Below, piece after piece: positions 1 through 51,497 of a DNA stretch of 51,497 bases. The stretch comes from Nitrospinales bacterium (GTDB lineage Bacteria > Nitrospinota_A > UBA7883 > JACRGQ01). Each line of letters starts with the position of its first letter. The first letter of the stretch is position 1. The stretch lies in NCBI GenBank assembly GCA_023248495.1, contig JAHFEK010000017.1, positions 1-51,497 on the forward strand, in the 5' to 3' direction. The position numbers were made by a program, and so were the translations under genes. A model generated the notes under the pieces. The model searched no databases, was not told the origin of the DNA, and saw nothing but the letters and a program-made list of their open reading frames with translations.

Positions 1-1
1 C

Positions 2-562
2 GAGGATCTCGATCTGGTTCCTATCAGCGATTACAACAAGACGAAGATGATCAGTGAGCGCGTACTGCTCAGCTACAAAGACAAGATCAACATCTTGTGC
101 ATCCGCCCGGCGACGGTGTGCGGCTATTCACCACGGATGCGCCTCGACGTATCGGTGAATATGCTCACCATGCAGGCCTTGAAGAACAAGCGGATCACCG
201 TGTTCGGCGGCGACCAGACGCGGCCCAATATCCACATTAAGGATATGGTCGGGGTGTATATGCATTTTCTTGCCAACGGGACGAAACATGAAGGGGTGTT
301 CAACGCCGGGTTCGAGAATATTTCGATCCTCGACATAGCGAACAAGGTGGCCCTGCGCATTCCGTCGGAAGTCGTGGTAAGCGAGTCGAACGATCCCCGG
401 TCATACCGGTTGAATTCCGACAAGCTTCTCGCTACCGGTTTTAAGCAAAAATACTGTATTGATGACGCGATCACGGAAATAATGGAGGCCTACGCAAGCA
501 AGGTGTTGACCGATGAGGAAGTCCATTACAACCTGAAAGTGATGAAAAAACTGAACGTCTGA
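2..562 (+). CDS. NAD-dependent sugar epimerase/dehydratase, C-terminal part (5' truncated by window)
   Basis: The frame is open at the left edge, so the start lies outside the window; 186 residues are visible. It is the C-terminal part of an extended short-chain dehydrogenase acting on nucleotide sugars. The active-site YxxxK is seen as YNKTK (tyrosine at bases 32-34, lysine at 44-46). It is followed by RPATVCGYSP and RPNIHIKDM, the family segments that shape the sugar-nucleotide pocket. The N-terminal NAD-binding glycine motif is not in view. The exact reaction (4-epimerase, 4,6-dehydratase or reductase) cannot be told from this part. It ends 31 bases before a methyltransferase, at the head of a packed glycan operon, which suggests it makes a sugar-nucleotide precursor. 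Confidence 0.85.
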   Translation, partial: EDLDLVPISDYNKTKMISERVLLSYKDKINILCIRPATVCGYSPRMRLDVSVNMLTMQALKNKRITVFGGDQTRPNIHIKDMVGVYMHFLANGTKHEGVFNAGFENISILDIANKVALRIPSEVVVSESNDPRSYRLNSDKLLATGFKQKYCIDDAITEIMEAYASKVLTDEEVHYNLKVMKKLNV

Positions 563-593
563 ACATAGTTCGGCGGAAAAACGGGAAATAGGC

Positions 594-1253
594 ATGGGAC
601 GTGAAATAGACCTTTTAGAGAACTATCCAAAGGCCAAGCGCAACGTGGACGAGCGCGGGCAGACCAAAACCGAGGAGGATCGGGCGATTGCCCGGCGTTT
701 CGGCAAGGAATTCTTCGATGGCGACCGGCGGCATGGGTATGGCGGGTTTTCGTATCAGTCCCGGTTTTGGCAGCCGGTCATCCCCACCTTCCAGCGGCAT
801 TTTGGCCTGACGGAGAAAAGTTCGGTGCTGGACATCGGCTGCGGGAAGGGGTTCATGCTGCACGACATGGCGGCGCTCATCCCGGGCATCACCGTCGCGG
901 GGTTGGATATATCGCAGTACGCCATCGAGAAGGCCATGGAAGACATGAAGCCGTATGTCCGCGTGGGGGACGCCCGGTCGCTCCCCTTCCCGGATAAAAC
1001 GTTTGACGCGGTCATTTGCATTAATACCGTCCATAACCTCGAGCGGGAGGAATGCGGCAAAGCGTTACGGGAAATCGAGCGCGTGAGCCGGGGCGGCAGT
1101 TTTATTACGGTGGACGCCTACCGCACCGAGGAAGAAAAACGCCGCATGTACAATTGGAATCTGACGGCAAAAACCATAATGTCGGTGGATGAATGGGTCG
1201 CCTTTTTCCGTGAAGTCGGCTACACGGGCGATTACTTTTGGTTTATTCCTTAA
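594..1253 (+). CDS. Class I SAM-dependent methyltransferase
   Basis: A 219-residue cytoplasmic protein with one Rossmann-type methyltransferase domain. The SAM-binding glycine motif is DIGCGKG at residues 80-86. It is followed by an acidic strand end (GLDIS) and the motif II/III region DAVICINTVHNLE, typical of the Methyltransf_11 group. The first 75 residues are an extra charged segment without a recognised domain. The ATG at 594 is the first good start and has only a weak Shine-Dalgarno sequence. It sits 3 bases upstream of the E1-type alpha gene, so the two are probably co-translated. The substrate is unknown; the neighbours point to a sugar or sugar-nucleotide intermediate. O-, N- or C-methylation cannot be told apart from the sequence. 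Confidence 0.85.
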   Translation: MGREIDLLENYPKAKRNVDERGQTKTEEDRAIARRFGKEFFDGDRRHGYGGFSYQSRFWQPVIPTFQRHFGLTEKSSVLDIGCGKGFMLHDMAALIPGITVAGLDISQYAIEKAMEDMKPYVRVGDARSLPFPDKTFDAVICINTVHNLEREECGKALREIERVSRGGSFITVDAYRTEEEKRRMYNWNLTAKTIMSVDEWVAFFREVGYTGDYFWFIP

Positions 1254-1256
1254 ACG

Positions 1257-2273
1257 ATGAATCAGCGAAACCCTTCAGTCATCCCCGCCGGGTTGCCGTC
1301 CGGCGGCGCTCCGTCATCGCAGGCCAAGGCGCTTTTGTTCAGCATGAAGCGCATCCGCGCGGTGGAAGAGACCATCGCGAGCCGCTATAACGAACAGAAG
1401 ATGCGGTGTCCCACCCATCTTTCCATCGGGCAAGAGGGGATCGCCGCGGGCGTGGGCCTGGCTTTGAACCGCGATGATTTCATGATGAGCACCCATCGGG
1501 CGCACGCGCATTACCTCGCCAAAGGGGGCAATCTGCCGGCGATGATAGCCGAAATATACGGAAAAGTGACGGGTTGTTGCCGGGGAAAAGGCGGCTCCAT
1601 GCATCTGGTGGATGAAGAGGCGGGGTTTATGGGAAGCACGGCGATTGTGGGGAACACCATACCGGTCGCCGTGGGGCTGGGGCTTTCGATCAAGCTGCGC
1701 AACACAAACCAGGTCAGTTGCGTTTTCTTCGGCGATGGGGCGACGGAGGAAGGGGTTTTTTACGAATCCGTTTCTTTTGCGGCGCTGAAAAAGCTGCCGG
1801 TTCTTTTTATATGCGAAAACAACTTTTATTCCGTGTACTCGCCGTTGCGCGTCCGGCAGCCGGAAGGGCGCAAGATACACCAACTTGCCGGTTCTCTGGG
1901 GCTGCCCGCTTCGCACGGCGATGGGAATGACGCGGTACGGGTTTATGATATGGCGCGGCGCGCGGTGGACGGGATACGGCGGGGAGCCGGGCCGCAATTC
2001 CTTGAGTTTACCACGTACCGCTGGCGCGAACACTGCGGCCCCAACTTCGACAACGACATCGGATACCGCACCGAGGATGAATACCTTGCGTGGAAAAAGC
2101 GCGACCCGATAGTCATGCTGCAAGAGTCCCTTCTTGGCGATGGGCGCGCCACGCGGGAGGAATTGGATGGCATGGCGGCAACGGCGCAGGCGGAGGTTGA
2201 TGGCGCATTCGCCTTTGCCGGGCAATCCCCTTTCCCCGACCCATCCGAAGCGTATACCGGAGTATTCAAGTGA
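1257..2273 (+). CDS. Thiamine-diphosphate-dependent dehydrogenase E1, alpha subunit-like
   Basis: A 338-residue protein of the 2-oxo-acid dehydrogenase E1 alpha family (pyruvate/acetoin dehydrogenase type). The TPP-Mg binding motif begins with GDG at residues 159-161 and ends at ENN, residues 187-189. The usual STHRAHAHYLAKGG and CRGKGGSMH segments before it are present. Length fits an alpha subunit. It is followed by its beta partner with a 1-base stop/start overlap (TGATG). No lipoyl E2 or E3 gene is seen in the window, so it may not feed an oxidative complex. In this context I infer that it moves a two-carbon unit derived from a 2-oxo acid onto a keto sugar, or makes an acyloin. That is a proposal; an acetoin or pyruvate dehydrogenase role is the alternative. 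Confidence 0.85.
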   Translation: MNQRNPSVIPAGLPSGGAPSSQAKALLFSMKRIRAVEETIASRYNEQKMRCPTHLSIGQEGIAAGVGLALNRDDFMMSTHRAHAHYLAKGGNLPAMIAEIYGKVTGCCRGKGGSMHLVDEEAGFMGSTAIVGNTIPVAVGLGLSIKLRNTNQVSCVFFGDGATEEGVFYESVSFAALKKLPVLFICENNFYSVYSPLRVRQPEGRKIHQLAGSLGLPASHGDGNDAVRVYDMARRAVDGIRRGAGPQFLEFTTYRWREHCGPNFDNDIGYRTEDEYLAWKKRDPIVMLQESLLGDGRATREELDGMAATAQAEVDGAFAFAGQSPFPDPSEAYTGVFK

Positions 2274-3328
2274 TGCGCTCCATCAGTTTTGCCCAAGCGA
2301 TCAACGAAGCGCTGAGCGAGGCGATGCGGCAGGATGAGCGTGTCATCTGCTATGGCCTTGGGGTGGACGACCCGAAAGGGGTGTTCGGGACGACATTGGG
2401 GCTGCAAGAAAAATTCGGTGACCACCGCGTTTTTGATATGCCCACGGCGGAAAACGCGATGACCGGCGTGGCTATTGGCGCCTCGCTAAACGGTATCCGC
2501 CCGGTGATGACCCATCAGCGGCTGGATTTTTTCCTCCTGGCGATGGATCAACTGGTCAACAACGCCGCCAAGTGGCATTATATGTTCGGCGGGCGTCGTT
2601 CCGTGCCGATCACCATCAGGCTGATACTCGGCCGGGGTTGGGGGCAAGGCCCCACGCATTCGCAAAATTTGCAGGCGTGGTTTGCGCATATTCCCGGCCT
2701 AAAGGTTGTTATGCCCACCACGGCGGAGGACGCCAAAGGGCTGCTGCTCTCCAGTATTTTTGATGAAAATCCCGTGGTGTTTCTGGAGCATCGGTGGCTG
2801 CATAACGTGCAAGGACATGTGCCGGAGGGGGATTTCCGCATCCCCATTGGCAAGGCCCACGTGGTGCGCGAGGGCGCGGATGTCACCATCGTTTCGATGT
2901 CGTATATGACGATCGAGGCGCTGCACGCGATGGAGTTTTTGGAAAAAAACGGGGTGTCATGCGAGTTGGTGGACTTGCGCACGGTAAGCCCGCTGGATTG
3001 GGATACGGTTTTTAATTCCGTGAAAAAAACGGGCCGGTTGTTGGCGCTGGATACGGGATCCGCCACCGGTTCGGTGGCTGGTGAGATCGTTGCGCGGGTG
3101 TCGATGGGTTTGTGGAGCAGCCTCAAACAGGCGCCCCGGCGGCTGGCAATGCCGGATTTTCCAGAGCCGACCAGTCCGGCGCTGACCCAGGGCTTTCATG
3201 TGCGGGCGGAACATATCGCCCGCGAAGTGGCGGAAATGTTGGGGAAAGCGATCGACCATGGGCAAATCGCCGCGCAACGCAAGCATCCCCACGATGTTCC
3301 CGGTAATTGGTTCAATGGGCCGTTTTGA
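2273..3328 (+). CDS. Thiamine-diphosphate-dependent dehydrogenase E1, beta subunit-like
   Basis: A 351-residue transketolase-like pyrimidine-binding protein that pairs with the preceding alpha-like subunit. The activating glutamate of TPP enzymes lies in MPTAENAMTGVAIGAS near residue 62. The C-terminal transketolase C domain is recognisable from ADVTIVSMSYM and VELVDLRTVSPLDWD-like segments. The ATG at 2273 overlaps the alpha stop codon; a GTG one codon upstream at 2270 is the alternative and is closer to the GGAG at 2259-2262. The C-terminus (DVPGNWFNGPF) extends past the usual family end. Alpha and beta are almost certainly co-translated and form a heterotetramer. The substrate is unknown, as for the alpha subunit. 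Confidence 0.85.
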   Translation: MRSISFAQAINEALSEAMRQDERVICYGLGVDDPKGVFGTTLGLQEKFGDHRVFDMPTAENAMTGVAIGASLNGIRPVMTHQRLDFFLLAMDQLVNNAAKWHYMFGGRRSVPITIRLILGRGWGQGPTHSQNLQAWFAHIPGLKVVMPTTAEDAKGLLLSSIFDENPVVFLEHRWLHNVQGHVPEGDFRIPIGKAHVVREGADVTIVSMSYMTIEALHAMEFLEKNGVSCELVDLRTVSPLDWDTVFNSVKKTGRLLALDTGSATGSVAGEIVARVSMGLWSSLKQAPRRLAMPDFPEPTSPALTQGFHVRAEHIAREVAEMLGKAIDHGQIAAQRKHPHDVPGNWFNGPF

Positions 3329-3333
3329 CCCCT

Positions 3334-3352
3334 GGGGAAGCATAACTTCCCC
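3334..3352 (+). other. Stem-loop after the E1 beta gene
   Basis: GGGGAAG (3334-3340) and CTTCCCC (3346-3352) form a perfect 7-bp stem with a 5-base loop, six bases after the beta stop codon. No T-run follows, so a factor-independent terminator is not supported. It could protect the upstream message or attenuate. Confidence 0.35.
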
Positions 3353-3388
3353 CACTATTAATCAACGCTATTTTGCGCGGGAGCGAAA

Positions 3389-4579
3389 GTGAACATAACC
3401 AGAACACTGAACGATTCATGCTCGGTATGCGGCAATACGGATTTGCCGATTGTCATGGATCTGCCGCGGTTCCCCATCACCGGCGTGTACGTGGCGAAGC
3501 GGGAGCCGGAGCGTTTTCCCGATATGGATCAGGCCTTGTTATTTTGCCGGGAATGCAGCCACGCGCAACTTCAATATGTGATCGATCCAAACTACCTGTA
3601 CGACAAGACGTACACGCATCGAAGCTCCGCCAGCCCCATTGCAACCAGCGGCAATGATTTTTTCATCGGGTTTCTCAATACCGTAGTCGGCGGGAAGACC
3701 TTTGAGAGGATACTGGAAATAGGCTGCAACAACCTTTATTTGCTGAAAAAGATCAAAGACAGGGGGCATCGGCTGTTGGGCGTCGATCCAATCTGGGCGG
3801 GAAACGATCAAAAGGTGGATGGGAATATTTCAGTCGCCGGGAAATTCATCGAAGACGTGGATATCCAGGGGGAATTGGGTGGACGGCCGGACTTGATTTT
3901 GGCTATTCACACATTTGAGCATGTGCATAGGCCGAAGGAGCAGCTCCAGAAGGTTGTGGACGCGGCGGCTCCCGGGGCGGTCATCATGATTGAGGTTCCA
4001 TGCTTTGATTCATTGCTCTATGCGGGCCGGTTTGACCAGGTGTTCCACCAGCATTTGCAGTATTTCAGCCTCTCTTCGATGTTAAGAATGATTCAGGAAC
4101 TCGGATGCGAGTACCTTTCCCACGCCTTTAACTACAGCTATTGGCGCGGCACATTGCTCGTGGCCTTCAAAAAAGGTGATGTCAGCGGCGCGGGAGCGGC
4201 TGTCCCGGCCAAGCGGTATACCGGGGACATGGTGCGCCAGCGATACGGTTTGTTTCAACGGCAATTGGCCGTGTTCACGGAAGGCCTGGCGCGCACGGAA
4301 GGGGTGCTGTATGGGTTTGGCGCCGCTCAAATGGTTCCAACGCTTGCCTATCATATGCAAAGCGATCTTTCGTTTCTCCAATGCATCCTGGACGATAATC
4401 CCGATAGGCATGACCTTATGTATCCCAATCTTCCCGTGCGGATAAAGAAACCAAAAGAGGATATGGATCTGAGCGGCGCAAGCGTCGTCATCACCGCTTT
4501 GGATAGCATGAGGCCGATACTGGGAAGGCTTATCGGGGCGCGCGCCAAGGAAATCCTTGTGCCCGTGCAGTCATTTTAA
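3389..4579 (+). CDS. Sugar C-methyltransferase-type protein (zinc-binding N-domain, SAM domain, C-terminal domain)
   Basis: A 396-residue protein with the three-part layout of TylC3-like sugar C-methyltransferases. An N-terminal zinc-binding domain has C11/C14 and C53/C56. A SAM-binding domain has LEIGCN at residues 109-114 and the motif HTFEHVHRP. The C-terminal Rossmann-like domain begins near GVLYGFGAAQMVPTLAY. Known members methylate a carbon of 4-keto-6-deoxy sugar nucleotides. The start is GTG at 3389, with GGGAG at 3379-3383 as ribosome site. It follows the E1 pair after a 60-base gap and precedes a short-chain dehydrogenase. I infer that it methylates a keto-sugar intermediate in this locus. 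A related but non-sugar substrate cannot be excluded. Confidence 0.85.
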   Translation: MNITRTLNDSCSVCGNTDLPIVMDLPRFPITGVYVAKREPERFPDMDQALLFCRECSHAQLQYVIDPNYLYDKTYTHRSSASPIATSGNDFFIGFLNTVVGGKTFERILEIGCNNLYLLKKIKDRGHRLLGVDPIWAGNDQKVDGNISVAGKFIEDVDIQGELGGRPDLILAIHTFEHVHRPKEQLQKVVDAAAPGAVIMIEVPCFDSLLYAGRFDQVFHQHLQYFSLSSMLRMIQELGCEYLSHAFNYSYWRGTLLVAFKKGDVSGAGAAVPAKRYTGDMVRQRYGLFQRQLAVFTEGLARTEGVLYGFGAAQMVPTLAYHMQSDLSFLQCILDDNPDRHDLMYPNLPVRIKKPKEDMDLSGASVVITALDSMRPILGRLIGARAKEILVPVQSF

Positions 4580-4614
4580 GTGAACTAATTCCTATCTTTT
4601 AAGGGAGTCTCATT

Positions 4615-5388
4615 ATGGATTTGGGTATTTCAGGACGCCGCGCCCTTGTAACGGGCGCGGGACGCGGGCTGGGAAGGGCGATAGCGCAAGGCCTTGCGCA
4701 AGAAGGGGTCAAGGTCGTTTGCGTATCGCGTACCAAGGCGGATATCGACGAATTGATCGGGAGCATCGGCGGCGCGGCGGCGGGCCATTTGGGCATTGCC
4801 ATGGACTTGGTGCCCGAGGGCGCGCCAGCGGAGTTGATGGGGAAAATAGCGGCTTTCGGGCCGCTCGATATTGTCGTCCATAACGCGGGCGGCACGCTGG
4901 ATATTACCAACCCCTTTTGTTCCATTGAAGATTGGCGAAAGGTGTACCGGTTCAATTTCGAGATGGCGGTGGAACTCAATGGCATGATTGTGCCGGGCAT
5001 GCAGCAGCGGAAATGGGGCCGCGTGTGCCACATTTCTTCGATTTCGGCGATGGAGAACCATGGCCCGGTAACCTACTGCGCGATGAAAGCGGCGTTGACC
5101 GCATACACGCGCAGCATGGGCGGGGTGGTGGCGCCCGATGGCGTGGTCGTTTCGGCTATTTTGCCGGGCGCGGTTTTTACGGAAGGCGGATATTGGGATC
5201 AGACATTGCGCGAACGCCCCGAACATGTCCGCAAATACCTGACCGAACGCCAACGCATAGGCCGTTTCGGCAGACCGGAGGAGATCGCTAATTTTGTGGT
5301 ATACATATGCTCTGAATTGGCCTCTTTCAATATTGGAAGCATCGTTCCGGTTGATGGCGGACAAGGCAGAGGCTATTTTGGGCAATAA
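4615..5388 (+). CDS. Short-chain dehydrogenase/reductase (SDR) 1
   Basis: A 257-residue classical SDR. The cofactor motif is TGAGRGLG at residues 13-20, NAG lies at 90-92, and the catalytic tyrosine and lysine are Y154 and K158 (YCAMK), with serines at 141-144 before them. The C-terminus PVDGGQGRGYFG is typical. The start at 4615 has AAGGGAG about 8 bases upstream. It is followed 24 bases later by the split transketolase genes. An NAD(P)H-dependent carbonyl reductase or alcohol dehydrogenase role is certain at family level. The substrate is not known; it may reduce the ketone left by the neighbouring TPP-dependent carbon-carbon bond formation. Confidence 0.88.
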   Translation: MDLGISGRRALVTGAGRGLGRAIAQGLAQEGVKVVCVSRTKADIDELIGSIGGAAAGHLGIAMDLVPEGAPAELMGKIAAFGPLDIVVHNAGGTLDITNPFCSIEDWRKVYRFNFEMAVELNGMIVPGMQQRKWGRVCHISSISAMENHGPVTYCAMKAALTAYTRSMGGVVAPDGVVVSAILPGAVFTEGGYWDQTLRERPEHVRKYLTERQRIGRFGRPEEIANFVVYICSELASFNIGSIVPVDGGQGRGYFGQ

Positions 5389-5412
5389 TATTGGGGAGGA
5401 ATGGGCTTACAC

Positions 5413-6192
5413 ATGGTGTTAAATAAAGCAATTCGCCGCCGCATAGTGGATATGACGGTCGAAGGAAGAGACGGCCATATCCCAAGCGCGTTTTCTATCG
5501 TGGACATCATCAACTACTTGTTCAGCCATGTATTGAAGTTTGATGCTAAAAATCCCAAATGGGCTGACCGCGATTATTTTATCCTTAGCAAGGGACATGG
5601 TTGTCTCGCCCTTTATCCCGTGTTGCACGAAAAGGGATTCATTACCGATAATGACATAAAATTATTTTGCAAGGCTGGCGGAATACTGGGGGAACATCCG
5701 GATTTCACCAAAGTTCCGGGGGCTGAGGCTTCAACGGGGTCGTTGGGGCATGGTTTGCCGTTTGGCACGGGTATCGCCCTTGGGCACCGCATAAAAGGCA
5801 TGTCAAACCGGATTTTTATCCTGGTGGGTGACGGGGAATGTCACGAGGGATCGGTGTGGGAAGCCGCCAATGTCGGCAGGAACCAGAAACTTGGCAACCT
5901 CTGCGTCATCGTGGATTGGAACAGCTCCGCGGCGCAACTCATGCCTTTCGACAACCTTTCCGAAAAATGGGCAGCCTTCGGATGGAATGTCCAAGTGGTG
6001 GACGGACACTCCGAGGAGGAGTTGGGGAAAGCGGTCCGCGCCATCGAATTCCAGTCTGTTGGCGTCCCGTCGGTGATCCTGGCAAAGACGGTTAAAGGGA
6101 AGGGTGTTCCCCTGCTTGAAGGACACGGACCTTGGCACCATCGCATTCCGAATGCCGAGGAATACAAAGCAATTATGGAGGCCTTGTCTTGA
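5413..6192 (+). CDS. Transketolase, N-terminal (TPP/Mg-binding) subunit
   Basis: A roughly 259-residue protein equal to the first third of a full transketolase. It has the family GH-rich start region (GRDGHIPSAFSIVDIINYL), the SLGHGLPFGTGIALG segment, and the TPP-Mg motif from GDGECHEGSVWEA to DWN. The partner half is the next gene. An ATG at 5401 directly abuts the GGAGGA at 5395-5400, leaving no spacing; the in-frame ATG at 5413, 13 bases beyond the GGAGG, is therefore preferred, though not certain. Split transketolases occur in archaea and in secondary metabolism. Here I infer transfer of a two-carbon ketol unit to make or rearrange a sugar of the surface glycan; a pentose-phosphate role is less likely given the neighbours. 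Confidence 0.88.
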   Translation: MVLNKAIRRRIVDMTVEGRDGHIPSAFSIVDIINYLFSHVLKFDAKNPKWADRDYFILSKGHGCLALYPVLHEKGFITDNDIKLFCKAGGILGEHPDFTKVPGAEASTGSLGHGLPFGTGIALGHRIKGMSNRIFILVGDGECHEGSVWEAANVGRNQKLGNLCVIVDWNSSAAQLMPFDNLSEKWAAFGWNVQVVDGHSEEELGKAVRAIEFQSVGVPSVILAKTVKGKGVPLLEGHGPWHHRIPNAEEYKAIMEALS

Positions 6193-7118
6193 CAGCGAAA
6201 AAAATAAGAAACCAGTTTGCCGATACCATGCTGGAAATCGGCAAAAACGATCCTGACCTGGTCGTGATGGTCGGCGACATCAGTCATGGGATATTGCAAA
6301 CCTTTGCCAAGGCCTGTCCGGGCCGCTACTATAACGTCGGCATCTGCGAGGCGGAAATAATCAGCATGGCGGCGGGCATGGCCAGCATCGGGCTGTACCC
6401 GGTCGCGCATACCATCGCGCCGTTCCTTCTCGAGCGGGCGTATGAGCAGATCAAGCTCGATTTCTGCTACCACGGGCTGCACGGGAATATCGTGACGGTG
6501 GGCGGCACCTTTGATTATTCCAACCTGGGGGTGACGCACCATTGCTATTGTGATTTCGCATTGATCAAATCATTGCCAAATACCCAATACCTTTTTCCGG
6601 GCACCGCGCAGGAATTCGACATTTTGTTCAAGCAGGCATACCGGAATGAACTTCTGACCGTCTACCGGGTGCCGGAACATCCCCACATGCAGGAGATTTC
6701 CGCGTCGGCCATAAAGGTCGGCAAGGGCGTCAAGATCGCCGATGGAAAGGATCTGACGATTGTCGTGACGGGGACGCAGCTAAAACATGCGGTGGAAGCC
6801 AAGAAGGCGCTCTCGGCCGGCGGGTGGGATGTTGAGATAATCTACATTCATTCCATACGGCCCTTTGATGCCGAAATGGTGCGGGAGAGCGTCCAAAAAA
6901 CACGCCGGGTGCTGGTGGTTGAAGAACACAATGTGGTGGGCGGGTTGAATGAGGATGTGCTGCGGGCGGTATATAACGTCCGCGATGTTCAGTTCCATGC
7001 ACAGGGATTGCGGTCGTTCGTTCATTCATACGGCTCATATAATGACCTCTGTGAATCCGTGGGCCTTTCGCCAAACGGCATAGTGCGCAGCGTTCAAGAA
7101 CATTTTAAAAAGGGATAA
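6189..7118 (+). CDS. Transketolase, C-terminal (pyrimidine-binding) subunit
   Basis: A 309-residue partner of the preceding gene, covering the Pyr and C-terminal domains of transketolase. NVGICEAEIISMAAGMA holds the glutamate that activates thiamine. The C-domain carries VVEEHNVVGGLNEDV. The most likely start is TTG at 6189: it overlaps the previous stop codon as TTGA and has GGAGG at 6178-6182, six bases upstream. An earlier in-frame ATG at 6132 would overlap the upstream gene by 61 bases and adds an unrelated leader. Translational coupling with the N-subunit is strongly suggested. The two chains should form the active enzyme at a shared TPP site. Confidence 0.88.
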   Translation: MTAKKIRNQFADTMLEIGKNDPDLVVMVGDISHGILQTFAKACPGRYYNVGICEAEIISMAAGMASIGLYPVAHTIAPFLLERAYEQIKLDFCYHGLHGNIVTVGGTFDYSNLGVTHHCYCDFALIKSLPNTQYLFPGTAQEFDILFKQAYRNELLTVYRVPEHPHMQEISASAIKVGKGVKIADGKDLTIVVTGTQLKHAVEAKKALSAGGWDVEIIYIHSIRPFDAEMVRESVQKTRRVLVVEEHNVVGGLNEDVLRAVYNVRDVQFHAQGLRSFVHSYGSYNDLCESVGLSPNGIVRSVQEHFKKG

Positions 7119-7123
7119 GGGCT

Positions 7124-7804
7124 ATGTCCAAGAAGGCAAATGAACCGCAGAATCAGGTACAATTCGACACCTATTATCAAAAAGGCGGCGTGGTGCTGGG
7201 GCCTTATTCGACCCACATAGCCAATCATGACCCAAAACATCTTGTTTTTTTGCTTTCACGATACAAGTTCTGCAGCAAAATGCTTGAGGGCAAGGCCAAG
7301 GTTCTGGAGGTGGGGTGCGGGGATTCGTTTGGAACGGCGATTACGTTGCAGACCGTGTCGAGTGTGCTCTGCATCGACATTGAACCTTTGGTTATAGAAG
7401 ATAACAAGAACCGGAAGTTGTATGATGGACGGGCAACTTTTGCGGTGCATGATATTACAACGGGCCCGGCCGGCGCTGGCCGGTTTGACGCGGCATATTC
7501 CCTGGATGTCATCGAACATATTCCCGCCGACCGTGAGCATTTGTATTTTGAGAATATCTGCAAGTCGCTGGTGGATGATGGTATTTTCATCATGGGAACC
7601 CCCAATATTACGTCGAATCAATATGCGTCCGAGGGAAGCCGGCTCGGCCACATCAACCTGAAATCGCATGTGACGATGCGTGAAGGTATGGGCAGGTTTT
7701 TCAAAAATGTGTTTATTTTTTCGATGAATGATGAAGTCGTGCATACCGGTTTTGGCCCGATGGCGAACTATCTTTTGGGGGTTGGCGTGGGAGTCAAGCG
7801 GTGA
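7124..7804 (+). CDS. Class I SAM-dependent methyltransferase
   Basis: A 226-residue methyltransferase. The SAM motif is LEVGCGDSFG near residues 63-72, followed by CIDIEP and the motif SLDVIEHIPADREH, typical of the Methyltransf_23/UbiG-like group. The start ATG at 7124 has AAGGG upstream. The gene lies five bases after the transketolase pair and overlaps the next gene by 4 bases (GTGA), so it is in the same transcription unit. The substrate is unknown; small-molecule or sugar O-methylation is inferred from context. No membrane segment or extra domain is seen. Confidence 0.82.
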   Translation: MSKKANEPQNQVQFDTYYQKGGVVLGPYSTHIANHDPKHLVFLLSRYKFCSKMLEGKAKVLEVGCGDSFGTAITLQTVSSVLCIDIEPLVIEDNKNRKLYDGRATFAVHDITTGPAGAGRFDAAYSLDVIEHIPADREHLYFENICKSLVDDGIFIMGTPNITSNQYASEGSRLGHINLKSHVTMREGMGRFFKNVFIFSMNDEVVHTGFGPMANYLLGVGVGVKR

Positions 7805-8730
7805 GCGTTCGCCCACGCAAGATAATAGGTGTTTGGGACATTAACGCGGCACCGCTAAAACTTGGCTTTCTGATTATTTTCCTTGAAGAGCTTCTTCAGC
7901 TTTGCAAGAAACATGGCGGATCGGCTGACATCGCTTTTGTGAAATCGCGCGATGCAATCGATTATTCATTTATTGGCGCAGTGGTTTCTTTTTTCCCGCG
8001 GTTGTCATCGCTGTATATATTTGAAACCGCCGCTGAACTGGATGCTTTCCTGGCTTGGAAGGGAGATGCTTACGAAAAGTGGCCGTTGAACGCAGAAATT
8101 GCCCGGACCAGTTGGCACGGAAGCACCTTGAGCATTCAGGAATTTTGCCGCGCCGGCGGATCGCTTGTTGGGCTTCAGGGGAACAATGCGGTGCTAAAGG
8201 AAACATTGGCGTTCATGGATGGCCATCTGGATGGAGCGCTTCCGGTGGTGTTGCATCTGAAGAACAGTACAGTGGATGTGCAAAGCAACGCGGTTATCGA
8301 TAGCTGGTGCGCCTTGTTCAAGCATTGTGCCGAGGCCGGCCTTCCGGTCAAGTTCCTTTTAATAGCAGATGACCCGGTTGATCCCCGCTGCCTTTGCGCG
8401 CCCAATGTAATAAGGGTCGGAGACTTCCGGAGTTCCCTTTCGTTGTACCTCGGTCTCATTGAGCATGCTTTTATCTTCATGGGAATGTCGAGCGGGCCAT
8501 GTAACATGGCGCTGCTTTCCAACGTCCCGTATATTATTATCAAGCATCCAGACCACCATCCGGAAGAAATGGAGCGTGAGCTGCGGGGGAATGAAAATTT
8601 CCCTTTTGCCGGGCGGCGGCAGAGATTCATTCGGAAGGTTGAAACGCCCGAGTTGCTGATTGGCGAGTTTGAACGGATATATAATTCACATGATGCCGAT
8701 TCCTGGCGAAAGCAACGGCATGCACACTGA
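7801..8730 (+). CDS. Unrecognised GT-B-like protein, paralogue A (shortest of three)
   Basis: A 309-residue protein I do not recognise by name. It shares with the proteins at 10465-11577 and 17550-18746 an N-terminal WD motif (IIGVWD, W12-D13), the segment DGALPVVLHLKNS, and a C-terminal block IFMGMSSGPCNMALLSNVPYIII. That last block resembles the end of GT-B glycosyltransferases, where a small-residue loop binds the donor phosphate before a VPYI strand. It lacks the central ARDY-LD-LP segment present in the other two. The start is GTG at 7801, overlapping the upstream stop as GTGA. A glycosyltransferase or another sugar-handling function is inferred only from the C-terminal pattern and the locus. 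Confidence 0.6.
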   Translation: MSVRPRKIIGVWDINAAPLKLGFLIIFLEELLQLCKKHGGSADIAFVKSRDAIDYSFIGAVVSFFPRLSSLYIFETAAELDAFLAWKGDAYEKWPLNAEIARTSWHGSTLSIQEFCRAGGSLVGLQGNNAVLKETLAFMDGHLDGALPVVLHLKNSTVDVQSNAVIDSWCALFKHCAEAGLPVKFLLIADDPVDPRCLCAPNVIRVGDFRSSLSLYLGLIEHAFIFMGMSSGPCNMALLSNVPYIIIKHPDHHPEEMERELRGNENFPFAGRRQRFIRKVETPELLIGEFERIYNSHDADSWRKQRHAH

Positions 8731-9538
8731 TTTCCTTTCGTACCGGGACCGCGTGGTGATTGTTACCGGCTCCGGCAGAGGCATTGGGAAGGTGATAGCC
8801 GGCCAATTTGCCGCGTTCGGCGCGCAGGTTATCATTGCGGACAGGGATGCCGAGCGCTCTCAGGAAACGGCCCGTCAAATTGTACAAAATGGCGGCCGCG
8901 CGGAATACCATCCCCTCGACCTTGCCAACCTTGACCAATTTGAACCATACCTGGCAATGATTATCGCCAAATACGGGAAAGTGAGCGTATTGGTCAATAA
9001 CGCCCGGGCGGGCGGCAGAACCGGATTTTTGGGGGAAACCGCCGAGAATTGGGAAAAGGTGCTTGATGTTTCCCTGCGGGCTTCGCTGTTCCTGTCCCAA
9101 GCTTTTATAAAATGCGTTTCAAAGGAGATGTTGCCCGCGAGCATTCTCAACATTTCATCCGTATCGAGCACCTTGGTGTCAACGGAGTCCGCCGCCTACC
9201 ATGCGGGAAAGGCCGCATTGGAAAACTTGACGCGTTATCTCGCGGCGGCCGGCGGACCCCGGGGTGTCAGGGTCAATGGAGTGCGGTTGGGGTTCATCGT
9301 TCAGGATGAGCATCAAGAGCGTTTTTATAGTGAGGGCAACCGGGAATATCGGCAGTTGGCCGAATTAACCCATCCTCTTGGCCGCGTTGGGTCATCGCGG
9401 GATGTTGCCGATGCCGCATTGTTCCTCTGCTCCGAGAGGGCCTTGTTTATTAATGGTGAAAACATCGTGGTGGATGGCGGGTTCTCGACCCAGGATCCAT
9501 TCGTGTTGCTGATGAAACATGTGAAAAAATCGACATGA
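8720..9538 (+). CDS. Short-chain dehydrogenase/reductase (SDR) 2
   Basis: A 272-residue classical SDR. It has the cofactor motif TGSGRGIG at residues 16-23, S147, and Y160-K164 (YHAGK). The usual NNAG is NNAR here (residues 93-96), an uncommon change next to the cofactor. The C-terminus has the family pattern NGENIVVDGGFS. ATG 8720 overlaps the upstream gene by 11 bases and gives a normal N-terminus; an ATG at 8690 would add ten residues. Neither has a strong ribosome site. It overlaps the next SDR by 4 bases, so the two are translationally coupled and may act on consecutive intermediates. Confidence 0.82.
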   Translation: MHTDFLSYRDRVVIVTGSGRGIGKVIAGQFAAFGAQVIIADRDAERSQETARQIVQNGGRAEYHPLDLANLDQFEPYLAMIIAKYGKVSVLVNNARAGGRTGFLGETAENWEKVLDVSLRASLFLSQAFIKCVSKEMLPASILNISSVSSTLVSTESAAYHAGKAALENLTRYLAAAGGPRGVRVNGVRLGFIVQDEHQERFYSEGNREYRQLAELTHPLGRVGSSRDVADAALFLCSERALFINGENIVVDGGFSTQDPFVLLMKHVKKST

Positions 9539-10338
9539 ATCTCTCGCTTGAAGGTAATCGGTATATTGTAACGGGCGCCAGCAAGGGCCTTGGAAAGGCT
9601 TTAACCCTTGGTTTGTTGCTTGAGGGGGCGATGGTAACCGCATGCGCGAGGAACGCCAGCGGGCTGCGGGACGCATTTTCAAATCATGCGCTCTATGAAA
9701 AGCGGTTGTTTACTTGCGCGGCGGATGTGGGCAAAGAGGATGAGGTTGGGCAGTGTGTTGACTATGCCGCGCGCATGATGGGCGGCGTTGACGGAATCAT
9801 TAATAACGCCGGAGGGGTGGAAAAATTCGGCGGATTGTTTGATCTCAATATATCTGACTGGATCAATACGTTCACGGTAAATGTGATGGGTCTTGCCCAT
9901 TTCAGCAAGGCCGGCCGGGAACATCTTACGAGGTCACCTTCCCCCAGGATCATCAATATTGCCTCGGTAACGGGGTTGCAGCCCGGTATTTTCAATCCGC
10001 ATTATTCGGCCAGCAAGGCGGCGGCGATCAATCTCGCCAAACACTTGGCCAATATATTCGCGGGTGATGGAATTTTGGTGAATACCGTTGTTGCCGGCAC
10101 TTTTGAAAGCCCGGCCTGGGAGAGGAATGTGCAACGGGTGTCACGGGAAAAAAATATAACGATTGAAGATGCCGCAAGCGAGGAAGGCCGGCTGGCGGCA
10201 AACTCCATCCCCTTGGGGCGCATTGGAACCGCCGACGATATCGTTCCCCTGGTGATTTTTCTTGCCTCCAGCCGTTCTTCATGGATTACGGGGGCCACCT
10301 TTACGATAGATGGCGGGAAAATGAGATGCATACATTAA
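9535..10338 (+). CDS. Short-chain dehydrogenase/reductase (SDR) 3
   Basis: A 267-residue classical SDR. TGASKGLG is at residues 13-20, NNAG at 90-93, and the catalytic set is S144, Y157 and K161 (YSASK). The C-terminus carries TGATFTIDGGK. The ATG at 9535 overlaps the preceding SDR stop codon (ATGA). It is the last gene before a 126-base gap holding a palindromic repeat. Like the other two SDRs it is an NAD(P)-dependent oxidoreductase of unknown substrate. Three SDRs beside two TPP enzyme pairs suggests several carbonyl reductions or oxidations on sugar intermediates. Confidence 0.88.
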   Translation: MNLSLEGNRYIVTGASKGLGKALTLGLLLEGAMVTACARNASGLRDAFSNHALYEKRLFTCAADVGKEDEVGQCVDYAARMMGGVDGIINNAGGVEKFGGLFDLNISDWINTFTVNVMGLAHFSKAGREHLTRSPSPRIINIASVTGLQPGIFNPHYSASKAAAINLAKHLANIFAGDGILVNTVVAGTFESPAWERNVQRVSREKNITIEDAASEEGRLAANSIPLGRIGTADDIVPLVIFLASSRSSWITGATFTIDGGKMRCIH

Positions 10339-10380
10339 TCAGCCCGGCTAATGTAGCGTCCCGGTATTCCCTTTACAGCT

Positions 10381-10445
10381 GTCATTCCCGCGAAGGCGGG
10401 AATCCAGATGGGAAAAACCTGGATGCCCGTCCGCACGGGCATGAC
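10381..10445. repeat. REP-like palindromic repeat (double hairpin)
   Basis: A 65-base element bounded by GTCAT and ATGAC. It contains two perfect 8-bp hairpins: ATTCCCGC/GCGGGAAT (10384-10403) and ATGCCCGT/ACGGGCAT (10423-10442). ATCCAG/CTGGAT can pair between them. The form matches the widespread GTCATTCCCGCGAAGGCGGG class of bacterial extragenic palindromes. No second copy was found in this window. Confidence 0.75.
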
Positions 10446-10464
10446 AAACGGCATTTAGCCATAG

Positions 10465-11577
10465 ATGTGGATCGCCGCCACCGTATTGCAAAGCTTTTAC
10501 CGGGACACTGCACTAATGGATAGCTGGCATCTCTTGCGTTTGTTGTTCTCCCCGCAATCCCGCCGGGGGAAGAAATTACTGGCGATATGGGATTTAAAGT
10601 CGTTGCCATGGTCGGTTGGCGATTCCTTGGTTTTCATCGAAACGGTCAATGCGGTAAGAATTGAGCGAAACCATGACGCCTTTGATTTATGCATAATTTA
10701 TGATGACGGGTTTCCCGCGGGAAATAGAGGACGGGGCGCCCCGGGAAACCACCTGACCAGCGAAAATGCCAGGGATTATATTCTCGACCTGTTGCCGATG
10801 TTCAGCGGTGCCGAGGGCTTGGGATCCCTGTTTTTGTTTACTTCGAGGGATGAGTTCGACCGGTTTCTCCGAAACAACCTTTCCATGTATGACCTCTTTC
10901 CCTCATTGTATGGACTGCTTAGTGAAAAATACAATCTTGCCGGTGGCGGGGTCATGGGGGAATTGGTTGATTTTAAAAAAAAGAGGGGGTGGGTTCCTTC
11001 GCTGAGAGTGCCCGGGCGGAGCTTGGCGTGGGCATATGATTTTTACCGGAAAACCCTGCCTGACGGCGCCCTGCCGGTTGCCCTTTCCTTGAAAGTGTCG
11101 ATTCACGATCAACGGCGGAATGCGGATCCCGCCGCATGGCTGCCTTTTTTAGACCAGTGCAAAAAGGAATATCCCGAAGTGGTTTTTGTGGCATTGGGGT
11201 ATCGCGAGGAAAGGATGAAGGGGATAGAGGATCGGACGAACGTCGTTTTTGCCAGTGATTATGGGACTAATGTCATGGAGCAGATGGCGCTCATTGCAAC
11301 CTCTTGCTTGTATATGGTTGTCAACTCGGGACTTGCCGCATTTGGGTTGTTCGGGCCCGTGCCTTACCTGATGTATAACATGCACCCATCCCAAATGTTT
11401 TTTCATGTACCGTTCACCTCGGACACCAGGATCATCCATGACAATCGCAGGCTCATGACGCCGGAAGTGCTATTTGACGATTTCCGGCAACTATATGGCC
11501 GGATAGACCGCGGCGGTTGGTTTTCCACCGCCCTCCGGAAGGGGAAACCGCAGGATGCTTTTTCCGCGCACCTTTGA
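10465..11577 (+). CDS. Unrecognised GT-B-like protein, paralogue B
   Basis: A 370-residue protein of the same unnamed family as 7801-8730 and 17550-18746. Shared landmarks are LLAIWD (W42-D43), ENARDYILDLLP, the SRDEF segment followed by YDLFP, LAWAYDFYRKTLPDGALPV, and the C-terminal SDYGTNVMEQMALIATSCLY and VVNSGLAAFGLFGPVPYLM. The last block resembles the donor-site end of GT-B glycosyltransferases. ATG 10465 is the first start after the palindromic repeat; ATG 10516, 17 codons later, is also possible, and neither has a clear ribosome site. No membrane segment or signal peptide is seen. Function is unknown; transfer or modification of a surface sugar is an inference. Confidence 0.6.
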   Translation: MWIAATVLQSFYRDTALMDSWHLLRLLFSPQSRRGKKLLAIWDLKSLPWSVGDSLVFIETVNAVRIERNHDAFDLCIIYDDGFPAGNRGRGAPGNHLTSENARDYILDLLPMFSGAEGLGSLFLFTSRDEFDRFLRNNLSMYDLFPSLYGLLSEKYNLAGGGVMGELVDFKKKRGWVPSLRVPGRSLAWAYDFYRKTLPDGALPVALSLKVSIHDQRRNADPAAWLPFLDQCKKEYPEVVFVALGYREERMKGIEDRTNVVFASDYGTNVMEQMALIATSCLYMVVNSGLAAFGLFGPVPYLMYNMHPSQMFFHVPFTSDTRIIHDNRRLMTPEVLFDDFRQLYGRIDRGGWFSTALRKGKPQDAFSAHL

Positions 11578-11916
11578 TCGAGTTAACCGTTGCAAGGCGG
11601 AAGAAAAAGCATAGGAACTCTAAAAGGTACGGTCTGTCAGTTGGGCGGGCGGGAATGCCATGTATCTGAAGCGCAGGTCAGGGATATTGAGCAAAACTTG
11701 GCCTTGCGCCAGTCGGATAGTTCCTCCTGTCAAAATGGGGGTGGTGTCTCAGTTTGAGGTTACTGTTTGAATAGAGGTTGAGATTGCTTCGTTAACACTC
11801 ATAATGACAGTTATTTATCATCGTGAGACCATCGAAGAGACCGTTGAACACCTTGACACCATCCACAAACAGTGGGATTATCATACGTTTAAGCATCGTT
11901 AATAGAGGAACAAGCT
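11578..11916. other. 339-base intergenic stretch with a possible 32-residue ORF
   Basis: No recognised gene. ATG 11804 to TAA 11902 on the + strand encodes 32 residues rich in charge and histidine (starts MTVIYHRETIEE), without a ribosome site. It may be a remnant or chance. The stretch separates paralogue B from an AT-richer radical SAM gene and could hold that gene's promoter, but no convincing -35/-10 pair was found. Confidence 0.35.
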
Positions 11917-13995
11917 ATGAATGATACCCCCCGCCGGAAGATTCTTTTGGTCAAGCCGCCCTACAGGCATCTCCCATTAGGGTTGGCGTATGTCTTGGCG
12001 TGTCTCGAACAAAATGATATCCCATTTGATTTTATTGACACTTGCGTAACGAAACCCAACTACAGGAAGCTGTTTAGAAATAATAACTACTTGGCCTTTG
12101 CCATTGGCGGTCTCATTTCCAACAGGGAAGCCATCTCTGAAACCATTCGAACAGTCCGCACGTTAGCGCCTGATCTGCCGATAATCATGGGCGGCAATAT
12201 CACAAGAGATGTCAGCCCCGATATTTTATTTGACAGGGAACTGATGGGCATGGATTTTGGCATCATTGGGGAAGCGGAAACCTCCTTGCCGTTCCTGATT
12301 GAGGCGCTACGAAATGGATCGAAAGATTTTCGTAAAGTGCCGGGGCTCCTTTACAAGGATAAGGAGAGCGGCGAAGTTATCAGGAATAGTGCCCGAAGGT
12401 TTGATTTGACCGCTGTCAATGTCATGCCCGCTTGGCATCACATCGATACGGATCTGTATAAATACACCATCGCCTCCTACCTCCAAAACAAGGTGGTGAT
12501 GTCTGTTATCACTGGACGAGGCTGTGTTGGCACCTGCACTTTTTGCTCCCCGACAGTTGGCGCATTCCGGAAAAGACCCCTAGAACATATAATGGAAGAG
12601 ATTGAATTTCTGTTCTCCCATTACGAATTTGATATTCTTAATTTTCTCAATGAGATGTTCTATGACACCAACGAGGACATCCTGCGCTTCTGCCATGAAT
12701 ACAAAAAGCTGTCGAAAAGAAAAGCCTGGATGTGCGGTATGCGTGTGGATGTAAAGGGTTTGGATGTGGAAACTTTCCGGGCGATGAAGGATTGTGGCTG
12801 CATCCTGGCCTCGGGGGGTATTGAGAGCGGGTCGAACCGGATTCTTGAGAAAATGAAGAAGCGGACGACCAAAGAACAGGTCATACGTTTTTATAGAGGC
12901 GCAAAAGAAGCGAAGTTGCCCTGTTTCGGCTCATTCATTGTCGGTAACGAAGATGAGACCGAAGAAGAATTAAAAGAGACCATAGATATGGTAATTGAAG
13001 AGGACATGATTGCCGATGGTTCTCTGTGCGATGCATATCCTGGCACCCGGCTATATAAAGCCGCGGTTAAGAGCGGTTTAATCAAGGATGAGCGGAAGGT
13101 GTACAAAGAATTGAACCTCACTCCCCGCTGGCATGATTGGACGTGGGTGAATCGCGACAATTACGTAAATATCAGCGCCATTCCCAATGACCGGTTTTGG
13201 CAGGTGATATCCAGTCAGATGAGAAGGTTTTACACCCACTTATACAAGAAATACCCAATGCGGAATCCGAAAGCCGTCATTGATTGGCTGTTCGGCGCTG
13301 TCAAAGCGCAAGGCGAATGTCCTAAGTGTGGAACCCTGTATTGCATCGATGCGGAATTGGATTTGCTCGGGCAATGTTGTGTTTGTCCAAATTGTTTTGC
13401 CACGATGTATCTTGACTATTACCATACCGATGGATTTGCCGGCTATTACGAAAAGTTATGCGATGAATTGCGGAACTGTAAGAGCTTGGTCGTGGTTGGC
13501 GTCCAAAGGGAAGCGATGAATATCATGCAATTTGACCATTTCGGGGTGGATTATGGGGCAATTACGGGATTTCTTGATCTTGAAGGCGGAGCGACCGATC
13601 ACCCTTTTTTATACTTACCGCGGCTAAGCCTTAATGATCTAAAGTCATTAAAGCCCGAGAAATTACTCATTGCCGATGACCGCTTTTGTACCGCCGAAAT
13701 GAAGTTGAAAAACTTTTATGAAGGGGCGGGGTTGGCGCCTCCGCGAATTCTGAATATAATCCCATCCGCTGTCAGGCGTCGTTTAGCTATTGCCCGGGCA
13801 ATTGACCACAGCCCGGCGGCCATCAGGAGAACGCTCCGCTTTATGTTAATTGCTTTATACAGCACCTCATCCTACTTGCCGGGCGCGATTAACATAGTCA
13901 AAATCACAGCTAAACGTACAATTGGCGTTTCAACGGTGAGTAAGTTAATGCGATGGTATCGCAGGGTTAAGATCAAGTTGACGTTCTCGCGATGA
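11917..13995 (+). CDS. B12-binding-domain radical SAM protein with C-terminal zinc ribbon and extra domain
   Basis: A 692-residue protein. The N-terminus (KILLVKPPYRHLPLGLAYVL) is a cobalamin-binding-like Rossmann domain. The radical SAM domain has its 4Fe-4S motif at C203, C207 and C210 (CVGTCTFC). After about residue 460 comes an unusual tail. It holds a zinc-ribbon-like cysteine set (C468/C471 and C490/C493) and then a Rossmann-like stretch (SLVVVGVQREAMNIM). This end is beyond the normal family length. Base composition is visibly AT-richer than its neighbours, which hints at a separate origin. Family members do radical methylations, ring contractions or other hard C-C chemistry. The substrate here is unknown; a sugar or lipid of the surface glycan is inferred. 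Confidence 0.8.
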   Translation: MNDTPRRKILLVKPPYRHLPLGLAYVLACLEQNDIPFDFIDTCVTKPNYRKLFRNNNYLAFAIGGLISNREAISETIRTVRTLAPDLPIIMGGNITRDVSPDILFDRELMGMDFGIIGEAETSLPFLIEALRNGSKDFRKVPGLLYKDKESGEVIRNSARRFDLTAVNVMPAWHHIDTDLYKYTIASYLQNKVVMSVITGRGCVGTCTFCSPTVGAFRKRPLEHIMEEIEFLFSHYEFDILNFLNEMFYDTNEDILRFCHEYKKLSKRKAWMCGMRVDVKGLDVETFRAMKDCGCILASGGIESGSNRILEKMKKRTTKEQVIRFYRGAKEAKLPCFGSFIVGNEDETEEELKETIDMVIEEDMIADGSLCDAYPGTRLYKAAVKSGLIKDERKVYKELNLTPRWHDWTWVNRDNYVNISAIPNDRFWQVISSQMRRFYTHLYKKYPMRNPKAVIDWLFGAVKAQGECPKCGTLYCIDAELDLLGQCCVCPNCFATMYLDYYHTDGFAGYYEKLCDELRNCKSLVVVGVQREAMNIMQFDHFGVDYGAITGFLDLEGGATDHPFLYLPRLSLNDLKSLKPEKLLIADDRFCTAEMKLKNFYEGAGLAPPRILNIIPSAVRRRLAIARAIDHSPAAIRRTLRFMLIALYSTSSYLPGAINIVKITAKRTIGVSTVSKLMRWYRRVKIKLTFSR

Positions 13996-14287
13996 TTGAG
14001 ACCTCAATGTTTATTTTTGAAGTTGGCAAAAAGTTATGTTAGGCGGCAATGTGGCCGGCATTCCGTTTAGGCTTTTGGCCGGGCAAACGTAAGATGGGCG
14101 GTTGGGGGGAGCACCTGCGCCGCATTCCAAAAAAAGTGGGAATAGCGGCGTGGACGAAGTGTTAATGCAAACGGGGCATGGTATCGCCCGTCAAGCGCCA
14201 AGCCCGGATGCCATCCCAAAGTCATCCAATTCCGGAGAAGGTATTAAATCTGTCCCCCTACGGGGGGATGCTCATGGACGGTGAAGA
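13996..14287. other. 292-base intergenic stretch
   Basis: No supportable gene. An open frame at 14102-14284 has a low-complexity composition unlike a protein and no ribosome site. CCCCC TAC GGGGG at 14254-14266 is a short perfect hairpin just before the alcohol dehydrogenase-like gene. GGTGA at 14279-14283 can serve as that gene's ribosome site. Confidence 0.4.
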
Positions 14288-15334
14288 ATGAAAGCGGCGG
14301 TATTGTACACATTGGGGCAGCCCTTGGTGATTGAAGACGGGATCGATATTCCCGCGCTCAAAAAAGGGCAGGTGCTGGTGAAAATGTTTTACAGCGGTTT
14401 GTGCCACAGCCAGTTGATGGAGATCAGCGGCAAACGCGGCGCCGACCCTTATCTGCCACACATGCTTGGGCACGAAGGGACGGGCGAAGTGGTGGACGTG
14501 GGTGAAGGCGTCCGAAAGGTGAAAGCGGGCGACCGCGTCATCCTTTGTTGGATAAAAGGGGACGGTTTGGACGGCGGCGGTTCAACCTATAACAAAGGAA
14601 CCCGCGTCATCAATGCGGGCGCCATCACCACCTTCAGCGAATACACGGTCGTTTCGGAGAACCGGTGCGTCGTGGCGCCGGAAGGGGTTCCGTTGGACAT
14701 CGGTGTCCTGTTCGGGTGCGCGATCCCCACGGGGGCGGGCATCATGATCAATACCGTGCAACCTAAACCGGGAAGCAGCATAGCCTTTGTCGGCCTGGGC
14801 GGCATCGGCTTGAGCGCGTTGCTGGCCGTCCGCCTTTTCAATTGCGCAACGGTGATTGCGGTGGATGTGGAGGATTCAAAACTGGAACTGGCGCGCCAAT
14901 TGGGCGCCACGCATACCATTAACAGCCGTGATTGCGATCCGCTGGCGGCCATCCGTGAAATAACCGGCGGGGTTGGCGTCGACTATAGCGTGGAGGCCGC
15001 CGGCCTTTCTCAAACGATAGAGCTTGCCTTTAACGCGGTTCGAAAAGGGGGCGGGCGCTGTGTGTTCGCCTCACATCCGAAAGCCGGGGAAAAGATTCAA
15101 CTGGATCCGCATGACCTGATATCCGGCAAGAGAATCGAGGGGAGTTGGGGCGGGGCCACCCATCCCGACCGTGATTTCCCTTTGTATGCCAAGCATTACC
15201 TCGCCGGGAACTTTCCTTTGCAGTTGTTCATGGGGAAACGGTATTCCCTGGATGCCATAAATCAGGCATTGGATGACCTTGAAAACAGAAGGGTGATTCG
15301 TGCTATTATCGACATCGCGGTGCCCAAATCATGA
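14288..15334 (+). CDS. Zinc-type medium-chain alcohol dehydrogenase-like protein
   Basis: A 348-residue medium-chain dehydrogenase. Catalytic zinc ligands are visible at C39, H62-E63 (GHE) and C144. The NAD(P) motif is GLGGIG at residues 169-174. The four closely spaced cysteines of the structural zinc lobe, expected near residues 90-110, are missing; that stretch reads KGDGLDGGGSTYNKGTR. The C-terminus is regular. It overlaps the next gene by 4 bases (ATGA), so it belongs with the cytidylyltransferase-kinase and nucleotidylyltransferase genes. An oxidoreductase acting on a sugar or polyol hydroxyl is likely. The substrate is unknown. Confidence 0.83.
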   Translation: MKAAVLYTLGQPLVIEDGIDIPALKKGQVLVKMFYSGLCHSQLMEISGKRGADPYLPHMLGHEGTGEVVDVGEGVRKVKAGDRVILCWIKGDGLDGGGSTYNKGTRVINAGAITTFSEYTVVSENRCVVAPEGVPLDIGVLFGCAIPTGAGIMINTVQPKPGSSIAFVGLGGIGLSALLAVRLFNCATVIAVDVEDSKLELARQLGATHTINSRDCDPLAAIREITGGVGVDYSVEAAGLSQTIELAFNAVRKGGGRCVFASHPKAGEKIQLDPHDLISGKRIEGSWGGATHPDRDFPLYAKHYLAGNFPLQLFMGKRYSLDAINQALDDLENRRVIRAIIDIAVPKS

Positions 15335-16824
15335 AACTTGATAAGAATTCCCTGGAAGCCTTGGAGCTGATCAAAGAAAAAGTGGTTCTGCGCGGCCGCG
15401 TGGTCTTTGTTTCCGGCACGTTCAACATTCTCCATCCCGGACACCTGCGCCTTTTGCGCTTTGCCGCGGAATGCGGCGATTACCTGGTGGTGGGGGTGTA
15501 TGCGAACCACAAGGCGCAAAACGCGGTGCTGGACGTGCAATTGCGGCTCGAGGCCATCCAGTCGGTCACATGGGTGAATTTCGCGTTCCCCCTCTACGAT
15601 TCGCCGGAGGATTTTATTTCCGTCCTCCGCCCCCTTGTGGTGGTGAAAGGGAAGGAGCATGAATCAGGCTATAATCCCGAGTTGCGGGCGCTGGAATCCT
15701 ACGGGGGCAAACTTCTTTTCAGTTCCGGCGATACGACGTTCTCGTCGCTGGAGCTTATCAAGAAGGAGATATCCAGCCTCAACTACGCGACCATCACCAA
15801 ACCCGCCGACTTCCCCAAGCGGCACAAATTTTCCATTACCGGACTGCACCAGGCGCTGGATGATATGCGGTCTTTGAAGGTCTGCGTCATCGGCGATACG
15901 ATCGTTGACGAATACATACAATGCGATCCGGTGGGCATGTCGCAGGAAGACCCCACGATAGTGGTGACGCCCATCGTTAGCGACCGGTTCATCGGCGGCG
16001 CGGCCATCGTGGCCGCACACGCATCCGGGTTGGGCGCGGCGCATGTGGAATTCATTTCCTTCGTGGGGGAGGATGGCATCGGGGATTTCGTCGGCAAGAA
16101 GCTTGGCGAGTTCGGCGTCCACGCGAAACTCATCGTTGACGAAAGCCGGCCCACCACATTGAAGCAGCGGTTCCGGGCGGGCAACAAAACCTTGTTGCGG
16201 GTTAACCATCTTCGCCAGCATAAAGTGCGGGGGGATATCCAAAGCAAGGTGCTGGAATATATAAAGTCGGTGCTGGACGGCATCGATCTGCTTATCTTCT
16301 CGGACTTCAATTACGGGGCGCTGCCGCAACCGATGGTCGAAACGATCATCGCCGAATGTCAGCGGCGGGGCATCATGATGGTGGCCGACAGCCAAAGTTC
16401 GTCCCAGGTGGGCGATATTTCCCGCTACCACGGAATGAAGCTGGTGACGCCCACCGAACGGGAAGCGCGCCTTGCGCTTTCGAACTATGAGGATGGCCTT
16501 GTGGTGCTCGCGGAACAACTGCGCAAAAAATCATCCACCGAGAATGTGGTTATTACACTCGGGGCCGAAGGGCTTTTGATTCACGCTCCCACCGGGGAAA
16601 AAGATGGCTGGATCACGGATACGCTTCCCGCCCTGAACCTTGCGCCGAAAGATACCGCCGGGGCGGGTGACAGTTTCCTCGTCAGCACCGCGATGGCAAT
16701 GAGGACCGGCCGGCCTATTTGGGAATGTGTCTACCTTGGGTCGCTTGCGGCGGCGTGTCAAGTGGGCCGGGTGGGAAATATCCCCCTCAAGCAGAATGAA
16801 CTCCGGGCGGAAATAGGTATTTGA
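15331..16824 (+). CDS. Bifunctional nucleotidylyltransferase-PfkB kinase, HldE-like with domains in reverse order
   Basis: A 497-residue fusion. Residues about 20-150 form a cytidylyltransferase-type domain with HPGH at 35-38 and VVKGKEH near 104-110. Residues about 180-490 form a PfkB/RfaE-type sugar kinase with VIGDTIVDEY, IGGAAIVAAHASGLG, and the catalytic DTAGAGD at 441-447. In the heptose enzyme HldE the kinase comes first; here the order is swapped. By analogy it phosphorylates a sugar phosphate and then activates it with a nucleotide. No gmhA or gmhB is seen nearby, so a heptose substrate is not proven. It overlaps its neighbours by 4 bases on both sides. Confidence 0.82.
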   Translation: MKLDKNSLEALELIKEKVVLRGRVVFVSGTFNILHPGHLRLLRFAAECGDYLVVGVYANHKAQNAVLDVQLRLEAIQSVTWVNFAFPLYDSPEDFISVLRPLVVVKGKEHESGYNPELRALESYGGKLLFSSGDTTFSSLELIKKEISSLNYATITKPADFPKRHKFSITGLHQALDDMRSLKVCVIGDTIVDEYIQCDPVGMSQEDPTIVVTPIVSDRFIGGAAIVAAHASGLGAAHVEFISFVGEDGIGDFVGKKLGEFGVHAKLIVDESRPTTLKQRFRAGNKTLLRVNHLRQHKVRGDIQSKVLEYIKSVLDGIDLLIFSDFNYGALPQPMVETIIAECQRRGIMMVADSQSSSQVGDISRYHGMKLVTPTEREARLALSNYEDGLVVLAEQLRKKSSTENVVITLGAEGLLIHAPTGEKDGWITDTLPALNLAPKDTAGAGDSFLVSTAMAMRTGRPIWECVYLGSLAAACQVGRVGNIPLKQNELRAEIGI

Positions 16825-17543
16825 AGGCGTTATTGCTGGCGGCCGGATTGGGAACGCGTCTGCGCCCGTTGACGAATAGCATCCCCAAATGTTTGGTGGA
16901 GATCAACGGCAGGCCCCTGCTTGATTATTGGGTATGCATGTTGAGCGAAGCGGGGGTTCGTCCGCTATTGGTCAATCTGCATTATATGCCGGATAAAGTG
17001 TCGGGGTACATTGATTCCAGCGGATACAAGAAATTCATAACGACGGTGACCGAACGCGAGCTGTTGGGAACGGCGGGAACGTTGCTCAAAAACCGGGCCT
17101 TTTTTGGGGAAGAGCCGGTCATGCTGGTTCACGCGGACAACCTCAGCAAGTTCGATGTGCATGCCTTCATTGATGCGCATCATCGCCGCCCGGCGGGGTG
17201 CGAGATCACAATGATGACGTTCAAAACACCCACGCCGCGGTCGTGCGGTATCGTTGAGATTGATGCCAGGGGCGTGGTAACCGGCTTCCATGAAAAAGTG
17301 CAAAACCCCCCTGGCGACCATGCCAACGGGGCGGTGTATATCGTCGAACCTTCCTTGTTTGGTTTTCTTCAAAGTCTCGGCAAGGAGGTTATCGATTTCA
17401 GCACGGAAGTGTTGCCGCATTATATCGGGCGGATTTCCACCTACCACAACGGCGTGTACCATCGGGATATTGGAACTATTGAGAGTCTTAACGCGGCGCA
17501 ATCGGAGTACGTTTTGGCGCTATCCGGCCGCGATAATTTATAG
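16821..17543 (+). CDS. Sugar-1-phosphate nucleotidylyltransferase
   Basis: A 240-residue NTP-transferase. The nucleotide signature LLAAGLGTRLRPLTNSIPKC is at the N-terminus, then EINGRPLLDYW. VHADNLSKFD carries the metal-binding aspartate. The length fits the short HddC/ManC-like guanylyltransferases without a C-terminal isomerase. The start is TTG at 16821, overlapping the upstream stop as TTGA. The partnership with the HldE-like fusion recalls GDP-heptose loci, in which HddA and HddC act together. The nucleotide and sugar are inferred, not seen. Confidence 0.85.
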   Translation: MKALLLAAGLGTRLRPLTNSIPKCLVEINGRPLLDYWVCMLSEAGVRPLLVNLHYMPDKVSGYIDSSGYKKFITTVTERELLGTAGTLLKNRAFFGEEPVMLVHADNLSKFDVHAFIDAHHRRPAGCEITMMTFKTPTPRSCGIVEIDARGVVTGFHEKVQNPPGDHANGAVYIVEPSLFGFLQSLGKEVIDFSTEVLPHYIGRISTYHNGVYHRDIGTIESLNAAQSEYVLALSGRDNL

Positions 17544-17549
17544 CAGGGT

Positions 17550-18746
17550 ATGTTTAAGAAGATTTTATCGGGAATAGAGAAGGTGCGGCGGTATGGGCTG
17601 CGCTTTGCCGTACATCATCTTATCCAACGCATTTTTTTCTATTGGGGGTTTAAAAACCCGGCGCGGCAATTGGTGGTGTTTTTTCTTCACTTGTCCCGTA
17701 CGTTGCTCAAACCCCACGCTCCGCAAAAGAGGTTGCTGGGCGTGTGGGATTTCAGGAGTCATCCCCGCTCAATGGGAGAAGCCCTGGAGTTTGTGGCGGC
17801 CATGAATGCGTTGATGAAGCAACAGAAGCTTCCCATGATCGATCATTGCATGGTGTACGATGACGCCGACATCCCATCGGAACGCAAAGGCAATGAACAA
17901 CCAGGCGAAGAAAATGGATACTATAACGCCAGGGACTACCTGCTTGACGTGCTTCCCATTCTGCAGACCTCCGGCGCGTTTGGGGCCTTGTTTCAGTTTA
18001 GCTCACGAAATGAGTTCAACGGATTTTACATGGAAAATCGCCATAGGTACGATCTCTTTCCCGCGACCGCCGCAACCTCCCCCGTGGAACCCCGCATTTT
18101 CGATGAAGCGCGCCAGAGAGTACTGCGCGAGTACACCGCAAAAACCGGGAGCATGCCCCAATTAAGGGTGCCTCCGCGCGAGCTTGGTTGGGCCTATGAT
18201 TTCTATTTGGCGAAGCTGCCTGAAGGCGCACTGCCAATCACCCTTTCATTCGAAGAGCATTTCAGCGGAAACGGGTTTACCCCCCATGCGGAGACCTGGT
18301 TGTCGTTTATTGATAAATGCCAAAGGGAGTTTCCGGATGTGGTGTTCGTCACCGTCGGGCCGCGCGGACGGCGATTTGAGGGGTTCCGGGGAAGGGAAAA
18401 TGTAATCATCGCGAATGATTATGGCGCCACCGCCATCGAGCAAATGGCCCTCGTCAGCGCTTCCGGGGCATTCATTGGAACCGATGCCGGCCTTGCTTCT
18501 TTCGTGCTTTTTTCCAGCGTGCCATATGTCCTGTATCAAGGGGCTCCCGATGTGGACCGGTGGAAGCCGGTTTTATCGGGATTACAACGGGTTGTCTGTG
18601 TGCAAAAGCCGATCAATTCCGAACAGGTATTTGACGATTTTACCGGGTTGTTCCATGGGATTCAAAAGGAACGGTGGTTTGCCAATGTCCGGACGTTTGC
18701 GAAGCCGAAACACGGCCATCCCACCTCGGTAACCGTGAAGGTCTAA
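17550..18746 (+). CDS. Unrecognised GT-B-like protein, paralogue C
   Basis: A 398-residue member of the three-copy family in this locus. It has an extra N-terminal arm of about 55 residues with a hydrophobic patch (QLVVFFLHLSRTLL). Then come LLGVWDFRS (W66-D67), YNARDYLLDVLPI, SRNEFNGFY and YDLFP, LGWAYDFYLAKLPEGALPI, NDYGATAIEQMALVSASGAF and TDAGLASFVLFSSVPYVLY. The TDAGLASF loop resembles the phosphate-binding end of GT-B glycosyltransferases. The hydrophobic arm may tether it to the membrane. It starts 6 bases after the nucleotidylyltransferase and precedes an ABC exporter. Function is unknown. Confidence 0.62.
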   Translation: MFKKILSGIEKVRRYGLRFAVHHLIQRIFFYWGFKNPARQLVVFFLHLSRTLLKPHAPQKRLLGVWDFRSHPRSMGEALEFVAAMNALMKQQKLPMIDHCMVYDDADIPSERKGNEQPGEENGYYNARDYLLDVLPILQTSGAFGALFQFSSRNEFNGFYMENRHRYDLFPATAATSPVEPRIFDEARQRVLREYTAKTGSMPQLRVPPRELGWAYDFYLAKLPEGALPITLSFEEHFSGNGFTPHAETWLSFIDKCQREFPDVVFVTVGPRGRRFEGFRGRENVIIANDYGATAIEQMALVSASGAFIGTDAGLASFVLFSSVPYVLYQGAPDVDRWKPVLSGLQRVVCVQKPINSEQVFDDFTGLFHGIQKERWFANVRTFAKPKHGHPTSVTVKV

Positions 18747-18775
18747 TAGTTCTTTTCTTTAAAAGGTGAACACAG

Positions 18776-20476
18776 ATGTTTCGAACATTTTTTAAGTGCT
18801 ATTCGTTGTTGGGCCGGCGGGAGAGGCAATTCCTGGTTCTCGTCGTATTCCTGAGCGTAATCATGTCATTAATTGAGACGGTTGGCATCTCGGTGATTAT
18901 GCCGTTTATCGCCATTACTTCCAAGCCGGAGCTTATCGAGACAAACCGGTATTACAATGCCGTCTACACCTATTTCGGATTCCAGACCCACCGCGGCTTT
19001 CTGATCTCATTTGGCGCCGCGCTGATATGCTTTTACCTGTTTCGCGGCGGCTTTACGCTGTTGTTAACCTATCTTGCGAGCCGCTTCACCTTCGGCCAAT
19101 ACTATTCCTTCATGCTGCGGCTGTTTCACAAATATCTGCGGCTTCCCTATATTGAATTCACCAAGCGCAATACCGCCGAGATGACAAAAGCGATTATGCT
19201 GGAAATGGGACACCTGTCTTCGTATTTTCAATTTATGCAAATGTTTTTCGCCGAGCTGTGCACCGTCTCGCTTATCTATGTGATGTTGCTTATCGTGCAA
19301 TTGAAAATAACCCTCGTTTTCTCGGCCATCCTGTGTGTTGCCGTGCTTGCGTTGTCCCTCATCAGTTCGCGGATAGTAAAGAAGGAAGGTGACAAGCGGC
19401 ATGATTCCAGCTTGGCTTTTTCACGTACCCTCAGCGAGACATTCGGCAATTTCAAGATCATAAAGGTGTTAACGAATGAGCCCGCCATGATGGAGCGGTT
19501 TGCCTTTTCAAGCAAGGAGTACACAAGAAGCAGCATGATCCACGTAATCATCGCATTGTTGCCCCGTATCCTTTTGGAGGCCGGCGGATTCGTGGTGCTG
19601 TGCGGCATAATGATGGCATTTCTCTACTTCAATGAAGATATTGCTTCGGCAATTCCCGTTATCACGCTGTATGCGGTGGCCACCGCACGGTTGTTGCCCT
19701 CGGTGAACCGCATCATGAGCACACATAGCAATATGTTGTATATAGCCAAGGCGGTTGATTTAGCCCATGAGGAACTCAAGGATGCCGGGGACATCGAAGT
19801 GGCGGCGGCGGAGCCGGTTGAGTTTAACCGTTCAATCGAGTTTCGCAATCTCTCGTTTTCCTACGGCGAAAAAAAAGTGCTTAATAATCTGTCATTGATG
19901 GTTAATAAAAACGAAAAAGTAGGCATTGTTGGCCAGAGCGGCGGTGGAAAATCCACGCTAATCGACCTGATGATCGGCATCTACCGTCCCGAATCCGGCG
20001 GTATTTTCATAGATGGGGTGCCGCTTGGCAGGGGGAACCTAAAGAACTGGCTCACAAAAATCGGCTATATCCCCCAGTCAATATATTTGTTTGACGGAAC
20101 GGTGGCCGAGAATGTGTTCTTTGGCCGTAAATATGACGAGGCCCGCGTCATCGAGGTTCTAAAGTCGGCCCACATTTATGACTTCCTGTTGACCAAGGAT
20201 GGCATTAATACCAGGGTTGGCGACGGGGGTATCCAGCTTTCAGGCGGGCAAAAGCAGCGTATCGGGATAGCGCGGGCTTTGTATTCCGATCCGGAAATCA
20301 TCGTCCTGGACGAGGCGACTTCCGCCCTCGATGTCGAGACCGAGGCCAATATCATGCGTGAAATGTTCGATATCGGCAGGAATAAGACGATGGTGATCGT
20401 ATCCCACCGGTTAAGCATCCTTGAATCGTTCGCGAAAATCTACCGGCTGGAAAAAGGGAGTATCGCCGGCGGCTAA
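18776..20476 (+). CDS. ABC exporter (MsbA/polysaccharide type), fused membrane and ATPase domains
   Basis: A 566-residue half-transporter. The first 320 or so residues hold the hydrophobic segments of a type IV exporter fold (e.g. LVLVVFLSVIMSLIETVG). The nucleotide-binding domain follows with Walker A GQSGGGKST at residues 386-394, signature LSGGQKQRIGIARAL, Walker B IIVLDEATSALD and the H-loop VSHRLS. It would act as an inner-membrane homodimer. The start has AAAGGTGA upstream. Its place behind the glycan genes suggests that it flips or exports a lipid-linked sugar or oligosaccharide. A multidrug or lipid A role cannot be excluded. Confidence 0.9.
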   Translation: MFRTFFKCYSLLGRRERQFLVLVVFLSVIMSLIETVGISVIMPFIAITSKPELIETNRYYNAVYTYFGFQTHRGFLISFGAALICFYLFRGGFTLLLTYLASRFTFGQYYSFMLRLFHKYLRLPYIEFTKRNTAEMTKAIMLEMGHLSSYFQFMQMFFAELCTVSLIYVMLLIVQLKITLVFSAILCVAVLALSLISSRIVKKEGDKRHDSSLAFSRTLSETFGNFKIIKVLTNEPAMMERFAFSSKEYTRSSMIHVIIALLPRILLEAGGFVVLCGIMMAFLYFNEDIASAIPVITLYAVATARLLPSVNRIMSTHSNMLYIAKAVDLAHEELKDAGDIEVAAAEPVEFNRSIEFRNLSFSYGEKKVLNNLSLMVNKNEKVGIVGQSGGGKSTLIDLMIGIYRPESGGIFIDGVPLGRGNLKNWLTKIGYIPQSIYLFDGTVAENVFFGRKYDEARVIEVLKSAHIYDFLLTKDGINTRVGDGGIQLSGGQKQRIGIARALYSDPEIIVLDEATSALDVETEANIMREMFDIGRNKTMVIVSHRLSILESFAKIYRLEKGSIAGG

Positions 20477-20622
20477 CGGGCGCGGCCGGAAGCGAACCCA
20501 AGGGGATATCCTTCAATGTTGCCGATGATATCTTCGAACTGAAACGGGCCGGTGAAACTCGGGTTCATCACGCGGGAGGATGGGACATTTGCCGACCATA
20601 GACCGTTGTGATACCATTTCGC
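20473..20622 (-). pseudogene. Possible gene remnant, antisense after the ABC exporter
   Basis: The minus strand is open for 49 codons ending in TAG at 20473-20475, with an upstream in-frame TAG at 20623-20625. The translation is protein-like, rich in W, Y, H, N and G (for example KWYHNGLWSANVP and EDIIGNIEGYPLGFASG), and is bounded by a natural stop. There is no ribosome site; the only possible ATG start lies mid-frame. I do not recognise the family. It may be the decayed 3' end of a lost gene, or chance. Confidence 0.3.
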
Positions 20623-20672
20623 CTAGTTTTACTTCGGACAAGCTGCAAAATGGGTAATATAGAGGATCCCTG

Positions 20673-22055
20673 ATGAAAATACTTCTGGTTGTTTATGACA
20701 ATGATTCCTACATTAGCGAGTTCCCGATCGGTCTCGCATATATCGCTTCCATACTCTTGCGTGAAGGGTATGAGGTGGATGTTTTTAACCAAGACATCCA
20801 TCATTATCCGGATGAGGAACTTACCCGGCGCCTGGACGCGGAAAAATATGATGTGGTGGGTATAAGTGTTATCGCGGGTTATTACCAGTACCGCAAACTG
20901 CTTAAACTCTCGGAGGCGGTTAACCGTTCAAAAAACCGGCCGGTTTACATTATTGGCGGTCACGGCCCATCTCCGGAACCGGAATATTTCTTAAAAAAAA
21001 CGCAGGCTGATATCGCGGTCATAGGAGAAGGGGAAGAAACCGTAGTCGAACTCTTTCAGGCCCTCGCCCAAAAACGGGGTCTGGCGGGTATTTTGGGCAT
21101 CGCATACCGGGAAGGCGATACGGTCACGGTAAACCAGAGGCGGCCGCTTATCGTCGATATCGATACGATCCCACTCCCCGCTTACCACAAATTTCCCATG
21201 GAGTGTTACCGTCTCGCGCGTTATCCCCATTCCAGTCGTTCCGACTTCGGGATTTCCATGCTTTCAGGCCGGGGATGCACGTTCCTGTGCAATTTCTGCT
21301 ATCGGATGGATAAGGGGTTCCGTCCCCGCAAGGTTGAGCCTTTGATTGAAGAGATCAAGATGCTGAAAAAAGATTTCGGCATTACGTATATCGCTTTTTA
21401 CGACGAGCTTTTGATGTCCTCGGTAGAGCGGACCGAAGAGCTTTCCGAGGCATTCCTGAAGGCGAATCTCAACATTAAATGGAATTGTAACGGCCGATTG
21501 AACTATGCGGAACCGGAATTGCTGAAACTTATGAAAAAATCGGGTTGCGTGTTCATTAATTACGGCATCGAGGCGATGGACGATGAGACGCTTAAGGTCA
21601 TGAAAAAAGGCCTTACCACCAAACAGATCATCAAGGGGATTGAAGCCACCCTCGCGGCGGGAATAAGCCCAGGCTTTAATATTATCTTCGGCAATATCAA
21701 TGAAGATCGGGAAACGTTGCGCAAAGGGGTTGAATTTCTGCTGAAGTATGATGACGGCGCCCAATTGAGAACCATCCGCCCCGTAACGCCCTATCCCGGA
21801 TCCCCCCTCTATTATCATGCTATCAAGGAAGGGTTCATGAAAAACTGCGAGGATTTCTATGAGAATAAACACATTAATTCCGACCTCCTGGCGATTAATT
21901 TTACCAAACTAAGTGACGATGATTTCCATATGGCCTTAATGGAAGCCAACTCTACGCTAGTGAAGAACTATTACGAGAAAATGACAATAAATATTCTAGA
22001 GCAGACCAAAAACTTATATGTTAAAAAAGATGCGACATTCAGGGGATTCCGGTAA
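20673..22055 (+). CDS. B12-binding-domain radical SAM protein
   Basis: A 460-residue protein. The N-terminal cobalamin-binding-like domain (MKILLVVYDNDSYIS, then PIGLAYIASILLREGYEV) carries VYIIGGHGPSPEPE. The radical SAM cluster motif is C202, C206 and C209 (CTFLCNFC). The C-terminal half keeps the barrel signature IEAMDDETLKVMKKG. This is the typical two-domain length, without the zinc-ribbon tail of the protein at 11917-13995. The ATG at 20673 follows AGAGGAT. A terminator-like hairpin follows the stop. The substrate is unknown; the locus suggests a sugar or lipid carrier. Confidence 0.85.
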   Translation: MKILLVVYDNDSYISEFPIGLAYIASILLREGYEVDVFNQDIHHYPDEELTRRLDAEKYDVVGISVIAGYYQYRKLLKLSEAVNRSKNRPVYIIGGHGPSPEPEYFLKKTQADIAVIGEGEETVVELFQALAQKRGLAGILGIAYREGDTVTVNQRRPLIVDIDTIPLPAYHKFPMECYRLARYPHSSRSDFGISMLSGRGCTFLCNFCYRMDKGFRPRKVEPLIEEIKMLKKDFGITYIAFYDELLMSSVERTEELSEAFLKANLNIKWNCNGRLNYAEPELLKLMKKSGCVFINYGIEAMDDETLKVMKKGLTTKQIIKGIEATLAAGISPGFNIIFGNINEDRETLRKGVEFLLKYDDGAQLRTIRPVTPYPGSPLYYHAIKEGFMKNCEDFYENKHINSDLLAINFTKLSDDDFHMALMEANSTLVKNYYEKMTINILEQTKNLYVKKDATFRGFR

Positions 22056-22104
22056 TCCCTCACGGCACCGCAGGTGTAAAGCTGTGAAGGGAATCCCTTT
22101 TTCT
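22056..22104 (+). terminator. Factor-independent terminator candidate
   Basis: TCCCTCACGGC (22056-22066) pairs with GCTGTGAAGGGA (22081-22092), with one bulged A and one G-U pair, around a 14-base loop. TTTTT follows at 22098-22102. It starts directly after the radical SAM stop codon. The T-run begins five bases after the stem, so strength is uncertain. Confidence 0.55.
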
Positions 22105-22127
22105 AAAATGATGAATTCCAGGTAATA

Positions 22128-24044
22128 ATGCATTCCCCTAACCCTAAAACCTGCCTCGTGGTGTGCCGGCAACCAAGCAATACGGATCAAATCGCCAGAA
22201 TTCCCAAAGATCCGGGATTTCGATATATTTTGGCGTCAGACGACGTCGGCGTGCATGAAATGTCAAAGCAACACCTGTGGATAGAGGAAGTCCGCTGGCT
22301 GACACCGGCCGATTCTTTTTTAAACGTTGCCGATGATGTGATTCGAATTTTGCCGGATATCAATAACTGGTTAAAAGCCAACGTGGATGGCGCGGATGAA
22401 TTTCCCCCGGATTTGGTTTGCTGGATGCGGTTTTGCGAGGGAGGGATGACGACCCAGCGCATTCAGGACTTGCTGCTTTTGATCCGTTCATATCAGGAGT
22501 TATTAAATACTAATGTCGCGAAAATAATCATTATCGGCAACCTCGTCCAATGGGAAGACCGGGTATTGTTGCATGTTGCCGGCGGCAAAGGGGTCTCCGT
22601 TCAATTGATAAGATCCTTTAACCGCGCCGAGCTTAAAAAAAGAGCGTGGGCGTGGATAAAAAACAATATTGCAAAAGAGATTTTCTGGACAATCAATATT
22701 CTCAGGGCCAAGTTCTCCCCTGAAAATATTTTCGGGAAAATGCAAAAACAAGAGAATGAAATAGCATTGCAACTATGCAACTCGGCATTGAATCAAATCG
22801 CGCATATTTTGCCTTTAATGAAGGAATTCAAAAAAAGGGGATTGAACCCCGTGGCGCTATGTTGGAATGCCCGCCGTGGCGCGGCATTGATAAGAAAGAA
22901 AAACCTGCGGGCAGAAGAGCTGGAGTCGTACGTTTCTTTTATGGATCTTATCAAGGCGCCCCGCCACGCGCGCAGGTTGTGGGGGAAGGCAAAACGGCGG
23001 CAAAAAGAGTTTCTGCTATTGCCCCAAATGACATACAAATCTGTGGCCCTTGGGCCCCTTTTATGGCCATCCATCGAATCATTCTTTAAAAGCGAAGTGG
23101 CTCAACGTTACCGGCTCCACAGTGCGGCGGCCAATTATTTTAAATCGCGCTCTCCGCTTGCGATTAAATTATGGTCGTTTGTTTTTTTGGCCGAGGGCTC
23201 GATCCTGTACGCCTGTTTTAAAAAAAGCGGGAAAAAAGCTGTTTTGTTCACAAAGTGGCCGTACTTTGTGCGTTTTTCTTACCCGTACCTGGATGGCATC
23301 GTCGAGCCGGGGGATATTGAGTTTACAAATTGTCCGCGCCATGAAAAACATTTGAAAAAAAGGGGCGTGTCGCAAGACAGGATCGAGCGTGTGGGCAACG
23401 AAGGCAGGGAAGTTACCCGTGATTTTATCTCCGCTCACACAACAGGCCAATCCCGTATATTTTTAGATGTCGGAGGGCAATATTCCTTTTATATATTATT
23501 CGATCCTGGCGTGGTCGTGGCCGGCTATCACAGCGATCAGGAGCAAATAGCAACGATGAATCTTTTGTTGGAGTTTGCGCGAACACACAAATCGGCGGCC
23601 ATTATGATAAAGCCGCACCCCTCCACGCCCGAAGCAGGGTTGGAAGCCGTTATCCGGCGGTTTTCGTTGCCCAATGTTTTTCTGTTGGATAAAAAAAACA
23701 TTCCCTATCATGCGTTAAATGCCGCGGACGTTCTGATAACAAAGAATTCGACAATAGGCATTGAAGCCATGGAATTCAAGGTGCCCGTTATTGCGGCATT
23801 TTTCGGACGGGATGAACGGCTGGAAATATACGAGGATGCCGCCGAATACGTCTATTCCCTTAAAGAACTCGGCGATTTGTTAACCCGCCTGGTGGAAGAT
23901 AACGGCTTTAAAGACTCGTGGACGAAGAAGTATATACAAAGAGAACAGGAATTCCTGTCACAAGAAGATTATCATTTGTCAGCTTCAACGGCGGAGCTGA
24001 TGGCAGATGCAATTATACGCAAGATAAATGCCGGCCTCTCCTGA
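22128..24044 (+). CDS. Large GT-B-like surface-polysaccharide protein
   Basis: A 638-residue protein. Its C-terminal half looks like a GT-B glycosyltransferase or capsule-synthesis domain: IMIKPHPSTPEA (K495-P-H-P) followed by ADVLITKNSTIGIEAMEF with N540-S-T. This is the pattern of CDP-glycerol- and Kdo-type polymerases and related surface-carbohydrate proteins. The N-terminal half is not recognised. There is no signal peptide. Base composition is clearly AT-richer than the flanks, suggesting a separate origin. It is the last + gene of the locus and lies convergent to fcl. A transferase adding a sugar or polyol phosphate is the best guess. Confidence 0.65.
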   Translation: MHSPNPKTCLVVCRQPSNTDQIARIPKDPGFRYILASDDVGVHEMSKQHLWIEEVRWLTPADSFLNVADDVIRILPDINNWLKANVDGADEFPPDLVCWMRFCEGGMTTQRIQDLLLLIRSYQELLNTNVAKIIIIGNLVQWEDRVLLHVAGGKGVSVQLIRSFNRAELKKRAWAWIKNNIAKEIFWTINILRAKFSPENIFGKMQKQENEIALQLCNSALNQIAHILPLMKEFKKRGLNPVALCWNARRGAALIRKKNLRAEELESYVSFMDLIKAPRHARRLWGKAKRRQKEFLLLPQMTYKSVALGPLLWPSIESFFKSEVAQRYRLHSAAANYFKSRSPLAIKLWSFVFLAEGSILYACFKKSGKKAVLFTKWPYFVRFSYPYLDGIVEPGDIEFTNCPRHEKHLKKRGVSQDRIERVGNEGREVTRDFISAHTTGQSRIFLDVGGQYSFYILFDPGVVVAGYHSDQEQIATMNLLLEFARTHKSAAIMIKPHPSTPEAGLEAVIRRFSLPNVFLLDKKNIPYHALNAADVLITKNSTIGIEAMEFKVPVIAAFFGRDERLEIYEDAAEYVYSLKELGDLLTRLVEDNGFKDSWTKKYIQREQEFLSQEDYHLSASTAELMADAIIRKINAGLS

Positions 24045-24148
24045 AAAAGCAGCCTATTCTTTGTTACCAACATTCCGTGGATGGCGAATGACCGTAACGA
24101 CACATCCGAAAAAAGCGTTCAGGTACGCAAAAACCCGGCAACCGCCTC

Positions 24149-25123
24149 TCAAACGGACGGATGCCCGCCCCCCGCAAGAAAATCCTGGTACGCCTTTTTA
24201 ATCCCGTCCCGCAAAGTTGTTTTGGAATGCCATCCCAGGGAATTTATTTTTGTGGTGTCCAAAAGCTTCCTCGGAGTGCCGTCCGGCTTACTGGCGTCCC
24301 ATTCCACGGCCCCCTTGTAGCCCACGCATTCAATTACCAAATCCAGCAACTCGCGAATGGTGTTTTCCGTTCCGGCGCCGACATTGATAAGCGGGGTGGT
24401 GGTTTTGGAACCGGTCATGGCGCAAAAAACGCCGTCCGGGAGATTCATCAGAAAAATAAAAGCCTCAGCAACATCTTCGCTGTAAGTGAACTCCCTCAGC
24501 GGTGAGCCGCTTCCCCATGCCACAACCTTCTTGTCCCCGCGCTCCTTCGATTCATGCACCTTCCTGACCAAGGCAGGCAATACGTGCGAACTGGCGAGAT
24601 CGTAATTGTCGCCGGGGCCGTACAGGTTCGAGGGCATCGCGGCCAAATACCGCGTGCCGTATTGCTTGTTATACGACCAGCACATCTCAATGCCAGCGAT
24701 CTTCGCTATGGCGTACGCGCTGTTTGTCGGTTCTAACGGGCCGGTCAATAAATATTCTTCTTTAATGGGTTGCGGGCACTCCCGGGGATAGATGCACGAG
24801 GAGCCAAGAAACAAAAGGCGCGTTACACCGCTTTTCCACGACTCATGTATTACGTTTGACTGGATTGCGAGATTTTGGTGAATGAATTCGCCCGGATACG
24901 TGTTGTTGGCATGAATGCCGCCGACCTTTGCGGCGGCCAGAAAAACATATTCCGGTTTTTCGGCCGCAAAAAAGGTTTCAACGGCGGTTTGGCATGTAAG
25001 GTCAAGCTCTGCACGGGTTTTTATGATTATGTTTCTATACCCATCCGACCTCAGCCGCCTGACAATGGCAGAACCGACAAGTCCCCGGTGACCGGCAACG
25101 TAGATTTTCGCGTTCAACTCCAT
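24149..25123 (-). CDS. fcl: GDP-L-fucose synthase
   Basis: A 324-residue extended SDR that converts GDP-4-keto-6-deoxy-D-mannose to GDP-L-fucose by 3,5-epimerisation and NADPH reduction. The cofactor motif is GHRGLVG at residues 11-17. The family segments AAAKVGGIHANN and GSSCIYP are present, and the catalytic tyrosine and lysine are Y137 and K141 (YAIAK). Length and sequence are typical. It starts 3 bases after the gmd stop, so both are read from one message. With gmd and manC it completes GDP-fucose synthesis from mannose-1-phosphate. Confidence 0.95.
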   Translation of the reverse strand: MELNAKIYVAGHRGLVGSAIVRRLRSDGYRNIIIKTRAELDLTCQTAVETFFAAEKPEYVFLAAAKVGGIHANNTYPGEFIHQNLAIQSNVIHESWKSGVTRLLFLGSSCIYPRECPQPIKEEYLLTGPLEPTNSAYAIAKIAGIEMCWSYNKQYGTRYLAAMPSNLYGPGDNYDLASSHVLPALVRKVHESKERGDKKVVAWGSGSPLREFTYSEDVAEAFIFLMNLPDGVFCAMTGSKTTTPLINVGAGTENTIRELLDLVIECVGYKGAVEWDASKPDGTPRKLLDTTKINSLGWHSKTTLRDGIKKAYQDFLAGGGHPSV

Positions 25124-25126
25124 GAG

Positions 25127-26221
25127 CTACTCGTGAAAATCCATCGGCCTATGCCCGTGGTGCTTCAAAAGCTCATCGCGTTCGGCCGATTTGAGATCCT
25201 CCAGCGCCATCTCTTTAACCAATTCCTTGAAGGTGGTCTTTGCTTTCCAGCCGAGCTTTGTTTTAGCTTTTGTGGCGTCGCCCAGCAACGTCTCCACTTC
25301 CGTCGGCCTAAAATATCTCGGATCCACCTCCACGATACATTGACCGGACGCGTCAAACCCCCTCTCTTCCACGCCCTGCCCTTCCCATCGTATCTTTATT
25401 CCCAGGTTGTCGCACGATTCGTTAACAAAATCGCGCACCGAATATTGCTCTCCCGTGGCGATGACAAAATCTTCGGCTTTGTCCTGTTGCAGCATCAGCC
25501 ATTGCATTTCCACGTAATCCTTTGCATGGCCCCAATCACGTTTTGCGTTTAGGTTTCCCAGATACAGGCACTTTTGAAGTCCCAGTTTTATCCGGGCAAG
25601 CGCGCGCGTTATTTTCCTTGTGACGAACGTCTCGCCGCGCACGGGCGACTCGTGGTTAAACAGTATCCCGTTGCATGCGTAGATGCCGTACGCCTCGCGG
25701 TAATTGACGGTAATCCAATAGGCGTACAGTTTTGCCACCGCGTAGGGCGAGCGCGGATAAAACGGCGTGGTTTCTTTTTGGGGCGTTTCCTGCACAAGAC
25801 CGTACAACTCCGACGTGGATGCCTGGTAATACCGGGTCCTTTTGCCCATACCAAGGATACGGATGGCCTCAAGAATGCGCAACGCGCCAAGCGCGTCGGA
25901 ATTGGCCGTATATTCCGGCTCCTCGAAAGAAACCGCCACATGGCTTTGGGCCGCGAGGTTGTATATCTCCGTGGGCTGCACAGTTTGAATGATATGCATA
26001 AGGCTGCTCGAATCCGTCATATCCCCATAATGCAAACTGAAGCGCCGCCCGGTTTCGTGGGGGTCTTGATACAGGTGGTCGATGCGGTCGGTATTTAACA
26101 GGGAACTGCGGCGCTTGATGCCGTGTACTTCATAACCCTTGCCCAGCAGGAACTCGGCAAGATACGCGCCATCCTGACCGGTAACGCCGGTGATCAGCGC
26201 GATTTTTTTTGTATGGCTCAT
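25127..26221 (-). CDS. gmd: GDP-mannose 4,6-dehydratase
   Basis: A 364-residue extended SDR that makes GDP-4-keto-6-deoxy-mannose, the first committed step to GDP-fucose and related 6-deoxy sugars. [16 protein letters not shown] is the diagnostic N-terminus. [25 protein letters not shown] and [16 protein letters not shown] are hallmark segments. The ATG at 26221 is chosen because AGAGG lies 8 bases upstream; a GTG three codons earlier (26230) overlaps that site. It lies between manC and fcl in one operon. Confidence 0.96.
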
Positions 26222-26248
26222 GTTCAACACCTCTTTAGTAGTATGCGG

Positions 26249-27703
26249 TTATCTGCCGTAGTTATCTTCAAACCGTTGAATGTCATCTTCGCCCAAGTAG
26301 TCGCCGACCTGTATCTCGACGATATGCAATGTTTCGCCGCCACGATTTTCCAAGCGGTGTTGCGCCCCTATGGGGATGTAAGTGCTTTGGTTCTTCATCA
26401 CGGTAATCACCTCGGAACCGATTGTGACGGTTGCCGTGCCCGAAACCACCACCCAGTGTTCGGAACGCCGTTTATGGCTTTGCAGACTGAGCCGCGCACC
26501 GGGCGCCACTTCAATACGCTTGATCTTAAATCCCCCCGGGTCTTCTTCCAGTACGGAGTAGCTGCCCCACGGGCGATTAACCTTGAGATGGCACAGATGC
26601 TCGGTCGCGCCAGTTTGATGCAGGAGGTCAACAACTTCGCGCACCCGCTGTGATTGGTCGTTCTTGGAGACGAGTACGGCGTCGGCGGTTTCGATAATGC
26701 AAATATCTTCCACGCCTATCGCGGCAACCAAACGTTTCTCCGCGCGAATCAGGCTGTTTTTGCAGTTTAGCGCGATAACATTGCCTTGCAGGGCGTTGCG
26801 GTTCTCATCTTTTTCCCCGATTTCGTGGACGGCTTGCCAACTTCCGACATCATTCCAGCCTATGTCACAGGGAATAAGCGATACATGGCTGGATTTTTCA
26901 AGCACCCCGTAATCGATTGAGATGGAAGGCATCGAGGAAAAGTGCTTTTCAACCGCATTCTGGAATGTTCCCCCGGACCGGCTCTCGGCAAGGATGGCCT
27001 GAATCACTTGATGCACCGCTGGCAGGTGTTGCTGAATTTCCGCGAGAATTGCCGACGCGCGCCAGACAAACATGCCGGAATTCCAGTAGTAATCGCCTTG
27101 CTTTAGGAATTGCTCCGCGGTGACGTCATCGGGCTTTTCGGTAAATCGTTCGACTTCATATACGTTGCTGGCACTGGAATCGGGGGCCAGCGCGGCGGCG
27201 GCCCGTCCCCTGTCCCGCGCCGGGGCTTTGATATAACCAAAGCCGGTATCGGGCCGGGTGGGCTTAATGCCGAAGGTGATGAGCTTGCCGTTTTCAGCCG
27301 CTTCGATGGCCGCATGCAGGTGGGCAAGGAATCGCTCCTCGTTTTTAACGATATGATCGGCGGGCAACACAACCATGAGGGGATCCTGTCCATCAGCCAT
27401 CAGATAAGCGGCCGCCAGCGCGATGGCGGGGGCGGTGTTGCGCGCAACCGGTTCAAACAGAATCCGGTACGCCAGCAGCGCGTGATAGGCCTCGCCTTTT
27501 GCGTGGGACTCTTGGGTAACAATCAACACATTCTTGGCGTCAATGACCGGGGCAATCCGGTTGATGGTGGTCTGCAACAGCGAGGCATCGCCATCCAGCG
27601 CTAAAAACTGCTTGGGCAGATGCTGGCGTGACAATGGCCACAGGCGGCTGCCGCTGCCACCCGCGAGAATGACGGCAAATATATTTTTTCTTTCAATCCG
27701 CAT
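26249..27703 (-). CDS. manC: Mannose-1-phosphate guanylyltransferase / mannose-6-phosphate isomerase
   Basis: A 484-residue bifunctional enzyme. The N-terminal guanylyltransferase has VILAGGSGSRLWPLSR and LPKQFLAL. RFTEKPD is the sugar-binding region. The last 120 residues are the cupin-type isomerase (RPWGSYSVLE, then HKRRSEHWVVVSGTA). It makes GDP-mannose and feeds Gmd. No phosphomannomutase gene is in the window, so mannose-1-phosphate must come from elsewhere. It is 27 bases upstream of gmd on the same strand. Confidence 0.95.
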   Translation of the reverse strand: MRIERKNIFAVILAGGSGSRLWPLSRQHLPKQFLALDGDASLLQTTINRIAPVIDAKNVLIVTQESHAKGEAYHALLAYRILFEPVARNTAPAIALAAAYLMADGQDPLMVVLPADHIVKNEERFLAHLHAAIEAAENGKLITFGIKPTRPDTGFGYIKAPARDRGRAAAALAPDSSASNVYEVERFTEKPDDVTAEQFLKQGDYYWNSGMFVWRASAILAEIQQHLPAVHQVIQAILAESRSGGTFQNAVEKHFSSMPSISIDYGVLEKSSHVSLIPCDIGWNDVGSWQAVHEIGEKDENRNALQGNVIALNCKNSLIRAEKRLVAAIGVEDICIIETADAVLVSKNDQSQRVREVVDLLHQTGATEHLCHLKVNRPWGSYSVLEEDPGGFKIKRIEVAPGARLSLQSHKRRSEHWVVVSGTATVTIGSEVITVMKNQSTYIPIGAQHRLENRGGETLHIVEIQVGDYLGEDDIQRFEDNYGR

Positions 27704-27745
27704 ATAATGGTTTCTTTATGTGACACCCTTCCCACGGTGGCGTTT

Positions 27746-28417
27746 TCAAAATGAACTCTCCATAACTTTACCCAAAATATCCACCTGTTTTTCAATAAGT
27801 AGATGATTGTCGTTCTTCTCCATCCATTCGGCAAAACCGGGTTCGCAAACCAGAATCTTATCAAATTCCAGTTTTTTAATTTGTGAATACGGAAAAACAC
27901 CCGCTTTTTTTGAATGCGCCGCAAACTCGCTGTCATTGACGACCTTGCCGGACAGAGCCAACCCCTTGGTGCCGGCGATATTAAGGGTGGCAATGTCCGA
28001 CAATTCATTGCTCCCGGCCACAACAAGCTTTTCCCAACCGTTGCGGCGGCACAACTCAAGCTGCTCCTCGACGACTTTTTGAGCGACCTTATACGTTCGC
28101 AGGGTGTAGCCCAGATATTTTACCGAAAGACGGCTTTTTTCCGCGAATCCCTCCGGCGTCATAAAATAAAGCCACCGCTTCGCGCTAATCTGCCGCGCCT
28201 TTACCCATCCCTTCGCGGCGACCTTGCGCATAAACGAGTGCGCCAGCCCCGCGGCAATTCCGGTGAAGAACGTTATCTTCTTTTCGGAAATTTGCGGAAA
28301 TTTTTCCACCAAGTTGAAGATATGCATGATAACCACGTCGTCCGCGGTTGACTTCACGGAGGAATACGGGGAAACCGGCCCTGGCTCGGTATTTTCTTTT
28401 TTTCGTTTGTTTTTCAT
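27746..28417 (-). CDS. Winged-helix regulator with extra C-terminal domain (MarR-EPS-like)
   Basis: A 223-residue protein. Residues about 30-105 resemble the winged-helix domain of EPS-associated MarR-type regulators: a recognition-helix region (GLAHSFMRKVAAKGWVKAR) and a wing ending RWLYFMTPEGFAEKSRL. After about residue 130 comes a Rossmann-like segment (EKLVVAGSNELSDIATLNI) that the short EPS regulators lack and that could bind a small ligand. It lies between wzz and manC, facing the same way, and probably controls the glycan genes. The ligand and operators are unknown. The start has no strong ribosome site. Confidence 0.65.
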   Translation of the reverse strand: MKNKRKKENTEPGPVSPYSSVKSTADDVVIMHIFNLVEKFPQISEKKITFFTGIAAGLAHSFMRKVAAKGWVKARQISAKRWLYFMTPEGFAEKSRLSVKYLGYTLRTYKVAQKVVEEQLELCRRNGWEKLVVAGSNELSDIATLNIAGTKGLALSGKVVNDSEFAAHSKKAGVFPYSQIKKLEFDKILVCEPGFAEWMEKNDNHLLIEKQVDILGKVMESSF

Positions 28418-28788
28418 CCGATTTTTTTCAGGCCTTTCCCGGCCTCACTGATTATCAAGTGTCTTCACACTGTTCATAACGCTTAATGCGGCTCCAATAA
28501 ATCAAATTCAAGCTTAGCCACTAAAAAGCCCCTTGAAAAGATCGGTCTTAAGGACTTGACACGATGCCCATATTTGCAGCAAAAACAGAGGCTTCGCTCA
28601 TGACGTGAGCATGATATTTTATGGGACTGAATTTGTCAATCTCTTCGTCACATCTCTTCGTCATAGCCCGCGGCAGCCATTCAGAAATGGTGAAAATGTT
28701 CAAGGCAACCCGCTGGTTCCTTATTGAAATATGAGACCCGATGAAAATCGATACCAGCAACCGGCCGACCTTCAAAAAAATGCCGGGT
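28418..28788. other. 371-base intergenic stretch before the regulator
   Basis: No convincing gene. A minus-strand frame at 28548-28775 lacks a ribosome site and recognisable sequence. An imperfect hairpin, CCTT-AAGA / TCTT-AAGG at 28531-28553, could be an operator or attenuator of the minus-strand genes. No clear promoter was found. Confidence 0.35.
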
Positions 28789-29739
28789 TTACTTAATCAA
28801 ATGCGCCCACCCGTTTTGCCGCACTTCCAGTAATAAGACGATGGGAATCGCAACCACTGCTCCCATTAAAAAAAACGCCACCAAAATGACCACGCGCCGG
28901 GGGGCAATTGGCCGCGCCGGCATTTCCGGCGGATTAACGATACGAAACATGTAATCCGGCCTAGCCTCGGCGAGAACAATCTGTTTTTTCTTTTCGCTAA
29001 TGAGACCGTACAGGACAACCTTCATTTCCGGCACGGACACTTTCTCCGCCTGCATGGTCAGGAAGGCAATTTCCTTGGTGGCATTTTGCACGGTATCATG
29101 GCGCATATAGTTGTTAATGGCTTCGATCATCTTTTTGGTTAAGATTAACGAAACCCCGGGACTTTTATCCGAAATGCCAAACAGGAATAAAGTTGAATTC
29201 AGCTTCTCCTTCTTAAGGTAAAAGGCGCTTTCAAGTTTATCAACAGCCAACTCGAGTTTCTTTTTATCATCAGGAACGGGATTCATTTTTGAGGTATCAA
29301 CCAGTAAGGGAAGGAGTTCCATCTCCTCGATGGCCTTCGCCAGGAAAGGCTTTGTGCCCATGACCGCAAGCACATAATTCATGTCGATTTCCGAATCCGG
29401 AGAGGACATGGAGAGGCCCATGATAGGCGCCAAACCCTTAAAACTATCGCTCAACCCGCCGGACTTGGGTGTGGCGGAATACTGCTTTGAAGGAATTAGC
29501 AGCGCCTCCGCCCGGTAAACATTCGGTTGAAGTTTCGCGTATATCGTGCCCATAACAAGAAATACGAAAAGAATCGACGCAAGCGTTTTCCAACGGGAGG
29601 ACATAACCTTGACCACCGCAACGACGTCAAGGCTGGTATCGTCATCGCGCAAAGCGCCCGGGCCTCCCCCCGCGGAGTATGGACAAACCACAACCGTCGA
29701 GCTTGCCTCTGGCGAGATAGTCTTTGAATCTTTATCCAT
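28789..29739 (-). CDS. Wzz/chain-length determinant family protein
   Basis: A 316-residue inner-membrane protein of the polysaccharide co-polymerase class. A cytoplasmic N-tail of about 50 residues precedes transmembrane segment 1 (TLASILFVFLVMGTIYA). A mostly helical periplasmic domain follows. The second segment (VVILVAFFLMGAVVAIPIVLLL) is preceded by the proline-rich PARPIAPRR typical of Wzz. It lacks the fused tyrosine kinase of Gram-positive and Wzc types. It sets the length of O-antigen or exopolysaccharide chains. It is the first gene of the minus-strand set and has a promoter candidate directly upstream. Confidence 0.85.
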   Translation of the reverse strand: MDKDSKTISPEASSTVVVCPYSAGGGPGALRDDDTSLDVVAVVKVMSSRWKTLASILFVFLVMGTIYAKLQPNVYRAEALLIPSKQYSATPKSGGLSDSFKGLAPIMGLSMSSPDSEIDMNYVLAVMGTKPFLAKAIEEMELLPLLVDTSKMNPVPDDKKKLELAVDKLESAFYLKKEKLNSTLFLFGISDKSPGVSLILTKKMIEAINNYMRHDTVQNATKEIAFLTMQAEKVSVPEMKVVLYGLISEKKKQIVLAEARPDYMFRIVNPPEMPARPIAPRRVVILVAFFLMGAVVAIPIVLLLEVRQNGWAHLIK

Positions 29740-29751
29740 AATGAACGGTCA

Positions 29752-29781
29752 ATTATAACATTGATGGAACCAGAGGGTAAA
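29752..29781 (-). promoter_or_regulatory. Sigma-70-type promoter candidate for the wzz operon
   Basis: On the minus strand a perfect TATAAT (29757-29752) is preceded at 18-base spacing by TTTACC (29781-29776, 4 of 6 matches to TTGACA). It lies about 13 bases upstream of the wzz ATG, so the untranslated leader would be very short. Confidence 0.45.
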
Positions 29782-29912
29782 TAATTTGATTCGCGCGGTT
29801 TCATCCCGTATTTCATATTTATTGTAAACATCCCGGCGGTTTGAATTGCCACGCTGCCCGAAGCGCAATATGTGCCGGATACGTGGCCAAAACTGGTGTA
29901 ATATGCCCAGCT

Positions 29913-31181
29913 ATGGCGAATAATCCAATCAAGGCGGTAAAGGGCGTCAAGGACATACTCCCAGCCGATGCCACTCTCTGGCGCGAGGTGGAACGCCGCG
30001 CCCGCGCCCAGTTTGCCCGGTTTGGCTTCAAGGAAATCGTCCTGCCAATATTTGAGAAGACGGAGGTTTTCGTCAAAGGAGTGGGGGAAGAAACCGACAT
30101 CGTCCAAAAAGAAATGTACACGTTCCAGGATCAAGGCGGAGAAAGCCTCACGCTGCGCCCCGAGGGGACGGCCAGTTGCGTCCGCGCGTTCATCGAGCAT
30201 TCGATGTACCACCCCCCGGGAACCATCACCAAGCTCTATTACTTCGGGCCGATGTTCCGCCGCGAGCGGCCGCAGGCCGGGCGGTTCCGTCAGTTTTACC
30301 AAATCGGCGCGGAGCTATTCGGGGCGCTCGAGCCGGAAGCGGATGCCGAAGCGATACACCTTTTATGGCTCTTCATTCAAAGCATCAATATCAAGGGGCC
30401 GCGCCTGTACCTCAACAGTTTGGGATGCGATACCTGCCGCCCGCCGTTCCGGGCCGCGCTGGTCAATTTTTTAACCGCCCGCAAAGAGCGGCTTTGCGAG
30501 ACCTGCCAGGGACGCTACCAGCGCAACCCGCTGCGCGTGTTCGACTGCAAAGCCCAAGGATGCCAGCAGGTAATGACCGAAGCGCCGACCATCGATAAAC
30601 ACTACTGCCCTGATTGCCAAGCGCATTTCGACCGTGTAAAAAAGGGGCTGGAGGCGCTGGCAATCCCTTACGAATTAAATTCCCGCATGGTACGCGGATT
30701 GGATTACTACAACCGCACGGTATTTGAAGTCACCGCCGAAGGCCTCGGCTCGCAAAACTCCATCGCGGGCGGCGGCCGCTACGACGACCTGATAAAAAAC
30801 AGCGGCGGACCCGCGGTGCCGGCCATCGGCTTCGCGCTAGGGGTGGAACGGCTGCTGGAATCAATCGGCACGCCGCTGGAATTTTCGCCGGGGCATCCCG
30901 ATGTCTTTATCGTGTACATGGAAGCGGCGGCGGATGAAGCGTTCCGCATCGCGGGCCGTCTGCGCCGCACGGGAATCGCCGTGGAAAAGGCGTTCAAGCC
31001 GGCCAGCCTCAAGAACCAGATGGGCAAAGCGGACAAATCGGGCGCCCGCTTCGCGCTGATCATCGGCGAAGAGGAACTTGCCACACGCACCGCCATCCTG
31101 AAAAACCTGAAAAACAGCACACAACAGCCGATCCCGCTGGCAAATCTCGAAGAATCGCTGACCGGACTGCTTACATCATGA
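29913..31181 (+). CDS. hisS: Histidyl-tRNA synthetase
   Basis: A 422-residue class II synthetase that charges tRNA-His. The N-terminus IKAVKGVKDILP is typical. Motif 2 is seen at FRRERPQAGRFRQF, the histidine-specific segments at RMVRGLDYYNRTVFE and GGGRYDDL, and motif 3 at GFALGVERLLES. The C-terminal anticodon-binding domain closes the protein. ATG 29913 gives the normal length; an upstream in-frame ATG at 29841 would add a non-homologous leader. Its stop overlaps the dsbD start by 4 bases (ATGA), so the two are co-transcribed. Confidence 0.95.
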   Translation: MANNPIKAVKGVKDILPADATLWREVERRARAQFARFGFKEIVLPIFEKTEVFVKGVGEETDIVQKEMYTFQDQGGESLTLRPEGTASCVRAFIEHSMYHPPGTITKLYYFGPMFRRERPQAGRFRQFYQIGAELFGALEPEADAEAIHLLWLFIQSINIKGPRLYLNSLGCDTCRPPFRAALVNFLTARKERLCETCQGRYQRNPLRVFDCKAQGCQQVMTEAPTIDKHYCPDCQAHFDRVKKGLEALAIPYELNSRMVRGLDYYNRTVFEVTAEGLGSQNSIAGGGRYDDLIKNSGGPAVPAIGFALGVERLLESIGTPLEFSPGHPDVFIVYMEAAADEAFRIAGRLRRTGIAVEKAFKPASLKNQMGKADKSGARFALIIGEEELATRTAILKNLKNSTQQPIPLANLEESLTGLLTS

Positions 31182-31924
31182 ACAAGCTCCGTACCCTGCT
31201 GTTAGCTCTTCTCATTCCGCTTGCGCTGGCCGCCCCCGCGCGGGCCGCCGATCCTTTGGCGGGGTTTGGCGCCGTTACCGCCACCCCAAAAGCCGCCGAA
31301 GCGCCCGTCGCCCCGCGCCTCGTTCTGCCCCAAACGAAATTCGCCGCAGGCAACAGCTACCCTGTGTTGCTGGAACTGACCATTAAAGAAGGCTTCCACA
31401 TCAACAGCGCAAAGCCGCTGGAACCGGCGCTTATTCCCACTTCGGTCACTTTTTCCGCCAGCGACCCGGCGGTAACGGTCGGCCGGGTGACTTTTCCCGA
31501 CGCCATCATGAAAAAATTTAAGTTCGCCAAAGAACCGCTCAGCGTATACGAAAAAACCGTCTACATCGCCGCCTCCATTAGCTTCACCGAGGGGGCCAAA
31601 GAGCCGCTGGCCGTCACCGCGCACCTGCAATACCAGGCCTGCACCGACTTCGCCTGCATGATCCCGGTGGAAACCGACATCACCCTTCCCCTGGCGCTGG
31701 GGGCGGACGGCCAACCGCTGGAGCCGGAGCTGTTTTCCCGCCATACGGCACACACGGCTGGGGCATCCGCATCGGCCATTGACGCGCTTAAAGGGGGCTT
31801 GGGGCCGATGGCATTGTTGCTGGTCTTCTTGAGCGGGCTCGGACTCACCCTCACCCCTTGCGTGTATCCGCTCATCCCCGTCACCATCGGCTTTTTCGGC
31901 GCGGCCACCGGGCGCTCGCGCTGA
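31178..31924 (+). CDS. dsbD: Thiol:disulfide interchange protein DsbD, N-terminal part (frame stopped by in-frame TGA)
   Basis: 248 residues. A signal peptide (LLLALLIPLALAAPARA) is followed by the periplasmic alpha domain, whose cysteine pair is in ACTDFACM. The first transmembrane helix follows with the conserved TPCVYPLIP cysteine. The frame then meets TGA at 31922-31924, codon 249. The rest of DsbD continues in the same frame after the TGA, so this is one gene interrupted by a single stop. It may be a recent nonsense mutation, a sequencing error, or a true two-part protein. DsbD moves electrons from cytoplasmic thioredoxin to periplasmic thiol proteins. Confidence 0.8.
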   Translation: MNKLRTLLLALLIPLALAAPARAADPLAGFGAVTATPKAAEAPVAPRLVLPQTKFAAGNSYPVLLELTIKEGFHINSAKPLEPALIPTSVTFSASDPAVTVGRVTFPDAIMKKFKFAKEPLSVYEKTVYIAASISFTEGAKEPLAVTAHLQYQACTDFACMIPVETDITLPLALGADGQPLEPELFSRHTAHTAGASASAIDALKGGLGPMALLLVFLSGLGLTLTPCVYPLIPVTIGFFGAATGRSR

Positions 31925-31930
31925 GCCACC

Positions 31931-32974
31931 GTGCCTCACGCGTTGGTGTACCTGCTGGGAATGGCGCTGATGTACTCCGCCTTGGGCGTGGCGGCGGCGC
32001 TCACCGGCTCGCTCTTCGGCCAGATGATGCAGAACCCCATCGTGGTGGTGCTGCTCGTGGGGACAATGCTTTTGCTCGCCGCTTCGATGTTCGGCGCGTT
32101 CGAAATCGTCGTGCCGGCCGCCCTCATGCAATTGGGGAGCAAATCCTACGCGGGATTCTTCGGCACCTTCGTGATGGGCCTCACCGTCGGCATCATGGCC
32201 GCCCCCTGCGTGGGGCCGTTCGTCATCGGCCTCCTTACGTTTGTCAGCGAGCGGCAAAGCCCGCTGCTCGGCTTCACCCTCTTCTTCACGCTGGCGCTCG
32301 GCCTTGGCACGCCGTTCGTCTTCCTCGCTATTTTCAGCGGCTCGCTGCAAAAGCTCCCCCGCAGCGGCGTCTGGATGGTCTGGGTGCGCAAAATGTTCGG
32401 CGTGGTGCTTCTCGGCATGGCGCTCTATTTCGCCCGGCCTCTTATCCCCGGCGACGCCCTCTTCTGTTGGCTGTCGGCGGTTGTGGCGGTGGCGGGCGGC
32501 CTCTATCTCCTGTGGGCCGGTAGCAAAACCGGCGGCGCGGTCTTCAACTTCTTCCGCTTCGGTATCGGGCTTGGCCTGATCGCGGCGGGCCTCTATCTCA
32601 TGCCATTGAATCCGGCGAAAGAGGGATTGGCCTTTAAACCCTACAACAAAGAAGCGGTGGCGAAGGCGCTGGCCGCGGGCCGCCCGGTGCTGATCGATTT
32701 CACCGCCGACTGGTGCGTTCCCTGCCGCGAGTTGAAGAGTTTCACTTTCACCGACGAACGGGTGCGGGCGAAAAGCGTGGTGTTCGACGCGTTCGCGGTC
32801 GACCTCACCACCGTGGAACCGGACGAACTGGCCGCGAAGAAAGAGTACAACGTGCTGGGCGTTCCCACGGTCATCCTGATCGGCCCGGACGGCGCGGAGA
32901 AAGACCGCTTCACCGGTTTCATTAACGCCGACGAGTTTTTAACCAAGCTGGAAAAAATAACCCCCGCGCATTAA
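31931..32974 (+). CDS. dsbD: Thiol:disulfide interchange protein DsbD, C-terminal part (same frame, after the TGA)
   Basis: 347 residues read from GTG 31931, six bases after the in-frame TGA. It has the remaining membrane helices with the second essential membrane cysteine (AAPCVGPFVIG). A C-terminal thioredoxin-like gamma domain carries DWCVPCRE. Both parts together give 599 codons, close to normal DsbD length. Ribosomes could restart at this GTG, but there is no Shine-Dalgarno sequence of its own. If the two chains associate, the electron path would still be complete; otherwise the gene is broken. Confidence 0.8.
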   Translation: MPHALVYLLGMALMYSALGVAAALTGSLFGQMMQNPIVVVLLVGTMLLLAASMFGAFEIVVPAALMQLGSKSYAGFFGTFVMGLTVGIMAAPCVGPFVIGLLTFVSERQSPLLGFTLFFTLALGLGTPFVFLAIFSGSLQKLPRSGVWMVWVRKMFGVVLLGMALYFARPLIPGDALFCWLSAVVAVAGGLYLLWAGSKTGGAVFNFFRFGIGLGLIAAGLYLMPLNPAKEGLAFKPYNKEAVAKALAAGRPVLIDFTADWCVPCRELKSFTFTDERVRAKSVVFDAFAVDLTTVEPDELAAKKEYNVLGVPTVILIGPDGAEKDRFTGFINADEFLTKLEKITPAH

Positions 32975-32979
32975 CGGTA

Positions 32980-33064
32980 CAACAGGTTTCAACCTGTTGC
33001 GTGGCCTGTTAGGCCGTGCCATTCTTGCGCCTATCGGCGCAACCGCAAGGATAAATCCTGCGGT
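32980..33064. repeat. Composite hairpin repeat, copy 1 (four stem-loops in a row)
   Basis: Four hairpins follow the dsbD stop. CAACAGGTT/AACCTGTTG (32980-32999), GGCCT/AGGCC (33003-33015), TTGCGCC/GGCGCAA (33025-33042), and ACCGC-AGGAT/ATCCT-GCGGT with one bulge (33042-33064). The first resembles the one at 39027-39042, including the ACAGGTTTCAACCTGT core. The element may end transcription of hisS-dsbD or act as a mobile extragenic palindrome. Confidence 0.65.
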
Positions 33065-33165
33065 ACCAAGCGGGCGTCCTATTGCCCAATGAGTTGAACA
33101 GGCTTTGCCGTGCGGCTTCCCCAACCCTGTGCTATTCTGAAATCAGGAATTCCGCTGATAGCCTT

Positions 33166-33240
33166 GTCATGCTGAGACATATGAGACATAAGCGAAGTAT
33201 CTCTTTCCGGAAAGGGTTTCTTCGCTACGCTCAGGATGAC
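33166..33240. repeat. Extragenic inverted repeat with terminal GTCAT-CTGAG
   Basis: GTCATGCTGAG (33166-33176) faces CTCAGGATGAC (33230-33240). Inside are AGCGAAG/CTTCGCT (33191-33197, 33220-33226) and the palindrome CTTTCCGGAAAG (33203-33214). This nested form is like the common GTCAT-CTGAGCGAAG dispersed repeat of metagenomic genomes. It ends 15 bases before the ribosome site of the AMMECR1 gene. Confidence 0.65.
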
Positions 33241-33265
33241 GGGAGCGGCATCCCCGGAGGTGACC

Positions 33266-33772
33266 ATGCATCCCTACGTCGCGCTGGCGAAACAAACCAT
33301 TGAAGAATACGTCCGCAACGGGCGCAAGCCTGCCCCGCCCGCCCCCCTGCCGGAGAATATGACGGGGGCGGCAGGCGCGTTTGTTTCACTGAAAAAAGCC
33401 GGTGAATTACGCGGCTGCATCGGCACCATCCAGCCGGTGCACGAAAACCTCGCCGACGAGATAATTAGCAACGCCATCGCCGCAGCCGTGCGCGACCCGC
33501 GCTTTGCGCCGGTCGCGCCGGACGAGCTGGCCGCCCTCGACATCAGCGTTGACGTACTCTCCCCGCCGGAGCCGGTTGACGGGCCGGAAACGCTCGACCC
33601 GAAACGCTACGGCGTCATCGTCACCGCCGGGCTGCGGCGCGGGCTTCTTTTGCCGGACATTGGCGGGGTGAATACGGTTGGCGAGCAGATCGCCATCTGC
33701 CGCCGTAAAGGGGGCATCAGGCCGGACGAGGCAGTAACCCTGCAACGTTTCACCGTGGAGCGCTACCGGTGA
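33266..33772 (+). CDS. AMMECR1-domain protein (AmmeMemoRadiSam system protein A)
   Basis: A 168-residue AMMECR1 protein. The diagnostic LRGCIGTIQP is present, as are DPRFAPV and the conserved central strand region around DISVDVLSPP. GGAGG at 33256-33260 lies five bases before the ATG at 33266, fixing the start. The next gene is its usual radical SAM partner, overlapping by 4 bases. The biochemical role is unsettled: AMMECR1 is conserved from archaea to humans, and in bacteria goes with a Memo-like protein and a radical SAM enzyme. No Memo gene is seen here. Confidence 0.9.
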   Translation: MHPYVALAKQTIEEYVRNGRKPAPPAPLPENMTGAAGAFVSLKKAGELRGCIGTIQPVHENLADEIISNAIAAAVRDPRFAPVAPDELAALDISVDVLSPPEPVDGPETLDPKRYGVIVTAGLRRGLLLPDIGGVNTVGEQIAICRRKGGIRPDEAVTLQRFTVERYR

Positions 33773-34770
33773 AAACCGCCGCGCCAAAGGTAACCGCCCG
33801 CTACTGGGAAAAACGGCCGGATGGTTCCGCCGCGTGCCACCTCTGCCCCCACCACTGCATCGTGAAGCCGGGCAAGACGGGCATCTGCATGGCGAAAACA
33901 AACGAAGGGGGCCAGTTGATCGCCAATGCGTACGGCCTCACCACGTCGCTCAACCTCGACCCGATGGAAAAGAAACCGCTCTACCATTTCCATCCCGGCA
34001 CGCGGATACTGAGCGTCGGACCGAACGCGTGCAACTTTGCCTGCCGCTTTTGCCAGAATTTCCAGATCAGCCAGCAAACCGCACCCACCCGCTACCTCGG
34101 CCCGGAGGAATTGGTGCGCGCCGCGAAGGAGAGCGGCAGCGTGGGGGTGGCCTACACCTACAGCGAACCGCTGATGTGGTACGAATACCTGCTGGATGCC
34201 TGCCGCGCCGTGAAAGAGGCGGGGATGGTGAACGTGCTGGTGAGCAACGGCCACTTGCAGCCGGAGCCATATGACGAACTGCTGCCGCTCATACATGCGC
34301 TCAACATCGACATCAAATCGATGGACGAAACCTTCTACCGGAAAATCTGCAAGGGGTGGCTCGCCCCGGTTCTGCGCAATGTGGCGGCAACCGCCGGCAA
34401 GGCCCACATCGAGATAACCAACCTCGTCATCCCCACGCTCAACGACACCGATGAAGATTTTGAAAAGCTGGCCCGTTTCATCGCTTCTGTGGATCCGTTC
34501 ATGCCGCTGCACTTTTCCCGTTACCACCCGATGTATAAGATGGATATCCCCGCAACCCCGGTGGATACGCTGATCCGCGCCGCGCGGATAGCCAAGGCCC
34601 GCCTCAAGTACGTTTTTATCGGCAACGCCGACGTGGAGGAATTCAGCCACAGCCGCTGCCCCTTTTGCGGCCACATGCTTATCCAACGGCAGGGGTATGC
34701 CGTATCGGCAACCGGCGCGAAAAAGGGGCATTGCCTATCGTGCGGCGAAGCGGTAAAAATAGTGTGCTGA
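33769..34770 (+). CDS. AmmeMemoRadiSam system radical SAM enzyme
   Basis: A 333-residue PflA-like radical SAM protein. An N-terminal cysteine set (CHLCPHHC and GICMAK) precedes the cluster motif CNFACRFC. The barrel carries YTYSEPLMWYEY. A C-terminal zinc-ribbon-like set (CPFCGHM and CLSCGEAVKIVC) completes it. The start is GTG at 33769, overlapping the AMMECR1 stop as GTGA. It is cytoplasmic, and the pair is surely co-translated. Its substrate is unknown; a link to protein or RNA modification has been suggested for the family. Confidence 0.9.
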   Translation: MKTAAPKVTARYWEKRPDGSAACHLCPHHCIVKPGKTGICMAKTNEGGQLIANAYGLTTSLNLDPMEKKPLYHFHPGTRILSVGPNACNFACRFCQNFQISQQTAPTRYLGPEELVRAAKESGSVGVAYTYSEPLMWYEYLLDACRAVKEAGMVNVLVSNGHLQPEPYDELLPLIHALNIDIKSMDETFYRKICKGWLAPVLRNVAATAGKAHIEITNLVIPTLNDTDEDFEKLARFIASVDPFMPLHFSRYHPMYKMDIPATPVDTLIRAARIAKARLKYVFIGNADVEEFSHSRCPFCGHMLIQRQGYAVSATGAKKGHCLSCGEAVKIVC

Positions 34771-34813
34771 AAGACGGCACAACGGAAAAGATACCAAATC
34801 CAAGGGAGGGAAT

Positions 34814-34972
34814 ATGGCAAAGTGGAAATGCGGCAACTGCGACTATGTTTTTAATCCTGAAAAAGGGGACATCTCGCGGCTGATTAAAAAAGGCACCGAA
34901 TTCGAAAAGCTTCCCGAACCTTGGACGTGCCCAAAGTGCAAAGCCCCCAAAACCCGCTTCAGCCGGATGTAG
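34814..34972 (+). CDS. Rubredoxin
   Basis: A 52-residue protein too short for most default gene finders' length cut-offs. Iron ligands are C6, C9 (CGNC), C39 and C42 (CPKC). LPEPWTCPKCKAPKTRF is the typical rubredoxin end. GGGAGGG at 34804-34810 lies three bases before the ATG. It is a small cytoplasmic one-iron electron carrier. Its place just after a radical SAM gene suggests, but does not prove, electron supply to that enzyme; a role in oxidative-stress defence is the usual alternative. Confidence 0.93.
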   Translation: MAKWKCGNCDYVFNPEKGDISRLIKKGTEFEKLPEPWTCPKCKAPKTRFSRM

Positions 34973-34976
34973 GAAT

Positions 34977-35357
34977 ATGGAACGCAAAAACATCTCGGCC
35001 GGCTCCAAATGGGAACCGATCATTGGCTACTCCCGCGCGGTGCGCATGGGCAATCACATCGCCGTTTCCGGCACCGCGGGCGTTTCCGCCAACGGCAAGC
35101 TGGAAGGAGACGCTTATTCCCAATCGGTGCGGTCCCTCCAGATCATCGACGGGGCGTTAAAAGAAGCGGGAGCCTCGTTCAAGGACGTGGTGCGCACCCG
35201 CATCTACCTAAAAAATGCGGAGGACTGGGAACTGGCAGCCAAAGCGCACGGCGAGATTTTTTCGGTCATACGCCCTGCCACCACGCTGGTCGTGGTGAAG
35301 GCGCTCATCGATCCCGCCATGCTGGTGGAAATCGAAGTGGACGCCATCGTTTCGTAA
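34977..35357 (+). CDS. RidA/YjgF family protein
   Basis: A 126-residue RidA-family protein. Segments GNHIAVSGTAGV, DVVRTRIYLKNAEDW and the C-terminal RPATTLVVVKAL are typical, with the conserved arginine before PATT. Members form trimers and many hydrolyse reactive enamine/imine intermediates of amino acid metabolism. The ATG at 34977 is 4 bases after the rubredoxin stop. The subfamily and exact substrate cannot be set from the sequence; RutC-like roles are possible. Confidence 0.88.
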   Translation: MERKNISAGSKWEPIIGYSRAVRMGNHIAVSGTAGVSANGKLEGDAYSQSVRSLQIIDGALKEAGASFKDVVRTRIYLKNAEDWELAAKAHGEIFSVIRPATTLVVVKALIDPAMLVEIEVDAIVS

Positions 35358-35407
35358 TATCGGCGATGCCCGCCGGGTTTTGCGCCTCGCGGGCTTCCAA
35401 AAATAAA

Positions 35408-35698
35408 ATGTCCGAAAAATCCCCCCGCGAAATTATCGAGGCGCTTATGGCGCGCATGAAGGATCTGGACGCGCTATCCCCCAACCATCAGGAATTCCTC
35501 CGCTGGCGGCATGAAGCCGTGGTGGCGGTGAAAAAACATTTTCCGGACGAAGCGTGGATGGTGTTCAAGGACATCCCTTTTTACGATTACAAAAAGATCA
35601 TGGGGTTTTACGCCAAGTCGTTCTCGCCGGAAGCATACGCCAACGGCCTTGCCCGCTCCCGCGCGTTTTTGGAAAAAAAGCTGGCGGAACTGAAGTAG
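35408..35698 (+). CDS. Small protein of unknown function
   Basis: A 96-residue, probably helical and charged protein I do not recognise. It starts MSEKSPREIIEALMARMKDL and has an aromatic middle (AWMVFKDIPFYDYKKIMGFY). No cysteines, signal peptide or membrane segment are seen. The composition is protein-like and the frame is clean. It is the last gene of the AMMECR1-rubredoxin-RidA run, 50 bases after RidA. The ATG at 35408 has no clear ribosome site; no better start is near. Confidence 0.6.
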   Translation: MSEKSPREIIEALMARMKDLDALSPNHQEFLRWRHEAVVAVKKHFPDEAWMVFKDIPFYDYKKIMGFYAKSFSPEAYANGLARSRAFLEKKLAELK

Positions 35699-35748
35699 CC
35701 CGCGATCCGTTTTGGGTGAACGCCCAATTTATCCTCGATCCCGAAGTT

Positions 35749-35870
35749 TCCTCCCCTCATTTGAGGGGAGGATATAGGTGGGGTTAAAGTAATAGCCGTT
35801 GTCCTGATGAAGCAGGCATGGCACAAGATGCGGGAACCCCTCCTGTATCCTCCCCTTTCCAAGGGGAGGA
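35749..35870. repeat. Inverted-repeat element (MITE-like)
   Basis: Two hairpins, TCCTCCCCTCA/TGAGGGGAGGA (35749-35772) and TCCTCCCCTT/AAGGGGAGGA (35848-35870), flank a 62-base centre. The arms at 35765-35785 and 35835-35855 are inverted copies of each other with two mismatches in 21. This looks like a small non-coding mobile element of the kind seen many times per genome. It occupies part of a 406-base gap without genes. Confidence 0.65.
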
Positions 35871-35980
35871 AAATCTCCGAACCGGATATTCCGTTTGAAG
35901 ATCAAATCCAACCTTTTGCCAATAATGCCTTTCCGGGTCACATGGAATTCCAACTTCGGAATCGAGGTTTATTGGGTACA

Positions 35981-36045
35981 TCATGCCGAAGGCATGACCT
36001 CCCTCATGGCGCTCCGCGCCAACGCACACATGATGGCCTAGGCCA
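35981..36045. repeat. Cluster of three perfect palindromes
   Basis: TCATGCC/GGCATGA (35981-35997), TGGCGC/GCGCCA (36007-36021) and TGGCCTAGGCCA (36034-36045) lie in a row in the gap before the anti-sigma gene's 3' end. The array resembles dispersed extragenic palindromes. A role as bidirectional terminator for the converging genes is possible, but no T-run follows. Confidence 0.5.
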
Positions 36046-36104
36046 CATCCGGCGCGGATTGAAATTTTTTCCGCGCCTCCCGAAATGAGTACCCACCGTG
36101 TAAC

Positions 36105-36944
36105 TTAGCGGGGAAGGTGGAATTCCATCGTGCCCTGGAAGTAACGGTTTTCCGGCAGACGGCCCGCCACGATCCACCGGTAGGAGGAACCGGGCATCAA
36201 GTCGGCGCTGTCGATCCAAATGCTGGTCTCCTTGAGGAATTTTTCGTCGATCCGGCGCGGCGCGCCGTCGCGGATTTCCTGCAAGACGAAATAATAATCA
36301 TCGGCCCCCGCCACCCCGTTCCATCGGAAAAGCGCTTTTCCCCGCGTAGTGGTGATCCGCATACCGGAAACTTCATTCCCCACCCGGCGGCCATCGCCGC
36401 TGAAATAGAAGTACGGCAGGGCGCCGGAGTCCTTCTCATAAATGCCATAAAAAGGGGATTCCCGCGTGAGCATCACTTGGGGGGACGGTGCGGTGAGGGC
36501 AAAAACCAGCCAGAAAACGGCCGCCGCCGCAAACGCCGGAAGCGGAACGATAACCCATCGCTGCATCCAGCTTTTCCGGGGGATGATGGCAAGCGCCGCC
36601 CGCCGCGCGGCTTCCGGCGTCGGCTCCTCGGCGGCCCCTTTCATCCGGATCGATTCGCTAAAGTAGTACGCGGCGTCTTCAAAGCAACGGTCGCACTGTT
36701 GCAAGTGCGCCTTGATCCGATGCCGGTCGGCATGGCGGTACTCGATAAAATCGGCCAGTTCATCCGGTGCAATGCGGTCATCGCACCCCGGCGCGCCAAG
36801 AAAGCGAAGCCCCGCCAAACGCGATTCCAGTTCTTTCAATTCGATCAGCCGGTCGGCGCAAACGGAGCAATCGTTCAGATGTCCCGCCGGCGGGTTCTCG
36901 CGCCGCAGCCGTTCCCAGAACCGTCCGGAATCCCAGTGGGTCAT
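36105..36944 (-). CDS. Zinc-finger anti-sigma factor candidate, membrane-bound
   Basis: A 279-residue protein. The N-terminal cytoplasmic part has two HxxxCxxC zinc-anti-sigma motifs (HLNDCSVC and HLQQCDRC). One transmembrane helix (VIVPLPAFAAAAVFWLVFALTA, near residue 130-151) follows. The extracytoplasmic C-terminal domain of about 125 residues contains W-N-G-V and SSYRWIVAG segments resembling a fibronectin-like fold. It overlaps the upstream sigma-like gene by 4 bases (ATGA). Its likely job is to hold the split sigma factor at the membrane and release it on a periplasmic signal. Having two finger motifs is unusual. Confidence 0.72.
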   Translation of the reverse strand: MTHWDSGRFWERLRRENPPAGHLNDCSVCADRLIELKELESRLAGLRFLGAPGCDDRIAPDELADFIEYRHADRHRIKAHLQQCDRCFEDAAYYFSESIRMKGAAEEPTPEAARRAALAIIPRKSWMQRWVIVPLPAFAAAAVFWLVFALTAPSPQVMLTRESPFYGIYEKDSGALPYFYFSGDGRRVGNEVSGMRITTTRGKALFRWNGVAGADDYYFVLQEIRDGAPRRIDEKFLKETSIWIDSADLMPGSSYRWIVAGRLPENRYFQGTMEFHLPR

Positions 36945-37540
36945 CTTTCCACCCCCGTTTGATACAGAACGTCCTTTAGCCCTTTCACCGTCAATGTGCC
37001 CCGGCCGATTGGAGTGGCCTCCCCCACGGCGTCAAGCAGATTTTTCACCGCGCGGTCGATCATCGCAAATACATCCGCCGGACCGGTGACCGCCGCCCCC
37101 CCATGTTCCAGCCGCACGCCGGTTCCCTTTAAAAAACCGGCAATCTCAACCGCGGTCATATGCCGCTCGAAAAAAAGGTGCAGCACCCGCCGGTCGTCCC
37201 GCGAAAGGCTTTCCAGCGCGCCTCGCAACGCACGCAGGAAATTGCGGGCCATCACGCTCTCTTCCATGCCTGGCCCATCCGCCACGGCGCCGTCCGCCTC
37301 TTCCAGCGGCACGAACGAGGGGTCGGAGATAATGTCGTAATTGCCGTTGACGATCAGCGTCCGCTTCACTTCGGCGATGAGACGCGCGGCCTCGTGCGGC
37401 GGCAGAGCCATCTCCTCGCGGATGGTCTCCTCGCTTTTCCGCAAACGCAGATAAATACAAACCGTTTGCGCCTCTTTGGACATCTTGCGGACGGCGACCG
37501 GCAACCGCTGATACGCGGTATCGCTAAAATACGCGGCCAT
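36941..37540 (-). CDS. Sigma-70 region-4-like protein (second half of a split sigma factor)
   Basis: A 199-residue protein. An N-terminal helical segment (KMSKEAQTVCIYLRLRKSEE) resembles a helix-turn-helix. After it comes a region-4-like block (LRGALESLSRDDRRVLHLFF, then HMTAVEIAGFL), where promoter -35 contacts would lie. No region 2 is present; that is in the gene upstream, which overlaps by 17 bases in another frame. AGGTGG lies five bases before the ATG, consistent with translation of this separate protein. A broken single gene is the alternative. Confidence 0.6.
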   Translation of the reverse strand: MAAYFSDTAYQRLPVAVRKMSKEAQTVCIYLRLRKSEETIREEMALPPHEAARLIAEVKRTLIVNGNYDIISDPSFVPLEEADGAVADGPGMEESVMARNFLRALRGALESLSRDDRRVLHLFFERHMTAVEIAGFLKGTGVRLEHGGAAVTGPADVFAMIDRAVKNLLDAVGEATPIGRGTLTVKGLKDVLYQTGVER

Positions 37541-37934
37541 ATTTCCACCTAAGCCAGTCCACGTACAGCTCCCGCGAATTCAGCACGGTCCATATGTATG
37601 TGGAAAGACGGCTGTTGTTCTTGCCGGTGTAGCGCCGAATTTTTTTCCGGAGTTGCTCCAGTATCCAGATGTAGCTGTCCAACCCATCGCCGCATTCGTC
37701 CCCATCGGGACGGGGAACGCCGGTTCCTTCCATCCGCCGCGCGACGGTAATCAGGGCGCAGGATGCCCCCGCGCGGCGATGCGGGCAATGCTCGCGGCAC
37801 CACCGTTGCGCGCGATACAGCGCCCACGCGGTGTAATCGTTCACAAAGGATTCCCACGCTTCGCCATCTCCCCGTTCGATGCTGGTGACAAGCAGCAGAT
37901 CGTCCTTGGGCGTCCCCTTTTCGGTTCTTTCCAT
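37524..37934 (-). CDS. Sigma-70 region-2-like protein (first half of a split sigma factor)
   Basis: A 136-residue protein from ATG 37934; a GTG at 37985 would add 17 residues, and neither start has a good ribosome site. SIERGDGEAWESFVNDYTAW and SRLSTYIWTVLNSRELYVDW match the shape of sigma region 2, which binds RNA polymerase and melts the -10 box. A cysteine-histidine-rich insert (CREHCPHRR) lies between. It ends just after the region-2 helix and carries no region 4. The next gene supplies that in the +1 frame. It is the first gene of a three-gene operon ending in the anti-sigma candidate. Confidence 0.6.
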   Translation of the reverse strand: MERTEKGTPKDDLLLVTSIERGDGEAWESFVNDYTAWALYRAQRWCREHCPHRRAGASCALITVARRMEGTGVPRPDGDECGDGLDSYIWILEQLRKKIRRYTGKNNSRLSTYIWTVLNSRELYVDWLRWKYGRVF

Positions 37935-38042
37935 ATAAGGGGGCCATTCTAACCCGATTCCGGGCCAAACCGCCTCTCTCTTCACCTATCAAATAACAAT
38001 ACCTTGCCATCGAATAATAATTAGACGGACAAAGGTTTAGGC

Positions 38043-38071
38043 TTTCCAATGGCCGCCGGTGTTAGTATGAT
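38043..38071 (+). promoter_or_regulatory. Sigma-70-type promoter candidate for the DUF475/TerC gene
   Basis: TTTCCA (38043-38048) and TATGAT (38066-38071) are 17 bases apart, matching 4 of 6 and 5 of 6 consensus bases. They lie 25 bases upstream of the ATG. Confidence 0.4.
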
Positions 38072-38096
38072 TTGATCTGATTTTTTAAGGAGTTAC

Positions 38097-39017
38097 ATGG
38101 ACATCTTTGGGATGGCCCTCACCGTGGCCGGCCTTTGCGCATTTGAAACGATCAGCAGCATTGACAACGCCGTTATCAACGCCGAGGTGCTTGGCACCAT
38201 GGGCCAAAAGGGGCGGCGGTGGTTCCTCACCTGGGGGCTTTTCTTTGGGGTGTTCCTCGTGCGCGGCGTGTTGCCGTGGCTCATTGTCTGGCTTGCCACG
38301 CCGGGACTGGGGCCGGTACAAGCGCTAACGGCGACCTTCAGCAACGATCCATCGATATTGAAGGCGGTGAACGACGCCGCGCCGGTGCTCCTCTCCGGCG
38401 GCGGAACGTTTCTTGTGTTTCTTTTTTTCCACTGGCTCTTTTTGGAAGATAAAAACGTGGGGCTGCGCGGGGAGCGTTTTTTCATGGATCAGGGGGTATG
38501 GTTCTACGCGGTGGTATCGGTGCTGTTGGTAATCATTGTCTGGGTGTGTGTGAAAATAAACCCCTACATGGCGCTCGGCACGGTCATCGGCTCAAGCGCC
38601 TTTTTCATCACTCACGGATTCAAGCAGCACGCCGAAGAGAGCGAAAAAAAGATGATAAGCGGCAACATGTCGGACATCAGCAAGCTTTTCTATCTGGAAG
38701 TGATAGACGCCACGTTCAGCATCGACGGCGTGTTGGGAGCCTTCGCCTTTACCCTATCGGTCCCGCTTATCATCATCGGCAACGGGCTGGGGGCCTTCGT
38801 GGTGCGGGAAATGACCATCCGGGGCGCCGATAAAATAAAACAGTACGCCTATCTGAAAAACGGCGCGATGTACTCCATCCTCGTGCTCGGCGCCATAATG
38901 CTCACCGAGGCGTTTGGCTGTCACATCCCGCACTGGGTATCGCCGCTCTGCACATTTGGAATCATCGGCTTCTTCTTTTGGAAGTCGGTGCTCCACGCCC
39001 GCGCCAACGGCCAGTAA
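38097..39017 (+). CDS. DUF475/TerC-family integral membrane protein
   Basis: A 306-residue membrane protein with about seven hydrophobic segments. It has the TerC-fold acidic motifs FETISSIDNAVINAEVLG near the N-terminus and LEVIDATFSIDGVLGAFAF in the second half, as in DUF475. Such proteins are linked to tellurite or metal-ion stress; MnEx-type manganese export is known for relatives. AAGGAG is about 8 bases before the ATG at 38097. It is divergent from the split sigma operon, and regulation by it is possible but unproven. The substrate is unknown. Confidence 0.88.
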   Translation: MDIFGMALTVAGLCAFETISSIDNAVINAEVLGTMGQKGRRWFLTWGLFFGVFLVRGVLPWLIVWLATPGLGPVQALTATFSNDPSILKAVNDAAPVLLSGGGTFLVFLFFHWLFLEDKNVGLRGERFFMDQGVWFYAVVSVLLVIIVWVCVKINPYMALGTVIGSSAFFITHGFKQHAEESEKKMISGNMSDISKLFYLEVIDATFSIDGVLGAFAFTLSVPLIIIGNGLGAFVVREMTIRGADKIKQYAYLKNGAMYSILVLGAIMLTEAFGCHIPHWVSPLCTFGIIGFFFWKSVLHARANGQ

Positions 39018-39026
39018 CAGGGGGGT

Positions 39027-39121
39027 ACAGGTTTCAACCTGTTGTTGGCGCAACGCGCCAAAAAGGCCTCGCCGCCGGGCGGCAATCCACACGTTAAGAC
39101 CTGTAGCGCCGGGAGGCCTTT
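39027..39121. repeat. Composite hairpin repeat, copy 2
   Basis: ACAGGTT/AACCTGT (39027-39042), TTGGCGC/GCGCCAA (39045-39061), GCCGC/GCGGC (39071-39083), and a long-range pair AAAGGCCTC/GAGGCCTTT (39062-39070 with 39113-39121). The first hairpin has the same core as copy 1 at 32980. It fills the gap between the converging DUF475 and Sco genes and overlaps the Sco stop codon by two bases. It may also act as a bidirectional terminator. Confidence 0.6.
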
Positions 39122-39809
39122 ATTGCGCCGGGTTGACCGGTTTGCCAGCCAACAGGTTGGCGATGTCATCAACCGCTTCCTGCATTTTGTAGTCGCGGCC
39201 GCGATACGTCTTTAGCAGCTTGCCATCACGGCCGATCAGGATGGTGCGAACCGTGTGCTCAAATAAAGCCTCCTGCTCGTTCCAGCGAACCACGACGCCG
39301 TACTCCCCGCATGTTTCGACAATATCCCCCGGCAGGCCCGAAAGGTAGGCCCATTTAGCCGGGTCTTTCTCCCATTTGGCGGCGAAGCCGGCCAATGTCT
39401 GGGGGGTGTCTTTGTCGTCAAAGCTCAGCGAGACCAGCACAAGATCTTTTCCCAAGCGGGCCTTGTGCTTGTTCGCAACAAAATTCATCTTTTTGTCGAG
39501 ATACTGGCAGATGCCGTGTTTGCAGTCGGAATAGATAAAATCCATCAGCACCAGCTTGCCCCGATAGTCGGCCAGCCGCACTTTATTCCCCGCCTGATCG
39601 AGGAAAAAGCCGTTCTTTTTAGAAAGATCGGCATTCTTTTCGCGGAACACATACTGCTGCTTGCCGGGGCGTTCATTCCGTCCGTCGGGGATCACCGGCG
39701 CTTTGTGCAAATGCGGCATGTCCTCGCCGCCGTGGACATGCTCCGCCCCGGCGAAGGGAGCGGCCAGCATCAGCGATGCCAGCAGTGCCATCAACATCTT
39801 TTTCATCAC
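39120..39809 (-). CDS. Sco1/SenC-like copper/redox protein
   Basis: A 229-residue exported protein. A signal peptide (MLMALLASLMLAAPFAGA) is followed by a histidine-rich stretch (EHVHGGEDMPHLHKA) that may bind metal. The thioredoxin-like Sco domain has FIYSDCKHGICQYL, so the two metal-binding cysteines are separated by four residues instead of the usual three. The third ligand histidine is in FEHTVRTILIGRDG. Sco proteins deliver copper to the CuA site of cytochrome oxidase or work as thiol reductases. No oxidase genes are nearby. The gene points toward the DUF475 gene and away from the histidine kinase. Confidence 0.82.
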   Translation of the reverse strand: MMKKMLMALLASLMLAAPFAGAEHVHGGEDMPHLHKAPVIPDGRNERPGKQQYVFREKNADLSKKNGFFLDQAGNKVRLADYRGKLVLMDFIYSDCKHGICQYLDKKMNFVANKHKARLGKDLVLVSLSFDDKDTPQTLAGFAAKWEKDPAKWAYLSGLPGDIVETCGEYGVVVRWNEQEALFEHTVRTILIGRDGKLLKTYRGRDYKMQEAVDDIANLLAGKPVNPAQ

Positions 39810-39823
39810 GCCGTAATAGTAAC

Positions 39824-39843
39824 ACCGGGCCGGGTTGCCCGGT
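39824..39843. other. Stem-loop in the Sco leader
   Basis: ACCGGGC (39824-39830) and GCCCGGT (39837-39843) form a perfect 7-bp stem with a six-base loop, starting 15 bases upstream of the Sco ATG. It may affect translation or messenger stability of the Sco-like gene. Confidence 0.4.
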
Positions 39844-39906
39844 CAATACTTTCCTCTGTCCACCCGTTGCCGTCAGGTTGCTTTAGGTGGATAATGATCC
39901 TGTTGA

Positions 39907-39912
39907 TATAAT
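39907..39912 (+). promoter_or_regulatory. -10 box candidate for the histidine kinase gene
   Basis: A perfect TATAAT lies 64 bases upstream of the kinase ATG. No good -35 hexamer is found at 16-18 bases. A 6-bp hairpin (GCGCGG/CCGCGC, 39949-39970) lies between it and the start codon. Confidence 0.3.
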
Positions 39913-39975
39913 ACACGTTATTACCATAACATCGTTAGATGGGGGAACGCGCGGTAACCGCATGCCGCGCAAATC

Positions 39976-42042
39976 ATGCAAATAGTCAGTTCAAACTCGT
40001 TATCCCGGCGAGAAGGTTTGGGCCTCTGGTTGCGGGCCGGAAGCGGCACCCCGTTGGGCAGGATCATTATTCTGTTGACGCTGTTAATGATGGTGATGTT
40101 CGCCGCCGGATACCTTTATGTCAATGTGATCAATTTCCAACAGATAGAGAATAGCGATAAAAAGCGCAACCTCCGGAATGACGAGATATCCCTCCTCATC
40201 GAAGCACAGATGCTGATGGAACAAAGCTTTGGGCCCGCTCACGACATCCTCCTTTACGGCATGCTCCTCAAAAGCGGAATACTCACCCGGGCGCAAGCAG
40301 AAAATTATGTCAACATTGAATCGCTGACGGCCGAGCGGGGACGGAGTGCGTTGCAGCGGTTCTTAAGTGAAAAAGGAGGCGGTCTTCCTTCCAATTTCCG
40401 CCAAGGAATCGCCACCGAAGCCGCCGAGCATGGGGCCGTCATGGAACAAGTACGGGAAATGCTGCGCCGCTGGCGAAAGGGCGGCCCCTCCGCCGATATC
40501 GACATCAAACTTGACACACCCGCCTCCTTCCATAACCGCCACGATGAGTTGGGGAAACGGATAAGCGCCGAAATGAGCCGGCTTAAGATCGAATTCGACC
40601 ATTTTGCCGAAGCGGATTTCCGCGCGCAGGATGATGTGCGGAGCAAAGCGGCGGCGGGCGTCGTTTTGATCGAAGCCATGGCCCTGCTGCTGGGGCTGAT
40701 GGAACTGGCCGCGGCGGGACGGGCCGCCTTGGCGGGTCGCATACTGGAAGAAGAACGCGAAAAATATAAGAAACTGATGGAACATGCGGGAGACGCGGTC
40801 ATCGTCACCGATGCCGATACCGGCCTGATGGTGGAGATTAACCGCAAAGGGGAAGAGCTGCTAGGCATGCGGCGCGGGGATGTTGTGGGCCAACCCCATG
40901 ACTCCCTTTTTCCACCCACCGAACGGGAGCGGTATAACGCCATGTTGGCCAAAAGAGTGGCGGATGGGCCGGACGATACCGACCCGAACCCGAAAAGCAT
41001 TACCCTTATCCGCGCGGATGGAGTTGCGGTCACGGCGGATGTCCGCTGCTCCATGATTAGGGTGGAGGGCCGCGACTTGATGCAGGGAATTTACCGCGAC
41101 ATGACGACGCAACGGGCACATGAAAAGCTTATGGAACAACAGGCGGCGGCGCAAATGGAACTGGTGCGGCAAACAGTGGATGCGCTGGAGGAGGCGCAAA
41201 AAGACCGCAAAGCGGCTGAAGAGGCAAACCGGTTGAAATCTGAATTCGTGGCCAATATGTCGCACGAGTTGCGCACGCCGCTTACGTCCGTTCTCGGTTA
41301 TTCGCGCATCGCCAGGGAACGTATGGAAGAAGTGATGGAGGGGCTGAAAACCGCTCATCGGCACGCCGCGCCGGACGGAGAGCGAGTCCCGGCGGCGACC
41401 GCGCCGCAAAACGGAACGGATAAAACGGTGACCCGCGCCGAACAGGCCGCCGCCGAAATAACCATGTTTAACGACGTGGTCGTGGCACAGGGAGAACGCC
41501 TGCTCCAGCTCATAAACGACCTGTTGGATATGAGTTCGCTGGAAGCGGGCCAATTAAAAATGCAGGAGCATGTCTCCTCCGCCCGCATGATCCTCCACGC
41601 CGTCTCCGCCAGGCTGGCCGCCGCCGCCAGCGAAAAAAACATTCGGCTGGCGGCCGGCATTGACAATCAACGGAACGAGGACATCTTCTTCCTCGGCGAT
41701 ACCTCGCGGATCGAACAGACGCTGTACAACCTTGTGCAAAATGCCATCAAATACAGCGGTGGCGGAGAGGTGCGCGCCACCGCCTCAATATCGAACGGTC
41801 AACTGTACTTCCGCGTAAAAGACGAAGGAATCGGCATACCGGCGAAGGACCGCGAAATAATATTCGACGCTTTCCGCCAGCTTGATGGCGGCAGCACCCG
41901 CGCGCAGGGGGGCGTGGGTCTGGGCCTCACCCTCTGCCGCAAACTGGTTGCCGCGATGGGGGGAACCATCAGCGTGCAATCGACCGAGGGAAAAGGCTCG
42001 GAATTCACCATCACGCTTCCCTACCGCCCGGTGGACAATTGA
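39976..42042 (+). CDS. PAS-domain sensor histidine kinase
   Basis: A 688-residue membrane sensor. Transmembrane segment 1 is IIILLTLLMMVMFAAGYLYV (about residues 29-48). A helical sensor stretch runs to a second hydrophobic segment near residue 225. A PAS domain covers about 265-380. The phospho-acceptor histidine is H430 in SHELRTPL. A hydrophilic insert of about 30 residues sits between the two HisKA helices. The ATPase domain has N-box NLVQNAIKYS, G1 DEGIGIP and G2 GVGLGLTL. No response regulator lies next to it, so its partner is encoded elsewhere. The signal is unknown. Confidence 0.92.
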   Translation: MQIVSSNSLSRREGLGLWLRAGSGTPLGRIIILLTLLMMVMFAAGYLYVNVINFQQIENSDKKRNLRNDEISLLIEAQMLMEQSFGPAHDILLYGMLLKSGILTRAQAENYVNIESLTAERGRSALQRFLSEKGGGLPSNFRQGIATEAAEHGAVMEQVREMLRRWRKGGPSADIDIKLDTPASFHNRHDELGKRISAEMSRLKIEFDHFAEADFRAQDDVRSKAAAGVVLIEAMALLLGLMELAAAGRAALAGRILEEEREKYKKLMEHAGDAVIVTDADTGLMVEINRKGEELLGMRRGDVVGQPHDSLFPPTERERYNAMLAKRVADGPDDTDPNPKSITLIRADGVAVTADVRCSMIRVEGRDLMQGIYRDMTTQRAHEKLMEQQAAAQMELVRQTVDALEEAQKDRKAAEEANRLKSEFVANMSHELRTPLTSVLGYSRIARERMEEVMEGLKTAHRHAAPDGERVPAATAPQNGTDKTVTRAEQAAAEITMFNDVVVAQGERLLQLINDLLDMSSLEAGQLKMQEHVSSARMILHAVSARLAAAASEKNIRLAAGIDNQRNEDIFFLGDTSRIEQTLYNLVQNAIKYSGGGEVRATASISNGQLYFRVKDEGIGIPAKDREIIFDAFRQLDGGSTRAQGGVGLGLTLCRKLVAAMGGTISVQSTEGKGSEFTITLPYRPVDN

Positions 42043-42092
42043 CCGCGCGCGGCCCCCGCCACACCTCTAAAGCGTTTGCGCCAAATACACGC

Positions 42093-42120
42093 TTGCTAAA
42101 AAAGATAGAGTCGGTATAAT
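42093..42120 (+). promoter_or_regulatory. Promoter P1 upstream of tRNA-Val
   Basis: TTGCTA (42093-42098) and a perfect TATAAT (42115-42120) are 16 bases apart. The -10 box lies in the same GAGTCnGTATAAT context as P2, 58 bases downstream, suggesting a duplicated promoter. Confidence 0.55.
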
Positions 42121-42147
42121 ACGCGCTTCATCCGGGGAGCGCGTATT
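42118..42147 (+). other. Hairpin over the P1 start region
   Basis: AATACGCGCT and AGCGCGTATT form a perfect 10-bp inverted repeat around a 10-base loop. It overlaps the end of the P1 -10 box and would sit at the 5' end of a P1 transcript. It may be an operator or an attenuator; no T-run follows. Confidence 0.5.
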
Positions 42148-42148
42148 G

Positions 42149-42178
42149 TTGTGCAATCCGGAGAAGAGTCTGTATAAT
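42149..42178 (+). promoter_or_regulatory. Promoter P2 of tRNA-Val and the infC operon
   Basis: TTGTGC (42149-42154) and a perfect TATAAT (42173-42178) are 18 bases apart. Transcription would start about 10 bases before the tRNA 5' end, as is usual for tRNA promoters. Confidence 0.55.
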
Positions 42179-42195
42179 TGCGAGATAGTTGAAAT

Positions 42196-42270
42196 AGGAG
42201 CGTAGCTCAGGGGTAGAGCACTTGCTTGACACGCAAGGGGCCGGCGGTTCGAGACCGCCCGTTCCTACCA
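42196..42270 (+). tRNA. tRNA-Val (anticodon GAC)
   Basis: A complete cloverleaf. Acceptor AGGAGCG pairs with CGTTCCT. The D arm is GCTC/GAGC, the anticodon stem CTTGC/GCAAG with loop TTGACAC gives anticodon GAC, and the T arm is GGCGG TTCGAGA CCGCC. The variable loop has five bases. Discriminator A and CCA are encoded. It reads GUC and, by wobble, GUU valine codons. It is directly behind P2 and 24 bases before infC, so a joint transcript is likely. Confidence 0.95.
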
Positions 42271-42294
42271 TTAATTTTTTTGAGGAGGATGCCA

Positions 42295-42993
42295 TTGCCG
42301 ATTGGATCTGAAGGTACTGGGCCCAAACCAGGTTTAGGCGCGTCTAAAAATTTTCGCGTTGTTGATAAGGACGGGTTACGGGTTAACAATCAGATCCGCG
42401 TGCCGGAAATAACGGTAATCGACGAAAAAGGCGAAAATCTCGGCGTTATGCGGGTACCGGAAGCGGTCGCGCAGGCGAACTCGCGGGGACTTGACCTCGT
42501 GGAAGTGTCGCCGCAGGCGAAGCCGCCGGTCTGCAAGTACATGGATTATGGAAAATTCAAGTACCGGAAGAACAAAAAAGCGCACGAGGCAAAAAGACAT
42601 CAGAAAATAATCAAGGTCAAGGAAGTAAAATTGACCCCCCGGACGAGCGAGCACGATTACCAGTTCAAGCTGGTTCATATCATGCGCTTCCTGGGTGAAG
42701 GAAATAAGGCAAAAGTAACGGTGTTTTTTAAAGGACGTCAGATCGATCATGCCGAGCTCGGCAGGACGATGCTGGATCGGTACGTGAAGGACACCGAAGA
42801 GTTTGCTTTTGTTACGCAACAGCCGAAGCTGGAAGGGCGCACCATGAGCATCCTGCTGGAGCCCAAGCCCGCGAAGGCAAAACCGGCGGCGCCTAAAACG
42901 GCGGCGCCCAAAACGGCGGCCGGCGCTAAAGCGGCGGAAGAAGAAAAGAAACCAGTCCAAGTGAAGGAAGGAGAAGTCAGTGCCGAAAATTAA
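42295..42993 (+). CDS. infC: Translation initiation factor IF-3
   Basis: A 232-residue IF-3, which keeps 30S subunits free and checks the start codon. PPVCKYMDYGKFKYRKNKK is the family signature. A C-terminal alanine-, proline- and lysine-rich tail (AAPKTAAPKTAA) extends past the usual end. The ribosome site GAGGAGG is at 42282-42288. The in-frame ATG at 42289 touches it directly, so TTG at 42295 (six bases away) is the best start; ATT at 42301 is also possible. Rare start codons are used for infC autoregulation in other bacteria. It overlaps rpmI by 14 bases. Confidence 0.93.
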   Translation: MPIGSEGTGPKPGLGASKNFRVVDKDGLRVNNQIRVPEITVIDEKGENLGVMRVPEAVAQANSRGLDLVEVSPQAKPPVCKYMDYGKFKYRKNKKAHEAKRHQKIIKVKEVKLTPRTSEHDYQFKLVHIMRFLGEGNKAKVTVFFKGRQIDHAELGRTMLDRYVKDTEEFAFVTQQPKLEGRTMSILLEPKPAKAKPAAPKTAAPKTAAGAKAAEEEKKPVQVKEGEVSAEN

Positions 42994-43183
42994 GACCAAG
43001 AAAGCCGCCGCGAAGCGGTTCAGGGTGACAGGATCCGGCAAGGTGAAAAAGAAGAACACGAACACCCGCCACCTGCTGTCCAATAAGACCACGAAAAGCA
43101 AGCGCCAGGCCCGCGGTACCACAATCGTGGAACATCCGGGAGACCTGAAGCGAATTAAGAAAATGATGCCGTACCAGTTCTGA
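42980..43183 (+). CDS. rpmI: 50S ribosomal protein L35
   Basis: A 67-residue basic protein with the family sequence [20 protein letters not shown] and a C-terminus [10 protein letters not shown]. The start is GTG 42980 with AAGGAG at 42968-42973, six bases upstream. It begins inside the end of infC, which couples their translation. The order infC-rpmI-rplT is the universal one. Confidence 0.96.
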
Positions 43184-43199
43184 AGCGAGGAGGAAAACA

Positions 43200-43568
43200 A
43201 TGGCAAGGGTAAAAGGCGGTCCCGCTTCACGGGCACGCAAAAAGAAGATACTGAAGGCGTCTGAAGGGTTTGTCGGGTCGCGCAGAGCCGTATTCAAACA
43301 CGCCAAACAGACCGTCATCCGCGGCGGCGTATACGCCTACCGCGACCGCAAGGTGCGCAAGCGCGACTTCCGCTCGCTCTGGATCGTCCGGATCAACGCC
43401 GCCGCGCGTACCGAGGGCCTAAGCTACAGCCAACTCATCAACGGCCTTAAACACGCCGGGATCGAACTTGATCGGAAAATACTGGCGGATATGGCCGTGC
43501 GCGAGCCGCAGGCGTTCAGCCAAGTCGTGAAAAAGGCCAAGGAAGGTCTCGTCAAGAAGGCTGCCTAA
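43200..43568 (+). CDS. rplT: 50S ribosomal protein L20
   Basis: A 122-residue basic protein beginning [19 protein letters not shown], with the typical [12 protein letters not shown] and [27 protein letters not shown] is six bases upstream of the ATG. L20 is needed early in 50S assembly and in other bacteria represses its own operon by binding the rpmI leader; I did not find the binding structure here. Confidence 0.97.
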
Positions 43569-43576
43569 GGTTTACC

Positions 43577-44605
43577 TTGGCAGCCGACCTTATCGCACGC
43601 CTGCTCGAGCTCAAAGGGCAGGTTCCGTCCATTCCCTTCCCGAAGGATGAGCGCGAGCTTGACGCCCTCCGGGTGAGATATCTGGGGAAGAGCGGCGTCA
43701 TCCCGCTTCTTTCGCGGGAGATGGCGGGCGTCCCCAAGGAGCAAAAACCAGAAGCGGGCAAGCTGCTCCAGGAAGCGCGCGCCGCCGTGGAAACCATCAT
43801 CAACGACGCCACGCAAAAAATCAAAGTCGACAAGATCCAAAAAGATATCGACGGCGAGTTCTTCGATATTACCCTTCCAGGGGCCGAACCGGCTTTCGGC
43901 GCGCGCCATCCCCTCAGCGTGGTGATGGACGATATTGTGGGCATTTTCACCAGCATGGGCTTCCAGATCGAAGAGGGGCCGGAAGTGGAAAGCGACTATT
44001 ACAACTTCGAGGCGCTCAACTTCCCCCCGGATCATCCCGCGCGGGACATGCAGGACACATTCCACCTGCCGGACATCAAACGCCTGTTACGCACCCATAC
44101 CTCGCCGGTGCAGCCGCGCGCCATGGCCCGCTACGGGCCGCCGCTTTCCGTCATCGCGCCGGGAAAGGTCTACCGTTGCGACAGCGACATTACCCATTCC
44201 CCGGTCTTCCATCAGATCGAGGGGTTCACCATCGACCGCAAGGTGACGATGGGCGACCTGAAAGGGACGCTCCAGACGTTCATCCACCGCCTCTACGGGC
44301 CGCGGACAAAGGTGCGCCTGCGCCCTTCGTTCTTCCCGTTCGTCGAGCCGGGGGCGGAAGTGGACGTTTCGTGCGTCATCTGCGGCGGCAAGGGATGCCG
44401 CGTCTGCAAAAACACCGGCTGGCTGGAGGTGTTGGGGGCCGGCATGATACATCCCAACGTGCTCAAGTTCAGCAATATCGATCCGGATCAATGGAGCGGT
44501 TTCGCCTTTGGCATGGGCATCGAGCGGCTCGCCATGCGGAAATACGGGGTGGACGACATCCGCCTTTTCTTTGAGAACGACATGCGCTTTTTAAGGCAGT
44601 TTTAG
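43577..44605 (+). CDS. pheS: Phenylalanyl-tRNA synthetase alpha subunit
   Basis: A 342-residue catalytic subunit that charges tRNA-Phe as an alpha2-beta2 enzyme. An N-terminal coiled coil is followed by motif 2 (YRCDSDITHSPVFHQIEGF) and motif 3 (GFAFGMGIERLAMRKYG), ending DMRFLRQF. A CxxC-CxxC-like cluster (CVICGGKGCRVC) is of the kind seen in many bacterial PheS. The start is TTG 43577 with AAGG upstream, eight bases after the rplT stop. Confidence 0.95.
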   Translation: MAADLIARLLELKGQVPSIPFPKDERELDALRVRYLGKSGVIPLLSREMAGVPKEQKPEAGKLLQEARAAVETIINDATQKIKVDKIQKDIDGEFFDITLPGAEPAFGARHPLSVVMDDIVGIFTSMGFQIEEGPEVESDYYNFEALNFPPDHPARDMQDTFHLPDIKRLLRTHTSPVQPRAMARYGPPLSVIAPGKVYRCDSDITHSPVFHQIEGFTIDRKVTMGDLKGTLQTFIHRLYGPRTKVRLRPSFFPFVEPGAEVDVSCVICGGKGCRVCKNTGWLEVLGAGMIHPNVLKFSNIDPDQWSGFAFGMGIERLAMRKYGVDDIRLFFENDMRFLRQF

Positions 44606-44608
44606 GCC

Positions 44609-46996
44609 ATGCGGTTAAGTTATCTCTGGCTCAACGACTGGGTGGAGCACGGTCTCTCCCCCGAACTCCTGGCGGCGGGACTTACCTCCGCCGGCCTTGA
44701 AACGAATATCGTGCGGGATCTGCGCGGCGCGTATGACAATGTGGTCGTCGGACGGGTACTTTCCGTTTCGCCGCATCCAGACGCCGACAACATCCGCATT
44801 ACCGAGGTGGACATCAATGGCGCCACGTTGCAGATCGTCTGCGGTGCGCCAAACGTGGCGCCGGATCAGCGGGTGGCTGTCGCGCGTATCGGCGCGAAAC
44901 TTCCCAACGGCATGGTCATCGAAAAACGGAAACTCCGCGGCGTCGAATCGTCAGGAATGATTTGCTCGGAAGCGGAGCTGGGCATCAGCGCTGAATCCAA
45001 CGGCATCATGACGCTGGAACCCGGCATTCCGCTAGGGGCGAAGCTGGCCAACCATTACGAACTGGAAGACGTGATATTGGAAATTGATATCACGCCAAAC
45101 CGCGGCGACTGCCTAAGCGTGTGGGGGGCCGCCCGCGAGGTGGCCGCCATCTCCGGCGGGAAACTGAGACTTCCCGATCCGATGCAGGAGTGGGGAACCG
45201 GCCTCGAAAATTTCAGCGTCTATGTGGAGAATAACGATGGCTGCCCGCGCTACACCGCCCGCGCAATTCGCGGCGTGACGGTCGGCCCCTCCCCGCTGAA
45301 AGTGCGCCGCCGCCTCTTTGCCGCCGGCGTCCGCCCCATCAACAACGTGGTGGATGCCACCAACTACATCATGCTGGAGACCGGCCACCCGCTGCACGCC
45401 TTCGACCGCCGGGACCTGCAAGATAGCCGGATCATCGTGCGCAATGCCCGCCCAGGCGAACGGTTCACCACGTTGGACGGCAAAGTGCACGAGCTTGCCG
45501 CCGACGCGCTGCTCATCGCCGACGCCCATCGCGGCGTGGCGCTGGCCGGCGTGATGGGGGGCCTCAACAGCGAAGTAAAGCCGGATACCACCGACATCAT
45601 TCTCGAGGCGGCCTACTTCGACCCGGTCTGCGTGCGCAAAACCGCCAAAGCTTTGGGGGTATCCACGGAATCGTCCTACCGCTTCGAGCGGGGCGTCGAT
45701 CCGCGGGGAGTGCCGTTGGCCAGCTTGTTGGCGGCCCGCATGATCGGCGCGTCGGCCGGGGGAACGCCGGACGGCTTCGTCGATGTGTATCCCATGCAAT
45801 GGCAAGCGCCGGCCATCCGCCTGCGCACCACCAAAGTGAACGATACCCTCGGCCTCATCCTCAGCGGCCAACAGGTGCTGAACTATCTCGGCTCGCTTGG
45901 ATTCGACTGCAAGATGGAAGGCGACGGGCTGTTCGCCGTAACCGCCCCCTCATGGCGGCACGACATAAAAATCGAGACGGATATCATCGAAGAAGTGGCC
46001 CGCCTCCACGGATACGCGAACATACCCGCCACCACGCCACGCTTGGCGCAGCACGAAGCGGTGGAAGGGGGAACTTACCGCGCCCGCAGCCGCATGGCCG
46101 ATCTGCTGGCCGCCGCCGGTTTTTACGAAACCCTGAACTACTCGTTCATCAACCCTGCGTGGCGCATCGGTCTCGGCCTGGCGGGCAAAGAACCGGTGCC
46201 GATGGAAAACCGCATCAACGCCGATTTGTGCGAACTGCGCACCGCCCTGCTACCCGGCCTGCTCGGCGCCGCCGCACTCAACCTGCGCAAAGGGGAAGAA
46301 ACCCTTTCACTCTTTGAAACCGGCACGGTCTTCTCCCGCGCGGTAAACGAAGTCCGGGAGGAATTCCACTGCGCGGCGATCATGACGGCGGGGGAAGATG
46401 AGCTGTTGGGAGCTTCCATCCCGCGCGGTTTCCACCGTCTCAAGGGCATTTTGCAAAAAGTGATCAAAGCCCTCGCCGGGACGGAGCCGGCGTTCGTCCG
46501 GCCGGCCGATGCCGTCCGCCGCCAATATCTGTATACGCACCGGCAGGCGGAAATCCGCGTGGGCGAAACCGTCATCGGCGTCATGGGGCAAATGCACCCG
46601 CTGGCGCTGCAACAATTCGACATTGAAGCGCCCATGGTTTATTTTGAACTATCGGCGGACGCTCTGATACAATCGCGGGGCAAGGAAAATACCCCGATGG
46701 AACCGTTGCCGCGGTTTCCCGGCATTAAACGAGATCTGGCGTTATTGGTTGATGAACGGACGGAGGCTGGAGGTATCATGGAGACCATCATAGGCACCGA
46801 CCGCGCCCTGATACGGCATTGCCGCTTATTCGACCTTTACCAGGGGCCGCAGGTTCCGGCGGGAAAAAAAAGTCTCGCGTTCCGGCTCCTTATCCAAAAT
46901 CCGGAACAGACGCTCACCGATAAGGCCGGCGATGATCTTATGGCCGCCATCCTGCAACGGGTGGGCCAACGCCACGGCGCGGAATTGAGGATGTAA
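44609..46996 (+). CDS. pheT: Phenylalanyl-tRNA synthetase beta subunit
   Basis: A 795-residue subunit of normal length. The N-terminal tRNA-binding EMAP-like domain carries GRVLSVSPHPDADNI. B3/B4 editing domains follow, with a B5 segment near IKIETDIIEEVARLHGYANI and a C-terminal anticodon-binding FDX-ACB domain (PRFPGIKRDLALLVDE). It starts 3 bases after pheS. Its stop overlaps the next start by one base (TAATG). Confidence 0.96.
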   Translation: MRLSYLWLNDWVEHGLSPELLAAGLTSAGLETNIVRDLRGAYDNVVVGRVLSVSPHPDADNIRITEVDINGATLQIVCGAPNVAPDQRVAVARIGAKLPNGMVIEKRKLRGVESSGMICSEAELGISAESNGIMTLEPGIPLGAKLANHYELEDVILEIDITPNRGDCLSVWGAAREVAAISGGKLRLPDPMQEWGTGLENFSVYVENNDGCPRYTARAIRGVTVGPSPLKVRRRLFAAGVRPINNVVDATNYIMLETGHPLHAFDRRDLQDSRIIVRNARPGERFTTLDGKVHELAADALLIADAHRGVALAGVMGGLNSEVKPDTTDIILEAAYFDPVCVRKTAKALGVSTESSYRFERGVDPRGVPLASLLAARMIGASAGGTPDGFVDVYPMQWQAPAIRLRTTKVNDTLGLILSGQQVLNYLGSLGFDCKMEGDGLFAVTAPSWRHDIKIETDIIEEVARLHGYANIPATTPRLAQHEAVEGGTYRARSRMADLLAAAGFYETLNYSFINPAWRIGLGLAGKEPVPMENRINADLCELRTALLPGLLGAAALNLRKGEETLSLFETGTVFSRAVNEVREEFHCAAIMTAGEDELLGASIPRGFHRLKGILQKVIKALAGTEPAFVRPADAVRRQYLYTHRQAEIRVGETVIGVMGQMHPLALQQFDIEAPMVYFELSADALIQSRGKENTPMEPLPRFPGIKRDLALLVDERTEAGGIMETIIGTDRALIRHCRLFDLYQGPQVPAGKKSLAFRLLIQNPEQTLTDKAGDDLMAAILQRVGQRHGAELRM

Positions 46997-47271
46997 TGAC
47001 GGAATCGAAACTCAAGCAACTTGCCGCGAAGGTGGAGCGCCTCGCCGCCGAATTTGTCATCTGCCGGCGCGAGAACGCCCGGCTCAAACGCCTGCTGCTG
47101 GCCGCCGAAACGAAAATCAAAAACCTCTCCGTGCCCGGCGCCTCCACCGCTGAGGGAAGCAACGTGATGGATCTGTCCCGCCAAGTCGAAAAAATGAAGG
47201 GAGAGCGGAAAGTCATCAAGGAAAAAGTGGAAAAAATGGCCACGCGCCTTGAAAAATTCTACAAGGATTGA
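46996..47271 (+). CDS. Small coiled-coil protein, ZapB-like
   Basis: A 91-residue protein that is nearly all predicted coiled coil, with heptad-like leucines and many K, E and R (KLKQLAAKVERLAAEF, then RENARLKRLLLAAETK). It overlaps pheT by one base and is directly upstream of zapA. This place and shape fit a divisome ZapB-like partner, but sequence alone does not prove it, as coiled coils are poorly diagnostic. Confidence 0.7.
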   Translation: MTESKLKQLAAKVERLAAEFVICRRENARLKRLLLAAETKIKNLSVPGASTAEGSNVMDLSRQVEKMKGERKVIKEKVEKMATRLEKFYKD

Positions 47272-47272
47272 A

Positions 47273-47614
47273 ATGGATCCAAAAGACATCACGATCACGC
47301 TGCACGGACGGGATTACCGCATCCAAAGCCCTTTCGCCGAGGAATATACCCGCACGCTGGCAAAATACTGCGACCAGCAGATGAAGGACATCGCCAAGGC
47401 CACCGGTTCCGCCGACTATCTCGGCCTGTCGGTGCTCACCCTGCTGCAAATAGCGCACAATTACCACCAGGAACGTGATGCCGCCAACAAGCCGCATCCC
47501 GGCGCGGAAGCCGAAATCAGCCGCCTCATGGAACTTTTGGACAAGGCCGAAAAAGACGCGGGAGAGGCAGAAGCCGAAAAGCCGGCACACGCCATCAACC
47601 CCAACACGCTGTAA
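47273..47614 (+). CDS. zapA: Cell division protein ZapA
   Basis: A 113-residue ZapA. It has the N-terminal strand pair (ITITLHGRDYRIQSPFAEEY) and central helix (LTLLQIAHNYHQERDAAN), followed by a long coiled-coil helix. ZapA bundles FtsZ filaments at the division ring. ATG 47273, with AAGGA six bases upstream, gives the usual start; an in-frame ATG at 47249 would overlap the upstream gene. The acidic tail after residue 90 is variable in the family. Confidence 0.88.
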   Translation: MDPKDITITLHGRDYRIQSPFAEEYTRTLAKYCDQQMKDIAKATGSADYLGLSVLTLLQIAHNYHQERDAANKPHPGAEAEISRLMELLDKAEKDAGEAEAEKPAHAINPNTL

Positions 47615-47659
47615 TCCCCTCCGCCGTTCCAAGCGGAAAATAAAACTGGAGTAAATTGC

Positions 47660-49396
47660 ATGGAATGGATTCAGTGGGGCGTTCCTGGGCGATTCAGGCT
47701 GCGGCCGCTAACCGGGTATTGGCCGGACGCGTTATTTATCCTTTGCCTCGCCGGCCTTTTTTACGGCCTCGCGGGATTTGAAAAGCAGGTAACGGCGCAT
47801 TTCCGCCCCGCTTTCGAGATAGACCTTTCGCCGATGGCCCTGCCGAAGTACGCACTGTTCTCGCTGGCGCGCGGGCTCGCCGCATACGCGATTTCGCTGA
47901 CATTCACCCTTCTATACGGCTACTGGGCGGCAAAAGATGAGCGCGCCGGATCAATCCTCGTTCCGTTGCTCGACATCCTGCAAAGCATTCCGGTGCTCGG
48001 CTTCATGCCCGGCGTGGTGCTTGCCCTTATCGCCCTTTTCCCCCAATCCAATATCGGCCTCGAATTGGCCTGCATCATCATGATATTCACCGGACAAGCA
48101 TGGAACATGACCTTCAGTTTTTATCACTCCCTACGCTCGTTGCCGCCCGAACAGCGTGAAGCGGCGACGGTCTTCCGCTTCAGCTGGTGGCAAAAACTGC
48201 GCTGGGTAGAGCTCCCGTCCGCCGCCACCGGCTTGGTATGGAATAGCATGATGAGCATGGCGGGTGGCTGGTTTTTTCTGATGGTAAGCGAAGCATTCAT
48301 GCTGGGGGAAAAAGATTACCGGCTTCCGGGCCTGGGCTCGTACATGAGCGTGGCGGTGGACAAAGGCAATTATCCCGCCATGGCGTGGGCCTTTTTCGCC
48401 ATGATCGCGATAATCGTGGCGCTGGATCAACTGCTCTGGCGCCCCCTCACCGTATGGGTGCGCCGCTACCGCCTTGAAGAAAGCGCCGGCGAAATGGACA
48501 CCGATTCCTCGTGGTTCCTGGAGTGGCTGACGAAGTTGAAGGCGCTCAAGGCGGCGGAACACGCATTGCACCAACTTATGATGCGCACCTCGAAACGTCC
48601 GGTGCGCCTGCTGCCTCCGCCCGCGCGCGGCGTCCTTGAACGGTGGTTGCTGAACGGCCTTCGATGGTTTCTTATCGGCGCGGTGACCGCCATCTTGTTA
48701 TACGCGGCGGTTCAGCTTGCGGGCCTGGTATCGGAACTCGGCGTGTCGGAATGGAAAACGGTTTGGTATTCGACGTTCCTCACTTTCTTGCGCGTCTTCG
48801 GGGTTTTGCTGGGGGGAACGCTGTGGACTCTGCCGGTGGGAATTTTGATAGGCAGATCCCCCGCCGCGCTTAAAATCCTGCGGCCGGTGGTGCAGATAGC
48901 CGCATCGTTTCCCGCGCCGATGCTTTTCCCCGCGATGGTGGCGCTCTTCATCTGGCTCCATCTTTCCCTGGGGTGGGGAAGCGTCCTCCTGATGCTGCTC
49001 GGCAGCCAATGGTATATTTTATTTAACGTGATCGGCGCGGCGGCGGCGGTGCCCGCGGATCTCAAAGAGGCAACGGTTAGTTTCCGTCTTTCAGGTTGGC
49101 GTCAGTTTACCGCGCTCTATGTACCCGCCGTTTTTCCGGCGCTGGTCACTGGATGGGTAACGGCCGCGGGCGGGGCATGGAACGCCAGCATCGTCGCGGA
49201 AAAAGTGAGCTACAATGGGCAGCCTCTGGCCACGGATGGAATCGGGGCATTGATAAGCCAATCGGCCGAACGGGGCGATTTCCACACGCTTGCCGCCAGC
49301 ATCATGGTAATGGCCGCGGTGGTGGTGCTAATGAACAGGGTGTTGTGGGGCCGGTTGTATGATCTTGCGCAAGAGCGCTATTCGCTGGGAAAATGA
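47660..49396 (+). CDS. ABC importer, duplicated permease (COG4986-like)
   Basis: A 578-residue membrane protein with two permease domains in one chain. Each has the EAA-loop seen in nitrate/sulfonate-type importers: SLPPEQREAATVFRFSWWQKL in the first half and VPADLKEATVSFRLSGWRQF in the second. About twelve hydrophobic segments are present. It overlaps the ATPase gene by 4 bases (ATGA). No substrate-binding protein is seen. It probably imports an anion such as nitrate, sulfonate or bicarbonate, but the substrate is unknown. Confidence 0.88.
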   Translation: MEWIQWGVPGRFRLRPLTGYWPDALFILCLAGLFYGLAGFEKQVTAHFRPAFEIDLSPMALPKYALFSLARGLAAYAISLTFTLLYGYWAAKDERAGSILVPLLDILQSIPVLGFMPGVVLALIALFPQSNIGLELACIIMIFTGQAWNMTFSFYHSLRSLPPEQREAATVFRFSWWQKLRWVELPSAATGLVWNSMMSMAGGWFFLMVSEAFMLGEKDYRLPGLGSYMSVAVDKGNYPAMAWAFFAMIAIIVALDQLLWRPLTVWVRRYRLEESAGEMDTDSSWFLEWLTKLKALKAAEHALHQLMMRTSKRPVRLLPPPARGVLERWLLNGLRWFLIGAVTAILLYAAVQLAGLVSELGVSEWKTVWYSTFLTFLRVFGVLLGGTLWTLPVGILIGRSPAALKILRPVVQIAASFPAPMLFPAMVALFIWLHLSLGWGSVLLMLLGSQWYILFNVIGAAAAVPADLKEATVSFRLSGWRQFTALYVPAVFPALVTGWVTAAGGAWNASIVAEKVSYNGQPLATDGIGALISQSAERGDFHTLAASIMVMAAVVVLMNRVLWGRLYDLAQERYSLGK

Positions 49397-50706
49397 CGGA
49401 ACATATGAACAAGGGCAATAACGGCAAAATACTCTGCGCCGCCGCCGGCATCAGCCACGAATTCGCCAAGCCCGAGGGCAACCGCCTCAAGGTGCTCGAT
49501 AACATCAGCCTCCAGATAAAATCAGGCGAAGTGGTGGCGCTGCTCGGCCCTTCGGGGTGTGGCAAATCCACCATCCTCCGCATACTTGCCGGTCTTATCA
49601 AGCCCACCGCCGGGGATGTCTTCACCCACGGTGAAAAGCTGAGGGGACTCAACCTGGGCGCCGCCATCGTGTTTCAGGGATTCGCCCTCTATCCGTGGAT
49701 GACGGTGACGGAGAACATCGAAGTGGTGCTCAAATCGACCGGCTACCCGTCCGCCGAAATCGATGACAGGGTAAGCGAAACCGTGCGGATGGTCGGTCTC
49801 TCCGGTTTTGAGGATGCCTATCCCCGCGAGCTTTCCGGCGGCATGAAACAGCGGGTGGGCATCGCTCGGGCCATCGCCGTGAAGCCGGAGCTGCTGTTCA
49901 TGGACGAGCCGTTCAGCCAGGTCGACGCGTTGACCGCCGAAAGCCTCCGCGCGGAAGTACTGGACATATGGGAGATTGCCGACACCAATCCCCAATCTAT
50001 TCTCATGGTAAGCCACGACATTAAAGAGGTCGTTTATATGGCCGACCGGATCATTGTTCTGGGAGCGCATCCCGGACGAATCCGTACCGTGACGGAAAAC
50101 CCATTACCCCGTCCACGTGATTACCGTTCGCTGGAATTTCAGCGTCTAATGGAACGGCTGCACGACATCATCAGCGGGCACGAAATGCCGGACGTGACCG
50201 TGGAGCCCGTTATGCCTCCCAACTTTATAGAACCGCTGCCCAACTGCTCCGCCAGCGAAATCGTCGGCCTGATGGAATATCTGGACGCGCGCGGCGGAAC
50301 CGCCGATGTGTTCCAAATTTCCATCGACACGCGCAGCGAGTTCGGCCAAATAATCACTGTTGTCAAGGGAGCCGAAATGCTCGACTTGGTCGATACCCCA
50401 AAACGGATGGTGACCTTGACCCCTGTCGGCCGGCAGTTCACCAAAGCATCGCCCGAAGCCCGCAAAGACATATGGCGGCGGCAAATGCTGCAACTCAATC
50501 TGTTCCGCACAATAAAAGAGCTGATAGACAAACACCCCGAACAGGCCATCAACAAAGAGCTTATCCTGGAAATGATTGTCATGCATATGCCGTTCGAAAA
50601 TTACGAACCGCTATTCGACAATCTCATTCGTTGGGCCCGCTACGGCAACCTCTTCTCCTACGATGAAACATCGGAAACCCTTTCCTCCGCCGACACGCCC
50701 GCCTAA
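49393..50706 (+). CDS. ABC importer ATPase with AAA-associated C-terminal domain
   Basis: A 437-residue protein. The ATPase domain (about residues 10-250) has Walker A GPSGCGKST, signature LSGGMKQRVGIARA, and Walker B LLFMDEPFSQVD. A further 170-residue domain follows (CSASEIVGLMEYLDARGG onward), the AAA-associated C-terminal domain of nitrate/sulfonate-type ATPases, thought to be regulatory. It forms a pair with the duplicated permease. Its stop codon overlaps the stop of the convergent RND gene. Confidence 0.9.
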   Translation: MTEHMNKGNNGKILCAAAGISHEFAKPEGNRLKVLDNISLQIKSGEVVALLGPSGCGKSTILRILAGLIKPTAGDVFTHGEKLRGLNLGAAIVFQGFALYPWMTVTENIEVVLKSTGYPSAEIDDRVSETVRMVGLSGFEDAYPRELSGGMKQRVGIARAIAVKPELLFMDEPFSQVDALTAESLRAEVLDIWEIADTNPQSILMVSHDIKEVVYMADRIIVLGAHPGRIRTVTENPLPRPRDYRSLEFQRLMERLHDIISGHEMPDVTVEPVMPPNFIEPLPNCSASEIVGLMEYLDARGGTADVFQISIDTRSEFGQIITVVKGAEMLDLVDTPKRMVTLTPVGRQFTKASPEARKDIWRRQMLQLNLFRTIKELIDKHPEQAINKELILEMIVMHMPFENYEPLFDNLIRWARYGNLFSYDETSETLSSADTPA

Positions 50707-51497
50707 TCCGCGCGCCGTATGGCACGGCGGCGCCTGAAGGCGGACTGGAATCTTTCGAGGTAGACGTATACCACCGGCGTTATGTACAGCGTCAGCAACT
50801 GCGAGAAGAGCAACCCGCCCACAACCGCCATGCCGAGCGGGCGGCGCGATTCGGCTCCCGCCCCCATCCCCATGGCTATCGGCAACGTGCCCATGAGCGC
50901 CGCCATGGTGGTCATCATGATCGGGCGAAACCGTACGATGGCCCCCCGGCAGATGGCGTCCAACGGCGTGGCGGCCCCTTTCTTCTGTTCTTCCAACGCG
51001 AAATCGATCATCATGATCGCGTTTTTCTTCACGATGCCGACCAACATGATGACGCCTACGAACGAATAGATGTTCAACTCCTTGTGGAACAGCATGAGCG
51101 TGATTACCGCGCCCAGTCCCGCCGACGGGAGGCCGGAAAGGATGGTCAACGGATGAATAAAGCTTTCGTAAAGTATCCCCAACACGATATAGATAACCAA
51201 TATCGCCATCAAGACCATTATCCACATCCCCTTGAACGAGGATTGAAACGCCTGCGCCGATCCCTGAAAGCCGGTGCTGATGCTTGGCGGAAGCACCGCC
51301 CGCGCCGCGTCCTCAACGGCGGCCACCGCCTCGCTGAGGGAAACGCCCGGTTTCAGGTTGAACGATAGCGTCACCGCCGGGAACTGTCCCAGATGGTTGA
51401 CCGCCAGCGGGCCGGCTCCGACCGTGACGGTGGCCACTTCGCCCAACGGCACCAAGCGGCCGGACGCGGCGCGCACGTAAAGGGCGGAAAGGGCCGC
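50703..51497 (-). CDS. RND efflux pump inner-membrane subunit, C-terminal part (5' truncated by window)
   Basis: The frame is open through the right edge; 264 residues are visible. It is the end of an AcrB/MdtB-like hydrophobe/amphiphile pump, with a porter-domain piece (RLVPLGEVATVTVGAGP) and the last membrane helices (LTILSGLPSAGLGAVITLML and LVGIVKKNAIMMIDFALE). RRPLGMAVVGGLLFSQLLTL is the hallmark near the end. It would be a trimeric proton-driven exporter of drugs, metabolites or lipids. The acidic transmembrane relay residues of the N-terminal half are out of view. Its stop overlaps that of the ATPase gene. Confidence 0.92.
   Translation of the reverse strand, partial: AALSALYVRAASGRLVPLGEVATVTVGAGPLAVNHLGQFPAVTLSFNLKPGVSLSEAVAAVEDAARAVLPPSISTGFQGSAQAFQSSFKGMWIMVLMAILVIYIVLGILYESFIHPLTILSGLPSAGLGAVITLMLFHKELNIYSFVGVIMLVGIVKKNAIMMIDFALEEQKKGAATPLDAICRGAIVRFRPIMMTTMAALMGTLPIAMGMGAGAESRRPLGMAVVGGLLFSQLLTLYITPVVYVYLERFQSAFRRRRAIRRAD

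Follow-up and report, generated by a model that had tools for sequence, protein, structure and literature searches.

A surface-sugar operon with two thiamine-diphosphate enzyme pairs, predicted to build a branched or chain-extended sugar from a nucleotide-linked heptose

Why should a single surface-sugar locus carry both an E1 alpha/beta-like pair and a split transketolase, two thiamine-diphosphate (ThDP) enzymes? The question arises from a 51,497-nucleotide stretch of Nitrospinales DNA (hereafter the window) that belongs to an 87.7% complete MAG. Using gene content, alignments and comparison with loci in other genomes, we propose, with moderate confidence, that this operon converts an NDP-heptose into a branched or chain-extended sugar by way of both ThDP pairs.

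Two ThDP enzyme pairs in one operon

The genes that bear on the question are as follows.

2..562, + strand: Cj1427-like NAD-dependent sugar-nucleotide dehydrogenase/epimerase, 3' part only, the contig start having cut off the 5' end (best PDB match 6vo6, E=1.7e-20)
594..1253, + strand: SAM-dependent methyltransferase MT1 (Methyltransf_25/11), present in 12/15 loci compared
1257..2273, + strand: ThDP E1-like alpha subunit (E1_dh PF00676, 219 bits)
2270..3328, + strand: ThDP E1-like beta subunit (Transket_pyr + Transketolase_C), with a C-terminal tail ending FNGPF
3389..4579, + strand: sugar C-methyltransferase CMT, mycarose 3-C-methyltransferase/TcaB9-like (Methyltransf_13/23/14; PDB 4rv9, E=1.5e-21, and 4e2x)
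4615..5388, + strand: SDR1 (adh_short), a conserved transketolase neighbour that most type I loci have close to TKN
5401..6192, + strand: split transketolase N-terminal (ThDP-binding) chain, TKN (Transketolase_N PF00456, 135 bits; PDB 6yak, a split transketolase, E=2e-58)
6189..7118, + strand: split transketolase C-terminal chain, TKC (Transket_pyr + Transketolase_C; PDB 6yaj, E=1e-41), with Glu at the Arg520 position
7124..7804, + strand: methyltransferase MT2 (Methyltransf_11), often co-occurring with CMT, SDR1 and the transketolase
7801..8730, + strand: GT9-like (heptosyltransferase-fold) glycosyltransferase (no Pfam match; AF2 model pLDDT 81; Foldseek best matches GT9 3tov and WaaC 2h1h, E 1e-6)
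8660..9538, + strand: SDR2 (adh_short_C2, 182 bits); the longest ORF probably begins upstream of the true start
9535..10338, + strand: SDR3 (adh_short, 141 bits)
14288..15334, + strand: zinc-dependent alcohol dehydrogenase (ADH_zinc_N/ADH_N), conserved in type I and type II loci
15331..16824, + strand: HldE-like heptose-7-P kinase/nucleotidyltransferase with reversed domain order (TIGR02198, 182 bits, and TIGR02199, 56 bits, below curated cut-offs)
16821..17543, + strand: sugar-1-P nucleotidyltransferase (NTP_transferase; matches to mannose-1-P guanylyltransferase, HddC and others, all below cut-offs)

Both ThDP pairs share one tight operon with the C-methyltransferase, the SDRs and the heptose-activation genes. 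Gene spacing from 594 to 7804 runs from -61 to +60 bp and every reading frame is intact, including those of the E1 pair (1257-3328) and the split transketolase (5401-7118). The -61 bp value belongs to the longest TKC reading frame, which starts at 6132; with the likelier start, probably the TTG at 6189, the spacing is -4 bp. Pfam domains bear out an earlier note on this DNA, which had described the two pairs together with three short-chain dehydrogenases and a C-methyltransferase-type protein; it had placed the pairs four genes apart, whereas only two genes, CMT and SDR1, lie between them.

Because the contig starts at window base 1, the cluster is truncated at its 5' end. The clipped Cj1427-like gene has full-length homologues in 7 sister loci (the L013 copy matches 6vo6 at E=1.7e-36). 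Genes for a GmhA isomerase and a 4,6-dehydratase are absent from the window and presumably lie beyond the contig start; in a syntenic intact copy, L143, the gene order is GmhA-4,6-dehydratase-C4DH-E1a-E1b. More generally, sister loci carry GmhA, HldE-like and HddC-like enzymes, 4-keto-forming SDRs and a GT9-like glycosyltransferase, a gene content that indicates a nucleotide-heptose scaffold. GmhA or HldE is found in 26/38 loci of the E1 clade described below compared with 0/10 controls, and the window itself encodes both a heptose-7-P kinase/nucleotidyltransferase and an NTP transferase, each matched below curated cut-offs. Judged from these genes, the scaffold sugar is probably a heptose. 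The modelled GT9/WaaC-like fold of 7801-8730 was also counted toward such a scaffold, with which it would be consistent.

An E1 pair for which no E2 partner was found

One account of the two pairs is that they are ordinary metabolic enzymes, an E1 of pyruvate or acetoin dehydrogenase and a transketolase of the pentose-phosphate pathway, placed in a glycan locus by chance. Family-level annotation alone would suggest as much, since TIGR03182 and PRK09212 match the E1 pair, both below their cut-offs. However, the window yielded neither an E2 nor an E3 gene, in agreement with the earlier note, and a search of the whole genome (87.7% complete) for the E2 domain PF00198 found none. The same holds for relatives of the pair: E2 lies near 0/38 E1-clade loci versus 8/10 control E1 loci (p=1e-7), and E3 near 0/38. 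The genome also has a separate housekeeping split transketolase pair adjoining coaD. A standard E2 partner elsewhere, which the earlier note had listed among findings against its own reading, was looked for and not found.

The E1 proteins themselves are distinctive. In a tree of the sister E1-alpha sequences, to which the window's E1 is assigned by alignment signatures common to the clade, this clade is separate from PDH, BCDH and Aco E1-alpha (99/99). The alignment shows EHCGPxxD in place of the lipoyl loop GHSMSDP in E1-alpha, and the window pair lacks the lipoyl-access loop GHSxxDPxxYR of 2-oxoacid dehydrogenase E1. E1-beta of PDH, BCDH and acetoin enzymes ends without an extension, whereas here it carries a C-terminal tail of 20-25 residues ending FxGPF that is conserved across the clade, as is its MTHQRxDF motif. 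The tail has low confidence in a monomer structure model of E1-beta, which makes the model uninformative on docking. The ThDP motif GDG...EN and the E1-beta Glu and His are retained in the alignment. Given the missing E2 with its 0/38 versus 8/10 contrast, the separate housekeeping transketolase and the Arg520-site changes described below, we reject an ordinary role in pyruvate and pentose-phosphate metabolism; clade-specific active-site and tail changes and a cassette conserved across phyla also make it very improbable.

A second possibility is that the E1 pair adds a pyruvate-derived acetyl group to an aldehyde in the manner of DXS, yielding a straight-chain acyloin or 1-deoxyketose and hence a sugar with a longer chain instead of a branch. 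This chemistry is known from DXS and acetoin enzymes of the superfamily, and one E1-clade member is located in a non-sugar cluster of Streptomyces. In the tree, the clade includes L120, a homologue from a Streptomyces plasmid. Yet keto-forming or epimerase-type SDRs accompany E1 in 30/38 clade loci, and the characterised functional relatives use ketones, so we regard a straight-chain product as improbable. The window has the arrangement typical of alphaKADH2 enzymes, an E2-free E1 pair beside keto-sugar nucleotide genes, and the pair is best read as a putative ThDP carboligase that adds C2 units to keto-heptose nucleotides.

A split transketolase with an altered substrate site

Numbered by alignment to E. 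coli TktA, the ThDP-binding and catalytic residues H26, H66, H100, D155, E160, N185, H261, D381, E411 and H473 are conserved in 15/15 rows of a type I transketolase clade, and R358 is retained. The picture is different at S385, H461, D469 and R520, which we take to be the phosphate and C2-hydroxyl recognition residues of transketolase, with Arg520 binding phosphate. At these positions the window pair has His, Gly, Leu and Glu. Arg520 is lost in all 15 type I rows, mostly to an acidic residue and usually to Glu, whereas R or K is retained in 59/62 others; D469 is replaced by Leu and S385 by His in 14/15. A phage collection returned only generic transketolase matches with identity <=41%.

These replacements bear on the idea that the transketolase merely feeds GmhA with sedoheptulose-7-P or an analogous ketose phosphate while the E1 pair alone does the branching. 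Sedoheptulose-7-P is both a transketolase product and the substrate of GmhA-type isomerases, and GmhA is present in sister clusters. Loss of the phosphate-binding arginine and Leu at position 469 in nearly all rows argue against such a role, as do the housekeeping transketolase and the E1/GmhA/HldE loci outside the type I set, most of which have no transketolase; we consider it unlikely. Instead, the transketolase too is best read as a candidate ThDP carboligase adding C2 units to keto-heptose nucleotides.

The two pairs recur together in other genomes. All 15 type I members, from several bacterial phyla and a woesearchaeon, have an E1 gene or pair nearby (only E1-beta is seen in one of them, whose contig is short), and E1 is usually contiguous with the transketolase across distant phyla. 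Loci of the sister type II clade have the form C4DH-GmhA-46DH-TK without E1, which is nearby in 0/13 (exact p about 3e-8 for the contrast, shared ancestry ignored). The pairing is not a chance one, and recurrence of the cassette in several phyla and an archaeon points to a family of unusual cell-surface sugars.

The E1 pair and the transketolase are nevertheless separable modules. E1 loci without a transketolase are commoner than those with one, so the pairs could serve two sugars: the E1 pair would make a C2-branched heptose and the transketolase would act on a different keto sugar of the same glycan locus, the two sharing neighbours but not a pathway. Most E1 loci indeed combine E1 with GmhA/HldE and have no type I transketolase, type II transketolases occur without E1, and L010 and L018 have the E1 pair at a separate place from the transketolase. 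Set against the constant and usually contiguous association in the type I loci, this makes two separate sugars rather unlikely, and we favour a single pathway.

A predicted pathway and its known relatives

The gene content, conservation, missing E2 and residue changes are observed directly; from them we infer the donor, the acceptor, the order of steps and the action of both pairs on one sugar. GmhA-like and HldE-like enzymes with the nucleotidyltransferase would produce an NDP-heptose, which the Cj1427-like dehydrogenase and/or a 4,6-dehydratase would convert to a keto sugar. The E2-free E1-alpha/beta pair would decarboxylate pyruvate and, like AviB1/AviB2 and KbDH, attach the resulting two-carbon acyl anion at the ketone. 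The split transketolase would transfer a C2 ketol unit from its donor to a carbonyl group on a non-phosphorylated acceptor, probably a nucleotide-linked one. SDRs would reduce the new ketones, CMT and MT1/MT2 would methylate the product, and GT9-like transferases would attach the sugar to the surface glycan. Both ThDP enzymes seem to be central-metabolism enzymes that were co-opted to add two-carbon units to a seven-carbon sugar. The earlier note's pathway, in which a nucleotide sugar gains C2 branches or a longer chain and is then reduced and methylated, is supported in kind by the E2-free E1 clade, the altered transketolase site, the 4-keto-forming SDRs, the NDP-heptose genes and the recurrence across phyla. 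The probable heptose scaffold, the antibiotic-pathway relatives of E1 and the separable modules go beyond it.

A bolder version, which we offer only tentatively, has both pairs acting in turn on one NDP-heptose to give a surface sugar of C11-C12 that is doubly branched or carbocyclic. Split transketolases would be a general tool for higher sugars, and the sister type II clusters might produce bradyrhizose, an inositol-fused sugar of 10 carbons: the transketolase would add C2 at C4 of a keto-heptose, the ring would close through C7, and a single methylation would supply the last carbon (7+2+1 carbons). In 2016 the genes for bradyrhizose biosynthesis were described as unknown (PMC4743980), and our proposal, if true, provides candidates. 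It would also carry ThDP carboligation on keto sugars beyond the antibiotics of actinobacteria, into cell-surface glycans across phyla, including flagellar glycosylation islands, and supply clear sequence marks of transketolases that may use non-phosphorylated sugars. Such enzymes could be useful for the synthesis of chiral tertiary alcohols.

Literature searches that combined transketolase and E1 with O-antigen, flagellin or Pelagibacter islands turned up no account of a locus with both pairs; the earlier note likewise knew of none. The combination and its heptose scaffold appear undescribed, while each chemistry alone has a precedent or a proposal. For carbon-carbon bond formation by the E1 half, the precedent is AviB1/AviB2, Pau11/Pau12 and KbDH-alpha/beta, which are alphaKADH2 carboligases that branch sugars in antibiotic clusters. 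They too are PDH E1-like alpha/beta pairs beside NDP-keto-sugar genes, and they add a pyruvate-derived C2 unit before reduction or transamination (PMC4425429, PMC12247030). The E1 half has functional relatives in antibiotic sugar pathways, likened to it by gene context and proposed function; unlike them, it belongs to surface-glycan loci of Gram-negatives and an archaeon, with a probable heptose scaffold and, here, a split transketolase partner. For the transketolase half there is a proposal, as yet unproven, that the split-gene transketolases of miharamycin and amipurimycin act on keto sugars; a review lists these only in Streptomycetes, whereas the present enzymes form their own clade, linked to E1 and heptose genes across phyla.

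Surface polysaccharides offer a further parallel in YerE, which uses ThDP to attach a C2 branch to a keto sugar on the way to yersiniose in O-antigen. YerE is a single-chain decarboxylase-type flavoprotein; the window ORFs scanned (bases 2-34731) contain none, nor any TPP_enzyme N/M/C (acetolactate-synthase-type) domain, and a YerE-like route was rejected. Heptose activation resembles the GDP-heptose capsule pathways of Campylobacter jejuni (GmhA, kinase, HddC, Cj1427, 4,6-dehydratase), which start at sedoheptulose-7-P and pass through NDP-heptose before a C4-dehydrogenase or 4,6-dehydratase yields a 4-keto sugar; GDP-4-keto-lyxo-heptose and GDP-6-deoxy-4-keto-heptose can both be prepared enzymatically. 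Their products are epimerised or deoxygenated heptoses, and a transketolase goes unmentioned in that account (PMC10680097). Finally, the closest solved structures, those of the Carboxydothermus split transketolase (6yak/6yaj), share the two-chain architecture, but the window pair belongs to a clade with altered phosphate-site residues.

Two thiamine-diphosphate enzyme pairs in one gene cluster

The earlier note had placed an E1-like pair and a split transketolase together in a surface-sugar locus, and we find that both thiamine-diphosphate (ThDP) pairs are there and intact, with Pfam domains across all four genes.

ThDP enzyme genes of the window, with Pfam scores
1257-2273, E1-alpha: E1_dh, 219 bits
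2270-3328, E1-beta: Transket_pyr, 118 bits; Transketolase_C, 106 bits
5401-6192, transketolase N-terminal chain (TKN): Transketolase_N, 135 bits
6132/6189-7118, transketolase C-terminal chain (TKC): Transket_pyr, 72 bits; Transketolase_C, 85 bits

The pairs are separated by two genes rather than the four claimed: a C-methyltransferase (CMT), whose PDB relatives are mycarose 3-C-methyltransferase and TcaB9, and a short-chain dehydrogenase (SDR1). Because the genes from 594 to 7804 overlap or are spaced by at most 60 bp, this stretch looks like a single operon. The genome measures 2.57 Mb and is 87.7% complete. The window corresponds to its contig C87 and begins at that contig's first base, which falls inside the cluster. 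Elsewhere in the window, a DsbD-like gene (31178-32974) has a TGA in frame (31922-31924), lying between membrane segments, and the same frame resumes past it.

The E1-like pair

In a tree of E1-alpha proteins, the sister rows of the window protein form a clade (support 99/99) separate from the E1-alpha proteins of pyruvate dehydrogenase, branched-chain and acetoin type that those genomes encode; the tree took in these sister rows and not the window row, which is tied to the clade by alignment signatures. For instance, the GHSMSDPxxYR loop of complex E1s is replaced in the clade by EHCGPxxDxxxxYR, a signature the window shares, and the E1-beta of the clade carries an MTHQRxDF motif and a 20-25-residue tail ending in FxGPF. 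Within 10 kb, E2 was found at 0/38 clade loci versus 8/10 control E1 loci in the same search, and GmhA or HldE genes lie near 26/38 versus 0/10 (p values for the E1 locus comparisons are 1e-7 and 1e-4, which overstate independence since the 38 loci are related). E3 was found near none of the 38 loci, which include weaker clade members (L013, L119, L226-L230), and 30 have a keto-forming or epimerase-type SDR nearby. E2 (PF00198) was likewise not found in the window's own genome, at its 87.7% completeness, and is present in 10 of 14 control genomes. Judged from these sequence features, the window pair is not the E1 of a 2-oxoacid dehydrogenase complex.

Related E1 pairs occur in other settings. 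On Azospirillum and Solidesulfovibrio plasmids, DegT aminotransferase genes follow the E1 pair, recalling kibdelomycin, in which a C2 branch is transaminated (PMC12247030). At six loci (L118, L119, L121, L227-L229) a pair from this clade or a neighbouring one lies near DegT aminotransferases without a transketolase; by analogy with kibdelomycin, such loci suggest an aminoethyl-type branch. A same-clade pair on Streptomyces griseofuscus pSGRIFU1 (L120) lies among condensation, ketosynthase and ACP genes of a natural-product cluster that is not a sugar cluster, and in a woesearchaeon (L019:3962-6022) E1-alpha and E1-beta are one fused 686-residue reading frame.

The transketolase and its conserved cassette

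Transket_pyr domains occur at four places in the window's own genome: two in the window, L001 and L004. Since the split transketolase at L001, which adjoins coaD, retains every TktA residue checked, the window pair is a paralogue, distinct from the housekeeping enzyme. The third split pair (L004, contig C59) is also changed at positions S385, H461 and D469. The same search found no DXS-type protein in this genome; either the assembly is incomplete at that place or the pathway is missing.

Using E. coli TktA as reference, we compared 15 rows, which include L021, just outside the clade holding the window pair (type I), and leave out L143, a syntenic copy. Residues H26, H66, H100, D155, E160, N185, H261, D381, E411 and H473 are retained in all 15. 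Position 520, which binds substrate phosphate in TktA, is Glu in 9/15, Lys in one and Arg in none, versus R/K retained in 59 of 62 other rows. In addition, S385 is His in 14/15, H461 is Gly in 15/15 and D469 is Leu in 14/15, the latter two positions being variable in other split transketolases also. Together, these substrate-site changes point to a non-phosphorylated donor or acceptor.

A search of genome contigs with TKN gave 80 loci. The nearest (50-69% identity) have E1 genes within 20 kb, with E1-beta only on the short contig L020; L021 (48%, also a short contig) has none, nor do nearly all loci at 37-46%. Hosts of the nearest E1-bearing loci are Nitrospirota, Chloroflexota, beta-, gamma- and alphaproteobacteria, Pelagibacteraceae, Lentisphaerota and one woesearchaeon. 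Clustering of neighbours recovered E1-alpha, E1-beta, TKN, TKC, SDR1, the methyltransferase MT1 (594-1253 in the window), a zinc alcohol dehydrogenase (ADH) and CMT, together with sugar genes: a 4,6-dehydratase-like SDR, a GmhA-like isomerase, a Cj1427-like SDR, an HldE-like protein and a nucleotidyltransferase (NTP). In L143 (Nitrospirota) the cassette is complete and its gene order nearly matches that of the window; GmhA and dehydratase genes stand immediately upstream of the point matching the window's cut. In a 67-row transketolase tree, E1 lies nearby at 15/15 loci of the type I clade (15 rows, support 100/98). At the loci of its sister, type II (13 rows, 100/100), heptose genes are present in 13/13 and E1 in 0/13. 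The cassette is rare, with strong TKC matches in 1/369 gammaproteobacterial and 2/296 Nitrospirota genomes; the E1 half is commoner, with full-length E1-beta matches of at least 500 bits in 6/369 and 12/296.

Sugar scaffold, destination and known systems

The window encodes HldE-like and HddC-like proteins (scores under curated cut-offs), and GmhA is present in sister loci. The window's first gene has as its nearest PDB match 6vo6, which is Cj1427, and the unannotated protein at 7801-8730 has the predicted fold of a GT9 enzyme (nearest 3tov and WaaC, TM 0.5-0.6). Cj1427 is a GDP-heptose C4-dehydrogenase (PMC10680097). On these grounds we favour a heptose nucleotide as the scaffold. Two more proteins without a Pfam match (10465-11577, 17550-18746) align with the GT9-like protein.

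The product's destination may differ between hosts. In two Pseudoalteromonas genomes and Marisediminitalea (L232-L237; G030, G031, G032), the cassette lies inside the polar flagellar gene cluster, close to flagellin and, as read from sequence, PseB/PseC/PseI-like genes of pseudaminic-acid type; given this setting, it probably decorates flagellin as part of a flagellin glycosylation island. A Wzz-like gene and GDP-fucose genes in the window suggest a polysaccharide there.

Bradyrhizose, a bicyclic sugar of 10 carbons, is a product of photosynthetic bradyrhizobia, and its genes were described as unknown in 2016; the O-antigen is lost after insertion into a 4,6-dehydratase gene that belongs to an 11-gene cluster, polar effects not being excluded (PMC4743980). 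All six Bradyrhizobium type II loci read have the order HldE-NTP-Cj1427-like dehydrogenase-GmhA-4,6-dehydratase-TKN-TKC-ADH-MT1. Among 272 Bradyrhizobium genomes, 16 have the type II transketolase, 27 have reaction-centre genes and 10 have both (p=9e-8); one reaction-centre subgroup (314-residue L/M frames), defined after the data were seen, has the transketolase in 10/11. In bradyrhizose the rings close through O-4, O-5 and O-9 (PMC9912281), which fits a C9-C4 bond, as expected from C2 addition at heptose C4. We propose a transketolase route, with the type II operon (L034, L267-L271 and further type II loci) as a candidate bradyrhizose cluster.

The earlier interpretation, C2-adding ThDP enzymes in a surface-sugar pathway, is thus supported in kind by the E2-free E1 clade, the altered transketolase and the heptose cassette. 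A limited search of searchable papers found no description of a locus with both carboligase types, and their union in one conserved heptose cassette appears to be what is new here. For E1-type chemistry, AviB1/B2 and KbDH are separate precedents, and for sugar chemistry by split transketolases the precedent is a proposal; since each chemistry has its own precedent, the cassette is a variant on known chemistry.
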